The translations under genes were made by a program, and so were the position numbers. Under the pieces are notes generated by a model. It was not told the DNA's origin. It made no database searches and worked only from the letters and a program-made list of their open reading frames with translations. This document shows positions 1-64,000 of a stretch of 64,000 nucleotides of DNA, piece after piece. This DNA is from Ligustrum vulgare. Its lineage: Eukaryota > Streptophyta > Magnoliopsida > Lamiales > Oleaceae. Position 1 is the first letter of the stretch; each line of letters starts with the position of its first letter. The DNA is taken from the NCBI GenBank assembly GCA_963555705.1, contig OY743190.1:12437501-12501500 (forward strand). Reading direction: 5' to 3'.

Positions 1-1
1 A

Positions 2-448
2 GGGAAAAGGTCAGATAGGGGTGGCTCTAAGAGGGAAAGGGAGGCTAAGGATGTCTTTGCTCAATCCTCATTCTCCGAGGATATTTTCAAGCGTGAATCC
101 GAGGAGGATCCCTCCCCCATGAAGAGGCTCAGAAGGGGCAAGGACAAGGAATCCACCTCCGCACCTCTGACACCAGAGATTCAGGACTTAGAAGACGAGC
201 CATCTGTGTTTATCCCGGGTTTGGCTTACGTAGTGACACCTGAGGGGGCAGAAGAGCTCAAGCGCATTAAAACCAGTGTTCTCCCCAGAGATGTTACCTT
301 CAGTCCTTCCCTATTCGAATCCCCCAGCTCTCCTCCCGCCAGGGCCACATTAATTTCTGAACAATTTTGGACGGAGGGCTGTCTTCCTTTTCTTCCGGCT
401 CCAGTCCGTCTCGGAAGCTGCTCGCTGCTAAGGCTATGAACGCAAGGG
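2..448 (+). pseudogene. Tat element antisense extra ORF, 5' portion
   Basis: The plus-strand frame is open from the first bases of the window, through an internal ATG at 119, to a stop at 437-439. It continues from outside the window. The product is charged and low in complexity (RERE, KRESEEDPS, MKRLRRGKDKE). It lies antisense to the Tat integrase and pol, and the matching 3' half resumes at 2745 after a solo LTR. Extra antisense ORFs at this place are known in Tat-lineage elements; their role is not established. The last 20 or so codons look out of frame, suggesting a frameshift before the insertion point. Function unknown. Confidence 0.55.
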
Positions 449-453
449 CACTG

Positions 454-2739
454 TGTAGCGACCGAGATTTTCATGACTTATTTAAATGAATATTTTAGTT
501 TAAATCGCGTCGCTATGATTTTCTCCATTTATATATTTTATTTTAAACACGTAGGCGTATAGTCAATAAAGTGAAATTTAATTAAATTTATTTTAAATTT
601 ATCCTATTCCAAATTCCAAAATTTATTATATGATATCCAAGCCCATTATTTATTTATTTTAAGGTCCAACTCTCAACTAATTGGATTCAAATTATTTTGA
701 GCCCACAATTTTAATTATGATAGTTCCAACTCCTTAAGCCCATTTAAAATCCAATAAATCATCTTTGGCCCAAAATTTTGACAGCAAGATTTAAGACTTC
801 CTAGTTTAACAGATTTTAGTTCCAAAATTCTTCAACAATGTTTCCAATCTTCACAAGCACTTTCCATACCACATCAACTCAGAATTTCCAACGGAATTTC
901 CATTGATTTTCCCCATTACAGATTAGCCCTAAGTTTCCTTGTTTAACATATGATCAACCATTAAGTAGAACCATCAACCCTTGCATTCACACACAGAAAA
1001 TTTCAGCAACTTTGGTAAGTTTTTCCAACTCAACCTTCTGCCCTTCAACTCTTCCCTGCCGACTGCACCTTCACCCCCAAACCTCAAACACGACAACTGC
1101 AACAAAGAAACAGAGCCATCCATCACCATCAAACCAGCAACCATTATCGCTCCCCTTAACCACAGTCCTGAAGCAAACCACTACAACCACAACTTCACGA
1201 GCCTTCCACCGCAATCACCCACGACCACCAACTACCCAAGGCCTCAAATCAACAACCAAATGGTTGTCACCACCAATTACACAAGCCACGCCTTCACTGC
1301 CATAGCCAACCTCCCAAGTCCCACACATCATCCCTACAGCCACCAATCACGTCAAAAACCGACTGCTCATCTCAAATCCTTCAATCTTTCAACACCCAAA
1401 ACACCACCTCAAAACACCCACTGCCCAAATTATAATCCCCAATCAATTAACTCCAAAAGAATCGAGAGACCATATATTAAACTAAACCAAATACCTACCT
1501 CAGCACCGGCTGCTCGACCGAGTTATCACCATAAATCGCCGCCCCAAAATCTGAATTTCAGCCTCGGTTTTCCTTCGTTCCGCACCCAAAAATCACCTCC
1601 GCCGCCGCCAAGTGATGGCAGCAGCACCGCCTCCAAGTCGCCGGCGCAAGAGCGCCGGTAGTTTGACCGGCGGGTGACGGCTGTCGAAGGGGCACCCGTC
1701 GCCCCTCTTCTCTAAAGGCTCTCTCTCTCTCTCTCTCTCTCTCTCTAACGAGTTCGGTGAGAGAGAGAGTTGAGAGATATAGATAAATATATATTTTTGA
1801 AAAGTTATCAATTTAGTCCCTTATGTTTCAAAACCTCTTATTTCAATCCCCAGCCTTTATAAAGCCTTTTATTTCAGTCCTTATAATGTTTAAAATGTCT
1901 TATTTCAGCCCCTATTCTTAAATTGAGTTATTTAGTTTTAAAATATTTATAATTAGTCCCAAATCTTTACACTTTACCATTTTAGTCCGAGCTTTACATT
2001 TTTAAATTCTTTCAATTCAAACCTCAAGTTTACTTTTATCTACAAAACGTTAATTTCAAGTTTCTAATAGAAGTTATTTATTTTAGGGCTAGACGAGGCG
2101 CGAGAGAATTAGAAGTATTTTCTCGTTTGCTCAATACTCGAGAAATTAAGGTAGACTCTAATCTACAAATTTACGTTTTTCAAAAGTGCGTATCAATAAT
2201 TATTTTGATTATAAGTTTAGCATGTATGATTGTGTTCATGAGAATTACTTGCTTTCTAAGCATGAGACTATGTTACGAGAATTTACTTACTTAAATGCAT
2301 GAGACTTGAACTTGTATGTTATTTACTTGTTCATGAGAATACTGGTGGTCGTTAGACACCTGAGACTTGAATATCATGATTATGTGTTTTAATTTATGAT
2401 GTTAAATGATTATTGTGCGCGAGTCTACTGAGTATTTCTATAAATACTCACGTTTTCCAAAATAAAATTTTGCAGATGATGGAGTTGGCGGCGGGGCGTA
2501 CGATGGTGGCCATTATTAAGATTTTAGAATGTTTTATTTGAAATTATAAACTTATTTTATTATGTTATGTTCAAGTTATTTTCCATATTTAAACCATTTT
2601 GACCGTTTGAATCAATTTTTATAAAGTTATGTGAAATGGAATTTCAATTAAATTTATTTTTCACTAAATTATTATCTTCAAAGTAAATTTTTAAACGATG
2701 AAGTGGCGTCCCCGAGTGTTCAGAACCCGGGGCGTTACA
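454..2739 (+). mobile_element. Solo LTR (2286 bp) inserted in the Tat antisense ORF
   Basis: The sequence starts TGTAGCGACC, ends GGGGCGTTACA, and is flanked by a perfect 5-bp duplication CACTG (449-453 and 2740-2744). No internal region is present, so it is a solo LTR left by recombination between two LTRs. Near its 3' end it has the blocks GAGTCTACTGAGTATTTC, TTTTGCAGAT and GATGGTGGC, which also occur near the 3' ends of the LTRs of the 41569-51642 element; the two belong to one superfamily with long LTRs. It contains a pyrimidine tract and a P/T/N-rich open frame (981-1661) with no recognisable domain. Confidence 0.92.
1719..1746. repeat. (CT)14 microsatellite
   Basis: Fourteen CT dinucleotides in an uninterrupted run inside the solo LTR, followed by a GAGAGAGAGA tract at about 1761-1770 that could pair with it as a hairpin. 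Confidence 0.95.
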
Positions 2740-2744
2740 CACTG

Positions 2745-3480
2745 ACCCTTATTGACGAGGTGGAATCTTCCGTGGAGGAGGCGCAGCGGGATAAGAAAGA
2801 TGCTGAGACTGCCCTCCGCCATGCACACAACATGCTAAAAGCACATTAATGACCTCAAAACTCAGCTGTCCATAGCCCGTAAATCTTCCTCCGAGGAGAG
2901 GGCTAATGCTAAGCGCCTCCAGGAAGATAATGATAAATTGAAATATGACCTCCAGGCATCTGAGTCAGATGTGGCGGCTCTGTGCAAGAAACTAGATGAC
3001 TCCAACCGTGCACAGTCCATCACATCTGAAGCTCTGACAGCCGCTAACGCAGCCAAGTCTAAGCTGAAGGCTAAAGTGGCAGCAGGCAACGAAAAATTAG
3101 GGAGGGAGATGGAGGCTAAGGCAAAAGCGGAGGAGGACCTTGCCTCTTTAGAACGGCACATGCAAACTAGGATCACAGAGGTTCTGGAGCAGACCGTCAT
3201 GACACGGGTGGAGAACGCTCTAACTGTCAAAGTGTCTGAGGCTATCCAGAATTTTAAAGACACTTTTGAAGAGACCCCAGAATACGAGGCCATGCAAAGG
3301 GTCTTTGGGAACATAGGGGCCAGGATGGCTCTGGGGGACGTGAAGGAAGCTTTCCCAACCCTGGACCTATCCTCCATTGAAGCCCTATACCCCGAACCTC
3401 AAGACGATTCTCCTAACGACCCTGCAGATCCTTTGGGTGCACCTGGAAAGGGCTCTTCAGAGGATGTCCCTCCACAATGA
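2745..3480 (+). pseudogene. Tat element antisense extra ORF, 3' coiled-coil portion
   Basis: Directly after the CACTG duplication the frame TLIDEVESSVEEAQRDKKD runs to a stop at about 2847. A one-base shift near 2840 then gives HINDLKTQLSIARKSSSEE and on to the stop at 3478-3480. The protein is rich in A, E, K, L and S with heptad-like spacing, typical of a long coiled coil, and ends in an acidic, proline-rich tail (PEPQDDSPNDPADPLG). I recognise no enzyme motif. It is antisense to the Tat pol genes. The frameshift and the solo LTR insertion disable it. Confidence 0.6.
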
Positions 3481-4134
3481 TCCTCTTTTGTGTTTGTTTG
3501 TTGTTTTTTTTTTAGTGCAATGACGCCTTATATTGTAAATGTAACAACATTCAAATTGTAAATACTTTGATTTTATGAATGCAATGATTGGTTTATTTAT
3601 ATTTAGTTCAATGTCTTAGTTCGTATGACCTTATCTGTTTAAGCATGAACGCTTCCAGACACAAACGCCTTGTAAACGCATCGTATGAAGATATGTGTAT
3701 AGTCCCTCAGATCTAAGTAGCTCAAGGCATTCATGTTTGCTGATTAGATCTGATTTTGACCAATTTTTGAACATTTTTTGTCTTATACTCTATAACACCT
3801 ATGTTTATAAATTTGTATGAACTTCTATTGATGGTGTTAACACTCTCAACCCATACGCAGTGGTCGCAGTGTAGGCTTATAAGAGTCCCTTGTTTTTAAC
3901 AAATTTCATGCATGGCGTAGATGTGTGATCTTATAACCAAAATAATCTAGGAATTTGTGTTTATCCATTATGTTTGTCTAATCTGGTATAATCCTCAACG
4001 TAACTCACTTAGGATTTTATAAAATTATATGGTAATGCTGTAACCACTGAAGAGGAATTTGATTTATTGAAAATAACTACGAAGGTGATCCATGTTCAAA
4101 GGATTACATAAAAGTACCCTAGATAAGTCATCGA
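3481..4134. other. Non-coding stretch between Tat antisense ORF and integrase
   Basis: AT-rich sequence with a T-run at 3511-3520. I see no coding frame or repeat. It lies where the antisense ORF and the pol gene would converge, so it probably holds the polyadenylation signals of both. Confidence 0.5.
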
Positions 4135-4729
4135 TCATGTACGTTCCGGGTACCACCTCGGCAGAGACTTTCTAAGGGCCTTCCCAGTTAGACCTAAAGT
4201 CCCTACTCCTGGTTCTTGAGTTGAGGGAAGAACCTTTTTGAGGACTAAGTCTCCAACATTAAAGTACCGACCCTTAACCCTTTTGTTGTAATAACGGGCC
4301 ATTTTCTCATGGTACCTGGTCATTACCACTTAAGAATCATTCTGTTTTTCCAGGAGGAAATCCAAATTAGCCCTTTGTGTTTCTTCGTTTCCCACTTCGT
4401 CATAATGGACTTGACGAAGATAAGGGACCCCAATTTTGATTGGACATACCGTCTCGGATCCATATGCCAAGGAGAAAGGCGTTTCACCAGTGGCAGTGTG
4501 CGAGGTGGTTCGAATTGTCCATAATAGTTGTGGGAGTTCATCTACCCATGCACCATTTTTGGACTCCAGCTTCATTTTCAGGGTATTTTTTATGGTCTTG
4601 TTCACAGCTTCAACTTATCCATTAGCTTGTGGGTGATGTGGAGATAAAAATAATTTCTTAATTCTCAAATCGTCGCACAATTCATCTAAGCTTTTGTTTT
4701 TGAACTATTTTGCATTATCACTAACCAGC
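4135..4729 (-). pseudogene. Tat integrase, C-terminal part
   Basis: Minus-strand frames read WVDELPQLLWTIRTTSHTAT, GETPFSLAYGSE, then ARYYNKRVKGRYFNVGDLVL, the usual end of the integrase core followed by the C-terminal DNA-binding domain of gypsy elements. The frame shifts between 4330 and 4323, and no single ORF spans it. The integrase core is interrupted by the solo LTR at 4735-6419, and its N-terminal part continues at 6425 with the target-site duplication between. Non-functional. Confidence 0.8.
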
Positions 4730-4734
4730 GAGTG

Positions 4735-6419
4735 TGATAAGTGTATTTTATACACTTATTTGTACGTTTAAATTAGAATAAATTATTATCGTTTTAAAAT
4801 ATATGCTATTTAATTTGTGTTTATTTGTTTACTTTGCAGAAAATATCTCAAAAGATGAAGAATGAAGTAATTGATGAGAAAAATGCATAATTGGATGTTA
4901 ATTGGAGCTAAAATGAGCAATTGATAAGTTTGTGACGTCAACCGAAAAGATGCAATGTGGCGAAGTAAACAAATCAGAGGTTGAAGGACCCAGTTGAAGG
5001 AATTGAGAGTTGAAACGAGCGAATTGAGAAGATTCCAAAGTATGGGGACTATATTGTTGCAATTGGAAGTTGAAGGACTGAAAAGCAAATTAAACATGAG
5101 GTACCAACTTGCAAATATCCAATGATTGATTTGGATAATAAGAAGATATTTTGAGGATTTTTAGGAGTTAATTGGATACAAGTATAAGTCAAAAAGGAAT
5201 AGAATATGATAAGAATATTACCATAAAATTGATTCCAATCCTAGAAGATTCTGGACAGAATTCTAGTCGGACTTTGAGACCATATTTTGGGGTAGTAAAC
5301 GTTCAAATTAGGAAAATTATATTTCAAGAAGAATTGTATCCCTTTAAGTTATCTTTCTAACGAAATTTGAATCATCATAAACGGATAAGGAAAGAGAAAG
5401 ATATGGTCGAAATACTGAACACTGTGCAGATACCAAAAAAGACTCGCGCGCGGATTTGATGAATTTCTTTCCTTCTTCAACTTGATCTCTTCACCAACTA
5501 TAAATACAACCTCTTTGCACGAAAATCAGACCTTTTCCTCTCCATAGAACGAGCCACAATAGAGAATTCAACATCAAATTTTTGGAGAATCAAGCATTGC
5601 AAAGGCGCGTGAATTGAAGATAACTGAAGAATCAAGACTTGGTGCAAGATTTCCATTCTTTATATTATCTTTAATGAACATTAATTTTTATTGTTTTTGT
5701 TATTTATTGATGATGTGTAACTAAATTCTATGTTGGGATGAACGATGTAGCCTAGTCAGATTATTTTAATTCCAAATTTCGTTGTTTTAATGTTTTGTTG
5801 CATGTATTGATTTATTACTGTTCTTAATGCTTTAATTGCTTGATCACCAATTCATGATTTATTGAGTTATTTCCATAATCCGAGAGATGAGTTAATAATT
5901 TAGAACGTGGTAATAAATCCAGTAATTGAACAAGAGATAGAGATATACTCGTGTTATTATTGCAGTCGTGTGTGAATTCTTGTGTGTTATGCATCTAGAT
6001 AAGGAATATTCGGACCCTCTGTAGAGATACATGGTTGACTTATTTAGGTAGAATTGATTTAAACTCGAGAGAGGAATTTCAATTTAAATTAGTGAATTCG
6101 ACCGAATGCATAATTAGGAAATAAAACTTGAATTGGAGTTAATATAATTGGCTAGGTGAAATCGGGATTCCCAACTACTTTACAATCGTATTTAAAAACA
6201 AAAGCAATTTCGCAATTTTATTTCTTTAGTTTAATTCTTTAGTTGTAGTTAACAATCTCAAACAAATTCGCCCGTTCAAATAGAGTTAGGAACTAACACA
6301 TTTCGATACTTAATAGCAGTCCTCGTGGGACGATAATCCGGACTCTTAGGTCCACTTTATTACTTCTCACGACCCGTACACTTGCGGGGATATCTCGCAT
6401 CGCGAGATATTAGTGAACA
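4735..6419 (+). mobile_element. Solo LTR (1685 bp), Athila-like, inserted in Tat integrase
   Basis: It starts TGATAAGTGTATTTTATACA, ends TATTAGTGAACA, and is flanked by the 5-bp duplication GAGTG (4730-4734 and 6420-6424). The integrase coding frame matches up across this duplication. The 5' end and the GACCCGTACACTTGCGG block near the 3' end are shared with the LTRs of the 13914-25980 element, so both belong to the same broad Athila-like group; the middle parts diverge. A TATA box lies at 5499-5506. Confidence 0.9.
5499..5506 (+). promoter_or_regulatory. TATA box of the solo LTR
   Basis: TATAAATA in the LTR, at a position and in a context (ACTATAAATACAACC) like the TATAAATA boxes of the related LTRs at 14795 and 25100. 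Inferred pol II start about 25-30 bp downstream. Confidence 0.5.
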
Positions 6420-6424
6420 GAGTG

Positions 6425-6800
6425 CGGTATTCCGAATCGGCATATGACATTCTTCCAGATGAACATTGTGGTGTTGGCCTCGGTAATCCTCATTAGGGGG
6501 TTTCGTTCCATTTGGTGAAGTAGTCAATTGCCACTTTTGCGAAGCAATTATTACCAGCACCCCTAGGCATAGGACCAATAATATCAACCCCCCACTTCGC
6601 AAAAGGCCAAGGGCTAGTCACCACAGTTAACTTGTGATGCGGCTGATGCGGTATGGTTGCTTGCCTTTGACATTAATCGCATTTGCGTACCAAGTCGTGG
6701 GAGTCCTTTCGCATAGTTGGCCAAAAATATCCCTGTTTAAGGACTTTTCGAGCTAGTGATAACGCCCCGGCGTGGTTGCCACATATGCCCTCATGAATTT
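6425..6800 (-). pseudogene. Tat integrase, N-terminal and core part
   Basis: The minus strand after the second RNase H domain encodes fragments of the H2C2 zinc finger region and the start of the DDE core (for example IDIIGPMPR and NCFAKVAIDYFTKWNE, in shifted frames around 6480-6600). The core runs into the solo LTR at the GAGTG duplication. Several frameshifts are needed to follow it, so it is a relic. Confidence 0.65.
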
Positions 6801-7827
6801 ATTTCATTACATACCGTCCTTCCTCCGGCCCCACACATCTCAGCAAAGGGGAGGTATAGCTCCGTTTATAGAGCACGTCATCTAAAAGTACGAAATTTGC
6901 GGCATATCTTTGCAACTTCCGAGTTGTTTCAGGCTCGTCTGGCACTGTCTGATGCTTCAAGTATGCTTGTATAGGATTCATCCAGGATCCTTCTTCTTCT
7001 ATTTTCAAAATCTCCGCCCCTGGCTCAATAGAAGAGGTCAACAAGTGCTCAATTGGGATCAGATTATGGAGCTCTGGATCATTGCTGCTTGCTAGTTTGG
7101 ATACAGCATCGGCGTTGGAATTCTCAGTTCTGGGAATGTGCCATAACTCCATTTTTTCGAAGTGCACAGCCAAATCTCTTACTTTTTTCAAGTAAGCGAC
7201 CATAACTGGTTCTTTGGCAGAAATTTGTCCATTAAACTGACTCACAACGAGCTGCGAATCACTATTCGCCACTACGGACTTAATCTTCAAAGCTTTCGCA
7301 AGTCTCGGCCCAGCTAATAGCGCCTCGTATTCAGCAACATTGTTTGAGGCTTTAAAGTCAAAACGGATCGCACTGTGCAGTTTGAATCCTTCTGGGCTTA
7401 TTAGGAATATTCCCACACCGGATCGTCCCTCAGCCGAGGACCCATCAACGAACAATTTCCATTCTCGGCTGTCATCAATGTTATAAACCATCTCAACCTC
7501 CGGCGAATGTGTGAACTCAACTATGAAATCCGCTAATGTTTGACCCTTTACAGCAGTCCGAGTCTCATAATGTAGGTCGAACTGACTAATTTCAATAGCC
7601 CACTTCATTAACCTTCCAGATACATCTGGTTTCTGCAACACCTGTCTCATAGGAAAGTTGGTGAGCACGTGTATGGAGTGCGACTGAAAGTAGGGACGGA
7701 GCTTGCGAGATACTGTGATCAACGAGAGAGCAAGTTTTTCCATATCTGGGTAACATGTTTCAGCATCCAGCATGACTTTGCTAACATAATACACCGGGAA
7801 CTGATTCCTATCCTCCTCTCTGACCAA
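6801..7827 (-). pseudogene. Tat RNase H and additional (archaeal-type) RNase H
   Basis: A 342-residue frame. Residues 1-85 are the end of the RT-linked RNase H (VYYVSKVMLDAETCYPDMEK, then PYFQSHSIHVLTNFPMRQVL). Residues about 125-245 are a second RNase H domain, beginning WKLFVDGSSAEGRSGVGIFL, with NNVAEYEALLAG, SDSQLVVSQFNG and NADAVSKLAS. The catalytic D and E residues of the second domain appear present. This duplicated RNase H arrangement marks the Tat lineage. The frame is intact but its RT partner is broken, so no functional polyprotein is expected. Confidence 0.85.
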
Positions 7828-8885
7828 TGCCGAGCTAACAACCTCTTTTTGATACGGATAAATACAAGTAGAAAAGTTCGCCAGCCTTTGGTTTTGATAG
7901 TAATGGGGCCTGTCACAAGAATGTTTTCAGGTCAGAAAAAGCCTGCTCACATTCCAGCGTCCATTGAAATCGCTTCCCTTCCGTCAAGACATTAAAGAAT
8001 GGCAAGCATTTGTCAGTGGACTTGGAAACGAATCGATTTAGGGCCGCAATTCTCCCCGTCAAGCTTTGCACTTCTTTTGGATTCCGAGGTGATCGCATGC
8101 TTAACAAGGCATTGATTTTATCAGGATTGGCTTCGACCCCTCTCCTATTCACCATGAATCCAAGAAATTTTCTGGAGGCTACCACAAAAGCGCACTTCGC
8201 TGGGTTGAGCTTCATTCGATATTTCCTCAAAACATCGAAGACCTCTGACAAATGGCGGATATGCTCTGTGGCGACCATGCTTTTGAGTTTTGACCAGCAT
8301 GTCATCAACACATACCTCCATGTTATTTCCTAATTGTTCTGAAAACATGCGATTTACCAACCTTTGACAGGTAGCTCCAGCATTTTTTAAGCCAAATGGC
8401 ATAGCTTTGTAACAAAAGAGTCCCCTATCTGTAATAAACGAAGTATACTCCTCATCTGATTGATACATGGGGATTTGATTGTACTAGGAGTACGCATCCA
8501 TAAAGCTCAGCATCTCATGTCCTGCTGTGGAGTCAACTAACTGATCAATCCGAGGCAGTGGAAAACTGTCTTAGGGACATGCCTGGTTCAAATTTGAAAA
8601 ATTAATACATACTCTCAGCTTCCCATTATGTTTTGGTACAAAAACAGGGTTTGATACCCACTTCGGATACCGGGATTCTCTGATAAAGCCATTTTTCAAC
8701 AGCTTCGTAACCTCTTCTTTCAAGGCTTCATACTTATCAGAACTCATAGGTCTTCTCTTTTGCCTATGTCCAGGGCTTCTAGGATCAAGCTGGAGTCTGT
8801 GACAGGCCACTTTAGGATCGATCACAACCATGTCGTCATGTTTCCATGCGAATACATTGAGGTTCTCAAGTAAGAAGCTTTTCAA
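7828..8885 (-). pseudogene. Tat reverse transcriptase
   Basis: Minus-strand frames at 8885-8571 (PVFVPKHNGKLRVCINFSNL), 8468-8145 (MPFGLKNAGATCQRLVNRMF, then VCVDDMLVKT with the VDD catalytic core) and 8311-7913 (ALLSMRSPRNPKEVQSLTGR). Together they cover the palm and fingers of a gypsy RT, but the frame changes at about 8570, 8470 and 8300. It therefore cannot be translated as one protein. It follows protease and precedes RNase H, as expected. Confidence 0.85.
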
Positions 8886-9798
8886 CTAATCTTTGTATTC
8901 AACCGGTGAATCCAATCCAATCTGAAACTCCTTGATTGGGTCAAGTGGATCTACACCAAAGCATTCCAATCTTTCAGCTGGGGTAGAGCAATTACCTCCT
9001 GCCATTCTTGGGTCCAGATCTGCCAGATCTTCTTCCAGCGTCATTGTAACATCCTCATTTCCTGAGGGTCCTCCACCTAGTCTTTCAGGATCTAGAGCAG
9101 CCTCGTCCATTGCTACATCGCTAATCATGTTCAAGCTCCGATCTTGAAATTTTTGGATTGTGTTTGTGTAACAGGCCCGTGATTCAGTTTGACTCCCCCT
9201 TACAGTTGCAACACCATGCTCCGTGGGGAATTTCATGCAAATGTATTTTGTATGAGTTGCAGCTCCCAAGTCAATGAGACCTGGCCTCCCAATTGAGCCA
9301 TGATAGGAGGAGATTTTGTCCACAACCAAGAATTCCATAGGGATTCTGGAAAGAGTTGGTGCTTGCCCTACCTCAGTCATAAGGGTTATGGATCCTCTGT
9401 GAGTTATGTTGTCCCCAGTGAATCCATATATTGGATTCGGGGCTGGAATGAGTGGAGTATTGATCCTCATCTTATCAAAAGTTATCCCGTAAATCACATT
9501 TACCGAGGCACCATCATTCACCATCATTCGTGACAACCCATTCTGAGCCACTACTACCTTGATAACCAATGCATCATTGTGTGGAAAGTGTACTCCAATA
9601 GCATCGTCTTGGGTAAAGGTGATAGATTTTGTCCGAGGCATCCCAACAGGATGTGAATGGATATGGTAATTCACGTTGGCGGGCTACTTGGCTTCTCTGA
9701 TATATCTCTTTTGGGAGTTATTTGTGCTCCCACCTGGGTGGGGACCTCCCAATATTGTGTCGATTTCATGAATAGGAGGGTCGGCCACAGGCGTAGGT
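8886..9798 (-). pseudogene. Tat gag end and protease region
   Basis: The frame at 9674-8886 has the Tat protease block GVHFPHNDALVIKVVVAQNG followed by RMMVNDGASVNVIYGITFDK, where NDGAS stands in for the usual D-[ST]-G-[AS] active site. Upstream (9798-9680) are EIDTILGGPHPGGSTNNSQK and KRYIREAK, the gag-protease linker typical of the lineage. A stop (TAG) separates linker and protease near 9680. The CRM-like element at 9804 interrupts the gag side; gag continues at 28903. Confidence 0.8.
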
Positions 9799-9803
9799 GG
9801 TTC

Positions 9804-10750
9804 TGATGAATTTCGGAGTGGCTCGAAGAACGTTGACCCGTTGCACGTGCCCGCTGGACCAATAACGAGGCAAAGAGCCAAAAGAATCAAGCAGACAATG
9901 CAAGGATTCATGCAAGCGTGGATGGATGAGTGCTCGAGTGCAAAGACCTCATTTACGTTGTATAACAAAGTGGAAGAGGAACCAAAGTTGTTACTAGGCA
10001 TTTGGATCAAAGAACAACAAGAAATTGGGGCAGAAGCGTTCTCACGGCCGTAACACCCATTTTACGGCCGTAAAATCATCTTGACTAAAATTGTGCAGAA
10101 AGGCAGTCACGGCCGTAAACTATGATCTCACGGTCGTAACATCATCAAGACAAAATTATGCAGAAGAGGACTTACGGTCGTAAACCAAATCCTCACAGCC
10201 GTAAATATAGTTTAGTAGTTTTTATTTTTTTGTTTAGAAGGTCACTTACGGCCGTATATAAATTTGTCACGGCCGTAACATATATTTTTAATTTTTAATC
10301 CGTAGCTTACTTACGGCCATAAACTCATAAGTTACGGCCGTAACTTAGGTGCCGTAATTTAAGATAATGTTAGGCGGTGTGGTTTATTTATAATTCTAGT
10401 TTATTTAGGTTGTTTTATTTTGTTAGCCTATTTATAGGGCTTCATTCAGCATTGTAAAGGACACAACTTTTATTTTTGAGATTAATGATATTGAAGGTGA
10501 GATATTCCCTTAATTTTTTTCTTGTTCTCATTGAACAAATCTGAACATATCAAAGGATTTGATAATCTTTGTGGCGTTCCCCCTTTGTGGTTCTTATCTC
10601 CGCATCGTAACGGGTTTTGGGTTTAATATACCCATAGTTCTTACGTCGTGAGGTCGGGGTTCCATTGTTATCGTCTACTATCTTGGATTTTAGAGCTTTC
10701 TGGCGTTTAATTCTGCGTGTTCTTGGTGATCCCCATATCGGATCACATCA
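9804..10750 (+). repeat. 5' LTR of the CRM-like element
   Basis: Begins TGATGAATTTCGGAGTGG, ends CGGATCACATCA. The first 250 bp encode the same C-terminal pol tail as the 3' LTR (GPITRQRAKRIKQTMQGF). It then carries the palindrome array and a TATTTATA block near 10428. The matching LTR at 27950-28897 differs by scattered substitutions and small indels. Confidence 0.92.
10040..10345 (+). repeat. Five 65-bp units, each with a pair of ACGGCCGT palindromes
   Basis: Ten copies of a palindrome close to TTACGGCCGTAA, near 10044, 10064, 10109, 10129, 10174, 10195, 10247, 10269, 10312 and 10334. Within a pair the spacing is 20-22 bp; pairs repeat every 65-73 bp. Some arms are mutated (GGTCG, CAGCC, GGCCAT). 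The same array lies in the 3' LTR at about 28188-28495. Position in the LTR upstream part suggests a transcription factor binding array or enhancer; that is inference. Confidence 0.85.
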
Positions 10751-10752
10751 TC

Positions 10753-10765
10753 TGGTATCAGAGCC
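10753..10765 (+). other. Primer binding site of the CRM-like element
   Basis: TGGTATCAGAGCC, two bases after the LTR end, complementary to the 3' end of initiator methionine tRNA, the usual minus-strand primer for many plant LTR elements. Confidence 0.9.
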
Positions 10766-11046
10766 TGTCTCTAAATTCGAGTATTTAGTATTCCAGTTCT
10801 TTTTCTTTTATTTCCAGTTATTTTCATTCAAAAAAAAATTCTAATTAAATTTCGTCAGAAAATTCAAGATTTGCCAATTTCTGTTTCTTGTTGAATAGGT
10901 AAAAAAAAAAATCCGAAATTTAAAAAAAAAAAAAAAAAAAAAAGTGCTGTTGATTTGATTCAAGAAATCAAGAAAATAATCTTTGGTAAATCTTTCCAAC
11001 AATTCTTGTTTCCATTAAATTCCTTATTCTTGATTCCATAAAACTT
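10766..11046 (+). other. Untranslated leader of the CRM-like element
   Basis: AT-rich leader with an A22 run at 10922-10943. It ends TTGATTCCATAAAACTT, a block repeated at about 26837-26853, and is then joined abruptly to pol linker sequence. No coding frame. Confidence 0.7.
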
Positions 11047-12530
11047 GTGAAGAGTGCCAGTAAAAATAAAAGAGAGAAAACAAAAGTGAGCTTCTACGCA
11101 AAACAGAGTGATATCACCAAAGCTATTTCTACAAATAAACCAGTGATTTTACTCATGTATAAGGAATCTCTCCTTATACTTGATAAAGCTAACCACTCCC
11201 TCCCCAGTTTAGCTGTGTCTCTTTTGCAGGAATTTGCAGATTTATTTCCCGACGAGATTCCTAGTGGGCTGCCGCCAATTCGAGGGATTGAACACCAGAT
11301 TGACTTCGTTCCGGGAGCAGTCATCCCAAACAGGCCAGCTTATAGGAGCAATCCAGAAGAGACCAAAGAGCTACAAAGGCAGGTTGAAGAGATGTTGAAA
11401 AAGGGCTATGTTCGTGAAAGCATGAGCCAATGTGCAGTACCAGTTCTGTTGGTACCCAAAAAGGATGAGACTTGGAGGATGTGCGTGGATTGTAGAGCAG
11501 TCAACAATATTACGGTAAAGTATCATCATCCCATACCTAGAGTTGATGACATGCTTGATGAACTATATGGTGTTTGTATGTTTAGTAAAATAGACCTTAA
11601 GAGTGGTTATCACCAAATTTGTATGAAAGAATGTGATGAATGGAAAACCGCCTTCAAAACCAAATATGGTTTATATGAATGGATGGTTATGCCATTCGGC
11701 CTCTCAAATGCACCTAGCACTTTTATGAGACTAATGAACCATGTTTTACGTGCTTACATTGGTAAATTCGTTGTGGTATACTTTGATGACATTTTGGTAT
11801 ATAGTAAGAACTTAGGTGATCACATTGAACATTTAAGATCTGTTTTGGAAGTTTTGAAAACTGAAAAACTATATGCTAATTTTAAAAAGTGTACTTTTTG
11901 CATGGAAAATGTAATTTTTCTTGGGTTTGTTGTTAGTGCTAATGGTGTAGAGGTAGATGAGGAGAAAATTCGTGCTATTAAAGAATGGCCAACTCCCAAA
12001 AGTATTACGGAGGTTAGGAGCTTCCACGGGTTGGCTGGATTTTATAGGAGATTTGTTAAAGACTTTAGCACACTTGCAGCACCACTCACTGAGATAGTCA
12101 AGAAAAGTGTAGGATTCCATTGGGGGGAAGCACTAGAAAATGCTTTTAAAGTACTTAAGGATAGGTTATGTTCTGCACCGGTTTTAACTTTACCTAACTT
12201 TAACCAAACCTTTGAGATTGAATGTGATGCATCAGGAATAGGTATTGGAGCTGTTCTTATGCAGGAAAAAAGGCCGATTGCATTTTTCAGTGAAAAGCTG
12301 AGTGAGGCGGTTTTGAATTATCCTACCTACGACAAGGAGCTTTATGCTCTTGTTCGTGCTTTGGAAACATGACAGCACTATCTATGGCCAAAGGAATTCG
12401 TCATACACACTGACCACGAGTCACTGAAACACCTCAAGGGACAAGGTAAGCTGAACAAAAGACACGCCCGTTGGATGGAATTCATTGAGACATTTCCATA
12501 CGTCATTCGCTATAAACAAGATGAAAGGAG
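11047..12530 (+). pseudogene. CRM-like element pol: linker, reverse transcriptase, partial RNase H
   Basis: An open frame with no ATG at its 5' end (it starts in the linker that normally joins protease to RT) runs to a TGA at 12370-12372. RT motifs are clear: [64 protein letters not shown] with the FDD core, then [16 protein letters not shown]. The RNase H start is seen in [20 protein letters not shown] and [14 protein letters not shown] Trp codon has become TGA in [14 protein letters not shown]; the frame continues to about 12530 and is then cut and joined to integrase. No complete polyprotein can be made. Confidence 0.88.
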
Positions 12531-12540
12531 TAGTTTAGAC

Positions 12541-12855
12541 AGGGCGAAAAAGGCTAAGCTTGTGAAAGAACTTCATGAGAAGGTGAAAGGGCAAATTGAA
12601 AAGAAAAATGAGCGTTATGCGACTCATGCCAACAAAGGTAGGAAGCAAGTGACGTTCGAGCCGGGTGATTGGGTGTGGGTGCACTTGCGAAAGGAGCGAT
12701 TCCCAACCCAAAGGAAGTCTAAGTTGTAGCCAAGAGGCGATGGACCTTTTCAGATCCTTGAAAAGATAAATGAGAATGTATATAAGCTCGATCTTCCAGG
12801 TGAGTATAATGTGTCTGCTTCTTTTAATGTTGCTAATCTTTCTCTGTTTGATGCT
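12541..12855 (+). pseudogene. Integrase C-terminal domain, first copy
   Basis: Reads [20 protein letters not shown], then [20 protein letters not shown], then a TAG at 12727-12729 where the second copy at 27780 has CAG, then GDGPFQILEKINEN and SASFNVANLSLFDA. At 12855 the frame is fused to the middle of gag. Only the C-terminal region is present; the zinc finger and DDE core are missing. Confidence 0.85.
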
Positions 12856-13913
12856 TTCAAGGTAAAAGTAATCCGGACGTTTATTTTGAATGGGAAAAGA
12901 GGGTAGAATTAATTTTTGATTGTCATAATTATTCTGAAGCTAAAAAGGTTAAATTGGCAGTCTTAGAATTTACTGATTATGCTATAGTATGGTGGGATCA
13001 ATTGGTTACTAGTAAAAGGAGGAATGGGGAGAGGCCTATTGAAACTTGGGATGAGTTGAAGGCCCTTATGAGAAAACGATTTGTGCCTGGACATTACTAT
13101 AGGGATCTCTGCCAAAAACTACAAACCCTTTCCCAAGGTAGTAAGAGTGTGGAGGATTACCATAGGGAGATGGAGGTTGCCATGATTAGGGCAAATATAG
13201 AGGAAGACCCGGAGGCAACCATGGCTAGGTTTCTAAATGGTTTAAATCGAGATATTGCTAATATTATTGAATTGCAGCATTATATCGATTTGGGGAAGAT
13301 GCTTCACATGGCCATGAAAGTGGAGCGACAATTAAAAAGGAAGGGAACTTCAAAATTCTCTACAAGTTCCAATTCTTTTGGTAAGTCTACATGGAGCGGG
13401 ACTTCTAAAAATGATGGGGTTTTGCAGAAAAATAAATTTGAGACACCGAAGGGAAAAATAGAGCCACCCAACAAAGGTAAAATTGCTTCTGATTCTCAAA
13501 CTCCTAGGACTAGAGATATTCGTTGTTTTAAATGTTCCGGCTTAGGACATATTTCTTCACAATGTCCAAATAAACGAATATTGGTTATGCGTGATGGGGT
13601 ATTAAGTTCGGAGGATGAGAAAGAGGGAGAAGTGGAGGATGAGTATAAGGATATGCCAGCTCTAGAGGATGTTAGTGAAAATGATGATGGGGACTATGCA
13701 GTAGCTAAATCACTTATCACTAGGAGGGCCCTTAGTACTCAAGTTAAGGTGGAAGAGTCGGGTGAGCAGCGAGAAAATATATTTCATACTAGGTGCTTTG
13801 TGAATAACAAGGTGTGTAGTTTGATAATAGATGGTGGTAGTTGTGCGAACGTTGCTAGCACAACTCTAGTGGAGAAATTGTGCCTACCTATACTAAAACA
13901 CCCTAGGCCATAT
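12855..13913 (+). pseudogene. CRM-like element gag (from the middle) and protease start
   Basis: The gag frame opens at the junction with FQGKSNPDVYFEWEKRVE, the retrotransposon capsid domain, and continues with AIVWWDQLVTSKRRNGERP and LQTLSQGSKSVEDYHREMEV. A CCHC zinc knuckle follows (CFKCSGLGHISSQC, at about 13534-13575), then an acidic linker and the aspartic protease start CSLIIDGGSCANVAS. It is cut in the protease at the CATAT duplication by the Athila-like element; the frame resumes at 25986. The N-terminal part of gag is not here but at 27137-27603. Confidence 0.85.
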
Positions 13914-14596
13914 TGATAAGTGTATTTTATACACTTATTTCTATTCTAAAAGTAGGATTTTATTTGTTTGTTTAAGAATATTTGCTATTTATTTAGTTAA
14001 TATTGTTTGTATTTCAGAAATAATCCAAAGTCGAGAAAACAAAGGAAATGAAGCAAAAACAAGTCATTTGGATGATAAAAGAGCTAAAGTGTGAGAAACA
14101 AGAGTTGATGAAGTAAATCAAAAGGGTCAATTGGAAGAAAAGTCAAAGAAAGAACCAAATTGGAAGAAATTAGGAGTTCAAGGACTAAAGTATACACATC
14201 AAAAGAAGAAGGACAAAATTGCAAATATTCAATAGTTGATTCGGATCAAGATAAGATACTTGAGGACTTTTAGGAGTCAATTGGATGTAATTAGAAGGCA
14301 AAAAGGAATGAAATATGGTAATAATATTACCATAAATTCATTTCAATCAAATAAGGTCTTCGGGCAGATTTTTAGTCAGACTTTGAAACCTAATTTCGGG
14401 GCAATAAAGGTTCGAATTGGGAAAATCCTATTTCAGGAAGAATTATATCCCTTTACGTTATCTTTCTAACGGACTTTGAAGCACCTAAATCGAATAGGTG
14501 AAATAAAAGATATGATCAAAATACTAAATGCTGTGCAATAAAAGGATGAAGACCAAATTGCTGAAATTTAAAGAAGAAAATTGTTGCTACCAATAT

Positions 14597-14713
14597 AACC
14601 GTGCGGCCGCACGGTTGAAAAATCGTGCGGTCACACGGCCAAAAAAATCAGCGACTGAAGGTTGGCTTTTCGAGGCTGCGATCGCGCACTTTTGAACAGT
14701 GCGGTCGCACGGT
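14597..14713. repeat. Perfect 20-bp palindrome and two imperfect relatives in the LTR
   Basis: AACCGTGCGGCCGCACGGTT at 14597-14616 equals its own reverse complement. Related imperfect copies follow: CGTGCGGTCACACGG near 14624 and GTGCGGTCGCACGG near 14700. The 3' LTR has the first copy with one mismatch (GGCTGC) at about 24904. Just upstream of the TATA box, so possibly a binding array. Confidence 0.85.
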
Positions 14714-14794
14714 AGTCCCGACTGGGCCGCAACTGGGCTTTTTTCGCGGAATTCAACAGTTTTCTCCTCCATTAACCTAATTCTCGGGGAAATC

Positions 14795-14802
14795 TATAAA
14801 TA
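14795..14802 (+). promoter_or_regulatory. TATA box of the Athila-like 5' LTR
   Basis: TATAAATA in CTATAAATACCAGACC; identical context at 25100-25107 in the 3' LTR. Inferred start about 30 bp downstream. Confidence 0.6.
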
Positions 14803-15679
14803 CCAGACCTAAGGCACGAAATTAGGGGCTCCCAATCTTCATAATTCATGCCAAAACGCTGTCGAATTGCGAGGGGATCCATTGAAGGCCAAATTCAAGA
14901 TTGAAGAACAAGGATCAAGGAGATGAATATGGTGACATCTTTTCATACTTCTTGTAATTTATTTTCGATCATGTATTTAGGCTAGGTTTTAATTGTTAGA
15001 ATTATGATGAAGCATTAATTTATTGATTCCATGTTTTGACTTTATATTTATATTATGCAATTTATGAGATTGATGCAATTAATGATGTTTTTATTCTCAT
15101 CTATGATTGTGGACGCATAATTATTGATGTTTGTGATAGATTTCTATGTTCGAAAGAGTAGGAATTTATTAGACCTTGATTAATTGCCGCGAAGTCCGAT
15201 AGGGGATAGAAATATACCCATATGCTTCGTGTTATCCTAAAAAGTGTTCATAATTCATTAATGCTTTTCTACATGTTTGGATTGGTCATAGAAATATAGG
15301 CTCGTCTCTTGTAGGAAGAGGTGTTTATGCATCGCTCGAAAGGGGACATAAATAAATATAGGAACACGGATTTTCAATACTCATACCTTGTTATTAAATG
15401 TTTAAGTCAAATACATGGTTGATATGTTTAATGTGGATTCATAATTCTAACATATTCATCTCATCATTTTAACAAATCAAATTTTCTTATTTTTTTTTAG
15501 TTTAATTTTTAATTTATTTTTCAAAATCAAAATTTCCAAATCCTAAGCTTTTCTTGTTCCGGTTAAGGTAGTATTCTAAAAATACGATTTAAAACAATCT
15601 CTGTGGGAACGATATTCGGACTTAAAATCCACTTTATTACTTGCACGACCCGTGCACTTGCGGAGCGTTATCAAGTTTT

Positions 15680-15697
15680 TGGCGCCATTGCCGGGGA
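15680..15697 (+). other. Primer binding site of the Athila-like element
   Basis: TGGCGCCATTGCCGGGGA, seven bases inside the LTR end. This TGGCGCCNTTGCCGGGGA form is typical of Athila elements. The leader from 15698 to 15860 is T-rich and non-coding. Confidence 0.85.
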
Positions 15698-15860
15698 TTG
15701 TTCTTTAAATTTATTCTTAGATTACTTTCACTAATTCGGACTTTTTTACCGCTTTATTTTTATTTTATTCTTGTTTATTTTTTGTTCTTTATTTTATTTT
15801 ATTTTAGGACTTTAAATTCTAATTTTAGTTTAGTTACTAGTTTCGTTGTTTTTCTTTTAG

Positions 15861-18153
15861 TTGTGTATGTTACGTTCAAAAAAGGGGAATCTTTTCGAAG
15901 ATGACCCGGAAATAGAATGTACTTTACACCATAGATTAAGAGAACTTAGGGAACTAGATAAACAAAAAAATAAAAAAATTCAAATGGCAAACAATATGGC
16001 TTTACCTGGAGTTGAGCTAGAAGATGAGGGGAATAGACTTGTAGGAGATTTCATGACCCCACAAATTGTCCAAAACCAATCAAGCATAGTTTATCCACCT
16101 TTTGGTCTTGTAAACTTCCAATTAAAGACCAATGTGATAAATATGTTTCAAAATGGACATCAATTCTATGGCAAACCTGATGAAAATCCACATGCACATG
16201 TGTCTAAATTTTTAGACATGTGTGAACATTTTAAATATTAGGGTGTATCAGATGACGCCATAAGACTTATGTTGTTCCCATACACCTTATGAGATAGGGC
16301 AATAGATTGGTTAGACTCCCGTCCTCCTGCAAGTATAACAGCCTGGAATGACTTGGCCCAAAAATTTTGCACAAAATTCATGCCCCCAGCCAAAGTTGCT
16401 AAACTCAGACATGAGATAACAAATTTTCAACAACAAGAGTCTGAGTCATTTGATGAAGCATGGAATAGGTTTAAAAGCATGCTTAGGAAGTGCCCTCAAC
16501 ATGGATTACCTAAAAATGAGCATGTAAGGTACTTTTACATTGGCTTGCTCCCTCAATACAAGAGTCTTGTTGATTCGTCATCAAATGGATCAATAACTAC
16601 CCAAACTCTGGATGGAGCACTTGAACCGTTTGAAAGAATAGCCAATACCAACGCAATGTGGGGGTCTGAGAGGACCATTCAAAAGAAACCAGCAGGAGTT
16701 TATGCAATGGATGATGTTTCGGCATTGTCTGCTAAAATAGACTCTTTGATGAATTTCATACAAACCAACCATTCAGTGAAAAGTGTAGTAACTGGATGCG
16801 AGGAATGTGGGGCCAATCACAATACCTCGGATTGTCCAATTTTGGCAGCTCAAGCTGAGCAGGTCAGCTTTATACAAGGGGGACATCGCTAAAATAATCC
16901 TTACTCCAACACTTATAATCCTGGCTGGCGAAATCACCTTAACTTTTCATGGAGGGATAATCAAAATGGAACTGGCTAGCAAGCCCCTCCACAGCAGGTA
17001 GTGGAGAAGAAACCTCAACTTGAAGAGATGGTTGTGAAATTGATGGAGAAGACTGACCAGTACATGAGCCAGACCAATCAATTTATGGCTAAAACTGATC
17101 AGTTCATGACAAAAATTGATCAGTTCATGAGGATGACTGAAACTACACTGCGAAATCATCAAGCTTCAATCAAAAATTTGGAAACCCAAGTTGGTCAGAT
17201 AGCTCAGGCTTTAGCAAACAGAGCCCCAGGTACACAGCCTGGTAACGCTGAGGTTAATCCTAGGGAGCAAGTGATGGCAATAAAAACTATTGAAAGAGAG
17301 GTAGATTTTGTACCAGGAAGGATCACTTTTGCTCCATGTGACAGAGTTTATGAACTTCCCACTCCTTTTCCCCAAAGACTGAAAGGTTGGAAAGAGAAAC
17401 AAGGAGTAAATGCAATTACCACACACAGTGGGGTGAGATTGCCTGAAATTCATGTGCAAAAGCCAGATGAAGAAAAGGGAAAACATGTTGAGGCACTTGA
17501 AAAACAATCTGCTGAGAAGAAAGAGGAGAATGAGGTAAGATTGATAATTAAACCTCATGAATCCCCTATTCCATTCCCGCAAAGATTACAAAAGCCTAAG
17601 GAGGATCAGCAGTTCAATAAATTTCTCAATATTCTCAGAAAGCTTCATATTAACATTCCTTTCCTAGAAGCCATTACCCAAATCCCCAGCTATACCAATT
17701 TCCTGAAAAAAAAAATGATGCCAAGTAAGAGAAAGCTTGAGGAACTTGAAGAGGTGTCACTGAATGAAGAGTGCAGCGCCATTTTACAACAAAAGCTGCC
17801 ACCCAAGCTGAGAGATCCAAGAAGTTTTTCAATTCCTTGCATCATTGGTGACTTAAAATTTAACAAAGTTTTATGTGACCTTGGTGCAAGCATAAATTTG
17901 ATGCCTCTTTCAGTCTATATAAAGCTAGGATTAGGGGACCCAAAGCCAAGCCCAATCATCTTGCAGTTAGCTGATCGTTCCATTCGATACCCATAGGGAG
18001 TCATTGAGGATGTGCTGGTTAAAGTGGACAAATTCATATTCCCTGCTGACTTCGTGATTCTAGATATGGAGGAAGATAGTAAGGTTCCACTGATTTTAGG
18101 TCGACCCTTTCTGGCTACTGCTAGAGCCTTGGTTGACGTGGAAAAGGGGGAGG
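15861..18153 (+). pseudogene. Athila-like gag and protease region
   Basis: Frame pieces 15861-16241, 16353-16892 and 17001-17996 read as one gag. Capsid blocks are FYGKPDENPHAHVSKFLDMC, GVSDDAIRLMLFPYTL, ASITAWNDLAQKFCTKFMPP and EAWNRFKSMLRKCPQHGLP. A zinc-knuckle remnant is CEECGANHNTSDCP; next come heptads of KTDQFM and a protease-like DLGASINLMPLSVYIKLGLG. In-frame stops are at 16239, 16290 (TGA for Arg), 16890 (TAA), 16977 (TAG) and 17994 (TAG), all explainable by C to T changes. It is cut at 18158 by a solo LTR and continues at 21079. Confidence 0.85.
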
Positions 18154-18972
18154 TCATGTGTAACACCCCAAGTTCAAAAATTTAAAACCTAGGCGTGTTA
18201 ACTTCCATTCACATTATATGCGGAAATAAATCGTTGAAACATTAAAATGCGGAAACAAATCATTTAAAAACTTCAACCTTTTCATTTTCTATTCTAAAAT
18301 TTTGTAGAAATTTCGGCAGAGTCTCCTCTATAACTTGGACATAACCAACCTGTAGAGGGACATCACACCTACAATAATTATGAAATTTTCAACCCATTCA
18401 AATCCAACATTCAACATTCAACCATAATTCCAAAATTCAACTTCAACATCAATTCCCCAAACTCCTCAACCAAAATAACTTGAAGTAAAAATTTATAAAC
18501 TCATGAAACATGATAAAACTAATCACAGGGGAATACCATAACTTATTTTGACTAAGAACCGACAAACTAATTCAAAATGATTTATCAATTTAAAAGAATA
18601 ACAACTAAAAACTTAAATTAAATCATTAAATTAAATTTTAAATAATTCAAGTCGGTACTGTCTGAGCCTGCCGCCACGTGCTCTCCTCTAATCATCTAAC
18701 TTTCATCACCTGAAATGTTGGGGAGGGATTGGGGTGAGCTAAAGCTCAGTAAGTAAACTTTATGCATGAATGCATGCTTATGACATGAATGCTTTAACTT
18801 TGAAATATGTATCCCCATTCACTTTAACCTTTCAAAACTTTCAACATTTCGAACTTTCACTTAACATTTCAAAACTTTCACTTCATTTCCATCGTGAGCT
18901 CACTTGATGTAACTTCTAGTCAATCAGATAACAGTGGGCAATTCTAATTTGGAACCAGATTAACATGCGCAT

Positions 18973-19059
18973 TTCCACCGCAAAGCGGCTCATTCACTTC
19001 ATTCCACCGCAAAGCGGCTCATTACATTCATTCCACCGCAAAGCGGCTCATTACATTCG
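18973..19059. repeat. Three 29-bp tandem repeats with a CCGCAAAGCGG hairpin
   Basis: Units start at 18973, 19002 and 19031. Each has TTCCACCGCAAAGCGGCTC; CCGC and GCGG can pair around an AAA loop. Confidence 0.9.
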
Positions 19060-20154
19060 GGTACGCCGGTCCCCCGCGCCCCATTTCCCACTCGCATCTT
19101 TCATGACATAGAAGTACACCCATTCTTTCAAAAACTTGGGATACATAATTTTTGACAAAAATTGCACTTTGACACATTCCTTTCATTAAAACATTTGACT
19201 TTCCCATTTCGATGCCAATGCATGCTTAATGATGCAATGACATGATAATGTGTATGCTTGAACATTTCCTTAAATACACATACTTGCATTTCGCAAATCA
19301 AATACATCAACATTAAGTAATTAACACGAAATCACTTACGCACATTAATTTCACATTAACTTTCTACTTTGATGAAAATAGGGGGGAAGTTTACTTACCT
19401 GACGTCCTTAGCATTTACCGTTATCTGAATTTGCAAGTGGAGGAGTTTCGACTTCCCATGTCGTCAATGTACCAAAAATCTTAGTTGCATCTATTCATTT
19501 AGTAAAATATACTTTCAGTTCAATTTGACCTATTCATCATTCCTTTAACATCAACAAGTTAAAACAATAAATCTTCTTTCCCTTTTCTTTCTTGTGATCA
19601 TTTATTCCAAACAAGGTATTAACATATATTAAATACTTCCATACAATACTCGAAAGCAAAAGATTTAAACCATTCGACAAAACGTATAACTTTCAGTTCA
19701 CAAACACATTCGTTATTCATTTTAATAATAATCAAATATTAACCGAGATTAAAACTCCAATTTAACCCATGCGTGACTTTACATAATAACCAAAACACAT
19801 AAAACCATATTCGAAAATAAGAGATAAATTTCAATCCACGATAGAAACTCTCATTTTTTTTAAATTCAAACTCAAACTCAAATTTACATAATTTAACCTA
19901 ACGTTATAAAAATCTACTCCCATAAAATCCCAAAAATTTCACAAATCCTAAAAACCAACATATATCCAAACTTTACCACAAGGTCGTTAACTAAACTCCA
20001 AATTTTCACAGCTTTAACGTTATACAGTTACAATTAAAATTTCAATAATTCATCAAGGTTCCACACCAAATTCTCAATTTGACAATCTATGATTTAAAAA
20101 TCTAAACAAAAATCAAAGTTTGAAACTTTAACTAAAACTTTGAATCGGAATTTG

Positions 20155-20176
20155 TATATATATATATATATATATA
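20155..20176. repeat. (TA)n microsatellite
   Basis: Uninterrupted TA dinucleotides within the solo LTR. Confidence 0.9.
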
Positions 20177-21078
20177 CACGCACACATACAAATCTGAAAT
20201 TCACATATGTAAATTTTTCCATTGCTGAAATCTGAAAGGTGCACACACTCACATGCCTATACATACACACATACATATATCTATATATATATACACATCA
20301 ATATATACTTACACAGGGACATACACATACATATAATTATTAACCAAAGTTCCAACTAATAATTAAAATTCGAAATCTGAAATATAAAAATTTATACAAA
20401 TAAACATCACATACATAAAATCCCCTATTTATACAAGTGTGTTCGTGTGTGTGTGTGTGTATCAGTGCGTGCGTTGTGTGTGAGGGGGGCGGAAAAAGGT
20501 GCTACCGTGGGTGACGGTGACGGCCGGTGGTGCGCCTGCGATCTGGCCGGTGGTGTGCCGGCAAGAAATCGAGGGAGAGGGCGAAGTCGAGCGAGAGACA
20601 GAGAGAGAGCCGGAGGTCGCGAGAGGGAGAGAGGCCGAGACAGAGCGAGAGGCGTGAGATAGAGTGAGGGGCGTGAGATAGGATTTAGGTTTTTTTTTTT
20701 TTGGAATTTGCAATTTAGTCCCTCGCTTCTCTCCACGTGCATAGTTAAGTCATAAGTTCTAATTTATTCTCCAATTGCCACTGAACTTTCCCCCAACTTT
20801 AATTTAACACAATTTAGGTCACTTACAACTTAATCAATTAAAAATTATAGCATGCTTAGGTAATAAAACAATTAATCACATAAAATTTCACGTAACCAAT
20901 TTATAAGTTTTCTAATTGGCACATTGATCGAGACGGCGTCGAAATCCTTCCACTGCAAGATAATTCCAATTATCGACATTAACATATCATTACATTTAAA
21001 ATTTATAATAACATTAAAATAATTATTACGTGAAATTTAAGAATGCACGTAAAAAATGAAAAGCGGTATTACATCATG

Positions 21079-21254
21079 CTTCGAGTAGAGGCGGAGAAAG
21101 TAACATTTGACATGATTCAACTAGTGAATCAAAATCCACTACTTGAAAACTGTTCAAAAATTGAAGTGGCACAGCATCTTCATCTTTGGGAACAAGTTGA
21201 ATATGGGGTCAAGACAAATTATAGGGCCTCAACATCATGTTTTATGCCACCTTG
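21079..21254 (+). pseudogene. Athila-like protease tail
   Basis: The frame resuming after the TCATG duplication (MLRVEAEKVTFDMIQLVN) continues the [11 protein letters not shown] frame that precedes the solo LTR, and ends with a stop at 21253-21255. The RT that should follow is missing; the next recognisable block is the post-pol Athila sequence. Confidence 0.7.
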
Positions 21255-24218
21255 AGAAAGTTTGCCAAAAAGTCTAGCTCTAGACTTTAAATGAAGCGCT
21301 TGTTGGGAGGCAATCCAACTTCTCAAACCTTTTTTCTTTATTTGTTTTATCTATTTTCTTTATTATTTTTTTGATGTTATACACTGCATTTTAGGATCAC
21401 TTGCATGCTTAGAATTCATATTTTGACATGTTAGTGGTATTGAAAACTTCATTGCACCTATTCTTGCATGTTTTAGCATCTTTAGGATTTATTTGTTTTC
21501 TATTTGTTTTATAGCTTTTTATCACAATCTTCCACTTGATTACATAGCTTAGGACATGAACATATTGTTTAGAAGTTGGTTGCATGCATTTGAAAGCATT
21601 CAGGGGTCGAAAACGGGGTTCAAAACTCATATTTTGAAAAATTTCAAGTCACTGCCTTTAACATCCTGCGGTCGCACGGTTATAAATTGGACAGAACCGG
21701 CAGTTTGATATATATTGCCAAACCTTTCATTTTAACCACTTCAAACCTGTTTTTCCCCCATCAAATCGTCCAACATTGAATCCCCAACTATTCCCCTAAG
21801 TTTGCACATCATTATAACTCAAAATCATACCTTGCATTACATCAAAATCATCCAAAGGTAAGAAGTTTTCACCAATTTCCAAGATTATGCATAATTTTTG
21901 TGTTCTTCAAATTCTTTGTGAAAATTGAATATTGTGAATATGGTGATGGGTTTAGGCTAGAACTTGGAGTATTGAATTGTGTTTATTAGGTGAAAATTTT
22001 TTGGTTTGATTCAAGTCTCCAACTCTATGATTTTCATTGATTTCTTCATATGCATGCTAGGTGCTCGATAAAATGCTAGAATGAATGTTTTGTTGAGTTT
22101 TCGCAATTCTTTTTGGATGATCACCTTCATAACACGTTATACATCATTTGTGTATCATTCAATCACTATTTATACTCTTTTAAGGCATGAAACTCAACAT
22201 AAACATCTTTGCACTTCAATGCACCTCATTGCAAGGCATCACAGCACCACTGCACCAATTCCAACTTCATGTCACCTACTTTGTCACATCCTTTCATGAC
22301 CCAAATGAACTCCTAATTTGCTGAATTTTTGATATGTTGTAGACCAAGTTATGTTCTTTCATATGCCTGGGACATGTCTCGAGAAATTTTGACTTTTTCG
22401 AGACGACGTCAAGGGTTGAAAATCAGTGGTCGACCACTTTTCAAAAATTTCAATTTTTTTTCTAAGTCCTAGTTTGGGTGTGTTGTGTTGATTTTCTTTA
22501 GTTCCTATATGATGATTATACTTCTAATGACCATTAATGTTTATTTGCAAGGAACATATCATCATGGGGAAATTCACGCCAAACATGGAAAAGGAAGTAA
22601 GGGATCATTTCATCCAACAAAACATTCAAGTCAAAGTTTCAAAAATGGGAACACCAACTCTCCAAACCCGGGAAGTACATTAACCCCCTTTGTTATTTTT
22701 TTGTTTATTTTCTTTATTTATTTTGAATACATTGAGGACAATGTATGATTCTAGTTTGGGGGTGGGAATCTCATTCATGTGCTTTCATCTACACATTATT
22801 CGATTTTGGGTAGAAAATTCATAAAAATTTGAAAAATTGAAAAAAAAAATCATAAAAAGTGAAAACTTTGAAATTTTTGGTTGATTTATTTATTGCTTAT
22901 GATATGATATGAATTGAATTTTGTGCTTTAGTTAGAAAATTGGGCAACATACGAACTAAATTTTTCTTAACATTCATCCATGTAAGACTTTAATCAAACT
23001 TGAGCACATAGCCATTTCAAATAAAAACTTGTGTAGGGAGATGCTTGATACTTGTGGGGGTAAACTTGTGCACTTTGAACATAGAATTGATTGAAAAATC
23101 CTAAACCTTAAGTAATTAGATCCCGACCTGAAATGTAGAATCAAACTGCTCAAGAAGCAGTTTGGGGGTGGGAAGGTTAGTATGAGTATGCATTGATGGA
23201 TTTAAGATTTAGAGTTTTTAATTGTACATCTTTAGTGTAAGGGATTTCGATCAACGGGTATAAACCATAATAACCAGCATAAAAACAGAAAAATGTTGAA
23301 GGTCTTATTCTACTCTTCAAATGCCTTTTTGACTCGAGCAAGTAAGTCTGAGGGATTCTCTGAATCTGGTACCCTAAACTCAACTGAGTTGGGAGCTGCC
23401 GACCTAAAGCTCGCTACAGGGGTCAATTAGAAAGTAAGTACGGAGAGTGGACTTACACATAAGACGTTAAAACATCTTTAACTTTTCTGTTTAAGCCTTT
23501 ATGACTAAGGTAATTAAGTCTGATGGGTTCTCTGAACCTGGTACCCTAAGCTCAACTGAGTTGGGAGCTGCCGACCTAAAGCTCGCTACAGGGGTCATAT
23601 AGAAAGCAAGTATGAAAAGTATTGCACAAAGATGCTAAAAGACAAAGACATTAAAAGAAAAAGTCGTCCATATGAAAGAAAAAAGGAATAAAATGGTATA
23701 AGCTTTGTTGATTGAAATTCCTAACACTTTGTTAATTATTCTTGGTCTATCGTGCATACTTTTCTACTCCTAATTGCCTTGTGGGGAAAAATGCAATGTA
23801 TACATGTTTAGAAACCACATCATTAGGGAAGACCACGGGATATGAGAGAAAAGCAGTAAGGCTGTGATCATCCATGAGAGGGTAAGAAAAATCAAAAGAA
23901 AATCATTATTAACCACACGGGATTTGGGCTTACTCTTGCATAAAAAGTCACACATTGTCAAGTCTATTTTTGCATAAATTTGCAGTTGGTTTTGGCTATT
24001 CACACACACACAATGAAGTTGAGCATCGGATGAATGAAAATATTTTATGTTGTTCACATTTTTTTTTCTAAAGTGAATCGTCAATTTGAATTGTTGAAGC
24101 GCATGGTAAATAAGTGACAAAAGCAAAAAATATAGTTTTTATTTAATTTGCCTTTTTTACATTTATAGTTTAGTTTTATTTTGTTCGAGGACGAACAATA
24201 GTTCTAGTTTGAGAGTGT
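21255..24218 (+). other. Athila-like non-coding 3' internal region
   Basis: Contains the post-pol block AAGCGCTTGTTGGGAGGCAA (near 21295), the blocks TTGAGGACAATGTATG (near 22731) and TAGTTTGGGGGTGGGA (near 22753) that recur in Athila elements, a lone GCGGTCGCACGGTT motif near 21667 like the LTR palindromes, and a final TTCTAGTTTGAGAGTGT tract before the 3' LTR that probably primes plus-strand synthesis. Short open frames here are not convincing genes; no envelope-like ORF is recognised. Confidence 0.75.
23343..23612 (+). repeat. 98-bp direct repeat, two copies 172 bp apart
   Basis: Copies at 23343-23440 and 23515-23612 share CTCAACTGAGTTGGGAGC and CCGACCTAAAGCTCGCTACA almost perfectly. CTCAACTGAGTTG is itself near-palindromic. 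Confidence 0.85.
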
Positions 24219-25980
24219 TGATAGGTGTATTTTATACACTTATTTCTATTCTAAAAGTAGGATTTTATTTGTTTGTTTAAGAATATTTGCTATTTATTTA
24301 GTTAATATTGTTTGTATTTCAGAAATAATCCAAAGTCGAGAAAATAAAGGAAATGAAGCAAAAACAAGTCATTTGGATGATAAAAGAGCTAAAGTGTGAG
24401 AAACAAGAGTTGATGAAGTAAATCAAAAGGGTCAATTGGAAGAAAAGTCAAAGAAAAAACCAAATTGGAAGAAATTAGGAGTTCAAGGACTAAAGTATAC
24501 ACATCAAAAGAAGAAGGACAAAATTGCAAATATTCAATAGTTGATTCGGATCAAGATAAGATACTTGAGGACTTTTAGGAGTCAATTGGATGCAATTAGA
24601 AGGCAAAAAGGAATGAAATATGGTAATAATATTACCATAAATTCATTTCAATCAAACAAGGTCTTCGGACAGATTTTTAGTTAGACTTTGAAACCTAGTT
24701 TCGGGGCAATAAAGGTTCGAATTGGGAAAATCCTATTTCAGGAAGGTGAAATGAAAGACCTTGTTATCTTTCTAATGGACTTTGAAGCACCTAAATCGGA
24801 TAGGTGAAATGAAAGATATGATCAAAATACTAAATGCTGTGCAATAAAAGGATGAAGACCAAATTGCTGAAATTTAAAGAAGAAAATTGTTGCTACCGAT
24901 ATAACCGTGCGGCTGCACGGTTGAAAAATCGTGCGGTCGCACGGCCAAAAAAATCAGCGACTGAAGGTTGGCTTTTCGAGGCTGCGATCGCGCACTTTTG
25001 AACCGTGCGGTAGCACGGTAGTCCCGACTGGGCGCAACTGGACTTTTTTCGCGGAATTCAGTAGTTTTCTCCTCCATTAACCTAATTCTCGGGAAAATCT
25101 ATAAATACCAGACCTAAGGCACGAAATTAGGGGCTCCCAATCTTCATAATTCATGCCAAAACGCTGTCGAATTGCGAGGGGATCCATTGAAGGCCAAATT
25201 CAAGATTGAAGAACAAGGATCAAGGAGATGAATAGGGTGACATCTTTTCATACTTCTTGTGATTTATTTTCGATCATGTATTTAGGCTAGGTTTTAATTG
25301 TTAGAATTTTGATGAAGCATTAATTTATTGATTCCATGTTTTTACTTTATATTTATATTATGCAATTTATGAGATTGATGCAATTAATGATGTTTTTATT
25401 CTCATCTATGATTGTGGACGCATAATTATTGATGTTTGTGATAGATTTCTATGTTCGAAAGAGTAGGAATTTATTAGACATTGATTAATTGTCGCGAAGT
25501 CCAATAGAGGATAGAAATATATCCCTATGCTTCGTGTTATCCTAAAAAGTGTTCATAATTCATTAATGCTTTTCTACATGTTTGGATTGGTCATAGAAAT
25601 ATAGGCTCGTCTATTGTAGGAAGAGGTGTTTATGCATCGCTCGAAATGGGACATAAATAAATATAGGAACACGGATTTTCAATACTCATACCTTGTTATT
25701 AAATGTTTAAGTCAAATACATGGTTGATATGTTTAATGTGGATTCATAATTCTAACATATTCATCTCATCATTTTTAACAAATCAAATTTTTTTTTTTTT
25801 TTTTTTTGTTTAATTTTTAATTTATTTTTTAAAATCAAAATTTCCAAATCCTAAGCTTTTCTTGTTCCGGTTAAGGTTTGTAGTCTAAAATACGATTTAA
25901 AACAATCTCTGTGGGATCGATACTGGGACTCATGTCCACTTTATTATTTGAGCGACCCGTGCACTTGCGGATCGTTACCA
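24219..25980 (+). repeat. 3' LTR of the Athila-like element
   Basis: Begins TGATAGGTGTATTTTATACA, ends GCGGATCGTTACCA (TTATCA in the 5' LTR). TATA box at 25100-25107. Followed by the CATAT duplication. Confidence 0.92.
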
Positions 25981-25985
25981 CATAT

Positions 25986-26846
25986 AAGCTACAGTGGTTA
26001 AATGAATCGGGTGAGATTAAGGTGAATAAACAAGTGGTAGTTTATTTGGAGATTGGGAAGTATGAAGATAGCGTGGTTTGTGATGTGATACCAATGCATG
26101 CGGGGCACATCTTGTTGGGTAGGCTATGGCAATTCGATAGGAAGTTTATTCATGATGATTTTAAAAATAGGTATACCTTCACTAAGGATATACTAGGTGC
26201 TTTGTGAATAACAAGGTGTGTAGTTTGATAATAGATGGTGGTAGTTGTGCGAACGTTGCTAGCACTACTCTAGTGGAGAAATTGTGCCTACCTATACTAA
26301 AACACCCTAGGCCATATAAGCTACAGTGGTTAAATGAATCGGGTGAGATTAAGGTGAATAAACAAGTGGTAGTTGATTTGGCGATTGGGAAGCATGAAGA
26401 TAACGTGGTTTGTGATGTGGTACCAATGCATGCGGGGCACATCTTGTTGGGCAAGCCATGGGAATTCGATAGGAAGGTTATTCATGATGGTTTTAAAAAT
26501 AGGTATACATTCACTAAGGATGGGAAAAATATCAAACTAATGCCTTTATCACCTCAACAGGTCTATGAAGACCAACTGAAATTAAAAAGTGAGGAAGAGA
26601 GAAAGAGGGTCGGGACCACGATCCCGAAAAAAGGAGAGTTGTGTGAAAAATCGAGAATCGGGACCACAATCCCAGAAAAAGGAGAGGGTGTGAAGAATGC
26701 CAGTAAAAATAAAAGAGAGAAAACAAATGTGAGCTTCTACGCAAAACAGAGTGATATCACCAAAGCTATTTCTACAAATAAACCAGTGATTTTACTCATG
26801 TATAAAGAACCTCTGTTTCCATTAAATTCCTTATTCTTGATTCCAT
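25986..26846 (+). pseudogene. CRM-like protease, continued and then tandemly duplicated, plus pol linker
   Basis: 25986-26189 continues the protease (KLQWLNESGEIKVNKQVVV, HAGHILLGRLWQFDRK). At about 26187 a junction joins TFTKD to a second copy starting ALCE/NNKVCSLIIDGGSCAN, so about 330 bp of protease are repeated; the second copy reads through DLAIGKHEDNVVCDVVPMHA and on to YTFTKDGKNIKLMPLSPQQV. The linker [20 protein letters not shown] also precedes the RT at 11047. At about 26812 the linker is cut and joined to leader sequence. The two protease copies differ at several residues (YLEIGKYEDS versus DLAIGKHEDN), so the duplication is not brand new. Confidence 0.82.
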
Positions 26847-27136
26847 AAAACTTCTTCTTGCAATAAAATTCTTGTTTTCCATAATTCCATCTTCAAATTT
26901 CCTAATTCCAATTTTCCATCAACTTTCCTTATTTGCACTTTGGGGTTTATTCCACAAGGACCAAATATGTGACTAGTTTGGTGGGTTCTTTGAGAACGTG
27001 GGAAAAAGGGAATAGAGAGGAAAAAGGCAGAGTGGTGAGATTAATAGAGGGAAAAAGCCAAAATCGAGTGATACACGAATGATAAAACACGTGAGGATCT
27101 TTATTTAATTTTTTTCTCTTTTCTTTAATACTAACC
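26847..27136 (+). other. Second copy of the CRM-like leader
   Basis: Starts within a block (CATTAAATTCCTTATTCTTG and on to CCATAAAACTT) shared with 11013-11046, then continues as AT-rich leader up to the gag ATG. The 5' LTR-proximal leader lacks this later part, so the two leader pieces are complementary. Confidence 0.7.
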
Positions 27137-27949
27137 ATGTCGCAGAAGGATGCTTCATCGACGGAAAAGGATCTTCAAGACTTTAAAATGCTTGCAATGA
27201 TGGAGGAACGGTTTGAAAAATGGGAGGCGAGGTTGGATGCCAAGTTGGAAGCAAAATTTGGTCCACAATCCGACGTGAATGTGGAAAGGGCAAATAATCC
27301 GGGGGAGACACGTGGTGCTGGAATTGCTCAACCACGTCAGGATCAACCGCGCAATTTCCCTAATTTACGAAGGCCACTCAGGTATGACTTCAACCCACAG
27401 TTTAGAGCTAGGAATGAACATGTTGAGGTTGATGATAGTGATGAAGATAGTGGTGAATTGTCTATTACTAGTGTTGGTAGGAGACGAGATCGGGGAGAAA
27501 GACGTGATAGGGGATATAGGCATGATCGTAGGGATAATGTAGATGGGCATGTTGGTAATATTAAAATGTCCATTCCCTCGTTTCAAGGTAAAAGTAATCC
27601 GGACACTAAGCTTGTGAAAGAACTTCATGAGAAGGTGAAAGGGCAAATTGAAAAGAAAAAATGAGCGTTATGCGACTCATGCCAACAAAGGTAGGAGGCA
27701 AGTGACGTTCGAGCCGGGTGATTGGGTGTGGGTGCACTTGCGAAAGGAGCGATTCCCAACCCAAAGGAAGTCTAAGTTGCAGCCAAGAGGCGATGGACCT
27801 TTTCAGATCCTTGAAAAGATAAATGAGAATGCATATAAACTCGATCTTCCAAGTGAGTATAATGTGTCTGCTTCTTTTAATGTTGCTGATCTTTCTCTGT
27901 TTGATGCAGGTGGTGATTCGAGGACGAATCCGTTTCAACAGGGAGGGGA
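27137..27949 (+). pseudogene. CRM-like gag N-terminus fused to integrase C-terminus (second copy)
   Basis: ATG at 27137 begins gag (MSQKDASSTEKDLQDFKM), with a basic and acidic stretch (VEVDDSDEDSGELS, GRRRDRGERRDRGYRHDRRD) and the capsid start SIPSFQGKSNPD. At 27603 it is joined to the integrase C-terminus ([18 protein letters not shown]), which runs with one extra A at about 27655 into [18 protein letters not shown] and DGPFQILEKINENAYKLDLP. The frame passes the purine tract and continues inside the 3' LTR to 28235. The stretch TTTCAAGGTAAAAGTAATCC is present both here (27580) and at the gag junction at 12855. Confidence 0.85.
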
Positions 27950-28897
27950 TGATGAGTTCCGGAGTGGCTCGAAGAAAGTTGACCCGTTGCACGTGCCCGC
28001 TAGACCAATAACGAGGCAAAGAGCCAAAAGAATCAAGCAGACAATGCAAGGATTCATGCAAGCGTGGATGGATGAGTGCTCAAGTTCAAAGACCTCATTT
28101 ACGTTGCATAACAAAGTGGAAGAGGAACCAAAGTTGTTACAAGGCATTTGGATCAAAGAACAACTAGAATTTGGGGGCAGAAGCGTTATCACGGCCGTAA
28201 CACCCATTTTTACGACGGTAAATCATCTTGGCTAAAATTGTGCAGAAAGATAGTCACGGCCGTAAACCATGATCTCACGGCCGTAACATCATCAAGACAA
28301 ATTTATGCAGAAGAGGACTTACGACCGTAAACCAAATCCTCACGACCGTAAATATAGTTTAGTAGTTTTTATTTTTTTGTTCAGAAGGTCACTTACGACC
28401 GTATATAAATTTGTCACGGCCGTAACATATGTTTTTAATTTTTAATACGTAGCTTACTTACGGCCGTAAACTCATAAGTCACGGCCGTAACTTAGGTGCC
28501 GCAATTTAAGATAATGTTAGGCGGTGTGGTTTATTTACAATTCTAGTTTATTTAGGTTGTTTTATTTTGTTAGCCTATTTATAGGGCTTCATTCAGCATT
28601 GTAAAATACACAACTTTTATTCTTGAGATTAATGATATTGAAGGTGAGATATTCCCTTAATTTTCTTCTTGTTCTCGTTGAACAAATTTGAACTTATCAA
28701 AGGATTTGACAACCTTTGTGGTGTTCCCCCTTTGTGGTTCTTATCTCCGCATCGTAACGAATCTTGGGTTTAATATACCCATAGTTCTTGCGTCGTGAGG
28801 TCGGGGTTCCATTGTTATCATCTACTATCTTGGATTTTAGAGCTTTCCGGCGTTTAATTCCGCGTGTTCTTGGTGATCCCCATATCGGATCACATCA
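27950..28897 (+). repeat. 3' LTR of the CRM-like element
   Basis: Begins TGATGAGTTCCGGAGTGG directly after the purine tract AACAGGGAGGGGA, ends CGGATCACATCA, followed by the GGTTC duplication. Carries the same palindrome array at about 28188-28495. Its first 285 bp are translated as the pol tail. Confidence 0.92.
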
Positions 28898-28902
28898 GGT
28901 TC

Positions 28903-30729
28903 TCTTGTATCTTTAGCGTGTGCTGAGGAGGTATCCCGACCCTTGTTCCTGTCTCTTTAACGGTTTTCAATCCTCTCTTTGGTCGAGTTCTTCCACAGAG
29001 CTCTCCTATCAGCTCGGTTGAACTTTTGGCCACCTGGTTTTTGAATTCTCCCCTTGTCAGGGGAGAAATCACTTCCCCTTCTTCTATACGCCTTTTGGTC
29101 AGCTAACATGTGGATTTCCCTGCGATCTTCTGTTGCGTGACCTTATACCTGTAGTAGGTGTAGCAAGCCCCAATCATGGACTGTTTTCCACTTCGGCTAC
29201 TTTTCATTCTTCCTAAAGCCATGGGAGGATTCTGAGAAGGAGTGTTGGAGTGCAAGTTGGGGATAGCTTCCGTGATTTCTGTTGCATAGCTAGACCCTGT
29301 CCCCGGAAATGGGCGCGGCGCTCCACTTCGGTTACCGCCAAATCTATCCTTGTTACCTCCTTTCTTGAGGTGTGCTTCATTAGAATACCCCAGATTGTAT
29401 CTTCCTTGAGGATGGTTGTCTCTGGCCCTAACCATTTCTTCTGATACGATCTCCTCCTTCATCAGATCTACTAGGGCGTTGTAATCACTCGATTTTCTGC
29501 TTCGGACATCCCTCCAAAACATGCTCGTCAGAGATTCATCCCTTCCTTGCCTTAAATCTTGAAGGCGTTGGAGTGGGAACTGGCCAGGCCTGGAGGAAAC
29601 AAAGTCATTTTTAAAGGCTATTTTCAGATCTCTCCAACTGTGGATGCTACCGGGTGGAAGCTTTTTGTGCCATCGTATCGAACTTCCCTCAAGGGTCAAA
29701 GCAAAAGCTTTGCACTTTAGTGTCGGAGTGGCTCTGGCTATCTCCATGCTAGCGTGGTAGTTTAGCAGATGATCTTCAGGGTCACCTCGGCCAGAATACT
29801 TTGCTATTCCTGGCATTTCGAAATCATGAGGCACTGGGCACCTAAGTATGCCCTTCGTGAAGGGACTTATTTCTTCTTCGTCATCCAGCTCGTATGAGGG
29901 TAGTTCACTGTTCTCATCATGACCGGAATACATTGGGTCATGGTGTTGGTCGTAGGGGCGGTGGAGCGTACTCCTGCCTCAGTGGCGGAAAAACTCGGCC
30001 GTAATTTGGCCTTTCATGGGTTGGAAAATCATTACGAGATTTGGTCCGAGCTGCTTCGGCTCTCCTTTCCTACCTATTCCTAGGCTCATGTGTTGGAGCC
30101 AACTTTTCTGCTCCCGTACCATGCTGGTCCCTATGCATTTGACTCTGTGACAATGCTTCTTCAGCGCGTCACTCCCACCTATTTCTAGGCTCGGCTGCAT
30201 TGCGCCGACCTTGATCATTTCGACCCCCTCGCTTGCCTCTGAATAGCCCTCCTATTCGGATGAAGACACTGCCAGATTTTTCGGGTGAAGCCTCCCGGTG
30301 TCTAGCTAGGAGTTGGTCTTGTCCTTCAGGTGCTTCATGTTCCGGACCTTCTTCGTAGAGGGGCACAGATTCCACCTCGGCATATGCCTGTGAATCTTGA
30401 TAATAATAGGAGGCAGTAGCCGCCTCAGATGGTGAGTAATGTGGCTGTGAATATTGCGGGGGCATCGTGGCCTCGTTCATAACATACCCACTAGCCATGT
30501 AGGCATTCATTGCAGCAGTTTGTTCTATCTGCTGTTTTTGCATTTCTAGCATTTGGGCTGCCATGCGAGTCATATCTCGCAGCATGCGGCGATTAAGGTG
30601 TCGGCGCGGAGGGTTAGGTTGGGCCACCCCCTCGTTTGTGTTGTCACGAGGCCTCTGGGGAGCCTCCTCCTCGCTGAGCTGGTCATTTCTACTCCTACGA
30701 GGGTTAATATCATCGTCACTTTCATTCAT
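28903..30729 (-). pseudogene. Tat gag
   Basis: Minus-strand frames: 30729-30169 (start MNESDDDINPRRSRNDQLSE, then a Met/Gln-rich stretch), 30218-29979, and 29933-29103, which holds the capsid core (DPEDHLLNYHASMEIARATP, ALTLEGSSIRWHKKLPPGSI, NDFVSSRPGQFPLQRLQDLR) and a basic tail. A last piece (29072-28903) leads to the GGTTC duplication, beyond which gag resumes at 9798. Frame changes near 30170 and 29950 break it. Typical of Tat and Athila-type gag with a capsid domain in the middle. Confidence 0.82.
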
Positions 30730-30801
30730 GTTCAGAGCAATTTTTTTGGTTTTATCTTCTCTTTCAAAGATAGATGAACTTTTATCTTAAAGCTCTAAGC
30801 T

Positions 30802-31006
30802 TTTTTCAAGGTTATTAAACTTGTATTTCAAAGTTCCACACATTTTTCAAGGTTAATAAACTTATATTTCAAAGTTCTACGCCTTTTTCAAGGTTAATAA
30901 ACTTATATTTCAAAGTTTCACGCCTTTTTCAAGGTTAATAAACTTATGTTTCAAAGTTTCACGCCTTTTTCAAGGTTAATAAACTTATGTTTCAAAGTTT
31001 CTTGCA
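30802..31006. repeat. Five 41-bp tandem repeats in the Tat leader
   Basis: Units of the form TTTTTCAAGGTTAATAAACT followed by TATATTTCAAAGTTTCACGCC, five times with few differences, between the primer site and gag. Adjacent units differ by one to four bases. Confidence 0.9.
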
Positions 31007-31105
31007 GTTCTCCGCTCTTTTACAAGAGGTTACTCGTCCTTTTTCAAAACTTCCTTTCTATGTGTGGCTTTTCTTCATGCGTTTTCATGGTTAGCAATAT
31101 GGTTT

Positions 31106-31121
31106 CCCACAGACGGTGCCA
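31106..31121 (-). other. Primer binding site of the Tat element
   Basis: Minus strand TGGCACCGTCTGTGGG, three bases inside the LTR end. This TGGCRCCGTCTGTGGG form is usual for Tat-lineage elements. Confidence 0.8.
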
Positions 31122-31124
31122 AAA

Positions 31125-31778
31125 TGTTGACCACAAAATCCGGCTGGACCTTGGACCAACAGTCTCAGCTCCTCCCTCTTGAACACGTGGATCTCCTGCG
31201 CACTGTGACAAACAATCAGTTTGCAAAGGGGGCCGAGGTGGCTCCCGTTTGCACTCCGATGCCAAAATCAGTGCTCATTTCAAGCAAATATAAATTGAGT
31301 GCGGGAAATATAAGTGTGTAAAAGAGAGAAAGGGGAGTGAGGGTAAAATCTTTAGTTAAGAGAGTGAAAATGCTAACCCCCCCAACATGGTGGGAGGATC
31401 CTTCTATTTATAGAAGGATTCGTTGTTTTGGATTGTGACACATGGCGGACTTTACACGTGTATTCACCCTAGCTCTCGGAGGGGACAACCTTGCTTTTTG
31501 ACCGTAATCATTGCTACATTTCGTAGGGGATGGGCGCCTATCACATCTTGGTAAAGGCGGTGTCACATCTCTGACTTCATCCCTTGTCCCATCTTTACAT
31601 CCGAGGCGCCACCGTAAGCACCTCGGCTAAGCATAAAGCGAGTCTGCTAGACACGAATCAGTTTGTCCAAAGGAGCTCGTGTGCTTTTCTACCTCGGCCA
31701 TTGGCTCATGGCGATATCTTAAATTTTAATCATGGGCTAAAGTCCATTGGGCCTTCACTGGTGGTCCAATGTGCCACA
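31125..31778 (-). repeat. 5' LTR of the Tat element (654 bp)
   Basis: On the plus strand it runs from TGTTGACCAC to GTGCCACA, ending in TG and CA, with the primer site on the left and copia coding sequence on the right. The 5 bp next to it, TTTTG (31779-31783), should be the target duplication; its partner lies off the left edge. Confidence 0.85.
31395..31421 (-). promoter_or_regulatory. Tat LTR promoter: TATA box inside a palindrome
   Basis: Minus strand TATAAATA (31405-31412) sits in the centre of a near-perfect inverted repeat, GGATCCTTCTA against TAGAAGGATTC on the plus strand. Inferred core promoter of the element. Confidence 0.6.
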
Positions 31779-31792
31779 TTTTGGGTACGATC

Positions 31793-33397
31793 TCAACATA
31801 AGAAACAAGATTTGTCTAACACGTACAATTTTCCAACTAGTTTGCCAATAGCCAACAGCTCATCACTCTGTAGGTCCTGCAAAAGACAGTAGGTAGGCAG
31901 AAAAATGAATTTAATTTGACTTGTTTTGGATAGTTTGTTCACTGATAGGAGGTTAAATTTGAAACTTGGTACATAGAGTTCTTCAGTCAGACATACTCTG
32001 GGGTTTAAGGTTACATTACCAATGTAGGCAACGGGTTTAACAGAACCATCAGGAAGAAATACTGGTGTGAAATCGTTTGTTGGTTTAAGTTTAGTTATCA
32101 GGGACTTATTCATACACATATTGCTGGCGCCTGTGTCTAGGATCCAGGAATTAGGTTCAATATTATCAAGTAATGTGAGAGCATGATAGAATGAGCTCAT
32201 ACCTGCAAAGTCTTGGAGATATGCAAAATTAAACTGATCACTGCTTCCTTCACTTAACTTCCCTTTCAGTGCTCTCATCACTTCCTGTTGTACAATGTTG
32301 GCAATGCTTGACATGTTGATGTTCTGATCAGCTTCCTTAAGTTCCATACCCTTTGAATATCCTTCCATAACAAACAGTGATTCAGCAGCATTTGCCACAT
32401 ATCTTGGTGAACCTCTATTTCTTTGATCCTTCAGTCCCTTGTACCAGTCTGGGTACCCATGAATCTTGAAGCAATTTTCTTGCTTATGTCCATTCATGTT
32501 ACAGTAAGTGCAATGCATATTTTCCTTCTCATGACTATTAATACCACGATAATTTCCTCTTCCTGCATTCCTTCCAGACCATCCTCTTCCTGTACCATTT
32601 CTCCCAGTGTTATCTCTCCTGAAATTCTGTGTCTGATTTTGTCCTTTTACCATCAATGCTGAATTTTCATTTGCCTCAGGATATGAAATATGAATTTCCC
32701 TATGTTTTTCAACTCTCAAGATCATCGAGTAAGCTTTGTTAACAGTGGGCAATGGATCCATGACTAATATCTGGTTCCTGATATTGTCATATGTCTCATT
32801 AAGTCCCATCAAGAACCGCATCAGCTTAGTGGATGAACTCATGTCCGAGACTTCCTTAGCCGCTTGGCATGTATAGATAGGTATGGGTGTTAAGCACATC
32901 AACTCGTCCCAGAGCTTCTTCAGCTTGGTGTAGTATTTCTCCACAGGTAGTGTTCCTTGATTGATGCTGCTAATTTCTCTCTGTAACTGATATAGCAGTG
33001 GACCATTGCATTCACCGTACCTCTCCTCCAGCTCGCTCCACAAATCCCTCGCCGAGCTTGTATAGACGAATGCTTCAACAATCTCCTTCGAAATTGAGTT
33101 CAGTAACCAAGAACGTAACATACAATCAGCTCTCATCCAGTGTTCTATCTGCGTAGAACCTTCTTCAGGATTTCCCCCATTTCCGCTGATGAACCCTAAT
33201 TTCATCTTTGCACCGAGTGCAATCTTGATCGACCTGCTCCAACTCACGTAGTTATTTCCGGTTAATGGAGACGTAACCAGCTGCATTCCTGGATGATCGG
33301 AGCTCTGAAGCTTTCAAGGATCATCCACCATATGTGAATCAAGATCTGGAGTAGCATTTCCTACTCCAGTTGAATGTGCAGAAGCGTTGTCCATCAT
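31793..33397 (-). pseudogene. Ty1/copia gag and protease start
   Basis: The likely start is ATG at 33397 (MMDNASAHSTGVGNATPDLD), with an in-frame TGA at 33316-33314 (probably a CGA arginine originally); an open frame then runs from an ATG at 33286. Domains: DUF4219/UBN2-type gag (TSPLTGNNYVSWSRSIKIAL), FVYTSSARDLWSELEERYG, LRFLMGLNETYDNIRNQILV-like block, GRG-rich linker, CCHC knuckle CTYCNMNGHKQENCFKIHG, and protease WILDTGASNMCMN with intact DTGA. It ends at the GAG pre-integrase region, where the Tat LTR cuts it. Integrase, RT and 3' LTR would lie beyond the left edge. Confidence 0.88.
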
Positions 33398-33453
33398 CCT
33401 TGCAGCAGTAAGAATTGAATGAAAAAAATTGTATAGAATCAAGATATTGGCCT

Positions 33454-33470
33454 GGTATGCTCTGATACCA
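33454..33470 (-). other. Primer binding site of the copia element
   Basis: Minus strand TGGTATCAGAGCATACC directly after the LTR, matching initiator Met tRNA. Confidence 0.9.
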
Positions 33471-33721
33471 TGTAGAATTTACAGAAATCTGTAATTGAAT
33501 CAACACAACATTGAGGAAGAAAGTATTATTCGATTTTCTTCATTGTGAAATAAGTATAAGCACCGTATATATATTTGGGTGTCAAGGACTAAAAAGTATA
33601 TTTACAAAACTTGAAGGACAGAGAATAATATTACTAACTAATTTTCAGTTAAAAACTAACTCCCAACAATATAAAACTGACTTTCAACTACCAAACTACC
33701 AAAACGAACTATATTCCTACA
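33471..33721 (-). repeat. 5' LTR of the copia element (251 bp)
   Basis: Plus strand TGTAGAATTTACAG to TATATTCCTACA; both ends carry TGTAG/CTACA inverted repeats. A TATATATAT block at about 33565 could be the TATA element. The partner LTR and the second target duplication are outside the window. Its outer edge lies 486 bp upstream of the start codon of the host gene. Confidence 0.85.
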
Positions 33722-34207
33722 GTTTTTCTCCTCTTCATATTAAAAAAGAACATAGATTTCCGTCTGGAAAAAATTGGTTTCTCTTCGAAATTTTCATAAA
33801 ATCACCATAGATCCCTCAAAATATATCAAAATTTTTAGATTTTGCAACACAAATTTTGCTCATATCTACTTTATATTGAACTTATAGTCTTTTTTTACGG
33901 TTGGATTCCACCGCAATAAAACGGTATATTAGTTGTATCACAAGTTACAACATTCACCAATCACCACGTTCATCTCTATGTTAGAACTCGTACGCGGCAC
34001 GTGCATTGCAGCCACTAGCTTCCAGAAAAGGGCAGAACGGAAAGTGATTGAGTTGGTTATTGCGCCAAAACCCAAATAAAATCACACAAAAAGGTTAAAA
34101 AACAGCGTCGAACTCATTTGAAATCCTAAGTCACTGCCACTGCAATTCTCCCCCAAAATAGAACTGTTAATTTTACTCTTTTGTGACGTTGGCTGATTGA
34201 TGCAACT
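33722..34207 (+). promoter_or_regulatory. Upstream region and 5' UTR of the FGT1-like gene
   Basis: All 486 bp between the copia LTR and the ATG. I see no clear TATA box at a usual distance; a CACGTG G-box-like element occurs in GGCACGTGCATTGC at about 33997. The proximal promoter must lie here or include the copia LTR. Confidence 0.5.
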
Positions 34208-37200
34208 ATGGAGCAAAAGATGGACAATAATAATCATCAAATAAGGCAGCCATTACTGGGGCCGCCTCCGATAACTCCGACTCTAGCTCCGGCATTACCA
34301 CCGCCGCCTGCACAGATTTCCGACGCAGGTGGAGCTGCCGGCGGAGGATGTCAGGTGCGATGCGCGGGGTGTAAGGTGGTGCTGACTGTGGGTCCCGGAT
34401 GGAAGGAATTTTTGTGCCCTAGTTGCCAGTTGCCCCAGATGCTGCCGCCGGAGTTGATGCGCGGAAACCCGACCCAGGTCCAACGGCAGCAAACCAACGT
34501 CCCTGCGCACGGCGTTGATCCGACGAAGATCCAGCTACCTTGTGTTCACTGCAAGGCCATACTCAACGTACCACATGGCATGTCACGCTTCACTTGCCCG
34601 CAGTGCCACATTGACCTAGCCGTTGATCTTTCAAAGATTCGGCAAGTTCTGTCTTCACCCCTAGCGCCCGTGCCTCCAGAAGAAGTCAACGAGGTTTTTC
34701 TCTAATAATTCTTCCCCCACCTTATTTTTTAACCATTATTGCAATAATAAAGCATGTTGTAAAGTGATATTTGGAATGTTAGTGGCTTAGCCTTTTGCTT
34801 TTGTCTTGTCTTGTCTTGGATCTAAGAATGTAAATGTAGAATTTTGGAGTGGAGTAAATTCATCGGACCTGGAAGCATCATTTTCTTAGGCAGACAACTC
34901 TTATACTGGATTTTGAAAACAAAATTGCTATCAGTTAATTCGTGTTAGCTCGAACCATATGAAGATTAGAAACAAAATGTTCCAAATGTTATTCTCCCAT
35001 TGGACCAATTGTATCTATATGCATCAGGATTCACTGATGGCTAAATATATCAACACTACAATTTTTAATAACTAGACTACATTTTAATTGCACGTAAGGT
35101 TAATAACCTTTACACATTATTATATTTATTATGCTCAAACTTTTTTCATTTTATTTTTATTCTCCAAATAAACATAAATTGGTCCTAATTATGTTTTTCT
35201 CCAATATTTTCTTTAAAATAGAGTGAAAGACTCATTTGACCATTTTATTTTTGAATAAGCAAAAAAATAATTATTCAAAAATGCGATTAGAGACTTGACA
35301 CTCTTTTAAAGCACATTACTAATATTTTGGATGAAAATCATGATTAAGGATAAGATTTTCTGATCAATAAAATGTTAAAAATAAGAATATAATGAAGAAA
35401 AAAGTTAAGAATATAATTGTGATAATGAATAAAAGCTAATGGTCTTTAGTATAATCAAAATGTGGTGTGAATTTAATAAAACCCTTATTTCTCGGTATGC
35501 ATGCTTGATGAGACTACTTAATTTCCGTATCTTTTGGGAGAATTCCAATTTTATTTCCTTGTCTTTTTCCCATTTTTTCTTTTGGGTGGGGGTGGCCGGT
35601 GGGGAGAGAAAATATGGAAACTGTTTGTGAAAATATTGTCACCTCATTCCCTCGCACTAAACATGCACACAGAAAAGAATGTGTTTATGTTAGAAGGCTG
35701 TCTTTAGTGGAGGATTTACATATCTCTTTTTGTAGAAATATAATATTTTAAATTTTCTAATGCCATGTGATGAGGATTTAGGGAAAATATTAATATCTAG
35801 AATTGTATTCGACAATCCACTGCGAATTTGTCCACTGTTGTTTCTCTCTTCTATTATGCATTGCATGAACCTTTCATGCGAAGCAATCCCCTCCTCTCCC
35901 CTCTTTCTCAGTCACACCCACGGTTACAGGATCACCCACACCCAATAATAGAAAAAGAAAACATTTTTGCACAAAGAATTGTCTTTTCCCATTTTCCTTC
36001 TCATATTTCTCCTTTTTTCTAATTAGAAGCGCAGTCTTTGTTTCTTTCTAATGGTCTATTTTAAATTTTTAAGCCTTTTGGGATTCAACACTTAGATTGG
36101 AGTTGAGACTTAAGCTTGGACTAACAATAAATGATTATATGTGCAATATACTGTCTGGAAAGGATTGAAGATGCTGCCAACACTTTATCTTGTTGCATCT
36201 TTCTTTTAGTTTGTAGTAGGGCGTTTACTAACAAGGACCTCTCTCTAGCTGAATGAACGTTTGGTGTTTTCCATGTTACGGGTTATGTGATCGTGCCTAT
36301 AAAAACATTGTTCTATTCTTGGAGAGCTTAGAGAGATTGATGCTGAGGTGGTCTGAAATGAACCAATTGCATCTTAATTTTGATAATCTGTGTAGAAGGA
36401 ACTCTAGAATTTATTGATCTGTCAATGCTGCGAAGGTCCTGCATTTAAGTTCTAGTAAGTGATTTGGGGTCCCTTGAAACATTTTATCACATACAGATCT
36501 GATTCTTTAGTAGGATCAAATCCATATTGTTTTCTCTATTTCATTTATTTTAGCAGTGCTTTAGAGATGGCTAATCTTTGTATCTCTTCATCTTAAAAGT
36601 ATATTTTTTGGAATTAATGTCCAGTAATCACATTTTCCCTCTTAAATAAAAATCTTTCAGGTGGCCATTGAGGTGGAGCGGGAAGAAGATGAAGGAGGCT
36701 TGGCAGGAGATACATTTATGGATTATGTATGGGCTGTCATCCTCATAATGTTTTTGCTGAGCTACTTTGAATTTGCAATCACTAATGAGTAGTACACAAT
36801 TTGATTTCTTATCCAAGCTTTGTCTTGTGCAGCGGCCTTCAAAATTGTCCATTGGTTCTCCCCATCCAGATCCTATTGTGGAGACATCCTCCTTATCTGC
36901 AGTGCAGCCTCCCGATCCTACTTATGATCTCAGGATTAAGGATGATCTGGAAAGTTCAAAAGCATTATCATGCTTGCAGATTGAAACATTGGTCTATGCT
37001 TGTCAGGTTGCTTTAATAAACTTGAATCAATAATTTCTGCACATGCCCAATATCTTCTGTTGTATAATCATCTTTTAATGATAGAGGCATCTTCAACACC
37101 TCCAAAATGGTGCCAGAGCAGGATTTTTTGTTGGAGATGGTGCTGGTGTGGGCAAAGGACGGACAATTGCAGGGTTAATATGGGAGAACTGGCACCATGG

Positions 37201-38718
37201 GAGAAGAAAAGCATTGTAAGTGTTCTGCGAGCTGCACTGGTTTTTGTGCGTTTGCATTATCTGAAGCTTCTTACTTTGCCCCTGCTTGATAAAGATAAAA
37301 ATCAGATTTTTAGTGAATCTTGATAAAAGTTGATAAAATATGTGGTTAAAAAGTTGTGGGACCCATGAAATATATGGTTATAATTAATTGTTAACTTTGA
37401 CTTTGATAAAAATCTAAAATAAAATCTCCCAAACCGGGGCTTTTATTTTGTCCGATACCTGTGATTGCATTAATTGTTTGTCACTTCTGATTTAACTCAT
37501 GTTTTAAACTTGTATCCTCTTCTTTTTCTTTCTGTAATGATCTTTATACAGGTGGATTTCTGTTGGTTCAGACCTAAAGTTTGATGCTAGAAGAGACTTG
37601 GATGATGTTGGTGCAAGCTGTATAGAAGGTATATGCTATTTTTGCATATTTTGAGCTTTTTTATCCAATATACTACCATGGAACAGTTGTTCATTAATTG
37701 ACTTCTATTTGAGCTTTTCTAATTTGAGGTGTCCTTTTTGTGCTGAGGGTTCGGGGTGGGTGGGTGAGGGATTGGCACTCAGATCTGGATTATGCACACA
37801 TTATAATTGCAATATGTGTAGAAACAAAATGGAGCTTACATATACCATTTGTTAGGTTCTCTTATTTGTTTCTACAATTGATATATGCTTTATTACATTT
37901 TTTGTCTTTTGGAAACAATATATGCACTAACTGATATTAACAGAAGGTGAGTTTTATCCTTCCCATCCATTTTGTCGATGGTGGGCACAATGCTTATTTG
38001 AATCACAAGGTGTTCTTATTAAAGGTGATTCAACTGACGGACAAGTTCTGCCATCTAAAGGCCTAGTAAAGGGACTATGGGTGAAGAGACAAGCTCTATC
38101 TTTGCCTGCCAAATTTGAGAAAACGGTGGATGATATATTTGTTTCCCAACTGGCCATTTCCGACAAGTCTTGCAAATTTTGTGTTATTTCATTTCTCACT
38201 TGTATCTGTTTTTTGTTCAGAGTTATAGCCTGATCTATTAGCAAAATAATTTATTGCTGAGATCAAGTTTTTGCGACTTTTGGTATTTCTCACTGAGTAT
38301 GGTTTTCTTATAAATTTTCCCTTCTAGTGCATGCTTTGAACAAGCTTCCTTACTCCAAACTTGATTCCAAGTCCGTTGGTGTTAGCGAGGGAGTTGTTTT
38401 TGTGACATATAGCAGCCTCATAGCATCTTCGGAGAAAGGCCGTTCTCGATTACGGCAGCTTGTGCAGTGGTGTGGACCAGAATATGATGGCCTCATCATA
38501 TTTGATGAGGTATTGGATTTGCTGGAATGTATTTATCAATATGAGTTTCATTTCATTAGATATTCTTGACATAATGATGGGTAATTGGCACATGGTTCAT
38601 TCAAGGAACACTTAAAGATCTACTTAATTGCTTCTTTTAGTGTCACAAAGCCAAAAATTTGGTTCCGGAGGCTGGAGGGAAACCAACAAGGACAGGCGAA
38701 GCTGTTGTTGAGATTCAG
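34208..38718 (+). CDS. FGT1: FORGETTER1 / strawberry notch homologue, exons 1-7 (3' part absent)
   Basis: Exons by splice sites and frame: 34208-34693, 36661-36726, 36833-37006, 37085-37215, 37552-37628, 38328-38509, 38641-38718; all introns are GT-AG and the joined frame (398 codons) is open. Residues 50-75 and 110-135 form two CxxC...CxxC zinc-ribbon-like motifs (C52, C55, C70, C73; C112, C115, C130, C133). Then [26 protein letters not shown], a Walker A motif [11 protein letters not shown] (259-269) and DECH (371-374, split by intron 6). In Arabidopsis the family protein is a nuclear helicase-like factor that sustains heat-stress memory with chromatin remodellers. The start is the first ATG and matches the family N-terminus. 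The second helicase half, the PHD finger and the C-terminal domain are missing from the window: the next exon would have to lie beyond 64000. Confidence 0.92.
34694..36660 (+). other. Intron 1 of the FGT1-like gene
   Basis: Bounded by GAG|GTTTTT and CTTTCAG|GTGG. Long (1967 bp) and AT-rich. I see no transposon or conserved non-coding element; small open frames inside look spurious. Confidence 0.85.
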
Positions 38719-39495
38719 GTGTGCTCTCCTTTAAACTTATATAATGTAACAGTGTTTCTGCTAAGATCTTTTAGCTTTTCAGGTATGCCTCAGTATAGTT
38801 GACTACTTTGGATTTCCTTCTGCTTTATTTAGTTCATTGACTTTGCAACTTCTACACGTGGATCCTCTCTCTTGTTCTACTCCCTCCTTCTGTGCACCCG
38901 GTTTTTCTTGGAGTGGCTCACTCCACTCTCTCTGCATTTTTTGTATGCCTACACCAGTCTCTATTTTGCTGCCTTTAGAGTATGTAGACTTTGATAATAA
39001 TTGTCTACCTGTGCATAATTTGCTTGCTCCTTCCAATCCTATATTTGTTCCGGAGGTCATTTTTGTCAAATTTGTCAATCAGAGACTGAAAGAGTGAATT
39101 AAGTTGGAAAAAAAGTACTTCTAAGTTCTAACATTTCTAAAAGTAGAGAGAACTTTAATTCAATATTTAAAAAGACGGAACTAGGTACTGGTGTGTTTTT
39201 CCTTCCTAAGGTGATGCGATTAAAGTGTAAGCCTCACCTCAAACCAAAAATATAAGTAAACAAATATAAAATAATACACAGATAAAAATATAATAAACCA
39301 AAAATTTTCCTAAAAATTCTCCTTAGAAATAACACCAAAATAAACATGCCACCAAAATACACTGTTAAACCTCAACTGGATTGGTAGTTCACACACGATA
39401 TCAACACCAAATAGAGATGTGCAAATAATCGGTGAATGGAAAACTCAATTACTAACGAGAAATGAATGACTCTCTGAAGTAAATGATTTAAGAAT
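38719..39495 (+). other. Start of intron 7 and transition to transposon sequence
   Basis: Donor GTGTGC at 38719. Up to about 39200 it resembles the other introns (T-rich, no repeats); after that it becomes A-rich. No acceptor plus exon matching the next family block is seen. The chromovirus fragment starts near 39496, but I could not identify its 3' LTR. Confidence 0.5.
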
Positions 39496-40895
39496 ACAAA
39501 TTGACATAATATTCCAAATATGCAGAATTGCTTAAGAACAGAAATAGGAAATGATAATTGGAGATTTGAGAGGTCCAAACTCTCCCAATGTTTGCCTAAT
39601 TTTTTCTTCCCTCCTATCTTTCTTCTCACTTAAATACTTGTGGTCTGTAACCACTTCGCCAACTGGTTCAGTTGTTGCCATGTGCTGGTTATTAACCCTT
39701 TTTGTCTTCCTTTTCTGCCCCGTCCCGTTGTTGCATCTTGAATGTTTAATTTGGATGGGAGGCCTATCATTACTCCTCCCCATGAAACTCACCTTGTCCT
39801 CAAGGTGAAAGTTTAGAAACTGCTGTTTCAATGTGTCGTAAGGTACTAAGGTTCCCCCCTTGCTTCCAAAGGGGGGTAACCCCTTCCACTGGATCAATGC
39901 TTTGATACTCATGACATTTTTCCCTTTTCTCGACCGCACTCCCAACATTGCCTCTGGTTCCACTAGCATTCCAACTCCGCAAATGGCTAGGATTTCAATC
40001 ACTCATTGAGGCTGTACCTCAACTTTGCATAGTTGCAATACATGATTTCTCACGTGGTTGTGATGATAATGACTTGCGGTATGGACGGATCTTAAGATAG
40101 ACCCCATCCCCTATGTTGAACTGAATATCTCCTCTTCGCATAAGCTGTTTGCTTCATTATAGCCTGAGCTTGCAGTAATTAAGCTTTCAATTCATCCAAC
40201 ATATGATCCCTTTCCAGTAGGTGTTGTTTCACTGTGGAAAAAGGAGTAGAGCCCTGTTCAAACCTTATTAACTTGGCTGGATCCCATCCGTACAGGCACC
40301 AGAATAGGGTAAGATTAGTAGAGGTGTGATACTGCCCACGGTAGCTACCTAACCCAAGACTTTGGTTTGGAGGACGCAAAACAGTGAAGATAGGTCTCTA
40401 GGGTGCGGTTGACTACCTCGGATTGTCCATCTAATTGTGGGTGATAAGCGGTGCTCCGACAAAGTTTTGTATCCTGCAGCTTAATAATTCTTCTCGGAAT
40501 CCACTTGTGAAAATTTTATCTTGTTTAGACACAATCGAATGCGGAATCCCATCTAGGCGTACAATTTCCTTTACAAAAATTCCAGCCACCTTGGTTGTAG
40601 AAAATGGATGTTTCAATGAGATAAAGTGCTCGTACTTACACAATTTGTCTACCACTACTAGAACAGTGTCCCAGCCTCCTGCTTTTGGCAAGCCTTACAC
40701 AAAATCCATAGCTATATCTTCTCAAACCTGGTTTGAAATGGTCAGTAGTTGCAGCAACCCTCCTGGAGATAAGAGATTCATACTTATTTTGTTGACATAC
40801 TTCGCAGTTCTTGACATAACGATGAATGTCCCTCTTCATTCCTATCCAATTCACGTTCAAGGCAATTTGTTTATACGTCTTCGAGATGTTGGAGA
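39496..40895 (-). mobile_element. Ty3/gypsy chromovirus fragment: integrase and chromodomain
   Basis: Minus strand, from right to left: YKQIALNVNWIGMKRDIHRY and CEVCQQNKYE (H2C2 zinc finger), KAGGWDTVLVVVDKLCKYEH (DDE core start), IVRLDGIPHSIVSKQDKIFT, then PAKLIRFEQGST, and a chromodomain-like end (ALIQWKGLPPF, YDTLKQQFLNFHLEDKVS). The frame changes several times. The RNase H end of the same element lies at 57572-58115, on the other side of the LINE that split it. A relic; chromodomain-bearing integrases are known to steer such elements to heterochromatin. Confidence 0.8.
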
Positions 40896-40904
40896 GAACC
40901 AGAC

Positions 40905-41568
40905 ATTCAGGATATGAGATACAGATAACAGTGGATGCAGGTTTCTGGTTAATTGAGGCGTTAGATACAGTTTGCAGAACAGGGAGTTTTGGAAGATGCA
41001 ACACACTCTTCAGAAACAGTAATAAGAGTTTATGGTTGGAACGATTTTGAAATAACAGAGGTGAGTTCTTGAAAATCTCTACCTTGAGAAACAGATTGAT
41101 AGGAAACATCATCGTCCCTTCAGAGGAGGAAGGTAAAGGGTGGCAGGATTTCATAAATTGTCTGGGCAAGGTTATTGGAAAGGAGAGCAGAAGGCAAAGG
41201 CAACTAACAAAAATACAACCACAGAGATCAGAAGAGGTAATGTTGGAGAAAAAATCATGGGCAACAGTGGTAAGTGGAAAATGCATACCGAAGGAGAAAA
41301 AAGACACGAACAGACCTGGTGAAAACATCCAACAGAATTCCATACAAAGCGAGGAAGCTATGCAAACGCATAAAATCTTGAACCATGCAGTGTTACTTTT
41401 CAGGGAGACGAGTCATATACCTCGGGAGACCATTCAATATGGGCCGAAGAATTCATTGAATATAGAGTATGAAGTCAGACCTCTATATGATGACAGAGCG
41501 CTAATATGGTGTGTAAATGAAATAAAAAGAAATGGATTGATCAATTTAAAACAACTAAGTATCCCAGC
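40905..41568 (+). pseudogene. LINE ORF1, N-proximal part
   Basis: The frame GYEIQITVDAGFWLIEAL, then LWLERF, a TGA at 41048, then GEFLKISTLRNRLIGNIIVP and EEGKGWQDFINCLGKVIG, matches the N-terminal region of ORF1 in plant L1-type LINEs. It ends at KQLSIPA where the LTR element inserted; the next codons are at 51643. No good ATG is present because the element is 5' truncated. Confidence 0.7.
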
Positions 41569-44500
41569 TATAGCGACTCAGAATTTTTATGCAATAAATA
41601 ATTATTTTAATATTTAGAAAATTGTGTCGCTACTATTTCATTTATTATTTTGAAGTTAACGCCGCGACGGATTCGTCTAGTCAAGTCAAGAAATATCGAA
41701 TTTGTTCGATTTTAAATTAAAATCCGAATTTCTAAAATTATGTTATTTTAATATTATTTTCAAAATCATTTTGAATTCCAAATTTATTAAAATATCCCAA
41801 TGATCCTTATCAAATTATTTCAAGTCTAAATACGAAATCCAATTTTATCTCAAAATTTACTTACTTCTCAAATGTATTTTTCAGTCCAAAATATATCTGT
41901 TTTAAATACATTTCTTAATCAAAGTTAGTCTAATTTTCAGTTGATTACTTCCCACGTTTTGCATTTCTTTTTATTCTCCTTTCCACCTCATTTTCAACTT
42001 ATATCTCCACCAAACACTACCGTGAATTTCCCATCACGTTCACAGCAATGATATCCACCATCAAAGCAAACACCAAATATTCTTCATCATGATTCCCCAC
42101 CCCATTAACCATTTTCTTTCTTTCTTTTTCTTTCTTTTTCATATGCTTCCTCTCTTTACACATTATCACTACATGGAGAGAACAGACTGGAAAGTTTGGG
42201 AGATCGTGAGATAGGAATTAGGCTGATAAAATCTATACATATACAACACAACATTCAGACTCCATTTCAACAGCCTCCTTCCAACTTCATTGCAGCCTAG
42301 CAGCTGTAACCAACCTCACTGCAACCATAACCTGCAACCAAGAACCCAACCCAAACTTCTCACTGCCACGGCCAATTCACCACCACCGAATCAAGCAGCA
42401 ACCATCATCCACCAACGCTGCTATTATCAATACCACCTTCACCCAAATCAGTATTTTCCATCATTATAACAATACAACCATCACTGTCATTACTCAATTT
42501 TTCAGCCATGAACTTTCATCATCATCGTATTGGCATCAACCTGCAAGACAACCCACAGCCGCAACCTTCATCATATACATCAATCTGTAATCAATCATCA
42601 TCACCACTATCAACCAGCATCATCATCAGATTTTCACTAACTGCACAACCCATGATCATCACTGCCAAACCAGTTCACTGCCATGGCTCGCAGCCACCTC
42701 TATTGCCGATCGAACCTCAGTCACTGCCCCAGAATCACCACCAATCTGTATCACCTCTTCCACCAACACCACTGCACGATCAAATCCCTCAATCTGCCAT
42801 AATCGATACACCAAAACACCTACTGCCTACTGCTCAACATCAAACCCAACTCCAATCGCAATCCAAAATCAAAACCCAAAACCCAGATTAAGCCAAGCCC
42901 AAATACTTACTTCAAATCGCCGCTCCCTTCACTGTGAATCAGCAACTCCAAATCGCGAACCCTAGCCTCGGGTCACTCTTCGATTTCGCACCAAAATTTG
43001 TACCAAATCTACCCAAACTTGACAACCCTATTTAACCACCTTTTGCCGCACCCAGCGCCGGTGTTGCGCCGGCGAGTCACCGGCTGAAGGTCGGATTTTG
43101 GCTTGAATCGCCTCCTCCGCCCTTTTCTTCTCTGGTCGTGCGAGGTGAGTGAGAGAGAGAATAGTGTCGAGAGAGAGAAAGAAAATCTGAGAATATATTT
43201 TAACTTTTCAGAATTTGCAAATTAGTCCTCAAGTTTGAAAATGTTTTAGTTCAGTCCTTTTAGTTTTAAACTTATCAATATCAGCCCTTTCATTTTCAAA
43301 ATCTATTATTTCAGTCCCTGCTGATTTTATTAATTTGATTTTAAGCCCAAGTTTCAAAAGTATTCATTTTAATCCCTCAACTTTCAAAATATCTATTTTA
43401 GTCCCTGAACTTTCAAAAGTATTCATTTTAGTCCCTCAACTTTCAAAACATCAATTTTAGTCCTCAAATTATAATTTATCATTTTGAACTATATATTCGA
43501 TATACTAAAGTGACTTATTGGCTAAGACGAAGCGTACGGAGAATTTAAAGAAATTGAAGTCATTCCCGCTCAACTTTGCACTCGTCGGATTTGAGGTAGA
43601 CTCGCACTTATTAATTGATTTAAATTATGATTTCATATAAATGTCATGTGACTTGTGAAAGTCAATTTTTAAGAAAAACAAGTATGTTTTTATGAAAGGT
43701 AAATATACCTTATGTTTTTATGAAAAGTAAGTATACCCTATGTTTTTACGATAATGTTTTATATGTTTTGGATCATTGCTATGCACATAAGAATTCTTAC
43801 CACCTAAGTTCGGTAGAATTCTGTGTCTCCATAAGTTTATGAGGATTTACCACCTAAGTTCGGTAAAATTCCTGTCTTTCCATATGTTTATGAGGATTTA
43901 CCACCTAAGTTCGGTAAAATTCCTGTCGCGTATGTTTATGAGGATTTCGATCCTATCTTATGTTATGATGGAAATGATCCCTATGAATTTCATGAATTAT
44001 GTTTTGGTATACTTACTGTTATTATGATCTTACTGTTATTATGATTTTACTACATAAGAATTCTTACCACCTAAGTTCGGTAAAATTCTTATGTTTATGA
44101 GGATTTCGATTTTATCCTATGTTATGATGAAAACTTACTGTTATTATGATTTTACTACATAAGAATTCTTACCACCTAAGTTCGGTAAAATTCTTATGTT
44201 TATGAGGATTTCAATCCTATCTTATGTTATGCTTTCAAAAGAAATTATGCTTGGCATAATTAAAATGTTTTTATAAGTATATGGTTTTCAAAGAGCTATT
44301 TTCAAAGAGCCTATGATTTGCAAAATATGTCCCGTGCTGTAATGCAAAATATGAGTTTTATCAAGAGCAGTTTTATAAAGAAGCTCTATCAATGCCCGTT
44401 TTATAAAGAGCCGGGATTTATGTGTTTAATCATCTTATAAATTAAATTAATTTGCGATGAGTCTACTGAGTATTTCCCCCATGAAATACTCACCCTACTT

Positions 44501-44853
44501 TAAACAGTTTTGCAGATTTCGGAGACGGTGGCGAGCGATGAATGATGGTGGCAATAATCGTTGAACGGTTGAAAGTTTGACGTTAATGATTTCCGTATTT
44601 TCCAAACAATCGAATAATTTAGAGAAGTTCATTTATTTGAGAAATTATGATATTGGCAATTTCTTTACAATATTAATGGTTCGATTTACTATTTCAAATG
44701 GTTTCATAAATGTTTTCAATTTTAGCGGCCATTACAGTTTATTTAATGTTGCCAAAAATGAATTTCAATTATTTCTTCCGCAAAAATATTATTCGAAAAA
44801 TTTAGACAGAAAATGACGTAGTGAATCGGGTATACGGAACTCGGGGCGCTACA
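41569..44853 (+). repeat. 5' LTR of the gene-carrying element
   Basis: Begins TATAGCGACTCAGAATTTTT, ends CTCGGGGCGCTACA. Contains a P/Q/H-rich 127-codon open frame (42508-42891) with no recognisable domain, a run of TTTAGTCCCT-type repeats (about 43220-43460), and the hairpin cluster. A TATACATATA block at 42234-42243 is a possible TATA element; in the 3' LTR it is TATATATATA. Confidence 0.93.
43789..44215. repeat. Five-copy hairpin repeat cluster in the 5' LTR
   Basis: Five copies of ACCACCTAAGTTCGGTA with flanks that pair, for example GAATTCTTACC against GGTAAAATTC around the loop ACCTAAGTTC. Between copies are ATGTTTATGAGGATTT blocks. Identical cluster at 50578-51004. Confidence 0.88.
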
Positions 44854-44856
44854 AGT

Positions 44857-44868
44857 TGGTATCAGAGC
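44857..44868 (+). other. Primer binding site of the gene-carrying element
   Basis: TGGTATCAGAGC, three bases after the LTR end; matches initiator Met tRNA. It sets the element orientation as plus. Confidence 0.9.
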
Positions 44869-45690
44869 TAGTCTGCGTTTCTGTAGACTGGAAAAAATTT
44901 TCAAAAAGAATTTTCAAGAAATATTTTCCATTTTAAGATTTTTATTGATGAAGATTGCCACTGCCATCATTCGTTCCACCAACTCCGAGGTAAAGAAGTT
45001 TATGATGTTTAAAGTTATTTCAGTATTTCGAATACTCATTTTATTGATTTATGAGAAAGAATGAAGAGTATTTCGGATACTTATGATTTATGAGAAATAA
45101 GAATGTATTTCTTCGAAAATAATGATGTTGTTATGCTTTGTCATAACTTATATGCTTTAATGTATGATTATGAGAAATTTTTTAAGAAAGAAAACGAGTG
45201 TTGAGCATAATGGGAACAATATGATTTTATTGAAAATTAAGTAATGGATATTATGTTGAGTAAATGAATTATGCCTCTATGTTGAAGAGAAATTTATTAT
45301 GAAGTTTGGCTTTGTGAATAAATTTTGGGAATATGATTTATGACATATATTTATAATTATGAGTAGTCTTTTGAGCCAATTAAGGTATGGAAGGAAGTAA
45401 TATTGTGATATTGAAAAATATGATTTGAAATTTCTATGTTGAGGAATTATGAATTGAATTATGGGATATTTTGATGATATTGAAGTGTTGGAATCGTTTT
45501 CAATATTTTAGATCGTTGTGATCAAATGTGGAGTTATTTATTATTGGGAGTTATGAAGTATGCTTATGGTTTGGATAAGTCCAAATTACAAGGGAGACTC
45601 TATCCAGAATTTTATCATTTGGAATTAAGAGCATAATATGATAAGCATCCACTAAAGGAATTAAGGTTAGACATGCAAGATCATTTACAT
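44869..45690 (+). other. 5' internal leader of the gene-carrying element
   Basis: AT-rich, no coding frame. It starts with the GCTAGTCTGCGTTTCTGTAG leader and degenerates into ATG/TTG-rich sequence. The gag that should follow is absent; foreign sequence seems to begin near 45690. Confidence 0.6.
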
Positions 45691-45830
45691 CACAAACGAG
45701 ATTTAGTAGATGATAGCAGAGATTTTATTATTTTCTCATAAGGAGAACACACAAGAGTCACACTGGAAAGGAAATACATGAAACACACGAAAGCATAAGA
45801 GAAAAACATGGAAAGATCCTCAGAATGAGA

Positions 45831-46047
45831 GATGTGTTTCCGGAGTAGCCGTATCCTACCACCTCTGATCTTTTGAGGAAATAAAGAAACCTTCAAAGAG
45901 GTGTGTTTCGAGAGTAAGAATACTCCGTAATCTACCACCTGGAATCTTTGAAGTACACACAAGATTTAAACATTAAGGAAATCCTAGTAAATGGAGGGGT
46001 GTCTCGAGAGTGAGAATACTCCGTACTCTACCCCCACCTATTCTAAG
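45831..46047. repeat. Three imperfect repeats with GAGTA/TACTC hairpins downstream of LOG
   Basis: Units at about 45831-45874, 45898-45950 and 45993-46047. The latter two share TCGAGAGT[AG]AGAATACTCCGTA; GAGTA and TACTC can pair around AGAA. All are followed by a CTACC-rich block. They lie just 3' of the LOG stop codon, so would be in its 3' UTR. Confidence 0.8.
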
Positions 46048-46049
46048 AT

Positions 46050-46703
46050 TCAAAGAGTTAAGTTTACATTAACCGGACTCCATTTTCGCTTGATTCCCCT
46101 TCCTTGCGACCAATCTATCTTAACCCCTGCTGGATCTTGTATTGAGATATATGACTGCAGCTTATCCAATAGTTCATCAATAGTAGGAGCAGAAATAAGA
46201 AGCCTTCTGGAAAATGGAGAGATGAATCCCTGTTCCACAGCATAATCAAGAAAGGTTAACAAACCATTAAAGAAATTGTTAACATTCAGAAGCCCAATAG
46301 GCTTAGTATGGAGATCTAGTTGAGCCCACGAGGTAATGTTAAAAATTTCTTCTAAGGTACCAAAACCTCCGGGCAGGGCTATAAAGGCATCAGAACCATA
46401 TAGCATACAAGTTATGCGTTCATGGATGGATAAGGTTTGAACTTCATGCCCTCGTGTTTTGCCTGCAACATCTACCAAAGGGACAGGTATAACACCGATT
46501 ACTTTTGATTTCTCTGCAAGAGCAGATTGGGAAACACAACCCATTAGACCACTGCTACCACCCCCATATACAAGAGTGATACCTTTTTCCCCCAGTTTCT
46601 TTCCAAGATCTACAGCCGCTTCTAGATAACCGAAGCCTTTCCCCACTTTTGATCCACAAAATACACAAATAGTTTTGATTTGTCGAAGTTTTGGTGCTTC
46701 CAT
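46050..46703 (-). CDS. LOG: LONELY GUY (LOG) type cytokinin riboside 5'-monophosphate phosphoribohydrolase
   Basis: A 217-residue intact frame. LOG enzymes release free cytokinin bases from their riboside monophosphates in the cytosol and nucleus. Visible motifs: CVFCGS (13-18), YGGGSSGLMG (46-55), the HER motif (94-96), and the family signature PGGFGTLEE (111-119) followed by SWAQLDLHTKPIGLLN. Length is normal for the family (about 200-230). The whole gene is one exon, while plant LOG genes normally have several introns, so it derives from a spliced RNA. It lies between the LTRs, antisense to the element, with a TATA-like box 76 bp upstream. No disabling change is seen. Activity and expression are not known from sequence. 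Confidence 0.9.
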   Translation of the reverse strand: MEAPKLRQIKTICVFCGSKVGKGFGYLEAAVDLGKKLGEKGITLVYGGGSSGLMGCVSQSALAEKSKVIGVIPVPLVDVAGKTRGHEVQTLSIHERITCMLYGSDAFIALPGGFGTLEEIFNITSWAQLDLHTKPIGLLNVNNFFNGLLTFLDYAVEQGFISPFSRRLLISAPTIDELLDKLQSYISIQDPAGVKIDWSQGRGIKRKWSPVNVNLTL

Positions 46704-46778
46704 CTTTGATAGTATAGAAGAGAAAACTTACGAAGAAAATGTGATTTTGGGATGCCTGAACTATGAAATATGTTTGGC

Positions 46779-46786
46779 TATTTAAA
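46779..46786 (-). promoter_or_regulatory. TATA-like box upstream of LOG
   Basis: Minus strand TTTAAATA in CCGGCTTTAAATAGCC, 76-83 bp from the ATG. A start 25-30 bp downstream would give a leader of about 50 nt. The block CTATTTAAA (plus strand) also lies upstream of the neighbouring gene. Confidence 0.55.
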
Positions 46787-46905
46787 GCCGGAAAAAATTT
46801 ACTGTTTTTGATTGATTCTGAAAAAGTAAAGATTTACTTTTGACAAAATCAACCCACTTTTGAATATTTTTATCGTATCAAGGCTGTCACTTTTCGGCGA
46901 TTAAA

Positions 46906-46987
46906 TATTTATTTCCAGCTTTATCAAACCTCGAGAAAAGAAAAATATATTTATTTCCAGCTTTATCAAAACTCGAGAAAGGAAAAT
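46906..46987. repeat. Two tandem copies of a 40-42-bp unit between the two captured genes
   Basis: TATTTATTTCCAGCTTTATC followed by AAACCTCGAGAAAAG, repeated once with small changes; a third partial start (TTTTTATTTCCA) follows at about 46989. Upstream of the LOG promoter, so possibly regulatory. Confidence 0.85.
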
Positions 46988-47055
46988 ATTTTTATTTCCA
47001 AAACGCGTTAAAGAAAATAGCAAAATATTTTAAAAAGCATATCAAAAGATTTACC

Positions 47056-47607
47056 TTATATCATTGCTGAACTGCCAGAAGCCTCATTTTGTAAAACAGA
47101 CTGGCAAACAGGATCTTTTGCTATTATATTTTGGAGACTATAACGATTTTTGTCCTCGTTAAACTGAGCGTATAAGGAGAGAAGTTCACGTTGTACATAA
47201 CCACTTGGGTGCGTCTCAAGAGTCAGTCGAATATCATCCAAAGACTCCTTACTCAGTCCACCCTTTATGAATTCGATTTTATCATCCCGATTAATAGAAG
47301 AATATCCTACTGATTTGCAACGAGTATCACAATTCCAACGAGCACATTTGTAGCAACCACCCAGTCTTTTTGCTCTTCGTTTCTTTGCAAACGTGCTTTT
47401 GCCTAAACCAGGCATGTGTTTAGGAAATGTTGATGGTAATTCACCAGATAGTCGAACCTTTGCTTCTATCAACCAGCGAACATCTTCTGGAATACCATGA
47501 GTCATCAGCAACCTCAATCTTTCGAGCCTTATTCTATAGATCTTTCTCAGATCATTCATAGGAAGACTGGAATAATACTTGCGGATGTTTGTAAGGATGA
47601 TATCCAT
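47056..47607 (-). CDS. Basic zinc-finger protein resembling plant virus nucleic-acid-binding proteins
   Basis: A 183-residue frame from ATG at 47607; an in-frame TTG 15 bases upstream is too close to the inferred transcript start. A helical, charged N-terminal part (RKIYRIRLERLRLL) precedes G-K-S-T-F-A-K (69-75), a basic run KKRRAKR (75-81) and four cysteines C85, C88, C93, C97 (CYKCARWNCDTRC), then FIKGGLSKESLDD. This order (GxSTFA, arginine/lysine run, Cys cluster, then [FY]I/VxxG) is what I know from the small nucleic-acid-binding proteins of vitiviruses and carlaviruses, which can suppress RNA silencing. The match is by eye; the longer N- and C-terminal parts are not typical. Function here is unknown. 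Intact, intronless and on the same strand as LOG, about 350 bp upstream of it. Confidence 0.6.
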   Translation of the reverse strand: MDIILTNIRKYYSSLPMNDLRKIYRIRLERLRLLMTHGIPEDVRWLIEAKVRLSGELPSTFPKHMPGLGKSTFAKKRRAKRLGGCYKCARWNCDTRCKSVGYSSINRDDKIEFIKGGLSKESLDDIRLTLETHPSGYVQRELLSLYAQFNEDKNRYSLQNIIAKDPVCQSVLQNEASGSSAMI

Positions 47608-47640
47608 TGTTTGATGATTCAACCTCTTCTCAGCATGAAC

Positions 47641-47648
47641 TATTTAAA
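47641..47648 (-). promoter_or_regulatory. TATA-like box upstream of the zinc-finger gene
   Basis: Minus strand TTTAAATA in GCGCTTTTAAATAGTTC, 34-41 bp from the ATG at 47607. The spacing would place the transcript start close to 47615, giving a very short leader. It shares CTATTTAAA with the LOG promoter. Confidence 0.5.
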
Positions 47649-48357
47649 AGCGCAAAGGATCTGAGTGAATCCGCGTGATGTTGTAACCAGCAAGAAAGCG
47701 CAGGATTATTTTAATGAAAAGAGGAGACAAGAAGTAATGCGCTGTTAAATTTTATCGATAAAGGAGATTTGATTGGAGATTTGGAATATTTTCTTGGATT
47801 ATGGGTACTGATATTTTGTTTTAATAATGATAATCTTGGTATAGTGTGATGATACGTGGAAAGTAAAATGAGTACCGTATTGAATCAGAATTCATACGTA
47901 TATACAAGTGAAAGAAATACTTTGCAGGAAATATGGTGACATTTAAGTATAGAATCTTAGTTTTGGGAGATATTTGTTTACTGAATTTTGGGTTACAAAT
48001 ATTGGAAAGATAAGTTGATGATATTATGTTGATATGTTTGGGTATATTACGTAGAGAAGATATTCAGGTAATTCTTTGATTATTTTTGGAATTTTCGATG
48101 ATAAGAAAGGAAAAATTATTATGATACGATATGTCAGTAAAGATTTGTTGAAATTTTAGAGATATATACGAATATTTGAGGTCACATGATACGATACTAC
48201 AAGATATGATGAAATTTTTACATACGATTGGGAATTGTTTTGATTATTTTGAGAATAATTCGATGATAAGAAAAAGAGATTCTGATTAAGTATTCAGAAA
48301 TTATAAGATTAAGTAAGTTTAATTTCGAGGACGAAATTATTTTTAAGGAGGTAAGAT
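47649..48357 (+). other. 3' internal region and polypurine tract of the gene-carrying element
   Basis: AT-rich, non-coding. The last 60 bp (TTTAATTTCGAGGACGAAAT, then AAGGAGG at 48345-48351) are typical of the sequence just before the 3' LTR in Tekay/Del-type gypsy elements. The border between captured and element sequence lies somewhere between about 47650 and 48300 and cannot be fixed from one copy. Confidence 0.65.
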
Positions 48358-51300
48358 TATAGCGACTCAGAATTTTTATGCAATAAATAATTATTTTAAT
48401 ATTTAGAAAATTGTGTCGCTACTATTTCATTTATTATTTTGAAGTTAACGCCGCGACGGATTCGTCTAGTCAAGTCAAGAAATATCGAATTTGTTCGATT
48501 TTAAATTAAAATCCGAATTTCTAAAATTATGTTATTTTAATATTATTTTCAAAATCATTTTGAATTCCAAATTTATTAAAATATCCCAATGATCCTTATC
48601 AAATTATTTCAAGTCTAAATACGAAATCCAATTTTATCTCAAAATTTACTTACTTCTCAAATGTATTTTTCAGTCCAAAATATATCTGTTTTAAATACAT
48701 TTCTTAATCAAAGTTAGTCTAATTTTCAGTTGATTACTTCCCACGTTTTGCATTTCTTTTTATTCTCCTTTCCACCTCATTTTCAACTTATATCTCCACC
48801 AAACACTACCGTGAATTTCCCATCACGTTCACAGCAATGATATCCACCATCAAAGCAAACACCAAATATTCTTCATCATGATTCCCCACCCCATTAACCA
48901 TTTTCTTTCTTTCTTTTTCTTTCTTTTTCATATGCTTCCTCTCTTTACACATTATCACTACATGGAGAGAACAGACTGGAAAGTTTGGGAGATCGTGAGA
49001 TAGGAATTAGGCTGATAAAATCTATATATATACAACACAACATTCAGACTCCATTTCAACAGCCTCCTTCCAACTTCATTGCAGCCTAGCAGCTGTAACC
49101 AACCTCACTGCAACCATAACCTGCAACCAAGAACCCAACCCAAACTTCTCACTGCCACGGCCAATTCACCACCACCGAATCAAGCAGCAACCATCATCCA
49201 CCAACGCTGCTATTATCAATACCACCTTCACCCAAATCAGTATTTTCCATCATTATAACAATACAACCATCACTGTCATTACTCAATTTTTCAGCCATGA
49301 ACTTTCATCATCATCGTATTGGCATCAACCTGCAAGACAACCCACAGCCGCAACCTTCATCATATACATCAATCTGTAATCAATCATCATCACCACTATC
49401 AACCAGCATCATCATCAGATTTTCACTAACTGCACAACCCATGATCATCACTGCCAAACCAGTTCACTGCCATGGCTCGCAGCCACCTCTATTGCCGATC
49501 GAACCTCAGTCACTGCCCCAGAATCACCACCAATCTGTATCACCTCTTCCACCAACACCACTGCACGATCAAATCCCTCAATCTGCCATAATCGATACAC
49601 CAAAACACCTACTGCCTACTGCTCAACATCAAACCCAACTCCAATCGCAATCCAAAATCAAAACCCAAAACCCAGATTAAGCCAAGCCCAAATACTTACT
49701 TCAAATCGCCGCTCCCTTCACTGTGAATCAGCAACTCCAAATCGCGAACCCTAGCCTCGGGTCACTCTTCGATTTCGCACCAAAATTTGTACCAAATCTA
49801 CCCAAACTTGACAACCCTATTTAACCACCTTTTGCCGCACCCAGCGCCGGTGTTGCGCCGGCGAGTCACCGGCTGAAGGTCGGATTTTGGCTTGAATCGC
49901 CTCCTCCGCCCTTTTCTTCTCTGGTCGTGCGAGGTGAGTGAGAGAGAGAATAGTGTCGAGAGAGAGAAAGAAAATCTGAGAATATATTTTAACTTTTCAG
50001 AATTTGCAAATTAGTCCTCAAGTTTGAAAATGTTTTAGTTCAGTCCTTTTAGTTTTAAACTTATCAATATCAGCCCTTTCATTTTCAAAATCTATTATTT
50101 CAGTCCCTGCTGATTTTATTAATTTGATTTTAAGCCCAAGTTTCAAAAGTATTCATTTTAATCCCTCAACTTTCAAAATATCTATTTTAGTCCCTGAACT
50201 TTCAAAAGTATTCATTTTAGTCCCTCAACTTTCAAAACATCAATTTTAGTCCTCAAATTATAATTTATCATTTTGAACTATATATTCGATATACTAAAGT
50301 GACTTATTGGCTAAGACGAAGCGTACGGAGAATTTAAAGAAATTGAAGTCATTCCCGCTCAACTTTGCACTCGTCGGATTTGAGGTAGACTCGCACTTAT
50401 TAATTGATTTAAATTATGATTTCATATAAATGTCATGTGACTTGTGAAAGTCAATTTTTAAGAAAAACAAGTATGTTTTTATGAAAGGTAAATATACCTT
50501 ATGTTTTTATGAAAAGTAAGTATACCCTATGTTTTTACGATAATGTTTTATATGTTTTGGATCATTGCTATGCACATAAGAATTCTTACCACCTAAGTTC
50601 GGTAGAATTCTGTGTCTCCATAAGTTTATGAGGATTTACCACCTAAGTTCGGTAAAATTCCTGTCTTTCCATATGTTTATGAGGATTTACCACCTAAGTT
50701 CGGTAAAATTCCTGTCGCGTATGTTTATGAGGATTTCGATCCTATCTTATGTTATGATGGAAATGATCCCTATGAATTTCATGAATTATGTTTTGGTATA
50801 CTTACTGTTATTATGATCTTACTGTTATTATGATTTTACTACATAAGAATTCTTACCACCTAAGTTCGGTAAAATTCTTATGTTTATGAGGATTTCGATT
50901 TTATCCTATGTTATGATGAAAACTTACTGTTATTATGATTTTACTACATAAGAATTCTTACCACCTAAGTTCGGTAAAATTCTTATGTTTATGAGGATTT
51001 CAATCCTATCTTATGTTATGCTTTCAAAAGAAATTATGCTTGGCATAATTAAAATGTTTTTATAAGTATATGGTTTTCAAAGAGCTATTTTCAAAGAGCC
51101 TATGATTTGCAAAATATGTCCCGTGCTGTAATGCAAAATATGAGTTTTATCAAGAGCAGTTTTATAAAGAAGCTCTATCAATGCCCGTTTTATAAAGAGC
51201 CGGGATTTATGTGTTTAATCATCTTATAAATTAAATTAATTTGCGATGAGTCTACTGAGTATTTCCCCCATGAAATACTCACCCTACTTTAAACAGTTTT

Positions 51301-51642
51301 GCAGATTTCGGAGACGGTGGCGAGCGATGAATGATGGTGGCAATAATCGTTGAACGGTTGAAAGTTTGACGTTAATGATTTCCGTATTTTCCAAACAATC
51401 GAATAATTTAGAGAAGTTCATTTATTTGAGAAATTATGATATTGGCAATTTCTTTACAATATTAATGGTTCGATTTACTATTTCAAATGGTTTCATAAAT
51501 GTTTTCAATTTTAGCGGCCATTACAGTTTATTTAATGTTGCCAAAAATGAATTTCAATTATTTCTTCCGCAAAAATATTATTCGAAAAATTTAGACAGAA
51601 AATGACGTAGTGAATCGGGTATACGGAACTCGGGGCGCTACA
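48358..51642 (+). repeat. 3' LTR of the gene-carrying element
   Basis: Copy of 41569-44853 with no indel and one substitution found by eye (49027). Contains the same 127-codon low-complexity frame (49297-49680) and hairpin cluster (50578-51004). Confidence 0.93.
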
Positions 51643-53774
51643 TCCCAGCGGTAACTACAGTCTCCTTTTTGCCTCGGAACTGGAACTACCAGAAGGATAC
51701 CGTAAAGGTGGATTGCAGGAGCAGCTGGATGGGAGTGGAGGGGCTTCCTTTGAATTTATGGAATATACACATGTTTAAAGTAATTGGGAATCTTTGTGGA
51801 GGATTACTGGATATAGATAAGGAGACAGTAGAAAAAAATGTTTTGACTCATGCTCAACTGAGGCTAAAAGGAAATGAGAAGGGCTTTGTCCCAGAAACAA
51901 TCTGCTTACCCTATGAAGGTTCTGAAATCACAATTAGGTTCTTCAAATTAAATGATAGAAGATACAGATTTCATGGAATTTTTAACACCTTATGGAATCA
52001 AGAAGGAGCCAGGAATGAGCAAGCAGCTTCCTCAGGTGCCGGTGATGAAACAACGGTACCAGATGAAGAAGATGATGACGTGGTAGAATCAAACATAAGA
52101 TTGATGTGTGACGTGGCAACGGAAGTTGAAAATTCTAATAAAGATGGAAAGAGAGAAAAATTGGTTTTTTGCATGAAGAGTCCCAAAGACGGCGATGTCA
52201 GTACTGTAAAGACAAAATACAGCTCGATGCAGACAGAACACAAGAAGGCTACAGCTCACGAGATGAACACAGTTAGCCTCAGAGAAATTTTTGAAAAACT
52301 GAATCATTACCTAACATTGGAAAATGCAACCGGCGCGCATGTCAGCGTACCTCCAACGATGACAGATAATATCGGGCTTCCACTGGAGGTTAGAGGAACA
52401 AGGGATATAACTCAAAAGGGCTGTAAAAAATGGGTCAACAAATATGGGCCAAACTTGAATAATTGTGGGCTAAAAAATAACCCAATAACTTTCATGGGCA
52501 AAGTTTACCATCGCAGAAACAAGAAACAAACCAATCCCGTTTCGGACAGACTACTTGCGGCCCTGAAGAACTTTGATTTTGGACCGATTATTACCAATTT
52601 CAAAAACCCAAACCCAATTCTCAATTCCAGTAATAACCCAACAAAATGTCGGATTACTCAGTCTGAATCGTCTATGCGGAAGACGACAACACTATTCAGA
52701 GCGGGTTTAGGAAACGACAGACACAAATGTTTCATCCAAGGGATTATATATAGCTGTAGAAATGTCCATTTCGAACTCGTGGAGGGCAGTAAAAGGAAAT
52801 CTGTACTGAGTTCTGAGGAGGAAGACGAAGCTGAAAATGATATGGAAATAGAAGATGTATTTGCAGGGACCTTGAAGAACAATAGAAGCATTATAGTGAC
52901 CTCCAATACAGAAACAGACATGATTCCGGCAATTGATACAGATGCAGGATTGGAAAATATATGGGAGAATGAAGAAACAGTGGAAGATGATATATGCAGA
53001 ATCGAGGATATAGAGGAATTTGAGCATAGTGTTTCCGATGCTGAAGAATACGACACAGACAATGACATTGAACAAGATTATAATGTGATAGAGGAAATTG
53101 GAGACTTATTTCTAGAGTGGCAGAGACCTTTTCAAGAGAACAAGGAACAGGGTAAGCTGGACCTGAAGAATCAACCGACAAATTCTAAGCAACCGGTACA
53201 TACTCTAACATACAAAGATGATCCAACCTCAGTTTCAAATACCAAGTTAGTTAACAGGCCTGAATTTTCTACTTTTTCTACAACACCTCAACGACCAACA
53301 AAGCCAGGTATTATTGACCTATCTCACTCTCATTTGGAAATTTCTAGAGATATTCCAGTTTCTTGCAATAAAAACACAGGTGCTATTGAAGAGGAAAAAC
53401 GGAAATATCTCGCACCAGCCGTTGGAACTGGTAGTATACCTGATAATACACAACATAATGGCACAAGTGCATCCGGTTCTTTGGAAGTGTCAACTTTTGT
53501 TTATCCTAACCATAGCTAAAAAGGGATAGTGAATGGTGATAGAGGAATCCGAATGGAGGATGATTTGGAGAGATTGTCACATATCATTAGAACTTTGAAG
53601 TTATCCCTTGTCCGTTTAAGGTCTCCAGAAAATCACAAAAAATGTAGGAATACAGTCAATACAAGGAAAAATACCAAAAAAGGGGTTAGAGAATTAAAAA
53701 ATCTCCATAGCAGTATGCCAGTATCAATTATGATGGGAGACTATTTACAGGTGAAAGAGGCAGGGAGAATGTGA
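51643..53774 (+). pseudogene. LINE ORF1, main part
   Basis: The frame continues ORF1 across the insertion: the DUF4283-like block (GVEGLPLNLWNIHMFKVIGN, GGLLDIDKETVEKN, then FVPETICLPYEG and EITIRFF) followed by a long acidic, serine-rich region. A TAA at 53517-53519 interrupts the frame, which then continues in the same phase (IRMEDDLERLSHII, RELKNLHSSM) to a stop at 53772-53774, seven bases before ORF2. ORF1 proteins of this type bind RNA in the LINE particle. The second LINE (63.9-62.5 kb) has the matching C-terminus. Confidence 0.78.
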
Positions 53775-53781
53775 GTCCTCA

Positions 53782-56700
53782 ATGAAGATCATTAGTTGGA
53801 ATGTTAGAGGATTGGGTGGTAAGAATAAAAGAAAATTGATAAAGGAGATGTTATGTAAGGAAAGGCCGGATGTCGTAACAATACAAGAAACAAAGAGGTC
53901 AGGTTTTGATAATAAGTTTATAGGAAGTGTTTGGGGCTCTAGATTTAAGGAGTGGGTTTTTCTTCCGTCTGTAGGTAAATCTGGGGGTATTTTAACCATG
54001 TGGGACTCAAGATTCTTGAGGGGGAAAGAAGTAGTTTTAGGAAATTTTTCGCAGTAGAATCAGTTGGGGGAGGAGAATGTTGGTGGTTCTCTGGGATATA
54101 TGGACCTTGTAATCCAAAAGAAAGATCTGGGTTTTGGGAAGAGCTGGCGGGTTTATATGGTTTGTGTGGAGATAGATGGTACATTGGTGGTGATTTTAAT
54201 GTTGTACGTTACCCGTCAGAAAAATTGAATGGTTCAAATTACACTAGAAGTATGAGGAACTTTGACTGTTTTATAAGAGAGGCAGGGTTGAAGGATTCAA
54301 TGCTCTCAAACTCAGAATTTACATGGACAAATATGAGAGAGATTGGCGTGTTCAAGATTGGATAGATTCCTCTTTACGGAAGGATGGGAAGGTATGTTTG
54401 AGATAACTAGACAGGAAGCCCTTGTTCGAGTCACCTCAGACCATTGCCCAATTGTGCTCGACACTAGTAGATTCAAATGGGGTCCTACCCCTTTTCGCTT
54501 TGAAAATATGTGGCTTAGGCATAGGGATTTCAAAAAGTGGAAGGAGTGGTGGGAAGCGTGTGATCATGAAGGATGGGGGGCTTTATGTTTATGGGAAAAT
54601 TGAAAACTATTAAGGATCATTTGAAAAGGTGGAATAAAGAAAAGTTTGGTGATGTGAGGATGGAGATGATAGCAACAAGGAACAAAATAGAGGACATTGA
54701 CAAAAAGGAAGGGATCAAGGCATAAGTATCGAGGAAAGAAATGAAAGAAGGAATCTAAAAAGAAATTTTCAGGAACTAATCATTAGAGAAGAAACATCAT
54801 GGAATCAAAAAACAAAGATCAAAGGAGTAAAGGAATGTGATCATAACACTAAGATGTTTCACAGGATTGTGAGTGGTAGGAAGACAAATAATTTGATCAA
54901 CAAAGTAGAGAACATGAATGGAGTGATCTTGCATACTGAGGAGGAAATTGAGAAGGAGATTATTGATTTCTTTGAAAATCTTTTTAAAAGAAATGGAGTG
55001 GTTAACTTTGGCTTTGAAGGAATTGAATGGGCAAGCATTGATTATTACAAGTCAAAGTTGGAGGAACCATTCACAGAACAAGAGGTGAGAAAAGCTCTAT
55101 TTGATTGCGATGGAGATAAAGCGCCGGGTTCAGATGGTTTTTCTATGGCGGCGCTACAAGAGAATTGGGATGTTATCAAAGAGGATTTGATGAATGTGTT
55201 CTCGGAATTTTATGACGATGGAATTATTAATGCAAGGGTGAATGAGACTATCATATGCCTAATTCCCAAAAAATTGAGTTCGGTTGCCATCAAGGATTTT
55301 CGGCCGATAAGTTTGGTGACTTCTCTATATAAGATAGTGGCAAAAGTGCTATCACTGAGACTAAAGGAAATTGTGCCACAAACGATTGATGGAGCTCAAT
55401 GCGCGTTTGTTAAAGGACGACAAATTTTATATTTGGTGTTAATTGCAAATGAAACTGTAGAGGAATATAGGATGAAAAAGAAAGGAGTGGTGTTCAAGAT
55501 TGATTTTGAAAAGGCGTATGATCATGTTAGTTGGGAATTTTTAGATTTCGTACTTGAAAAGGGGTTCGGAGAAAGATGGAGAAAGTGGATTTGGGGCTGT
55601 TTGTCGTCGGAAAATTTCTCGGTGATGATTAGTGGTAAACCAAGGGGAAAATTTGGTGCGTCTAGAGGATTAAGATAGGGAGATCCATTATCACCGTTTC
55701 TATTCATCTTAGTAGGAGATGTGTTGAGCAGACTAGTAAACAAGGCGTGCAAAATGGAGAAACTGGATGGCTTCAAGATTGGGAAAGACAATGTAAGGGT
55801 GTCTCATCTCCAGTTTGTAGATGATAGTATATTTTTCTTGGAAAATAAGGAAGATAGCTTCGAAATTCTCATGGGCATTCTGAAGATTTTCTCAAAATCA
55901 TCAGGGCTAAAGATAAACATGGCAAAAAGTACGGTAGTAGGTATTAACATAACGGAGGAACAAATTGAAGACATTGCCAACAAGTTGGGTTGTGTTAAAA
56001 GAGTTTGGCCATTATGTTACCTGGGCCTACCAATGGGAGGTAATCCAAGGGCTTTTTCGTTTTGGAACCTGGTGATGGAGAAAGTGGCAAGAAGATTAGA
56101 AGGATGGCACAAAAGTTGTTTATCAAGAGGTGGAAGGCTTGTGCTACTACAAGCGGTACTAGGCAGTATTTCCACATTTTATGTCAATATTCCACATGCA
56201 TTTGAAAGTTGTGAAGGTGATTGAAAAAATGATGAGGGACTTTTTGTGGGAAGGAAGAGGTGAGGGTTCTAAGGATCATTTAGTTAGCTGGGAGGTAGTT
56301 GTGAAACCAAAAATTTATGGGGGTTTGGGAATTGGTAACCTTCACCACAAAAACTTGGCCCTGTTAGGGAAGTGGCTATGGCGATTTTCTATTGAATCGG
56401 ATTCACTTTGGCATAACATTATATGTAGTCGGTATGGTCTCCATTCAAAGGGCTGGGATGCAAATATTGAAGTTAATTCCACTTTTCGAGCACCGTGGAG
56501 ATCTATTACAAGAGCTTGGAATATTTTTGTGCAAAATACCAAATTGGTGGTAGGTAAGGACGACAAGATCAGGTTTTGGATTGATAAGTGGTTTGGCCAT
56601 GAAACGCTCAAAGATTCCTTCCCCCCCTATTCCGATTATCCAAAAATAAAGAATCCTTCATTTCTGACGTTGTCTCGTTTCAACCTCTTTCCAACCCGAC

Positions 56701-57433
56701 TTGGTCCTTACAATTTTTCAGGAATTTTAATGATAGAGACCTTGAGGACTTTGTATCTCTCTTAAACCTTCTCGAGACCGCAAACCTAGACCCGGCTACT
56801 TTGGACAAACGAATTTGGATAGGTCACCCCTCGGGTATTTTTTCCTGCAAATCCTTTCTTAATGTAATCCTCAAACCCCCGTATGAATCTTGCTTCCCGC
56901 AAACGAATTTCATTTGGAAGGGTGTGGTGCCATCAAAAATCAAAGTTTTTGCTTGGTTGGTTTCTTTAGGCAAAGTAAACACGTGTGACTTGTTACAATT
57001 GAAAAGGCCTTATTGGTGCTTAGCACCATCATTTTGTATTATATGCAGAAAGGCGAACGAAAGTATTGATCACATCTTAATTCATTGTGAGTTTGTTAGA
57101 AAGATTTGGGATAAAATCTTGTGTATGTTTAGTGAAGCAGGAGTTTTCCCACGAAAGTGGGCTGATTTGATTCTTAATAAATGGCATTCTGGAGAGAAAG
57201 GAAAGCAGAGAAAGGAGTTATGGAAGCTGATTGTCATGGGAACAGCTTGGGCCATATGGATAGAGATGAATCAGAGAATTTTTGATAACATTGAACGATC
57301 CATAGAAGATTTATGGGATAGCATCATGTTTTTTACAGGATTATGGGCAAGGGCAGCAGGGAATCTAAGTGGTCTATATAGTTTCTTATTGTGTTTAAAT
57401 CCGACAAGCTATCTAGAAACCATACATCTTTAA
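53782..57433 (+). pseudogene. LINE ORF2: endonuclease, reverse transcriptase, zf-RVT
   Basis: ATG at 53782 begins an APE-type endonuclease (KIISWNVRGLGGKNKRK, VVTIQETKR, then IGGDFNVVRYPSEKL and VTSDHCPIVLD). Frameshifts occur near 54050 and 54350 and after 54600. The RT (54854-56224) has DGDKAPGSDGFSMAALQENW, FRPISLVTSLYKIVAKVLS, FKIDFEKAYDHVSWEFLDF, a TAG at 55676 in place of the Gln of RQGDPLSP, and VSHLQFVDDSIFF with the VDD core. Next is the zf-RVT domain (FIWKGVVPSKIKVFAWLVSL, CIICRKANESIDHILIHCEF). Clearly dead. Confidence 0.88.
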
Positions 57434-57571
57434 TAATTGTGAACTTTTTTGGTTTATAGCCATGAATTGGCTTTTTAGTTTTGTTGGTGTGGATATCTTA
57501 TCCACATGCTCTTGTAATTGTTCCTAATTCCATCATGAATAAAATTTTCGTTTCCTATAAAAAAAAAAAAA

Positions 57572-58115
57572 TTAAATTTGACCCCTCGGGTAGGACTAAT
57601 CTTCCCATCTATAATAATAACTAACCTTCTTCCATGGAATAATCTGGCCAAGTGGAGGAATCTTGCTCGAGTTCTTCAACAACTTTCCGTAATTTTTCGT
57701 TGGCCAACGCCTCTTTATCTTGTTCTCAAGTCCTGGCTGGTATTGATCTCAAGCTAATACCCTATAATTTTCATCAACCATCTCTGATACTCCGAAGTGA
57801 CTACCCTCTGTTCCAATTCAAATTTCAAGCTTCTTTGATCTGTCCGAATGATGAAACGATGGCCTAACAGATAATGCCGCCATTTTTGTATCGCGAAAGC
57901 AATAGCCGCTAATTCCTTTTCATAAACTGACTTCTCTTTACCCTTAAGGTTACGTGCATGACTGAAGAAAGCAATAGGCCGATGTTCTTGCATCAAAATT
58001 GCTCCTAATCCATAACCCGACGTATCCGTCTCTAGCACAAACGGTTTTGTGAAATTTGGCAGACCTAGAATTGGCAAGGTGCACCTCACAACCACCTTTT
58101 CAAACCATGCCTTTA
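57572..58115 (-). mobile_element. Ty3/gypsy chromovirus fragment: RNase H
   Basis: Minus strand at 58095-57754: LPNFTKPFVLETDTSGYGLG, AILMQEHRPIAFFSHARNLK, YEKELAAIAFAIQKWRHYLL, GHRFIIRTDQRSLKFELEQR. Leftward the frame breaks and ends in RLVLPRG-like sequence at the LINE tail. The element is cut off at its RT side near 58115. It is the other half of the fragment at 39496-40895. Confidence 0.85.
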
Positions 58116-58686
58116 TTAAATATCAGTAGTAAGTACATACTTTGCACGTCTTATGTATATGATGAATGATACACGTAATATTTTGAAGTATTAATATTGT
58201 TTTCGAAAGTAGTTAAGATAATTGATATTGTTAAAGGAAAAAAATTGAAATTGTTAATTGACTACAATTTTAATAAATAAATATTTTATTGGAATTTTCA
58301 TCGAATTCCTCAAAATATTATTAGACTATTGCGTTAAAATGTCATTTTAATAAAAATATCACGTCATATATCAAGAAGCAATCTGATATCATAAACTATT
58401 AGGCCCTCGTTTGATTTTCATTATTTGAATACTGTGATTTTCTCTCTCTTGTTTTCAACCATACATTTATAAATAAAATAATTTTACACAAAAATTAAAA
58501 AAAGATTCCCTGCTTTTTAAACGTACATTCTCCTAAAAATCACTATTCAAAACTACAAGAACTCTTTTTAAACAAAATCACACCCACCCTAGGTAAATCC
58601 AAAATTTAAATAATATTTATGATAAATCGCAGAAAATATGAAAAAGTCTTGCATAGGCAAACCGAAATAATTTAGGAGCATAATTA
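58116..58686. other. AT-rich unassigned stretch
   Basis: Between the chromovirus remnant and the tail of the second LINE. No coding frame, LTR ends or repeat recognised. Could be host intron or intergenic sequence. Confidence 0.5.
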
Positions 58687-58813
58687 TTTTTTTTTTTTGA
58701 TAGGAAACTGAATTTTATTGAACTCATCCAAAAATTACAATTGGAGTAGTGGACAAGATGTCCATCACATAAAGTATTAAATCTATGGTAAAATAGATGG
58801 ACTATCTACAAAT

Positions 58814-61800
58814 CTATGGGGTATTCATACCAGTAGTCCCCAAAGAACTCTTAGGATCTAAACAGAACAGGAAATTTTCTAAACCACTAAACAGAGCGGC
58901 TGCTCTAGCCCATAAACCCATGAAAAATATGATGTTCTCCCAAATGTCTTCCATCGTTCTTTCAATATTGCTAAAAATCCTTTTATTTCTTTCTAACCAT
59001 ATCGTCCACGCTCCTGCCAGTACAAAAATTCTCCAAATTTCCTTCTTTCTTTCCATGTTATCCCCGAAATTCCATTTGATAAGGATCCAATCCGCCCAAC
59101 GTCTAGGCATTGCACCACATACTCCAAACATATTCAGCAGTCTATCCCAAATTCCTTTTGCTAATTCACAATGTATCAATAAATGATCGATCGTTTCATT
59201 AGCCTTTTTACACATGATACAAAACGATGGGGAAATATACCAACTAGGTCTCTTCAATTGTAATAAATCCCAAGTGTTCACCTTCCCCAAAGACACCAAC
59301 CAAGCAAAAACTTTAACTTTTGTGGGAATTATTCCTTTCCAAATAAATTTGAATTGTGGGAAATTGGAATCGCTAGGGTATTGACAAAGAAGGTTCAGAA
59401 AGGATTTGCATGAAAAAGAACCCGATGGGTGACCAATCCAAATTCTTTTATCCAATGAGAATGGGTCAATAGTGATTTTTTCGAGCAAATTGGAAAGGGA
59501 AGTGAATTCTTCAATATCTCTGTCATTAAGATTTCTACGGAATCCAAGGTTCCAAGAGGGTGTTGAATTTGGTGTTAAGGATATTACATTGTTGATGGCG
59601 GAGTTTTTATTATTAGATAGCCGAAAGAGGCGAGGAAATAATGTTTGAAGGGTTTGGTCACCCAACCAATTATCTAACCAAAATCGGATTGTATCCCCTT
59701 TCCCAACCACTAGTTTGGTGTTTACCTGAAAACTATTCCAGACTCTTGTAATGGATTTCCATGGTGCCCGATAAGTAGAATTAATTTCCATGCCTGCATC
59801 TTGACCGTTTGAATGGAGACCATACCGACTAGTGATTATGGAATGCTAGAGTGACTTGGATTCTAAAGGGAACCGCCAAAGCCATTTACCAAGGAGTGCC
59901 AAATTCCTCAAATGAAGCTTGCCAATCCCTAGGCCTCCTTGTTCCTTTGATTTTGCGACAACTTCCCATTTGACTAGGTGGTCGCTATATCCCTCCCCTT
60001 TTCCTTCCCAAAAGAAATCCCTCATCATCTTCTCAATCATCTTTACCACCTTCAAAGACATTCTAAAAATTGACATGAAATATGTTGGAATACTCCCCAG
60101 AACCGACTGCAAAAGCACTAATCGCCCTCCTCTTGATAAGCAGCCTCTGTGCCACCCTTCCAATCTTCTTGCAATTTTCTCCACCACTGGGTTCCAAAAA
60201 GTATAAGTATTTGGATTTCCTCCTAATGGTAGTCCAAGATAATTCAATGGCCAACTACCTTTTTGACAACCCACTTTCTTCATGATGTCTTCAAGCCTTT
60301 GTTCTGTCAAGTTAATGCCTACTATCGTGCTTTTGGCTAGGTTGATTTTTAATCCCGCACTTCTTGAAAAAATCTCCAATATTCCTATGAGGTTTTCGAT
60401 GCTCTCATCTTTATTCTCCAAAAAGAAGATATTGTCATCTGCAAATTGTAAATGTGAGACCCTCACTTTATTATTACCAATCTTAAATCCTTCCAATACC
60501 TTCATATCACAAGCCTTATTCACCAATCTACTTAGGACATCCCCTACTAAAATGAAGAGAAAGGGTGATAGTGAGTCTCCTTGCCTTAATCCTCTAGATG
60601 CATCGAATTTCCCCCTTGGTTTGCCATTAATCATCACTGAGAAATGCACTGACGACAAACAGCCCTTTATCCATTCCCGCCATCTTTCACCAAAACCTTT
60701 CCTTTCTAACACAAAATCTAAAAATTCCCAACTAACATGATCATATGCCTTTTCAAAATCAATTTTAAACACCATCCCTTCTTTATTCTTTGCCCTATAT
60801 TCCTCAACAGTCTCATTTGCAATCAAAACCGGGTCCAGGATTTGCCTTCCTTTCACAAAAGCACACTGGCCTACATCTATTGTTTCTTCCATGACTTTCT
60901 TCAATCTCAAAGATAGGACCTTCGCTATTATCTTGTATAACGAGGTAACCAGACTTATCGGTCGAAAATCTTTGATGGAAATTGAATTCACTTTTTTTGG
61001 AATGAGGCTTATGAATGTTTCATTTACTCTAGCATTTACAATGCCGTTCACATAAAATTCATTGAACACCTTCATCAAGTCCTCCTTAATAACTTCCCAA
61101 CCCTCCTTTAGTGCTGCCATAGAAAAACCGTCTGGTCCTGGTGCTTTATCTCCATCACATTCAAAAAGGGCATTTTTAATTTCCTCTTCCTGGAAAGGTT
61201 CCTCCAGTTTCAATCTCATTTCCATGTTAATACTCGCCCATTCTAACCCGTCAATACCAATACTAGTTGTCTCCTCCTTACTGAACAACTCTCGAAAGTA
61301 ATCTATGATTTCCTTCTCAATTTCCTCTTCCCTGTGAAGGATTTTCCCGTCTCTGGTCTCAAGTTTATTGATCAAATTATTCATTTTCCTTCCGCTTGCA
61401 ATTCTATGAAATATTTTAGAGTTGTTATCCCATTCTTTGACTCCTTTGAGCCTTACTTTCTGATTCCACGAGATTTCTTCCCTTATAATCAAATCCTCCA
61501 ATTGTCTTCTTAGGTTTTTTCTCTCAACTCTCTCCTCTTCCCCGATATTCTATCTACCATCTTCCTTGTCAATCTCTTCAATCCTCTTCATGATTGCCTT
61601 TTTCTTCATTCTTATTTCACCGAATTCTTCTTGATTCCACTTTTTCAATTCTTCTTTCATCAATTTCAACTTCGTCATGAATCTGAATCCTGCCCAACCT
61701 TCAATTTTCCACTTATCCCACCATTCCTTCCATTTTCTACTAAAATTCTTATGCCTATATTTTCAAAGCGAAATGGACTAGGCCCCCACTTGAATCTGTT

Positions 61801-62496
61801 GGTGTCTATAGTAATGGGACAGTGATCTGAGGTTACCCTGACAAGAGCTTCTTGCCTGACTTCCTCAAACATATCTTCCCAGTATTTCGTAAATAGGAAT
61901 CTGTCTATTCTTGAGCAGGCCAGTCTATCTCTCATATTAGACCACGTGTATTCTGAATTTCGAAGTTGTAAATCTTGTAATCCCGTGTCCTTTATGAGTT
62001 GATTAAACTTCCTCATACTTTTGGTATATTTGTCGCAATCCAATTTCTCTGAAGGATATCTAACTACATTAAAATCACCCCCCACACACCAATTTCTTCC
62101 ACACAATCCATGTAATCCTGCTAGTTCCACCCAGAAGTCTTCCCTTTCTGTTGGCCTACATGGGCCATAAACACCTGAGAACCACCAACCTTCATTACCC
62201 CCGACCACCTCCAAGTAAACCGATACCGAGAAGTTTCCCAAGACTACTTCTTTCCCCCTAAGCACCCTAGAGTCCCAAATTACTAGAATCCCACTTGATT
62301 TTCCAATTGAAGGTAGAAATGCCCATTCCTTGAATCTACTACCCCAGATACTTTGAATTAGTTTCTTCTCTATATTTTCCTTTTTGGTTTCTTGCAATGT
62401 AACTAAATCAGGCTTTTCCTTGCTTAACAACTCCTTCACCACCTTTCTTTTGTCCCGGCCCCCCAGACCTCTAACATTCCAACTGATTATTTTCAT
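58814..62496 (-). pseudogene. LINE ORF2: endonuclease, reverse transcriptase, zf-RVT (few lesions)
   Basis: ATG at 62496; its first bases overlap the ORF1 stop (ATGA). Endonuclease 62496-61740 (KIISWNVRGLGGRDKRK, SGVYGPCRPTEREDFW, VGGDFNVVRYPSEKL, VTSDHCPITID) is intact up to FRFENI, where one frameshift occurs near 61765. RT frame 61501-59846 is open and has all motifs: CDGDKAPGPDGFSMAAL, FRPISLVTSLYKIIAKVLS, KIDFEKAYDHVSWEFLDFVL, LRQGDSLSPFLFILVGDVLS, HLQFADDNIFFLE with FADD. A TAG at 59846-59848 replaces a Trp codon; then the zf-RVT part 59791-58814 (FIWKGIIPTKVKVFAWLVSL, CIMCKKANETIDHLLIHCEL). Inactive by only a few changes. Confidence 0.88.
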
Positions 62497-63859
62497 TGAT
62501 AACCTTTTGCTACCCTTAGATTCCTCATCTTTGATCTCCTTTTCTCATAGTTGACATTGCAGTGGAGATTCTTTAGCTCTCTATCCCCTTTTTTCACACA
62601 TTTCCTTGATTTAACTAAGTCTCCTTCATTGTCCCTGAAGTTAGCTTTGTTTTTGTTCTCCAATGGTAATAGGGTAATATTCAACTTGTTGAGGATAGAT
62701 TTTAGCTTACCGTCATCTTCCACTTGTGACCCTTCCCCCTCTATAGTCAATTCTTCCTTATTTCTCTTCTCCTTATCCAACTTTGGTTTAGTTCCCCCAG
62801 AATCAGTTTCATCAATCTGTGTGTCCATAATTTTAGTCGGCTGGCCTTCCAATTCAAATGTAGTTGCAGACATGATTAATTTCCTCTTATCTAAGGTACC
62901 TGCAAAGCCATTACCCAAGTGCGAAAAATTTTCAAATAACACCAAATTAGGGTGAAAGGAATTACACATACCTGATTTTGGAGGGTGAAGAGAGGTTTTA
63001 ATAGAACTTGAGTACACTTGCAGATTGCTGGGACATTTTGTCGGAGAAAAATTGGGCTGACTAGAATTTGTTTCTTTGATCTCACTATTTAGATTGTCTG
63101 AGGTGGTCAAAATTTCTGTCAATTGGGTCTTTGGTTTCAGTTCCCCTTGGTCTTTATACAATTGACTCGCCTCCATTGGTTGTACAAACAAGTACTGAAG
63201 ATCTTCACAGATATTACCATTATCTCCTTCCTCATTATCTGTTTCATAAAGTTCCCCCTCACTTTGTTCTTGTTCCTCCACCTCATTAACGTGGGCCCCA
63301 TATTCTTGAAGCCAATCTTCATCATCTACGAGCTTCTGTTCTTCCATCTCCGAGTTATTATGAATGAACCTTTCGATGTCTTGCATTGAATCTTCTTCAT
63401 TTTCTTTGCAATCGATAGTCTGTTCTTCCTGCACTTCTTCTACCTCTCTATCTTCCAGATTACCAAGTAAGACTGCAGCAGTGTTTGAAGAATGGTCGCG
63501 ACCTGCTTCCAATTTCTGGTACCGATCATTTTCACTGTTAAAAATTGCTCCCGTAATGAAGATTTTGTTATTCTTCAAAACACCTGTTAATCCGAACCGA
63601 ATTATATCCCTGTCTGCTTGGAATTTGCTCGATTGTTGAGCCCATATGAAATTGGATTGCTATAGCCCACCGAACCTGTCTGGGCATTCTGATTAGAGAT
63701 CCCCGATCCCGCCATTTTGTGCCATGATGTGTTCGGTCCATTATACTTCTCGTTCTGGGCTTTAGAATGTTTCGTTATTAATTTGTTGTTGGGCCCAATC
63801 ATATTCTTCCTCTGATACACTTTGCCCATTAGATACTTAGCCCGATTTGGTATTATCAC
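62493..63859 (-). pseudogene. LINE ORF1, C-terminal part
   Basis: Frame 63578-62493 encodes an acidic, Q/E/S-rich region (QKLEAGRDHSSNTAAVLLGN, EVEEVQEEQTIDCKENEEDS) and ends RELKNLHCNVNYEKRRSKMR, like the ORF1 end of the first LINE. A frameshift near 63600 separates it from 63859-63602 (YLMGKVYQRKNMIGPNNKLI, matching FMGKVYHRRNKKQTNPV in the first LINE). ORF1 continues off the right edge. Confidence 0.75.
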
Positions 63860-64000
63860 TTTCGGTCCAGCCCTGTTTACTGAATTTCCAGACTGCTCGC
63901 AGTATAACTTTTGGGCCCGATGTAGATCTTCGTTCTTCGATAAACCAGCGGATGGATTTCCCGAGGCTAGGCTCGCTATGATTCTGTCAAAAATCGTATT

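Follow-up and report, generated by a model that had tools for sequence, protein, structure and literature searches.

Positions 41569-51642 of a 64,000-nt window of the Ligustrum vulgare genome (assembly GCA_963555705.1, contig OY743190.1, positions 12,437,501-12,501,500 of the forward strand; "the window" denotes this whole stretch) are occupied by a recent LTR retrotransposon in which no gag-pol is recognised and which carries two intact antisense genes (Table 1). One codes for a LOG-like protein and the other for a zinc-finger protein of the carlavirus nucleic-acid-binding type (NABP). The element has near-identical direct LTRs that differ only at 42238 (C/T), a target duplication, a primer site and a purine tract. 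The primer-binding-site motif, which we take to be complementary to initiator Met tRNA, occurs at three sites in the window when up to one mismatch is allowed, compared with 0.08 expected by chance. The LTR ends of the family are TATAGCGA...CGCTACA, the target duplication is 7 bp here and 5 bp (GTTGG, CAAAA) in two other elements, and the divergence within the LTR pairs of six elements is only 0.0003-0.0025. Unexpectedly, a central part of the LTR, 0.4-1.6 kb long, varies from element to element as a mosaic; the borders in Table 1 are drawn from comparison with one element and move with the choice of partner.

Table 1. Features of the Ligustrum element and its flanks (window coordinates).
Feature	Position	Strand	Remarks
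Target-site duplication TCCCAGC, 5' copy	41562..41568	.	direct repeat at flank
5' LTR	41569..44853	+	3285 bp, ends TATAGCG...CGCTACA
Element-specific mosaic stretch, 5' LTR	41809..43149	.	approximate borders, LTR positions about 241-1581
Primer-binding-site motif TTGGTATCAGAGC	44856..44868	+	2 bp inside 5' LTR border, exact match
LOG-like gene	46050..46703	-	217 aa, intronless
TATA-like box TTTAAATAG of LOG-like gene	46778..46786	-	upstream, 75 bp before ATG
Carlavirus-type nucleic-acid-binding zinc-finger gene (NABP)	47056..47607	-	183 aa from ATG, intronless
TATA-like box TTTAAATAG of NABP gene	47640..47648	-	upstream, 33 bp before ATG
Polypurine tract AAGGAGGTAAGA	48345..48356	+	
3' LTR	48358..51642	+	3285 bp
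Element-specific mosaic stretch, 3' LTR	48598..49938	.	approximate borders
Target-site duplication TCCCAGC, 3' copy	51643..51649	.	direct repeat at flank

The interior start-to-stop frames of at least 70 aa are those of the two genes, which the domain scan covered, and two others of 84 and 90 aa; gag and pol are not recognised among the interior frames, and no start-to-stop ORF other than LOG and NABP exceeds 90 aa. The 3' end of the interior has what we take to be a chromovirus-like look. A preliminary description of this DNA had listed the paired LTRs with their single difference, the primer site and purine tract, the lack of gag and pol, and two intact intronless ORFs on the opposite strand with a TATA-like box each, and in all of these it was correct. 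It was wrong in stating that everything around the element has decayed, as a 616-aa frame with a DUF4283 match (51669-53519) begins directly 3' of the element.

Copies in the Ligustrum genome

Further copies were sought in the same 1.38-Gb genome, by searches that return the best matches, so that counts of intact copies are biased to young ones. All 40 interiors scored (the best of 5588 candidates) match at 94-100%. The LOG frame is intact in each of the 39 further copies, and NABP is full-length and intact in 38, L019 aligning one base short; across all 40, NABP is gap-free and has no stop variant ahead of the last codon. Of 8794 NABP candidates, the best 150 were scored and all are stop-free. 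LOG residues 1-100 are identical to those of the window in 150/150 scored copies (best of 8174 candidates), at no fewer than 150 places on contigs C1-C3, and a 225-aa open frame is kept in 142 of 150 scored LOG copies. Two of the three outcomes that the preliminary description named as reducing the locus to a one-off capture, the absence of other copies and ORF decay in all of them, are thus excluded, and a one-off capture is rejected.

Loss of the genes is also seen. When 20 copies are chosen by LTR end, 18 carry LOG (17 intact, one broken), so that the antisense ORF is kept in most, alongside many short-frame LOG copies elsewhere: in one LOG search, 85 of the 150 scored copies have a 128-aa LOG frame in common. 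The sole short-frame copy read, L087, is missing the first 102 codons, the catalytic Arg among them, and elements with a broken LOG have therefore multiplied too. The two LOG-less copies among the 20, when read further, prove to have neither gene and no frame above 152 aa; they are gene-less derivatives, and no autonomous partner was found among the 20. The abundance of short-LOG copies and the gene-less derivatives speak against a need for LOG.

The two proteins and their relatives

The LOG-like protein matches family profiles PF03641 (1.7e-33) and TIGR00730 (161.7, cut-off 96.35), and its structure model (pLDDT 87) matches PDB 2a33_B at a TM of 0.96 by target length. The NCBIfam equivalog NF058542, from a collection built for bacteria and archaea, gives 107.6 against a cut-off of 300, with no canonical plant LOG scored beside it as a reference. 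Catalytic residues R96 and E119 are present together with PGGFGTLEE (consensus PGGxGTxxE), and TE-type proteins generally keep them (Arg in 112 of 120, Glu in 118 of 120). The substrate pocket is a different matter. Lys97 is present in 120/120 canonical LOGs and is replaced by M, I or L in 112/120 TE-type proteins, and Glu122, equally universal in the canonical set, is found in only 6 of the 120. At the adenine/prenyl pocket positions defined in the Corynebacterium glutamicum enzyme as M96, H97, K100, E125 and W129 (PMC4979012) the window protein has I, H, I, N and W. Alanine at AMP-site or catalytic residues of a bacterial LOG, a set that includes the pocket Lys, is described as nearly abolishing activity (PMC4979012). 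With this Lys replaced, cytokinin activation by TE-type LOGs is an unsafe assumption, and the "cytokinin-activating enzyme" of the preliminary description is not established.

In a sampled tree the TE-type LOGs, which include Populus proteins, form one clade (97/98) apart from the sampled canonical LOGs. The element copies are about 58-62% identical to Arabidopsis LOG. Located away from them are two short Ligustrum frames, probably exons of host LOG genes, that are 85% identical to the same protein; a recent capture of the host LOG is therefore rejected. These comparisons establish a group of diverged, predicted LOG-type nucleotide phosphoribohydrolases with a changed substrate pocket. In public genomes TE-type proteins bear LOG hormone-gene names (for example LOGL10, in Diospyros and Populus; their LTRs were not seen here), which may mislead gene annotation.

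NABP is matched by both PF05515 and PF01623, with scores above gathering (31.1, cut-off 23; 26.7, cut-off 20.9), and in a scanned set of 40 proteins the two profiles have hits at E<=0.001 in 36 and 35. A basic cluster, AKKRRAKR, is followed by C85, C88, C93 and C97 with the spacing C-x2-C-x4-C-x3-C; C88 and C93 are invariant among the 40, C85 and C97 are present in at least 90%, and copy L057 has one zinc-finger Cys changed to Tyr. The AlphaFold2 model is too weak to use (pLDDT 61, pTM 0.33), and two scans of viral contigs, one with a single sequence and one with an alignment, found no relative. Carlavirus NABPs are near 100 aa in length, whereas the element protein is 183 aa long and its C-terminal part is conserved. 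It shares with chrysanthemum virus B p12 both Pfam families and, apparently, the order of basic cluster and four-Cys motif (PMC7588395), but its Cys spacing differs from the C-X2-C-X12-C-X4-C of jasmine virus C (PMC8839810). The p12 protein both activates transcription and suppresses silencing (PMC7588395), and a nuclear form of the viral relative is tied to cell proliferation (PMC8839810); by homology, NABP of the element may likewise suppress silencing.

Both proteins appear to be preserved by purifying selection. Between the window and L061-L063, LOG has dN/dS of 0.066-0.077 at dS 0.48-0.53 and NABP 0.12-0.15 at dS 0.65-0.75; the comparison across copies that had been proposed thus gives about 0.07 and about 0.14 between subfamilies. 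Among the 40 copies there are 18 non-synonymous LOG changes, compared with 35.2 expected (0/5000 simulations as low), and 25 in NABP, compared with 36.4 (fraction 0.0004). LOG variants are synonymous to non-synonymous in a ratio of 20:3 when shared and 9:15 when confined to single copies (Fisher p 0.0008); the same contrast among the 40 NABP copies is not significant (p 0.56), nor is the absence of stops by itself (p 0.10 and 0.08). Within subfamilies dN/dS is higher (LOG 0.11-0.20, NABP 0.19-0.51), with few changes. The TTTAAATAG-type box is identical in 4/6 aligned sequences for LOG and in 6/6 for NABP.

Relatives are present in several eudicot genera, and three Orobanche gene models carry LOG and NABP domains joined in the same order, although in two of these Asn replaces the catalytic Arg and the PGGxGTxxE motif is changed, and the third is without that region. 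LOG distances correlate with NABP distances over eight pairs (r 0.79, p 0.0001). Four same-length contigs longer than 1500 bp hold both genes, with 0.45 expected by shift, which is no more than suggestive; over all lengths the count of 8 (mean 2.65) is matched by at least one shift. As linkage evidence this co-occurrence is rejected. That the element spreads both genes together, as first proposed, is supported by the very many open copies, the purifying selection and the adjacency in Orobanche.

Possible roles of the antisense pair

A plausible scenario, to which we give about an even chance, is that the window element is a young copy of a large non-autonomous family whose antisense LOG-NABP cassette acts on the host cell to the benefit of the element. 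Gag-pol would be supplied in trans by another element, and each cassette gene would be driven from its own promoter-like box on the opposite strand. Both proteins would aid the element through whichever host cell activates the locus. The zinc-finger protein would be a transcription activator, a silencing suppressor or both, like its viral relative, and the LOG-type enzyme would alter an adenine-type nucleotide or cytokinin pool, such that the cell stays dividing or unsilenced and new insertions are passed to a larger number of its descendants and into the germ line. As a trans-acting product can be exploited by free riders, a benefit in cis must be assumed. More tentatively, the element may be a retrotransposon satellite composed of host-manipulation proteins only, in which a viral-type nuclear regulator or suppressor is joined to a LOG hydrolase retuned to a new nucleotide, the pair being selected across eudicots and acting at the level of the cell that turns the element on, with all copying machinery borrowed from another element.

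The cassette could alternatively be an anti-silencing and anti-defence module and not a growth module, NABP blocking RNA silencing of the element, whose antisense transcripts would form dsRNA, and LOG removing a non-cytokinin nucleotide such as a defence signal. Silencing suppression by carlavirus p12 comes with reduced levels of small RNAs (PMC7588395), and TE-type LOGs retain the hydrolytic Arg and Glu yet have Lys97 and Glu122 replaced, but an alternative LOG substrate is conjecture, and we consider this scenario rather improbable. We think it similarly unlikely that the genes are passengers, captured once and riding along, with their intactness a sign of youth and the selection a relic of a former autonomous parent. 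The small LTR divergence leaves little time for single copies to decay, and copies with a broken or absent LOG have multiplied; this explanation is already strained, however, by dN/dS of 0.07 and 0.14 between subfamilies that are 0.5-0.7 apart in dS, by the synonymous bias of shared LOG variants, by the large retention of promoter-like boxes, and by the adjacency in Orobanche and correlated distances of the two genes. Domesticated cytokinin and regulatory genes kept by the plant would account for the strong constraint, but very many near-identical copies in young elements with target duplications are unlike a one-locus domestication, the putative host LOG exons stand apart from the element copies, and we regard such a host-serving role as very improbable.

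The host-directed cassette that we favour raises the question of whether a selfish element profits if the cell expressing it is altered by it in growth or in silencing. The family poses the puzzle of a trans-acting cargo kept intact in an element without replication genes, and the changed pocket makes a clean enzymatic prediction.

Comparison with known systems

Large retrotransposon derivatives (LARDs) have long LTRs and a non-coding interior. The Ligustrum element resembles them in its long LTRs and in having no recognised gag-pol, but differs in its two constrained ORFs. A YgdH/LOG domain is reported in LTR-retrotransposon consensus sequences of Citrus and Populus (PMC9289625, citing Steinbauerova 2011), and the suggestion that the system is undescribed has to be made narrower in this respect; the passages of that source on these elements make no mention of a carlavirus-type partner, non-autonomy, selection or a pocket change. 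We found no published report of a LOG and carlavirus-type NABP pair in one element. Orchid Gypsy elements that carry an AlkB m6A demethylase are likewise plant LTR lineages in which a host-acting enzyme is fixed, although they are described as 25 kb long, with gag-pol, another enzyme and no mention of a second viral-type gene (PMC9289625). Insect LINEs with RNA-virus helicase domains also gained a domain with relatives in plus-strand RNA viruses, but a different one, as part of the LINE protein and in insect hosts (PMC5563155, PMC4686597).

The plant LTR retrotransposons Grande (gene23), RIRE2 and Retand have additional ORFs antisense to the element in many copies, and in Grande with a promoter of their own; such genes have been known for years, with function unknown (PMC7264820). 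These elements possess gag-pol, and their extra products are described as without clear protein similarity except for an SMC and a transposase-28 domain (PMC7264820). Both products of the Ligustrum element, in contrast, belong to known families, one of them viral-type, and as these families are biochemically studied the question of benefit is directly testable.

Organization of the element and its mosaic LTRs

The preliminary description presented the element as a recent LTR retrotransposon with an almost identical LTR pair, a primer site, a purine tract and two antisense genes in place of gag and pol, and alignment of the LTRs and motif checks agree; no gag or pol frame is recognised in the interior, and both genes, LOG-like and NABP (carlavirus-type nucleic-acid-binding protein), are on the minus strand. 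The TATA-like boxes ascribed to the genes are also present, as TTTAAATAG-type boxes upstream of both ATGs; the NABP box is identical in all six sequences compared and the LOG box in four of the six, being altered in locus L063 and the decayed L060. The statement that everything around the element has decayed is contradicted by an open 616-aa frame that starts directly after it. The DUF4283 match of this frame begins at position 71 of the 124-position profile, and the element thus probably inserted into that domain of its neighbour, splitting it. The neighbour appears LINE-like, as does a reverse-transcriptase frame nearby on the other strand. Elsewhere in the window, nested LTR elements are suggested by long direct repeats, separated by 10.3, 15.1 and 18.1 kb, close to Gypsy-type pol frames.

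Features of the window and of the element
Feature	Position	Strand	Detail or basis
Complete LTR retrotransposon	41569-51642		two LTRs, 3285 bp each, one difference between them
Target duplication TCCCAGC	flanks of element		sequence inspection
Primer-site motif TTGGTATCAGAGC	within element		motif search
Purine tract	within element		sequence inspection
Element interior	44854-48357		two minus-strand genes
LOG-like gene	46050-46703	-	217-aa protein
NABP gene	47056-47607	-	183-aa protein
Mosaic middle of LTRs	41809-43149, 48598-49938; also loci L048-L056		LTR comparison
Open frame, DUF4283	51669-53519		616 aa
Reverse-transcriptase frame	59846-61501	opposite to 616-aa frame	LINE-like
Candidate nested LTR elements	9804-15024, 24218-28473		Gypsy-type pol frames, direct repeats

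The LTR pairs inside each of six elements are almost identical (K2P 0.0003-0.0025), and between elements LTR similarity is confined to ~220-530 bp at the start and ~1.7 kb at the end. Pairwise, the longest unmatched runs in the middle are 428-1576 bp, and short patches are shared at shuffled positions. The window's middle stretch recurs elsewhere, either whole or as sharply bounded fragments, frequently in pairs ~6.5 kb apart, the spacing that LTRs would give. Not all pairs differ: L006 and L008 share 99.9% identity across the first 1.5 kb, in a comparison of ten loci that leaves out L002 and L007, which are in the other orientation. The LTR ends and interior are conserved while the middle is unrelated between most elements compared, a mosaic that would fit copy-choice recombination, during reverse transcription, in what is presumed to be the promoter region, and is a possible case of promoter shuffling.

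Copies in the genome and selection on the two genes

The proposed search of the same genome for further interiors reveals a family, with all of the best 40 of 5588 candidates matching at 94-100%. The LOG frame is intact in all 39 copies other than the window and NABP in 38 (the remaining one is an alignment one base short), and the 40 aligned copies have no gaps and no stop variants ahead of the last codon. Stops are likewise absent from the best 150 of 8794 NABP candidates. With LOG residues 1-100, the best 150 of 8174 candidates are all identical to the window over the 100 residues, and 142 retain a 225-aa open frame (counted from the search table). These matches, at least 150 with tied scores continuing past those listed, are all on contigs C1-C3, and because these represent just 254.6 of 1384.9 Mb, the whole genome can reasonably be extrapolated to hold several hundred. 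Tandem arrays (24, spacing 6.1-7.1 kb) hold 58 of the 150 scored NABP copies; their layout of LTR-interior-LTR-interior, for example at G000 C22:15290865-15317298 and C9:10258304-10285519, is as expected from unequal exchange.

A sample picked without LOG or the whole interior comprises 20 of 40 places matched by LTR end and leader, still young at 98-100% identity. At the expected position LOG is present in 18 (17 intact, one broken) and absent from two. On further reading these two, L085 and L086, prove to be derivatives with neither LOG nor NABP that retain the LTR ends together with portions of the interior. An Arabidopsis LOG piece as query gives 146 copies stop-free within the match among the best 150 of 8010 (our own count). 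Eight were read as loci: L057 and L061-L063 have both genes open, with Tyr replacing one zinc-finger Cys in L057 NABP, and L058, L059, L060 and L064 have stops or frame breaks. Two short frames apart from element copies (C3:63532449-63532571 and C11:18438185-18438304; 85% identity to Arabidopsis LOG) are probably host LOG exons.

Nei-Gojobori-type counts, made with our own script, give 29 synonymous and 18 non-synonymous LOG variants among the window and 39 copies, against 35.2 non-synonymous expected from random placement, and 24 and 25 for NABP, against 36.4. In LOG, the ratio of synonymous to non-synonymous changes is 20:3 for shared variants and 9:15 for those confined to one copy (p 0.0008), the pattern predicted when constraint acts on the lineage that propagates and not on individual copies. 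The same contrast for NABP is not significant in these copies (p 0.56), nor is the absence of stops by itself (p 0.10 and 0.08). The dN/dS comparison that had been recommended gives, for the window versus L061-L063, 0.066-0.077 for LOG (dS 0.48-0.53) and 0.12-0.15 for NABP (dS 0.65-0.75). Within-subfamily ratios, from few changes, are higher (LOG 0.11-0.20, NABP 0.19-0.51), and old broken LOG copies have 0.21-0.38.

A search using 45 LOG residues shows a 128-aa frame common to 85 of 150 scored copies (read off the search table). Since the sole such copy read, L087 (C5:18434030-18434730), shows its LOG match starting only at codon 103 and is missing the first 102 codons, a class without the N-terminal half has probably also multiplied, perhaps helped in trans. 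No other result weighs as heavily against LOG being simply required in cis as the abundance of this class.

The two proteins and their relatives

The LOG structure is modelled with confidence (pLDDT 87) and can be superposed on that of Arabidopsis At2g37210. For C. glutamicum LOG, published work gives Arg99 and Glu122 as catalytic, Met96, Lys100 and Glu121 as the adenine site and Met96, His97, Lys100, Glu125 and Trp129 as the proposed prenyl site; alanine at AMP-binding and catalytic residues nearly abolishes activity, with S19A the sole exception (PMC4979012). The window protein has R and E at the catalytic positions, I, I, E at the adenine site and I, H, I, N, W at the prenyl site. Among 120 listed proteins of each kind, Lys100 is K in all canonical plant LOGs versus seven TE-type LOGs (M, I or L in 112), and Glu125 is E in all canonical versus six TE-type; TE-type is a label assigned from protein sequence alone to those resembling the element's LOG. 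Of the 120 TE-type proteins, 112 keep the catalytic Arg and 118 keep Glu122. As judged from these residues, the hydrolase centre is retained and the base-recognising pocket altered; the protein may or may not retain cytokinin production.

LOG has 6788 relatives, with Xanthoceras, Diospyros, Reevesia, Diplodiscus, Populus, Primulina, Parasponia and Melia among the 120 listed. A 71-row tree, which sets the window and 44 of the 120 listed TE-type proteins beside At5g11950 and 24 of 120 canonical LOGs and has a bacterial outgroup on a long branch, separates TE-type from canonical rows cleanly (support 97/98 and 100/97). The canonical rows are best matches to At2g37210, which gives little coverage of the other groups of plant LOGs. 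Because five Xanthoceras proteins and P0158, among the seven with K, are the earliest TE-type branches, the lysine replacement probably arose inside this clade. Genes that bear the name LOGL10 in public Diospyros and Populus data (P0125, P0170, P0199, P0221) group with the TE-type LOGs and may belong to elements despite their hormone-gene annotation.

The virus-like nature claimed for the zinc-finger gene is supported by Pfam matches to Viral_NABP (31.1 bits, cut-off 23) and Carla_C4 (26.7, cut-off 20.9). Orobanche, Populus, Xanthoceras and Acer are among the 120 listed of its 345 relatives; in the window plus 39 of these (n=40), 36 and 35 match the viral families, and a basic AKKRRAKR-type cluster, after it C-x2-C-x4-C-x3-C, and a conserved C-terminal part are common, with exceptions. 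Three Orobanche gene models (P0016, P0018, P0025) combine an NABP with a LOG domain, ordered as in the window. LOG and NABP distances are correlated (r 0.79, p 0.0001) over eight chosen pairs, of which two are loci read here, four are equal-size contigs taken as one contig, and two share just genus or species.

Proposed mechanism and comparison with known elements

Plants set aside no germ line early. The best reading is that the element would borrow copying enzymes and supply host-acting proteins; a switched-on locus that drives its own cell to divide or to evade silencing could, because no germ line is set aside early, leave more descendants with its new copies. Such a cell-level gain would tie a trans-acting cargo to the very copy producing it. 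Among viral proteins, Chrysanthemum virus B p12 is reported to be a nuclear transcription activator and cytoplasmic silencing suppressor (PMC7588395), the nuclear signal has been linked with a factor regulating leaf malformation and cell proliferation (PMC8839810), and silencing suppression is also attributed to a mandarivirus protein of this kind (PMC12172455).

The antisense extra ORFs of plant LTR elements are characterised in a review as of unknown function and, few exceptions aside, without clear similarity to other proteins (PMC7264820). Among the top-ranked papers of open-licence searches for the pair or its halves, none describes LOG and a carlavirus-type gene together in a retrotransposon, which narrows the proposed label of undescribed to the pair; the LOG component has precedent, as LOG (YgdH) domains have been published for LTR-element consensus sequences of Citrus and Populus (PMC9289625).
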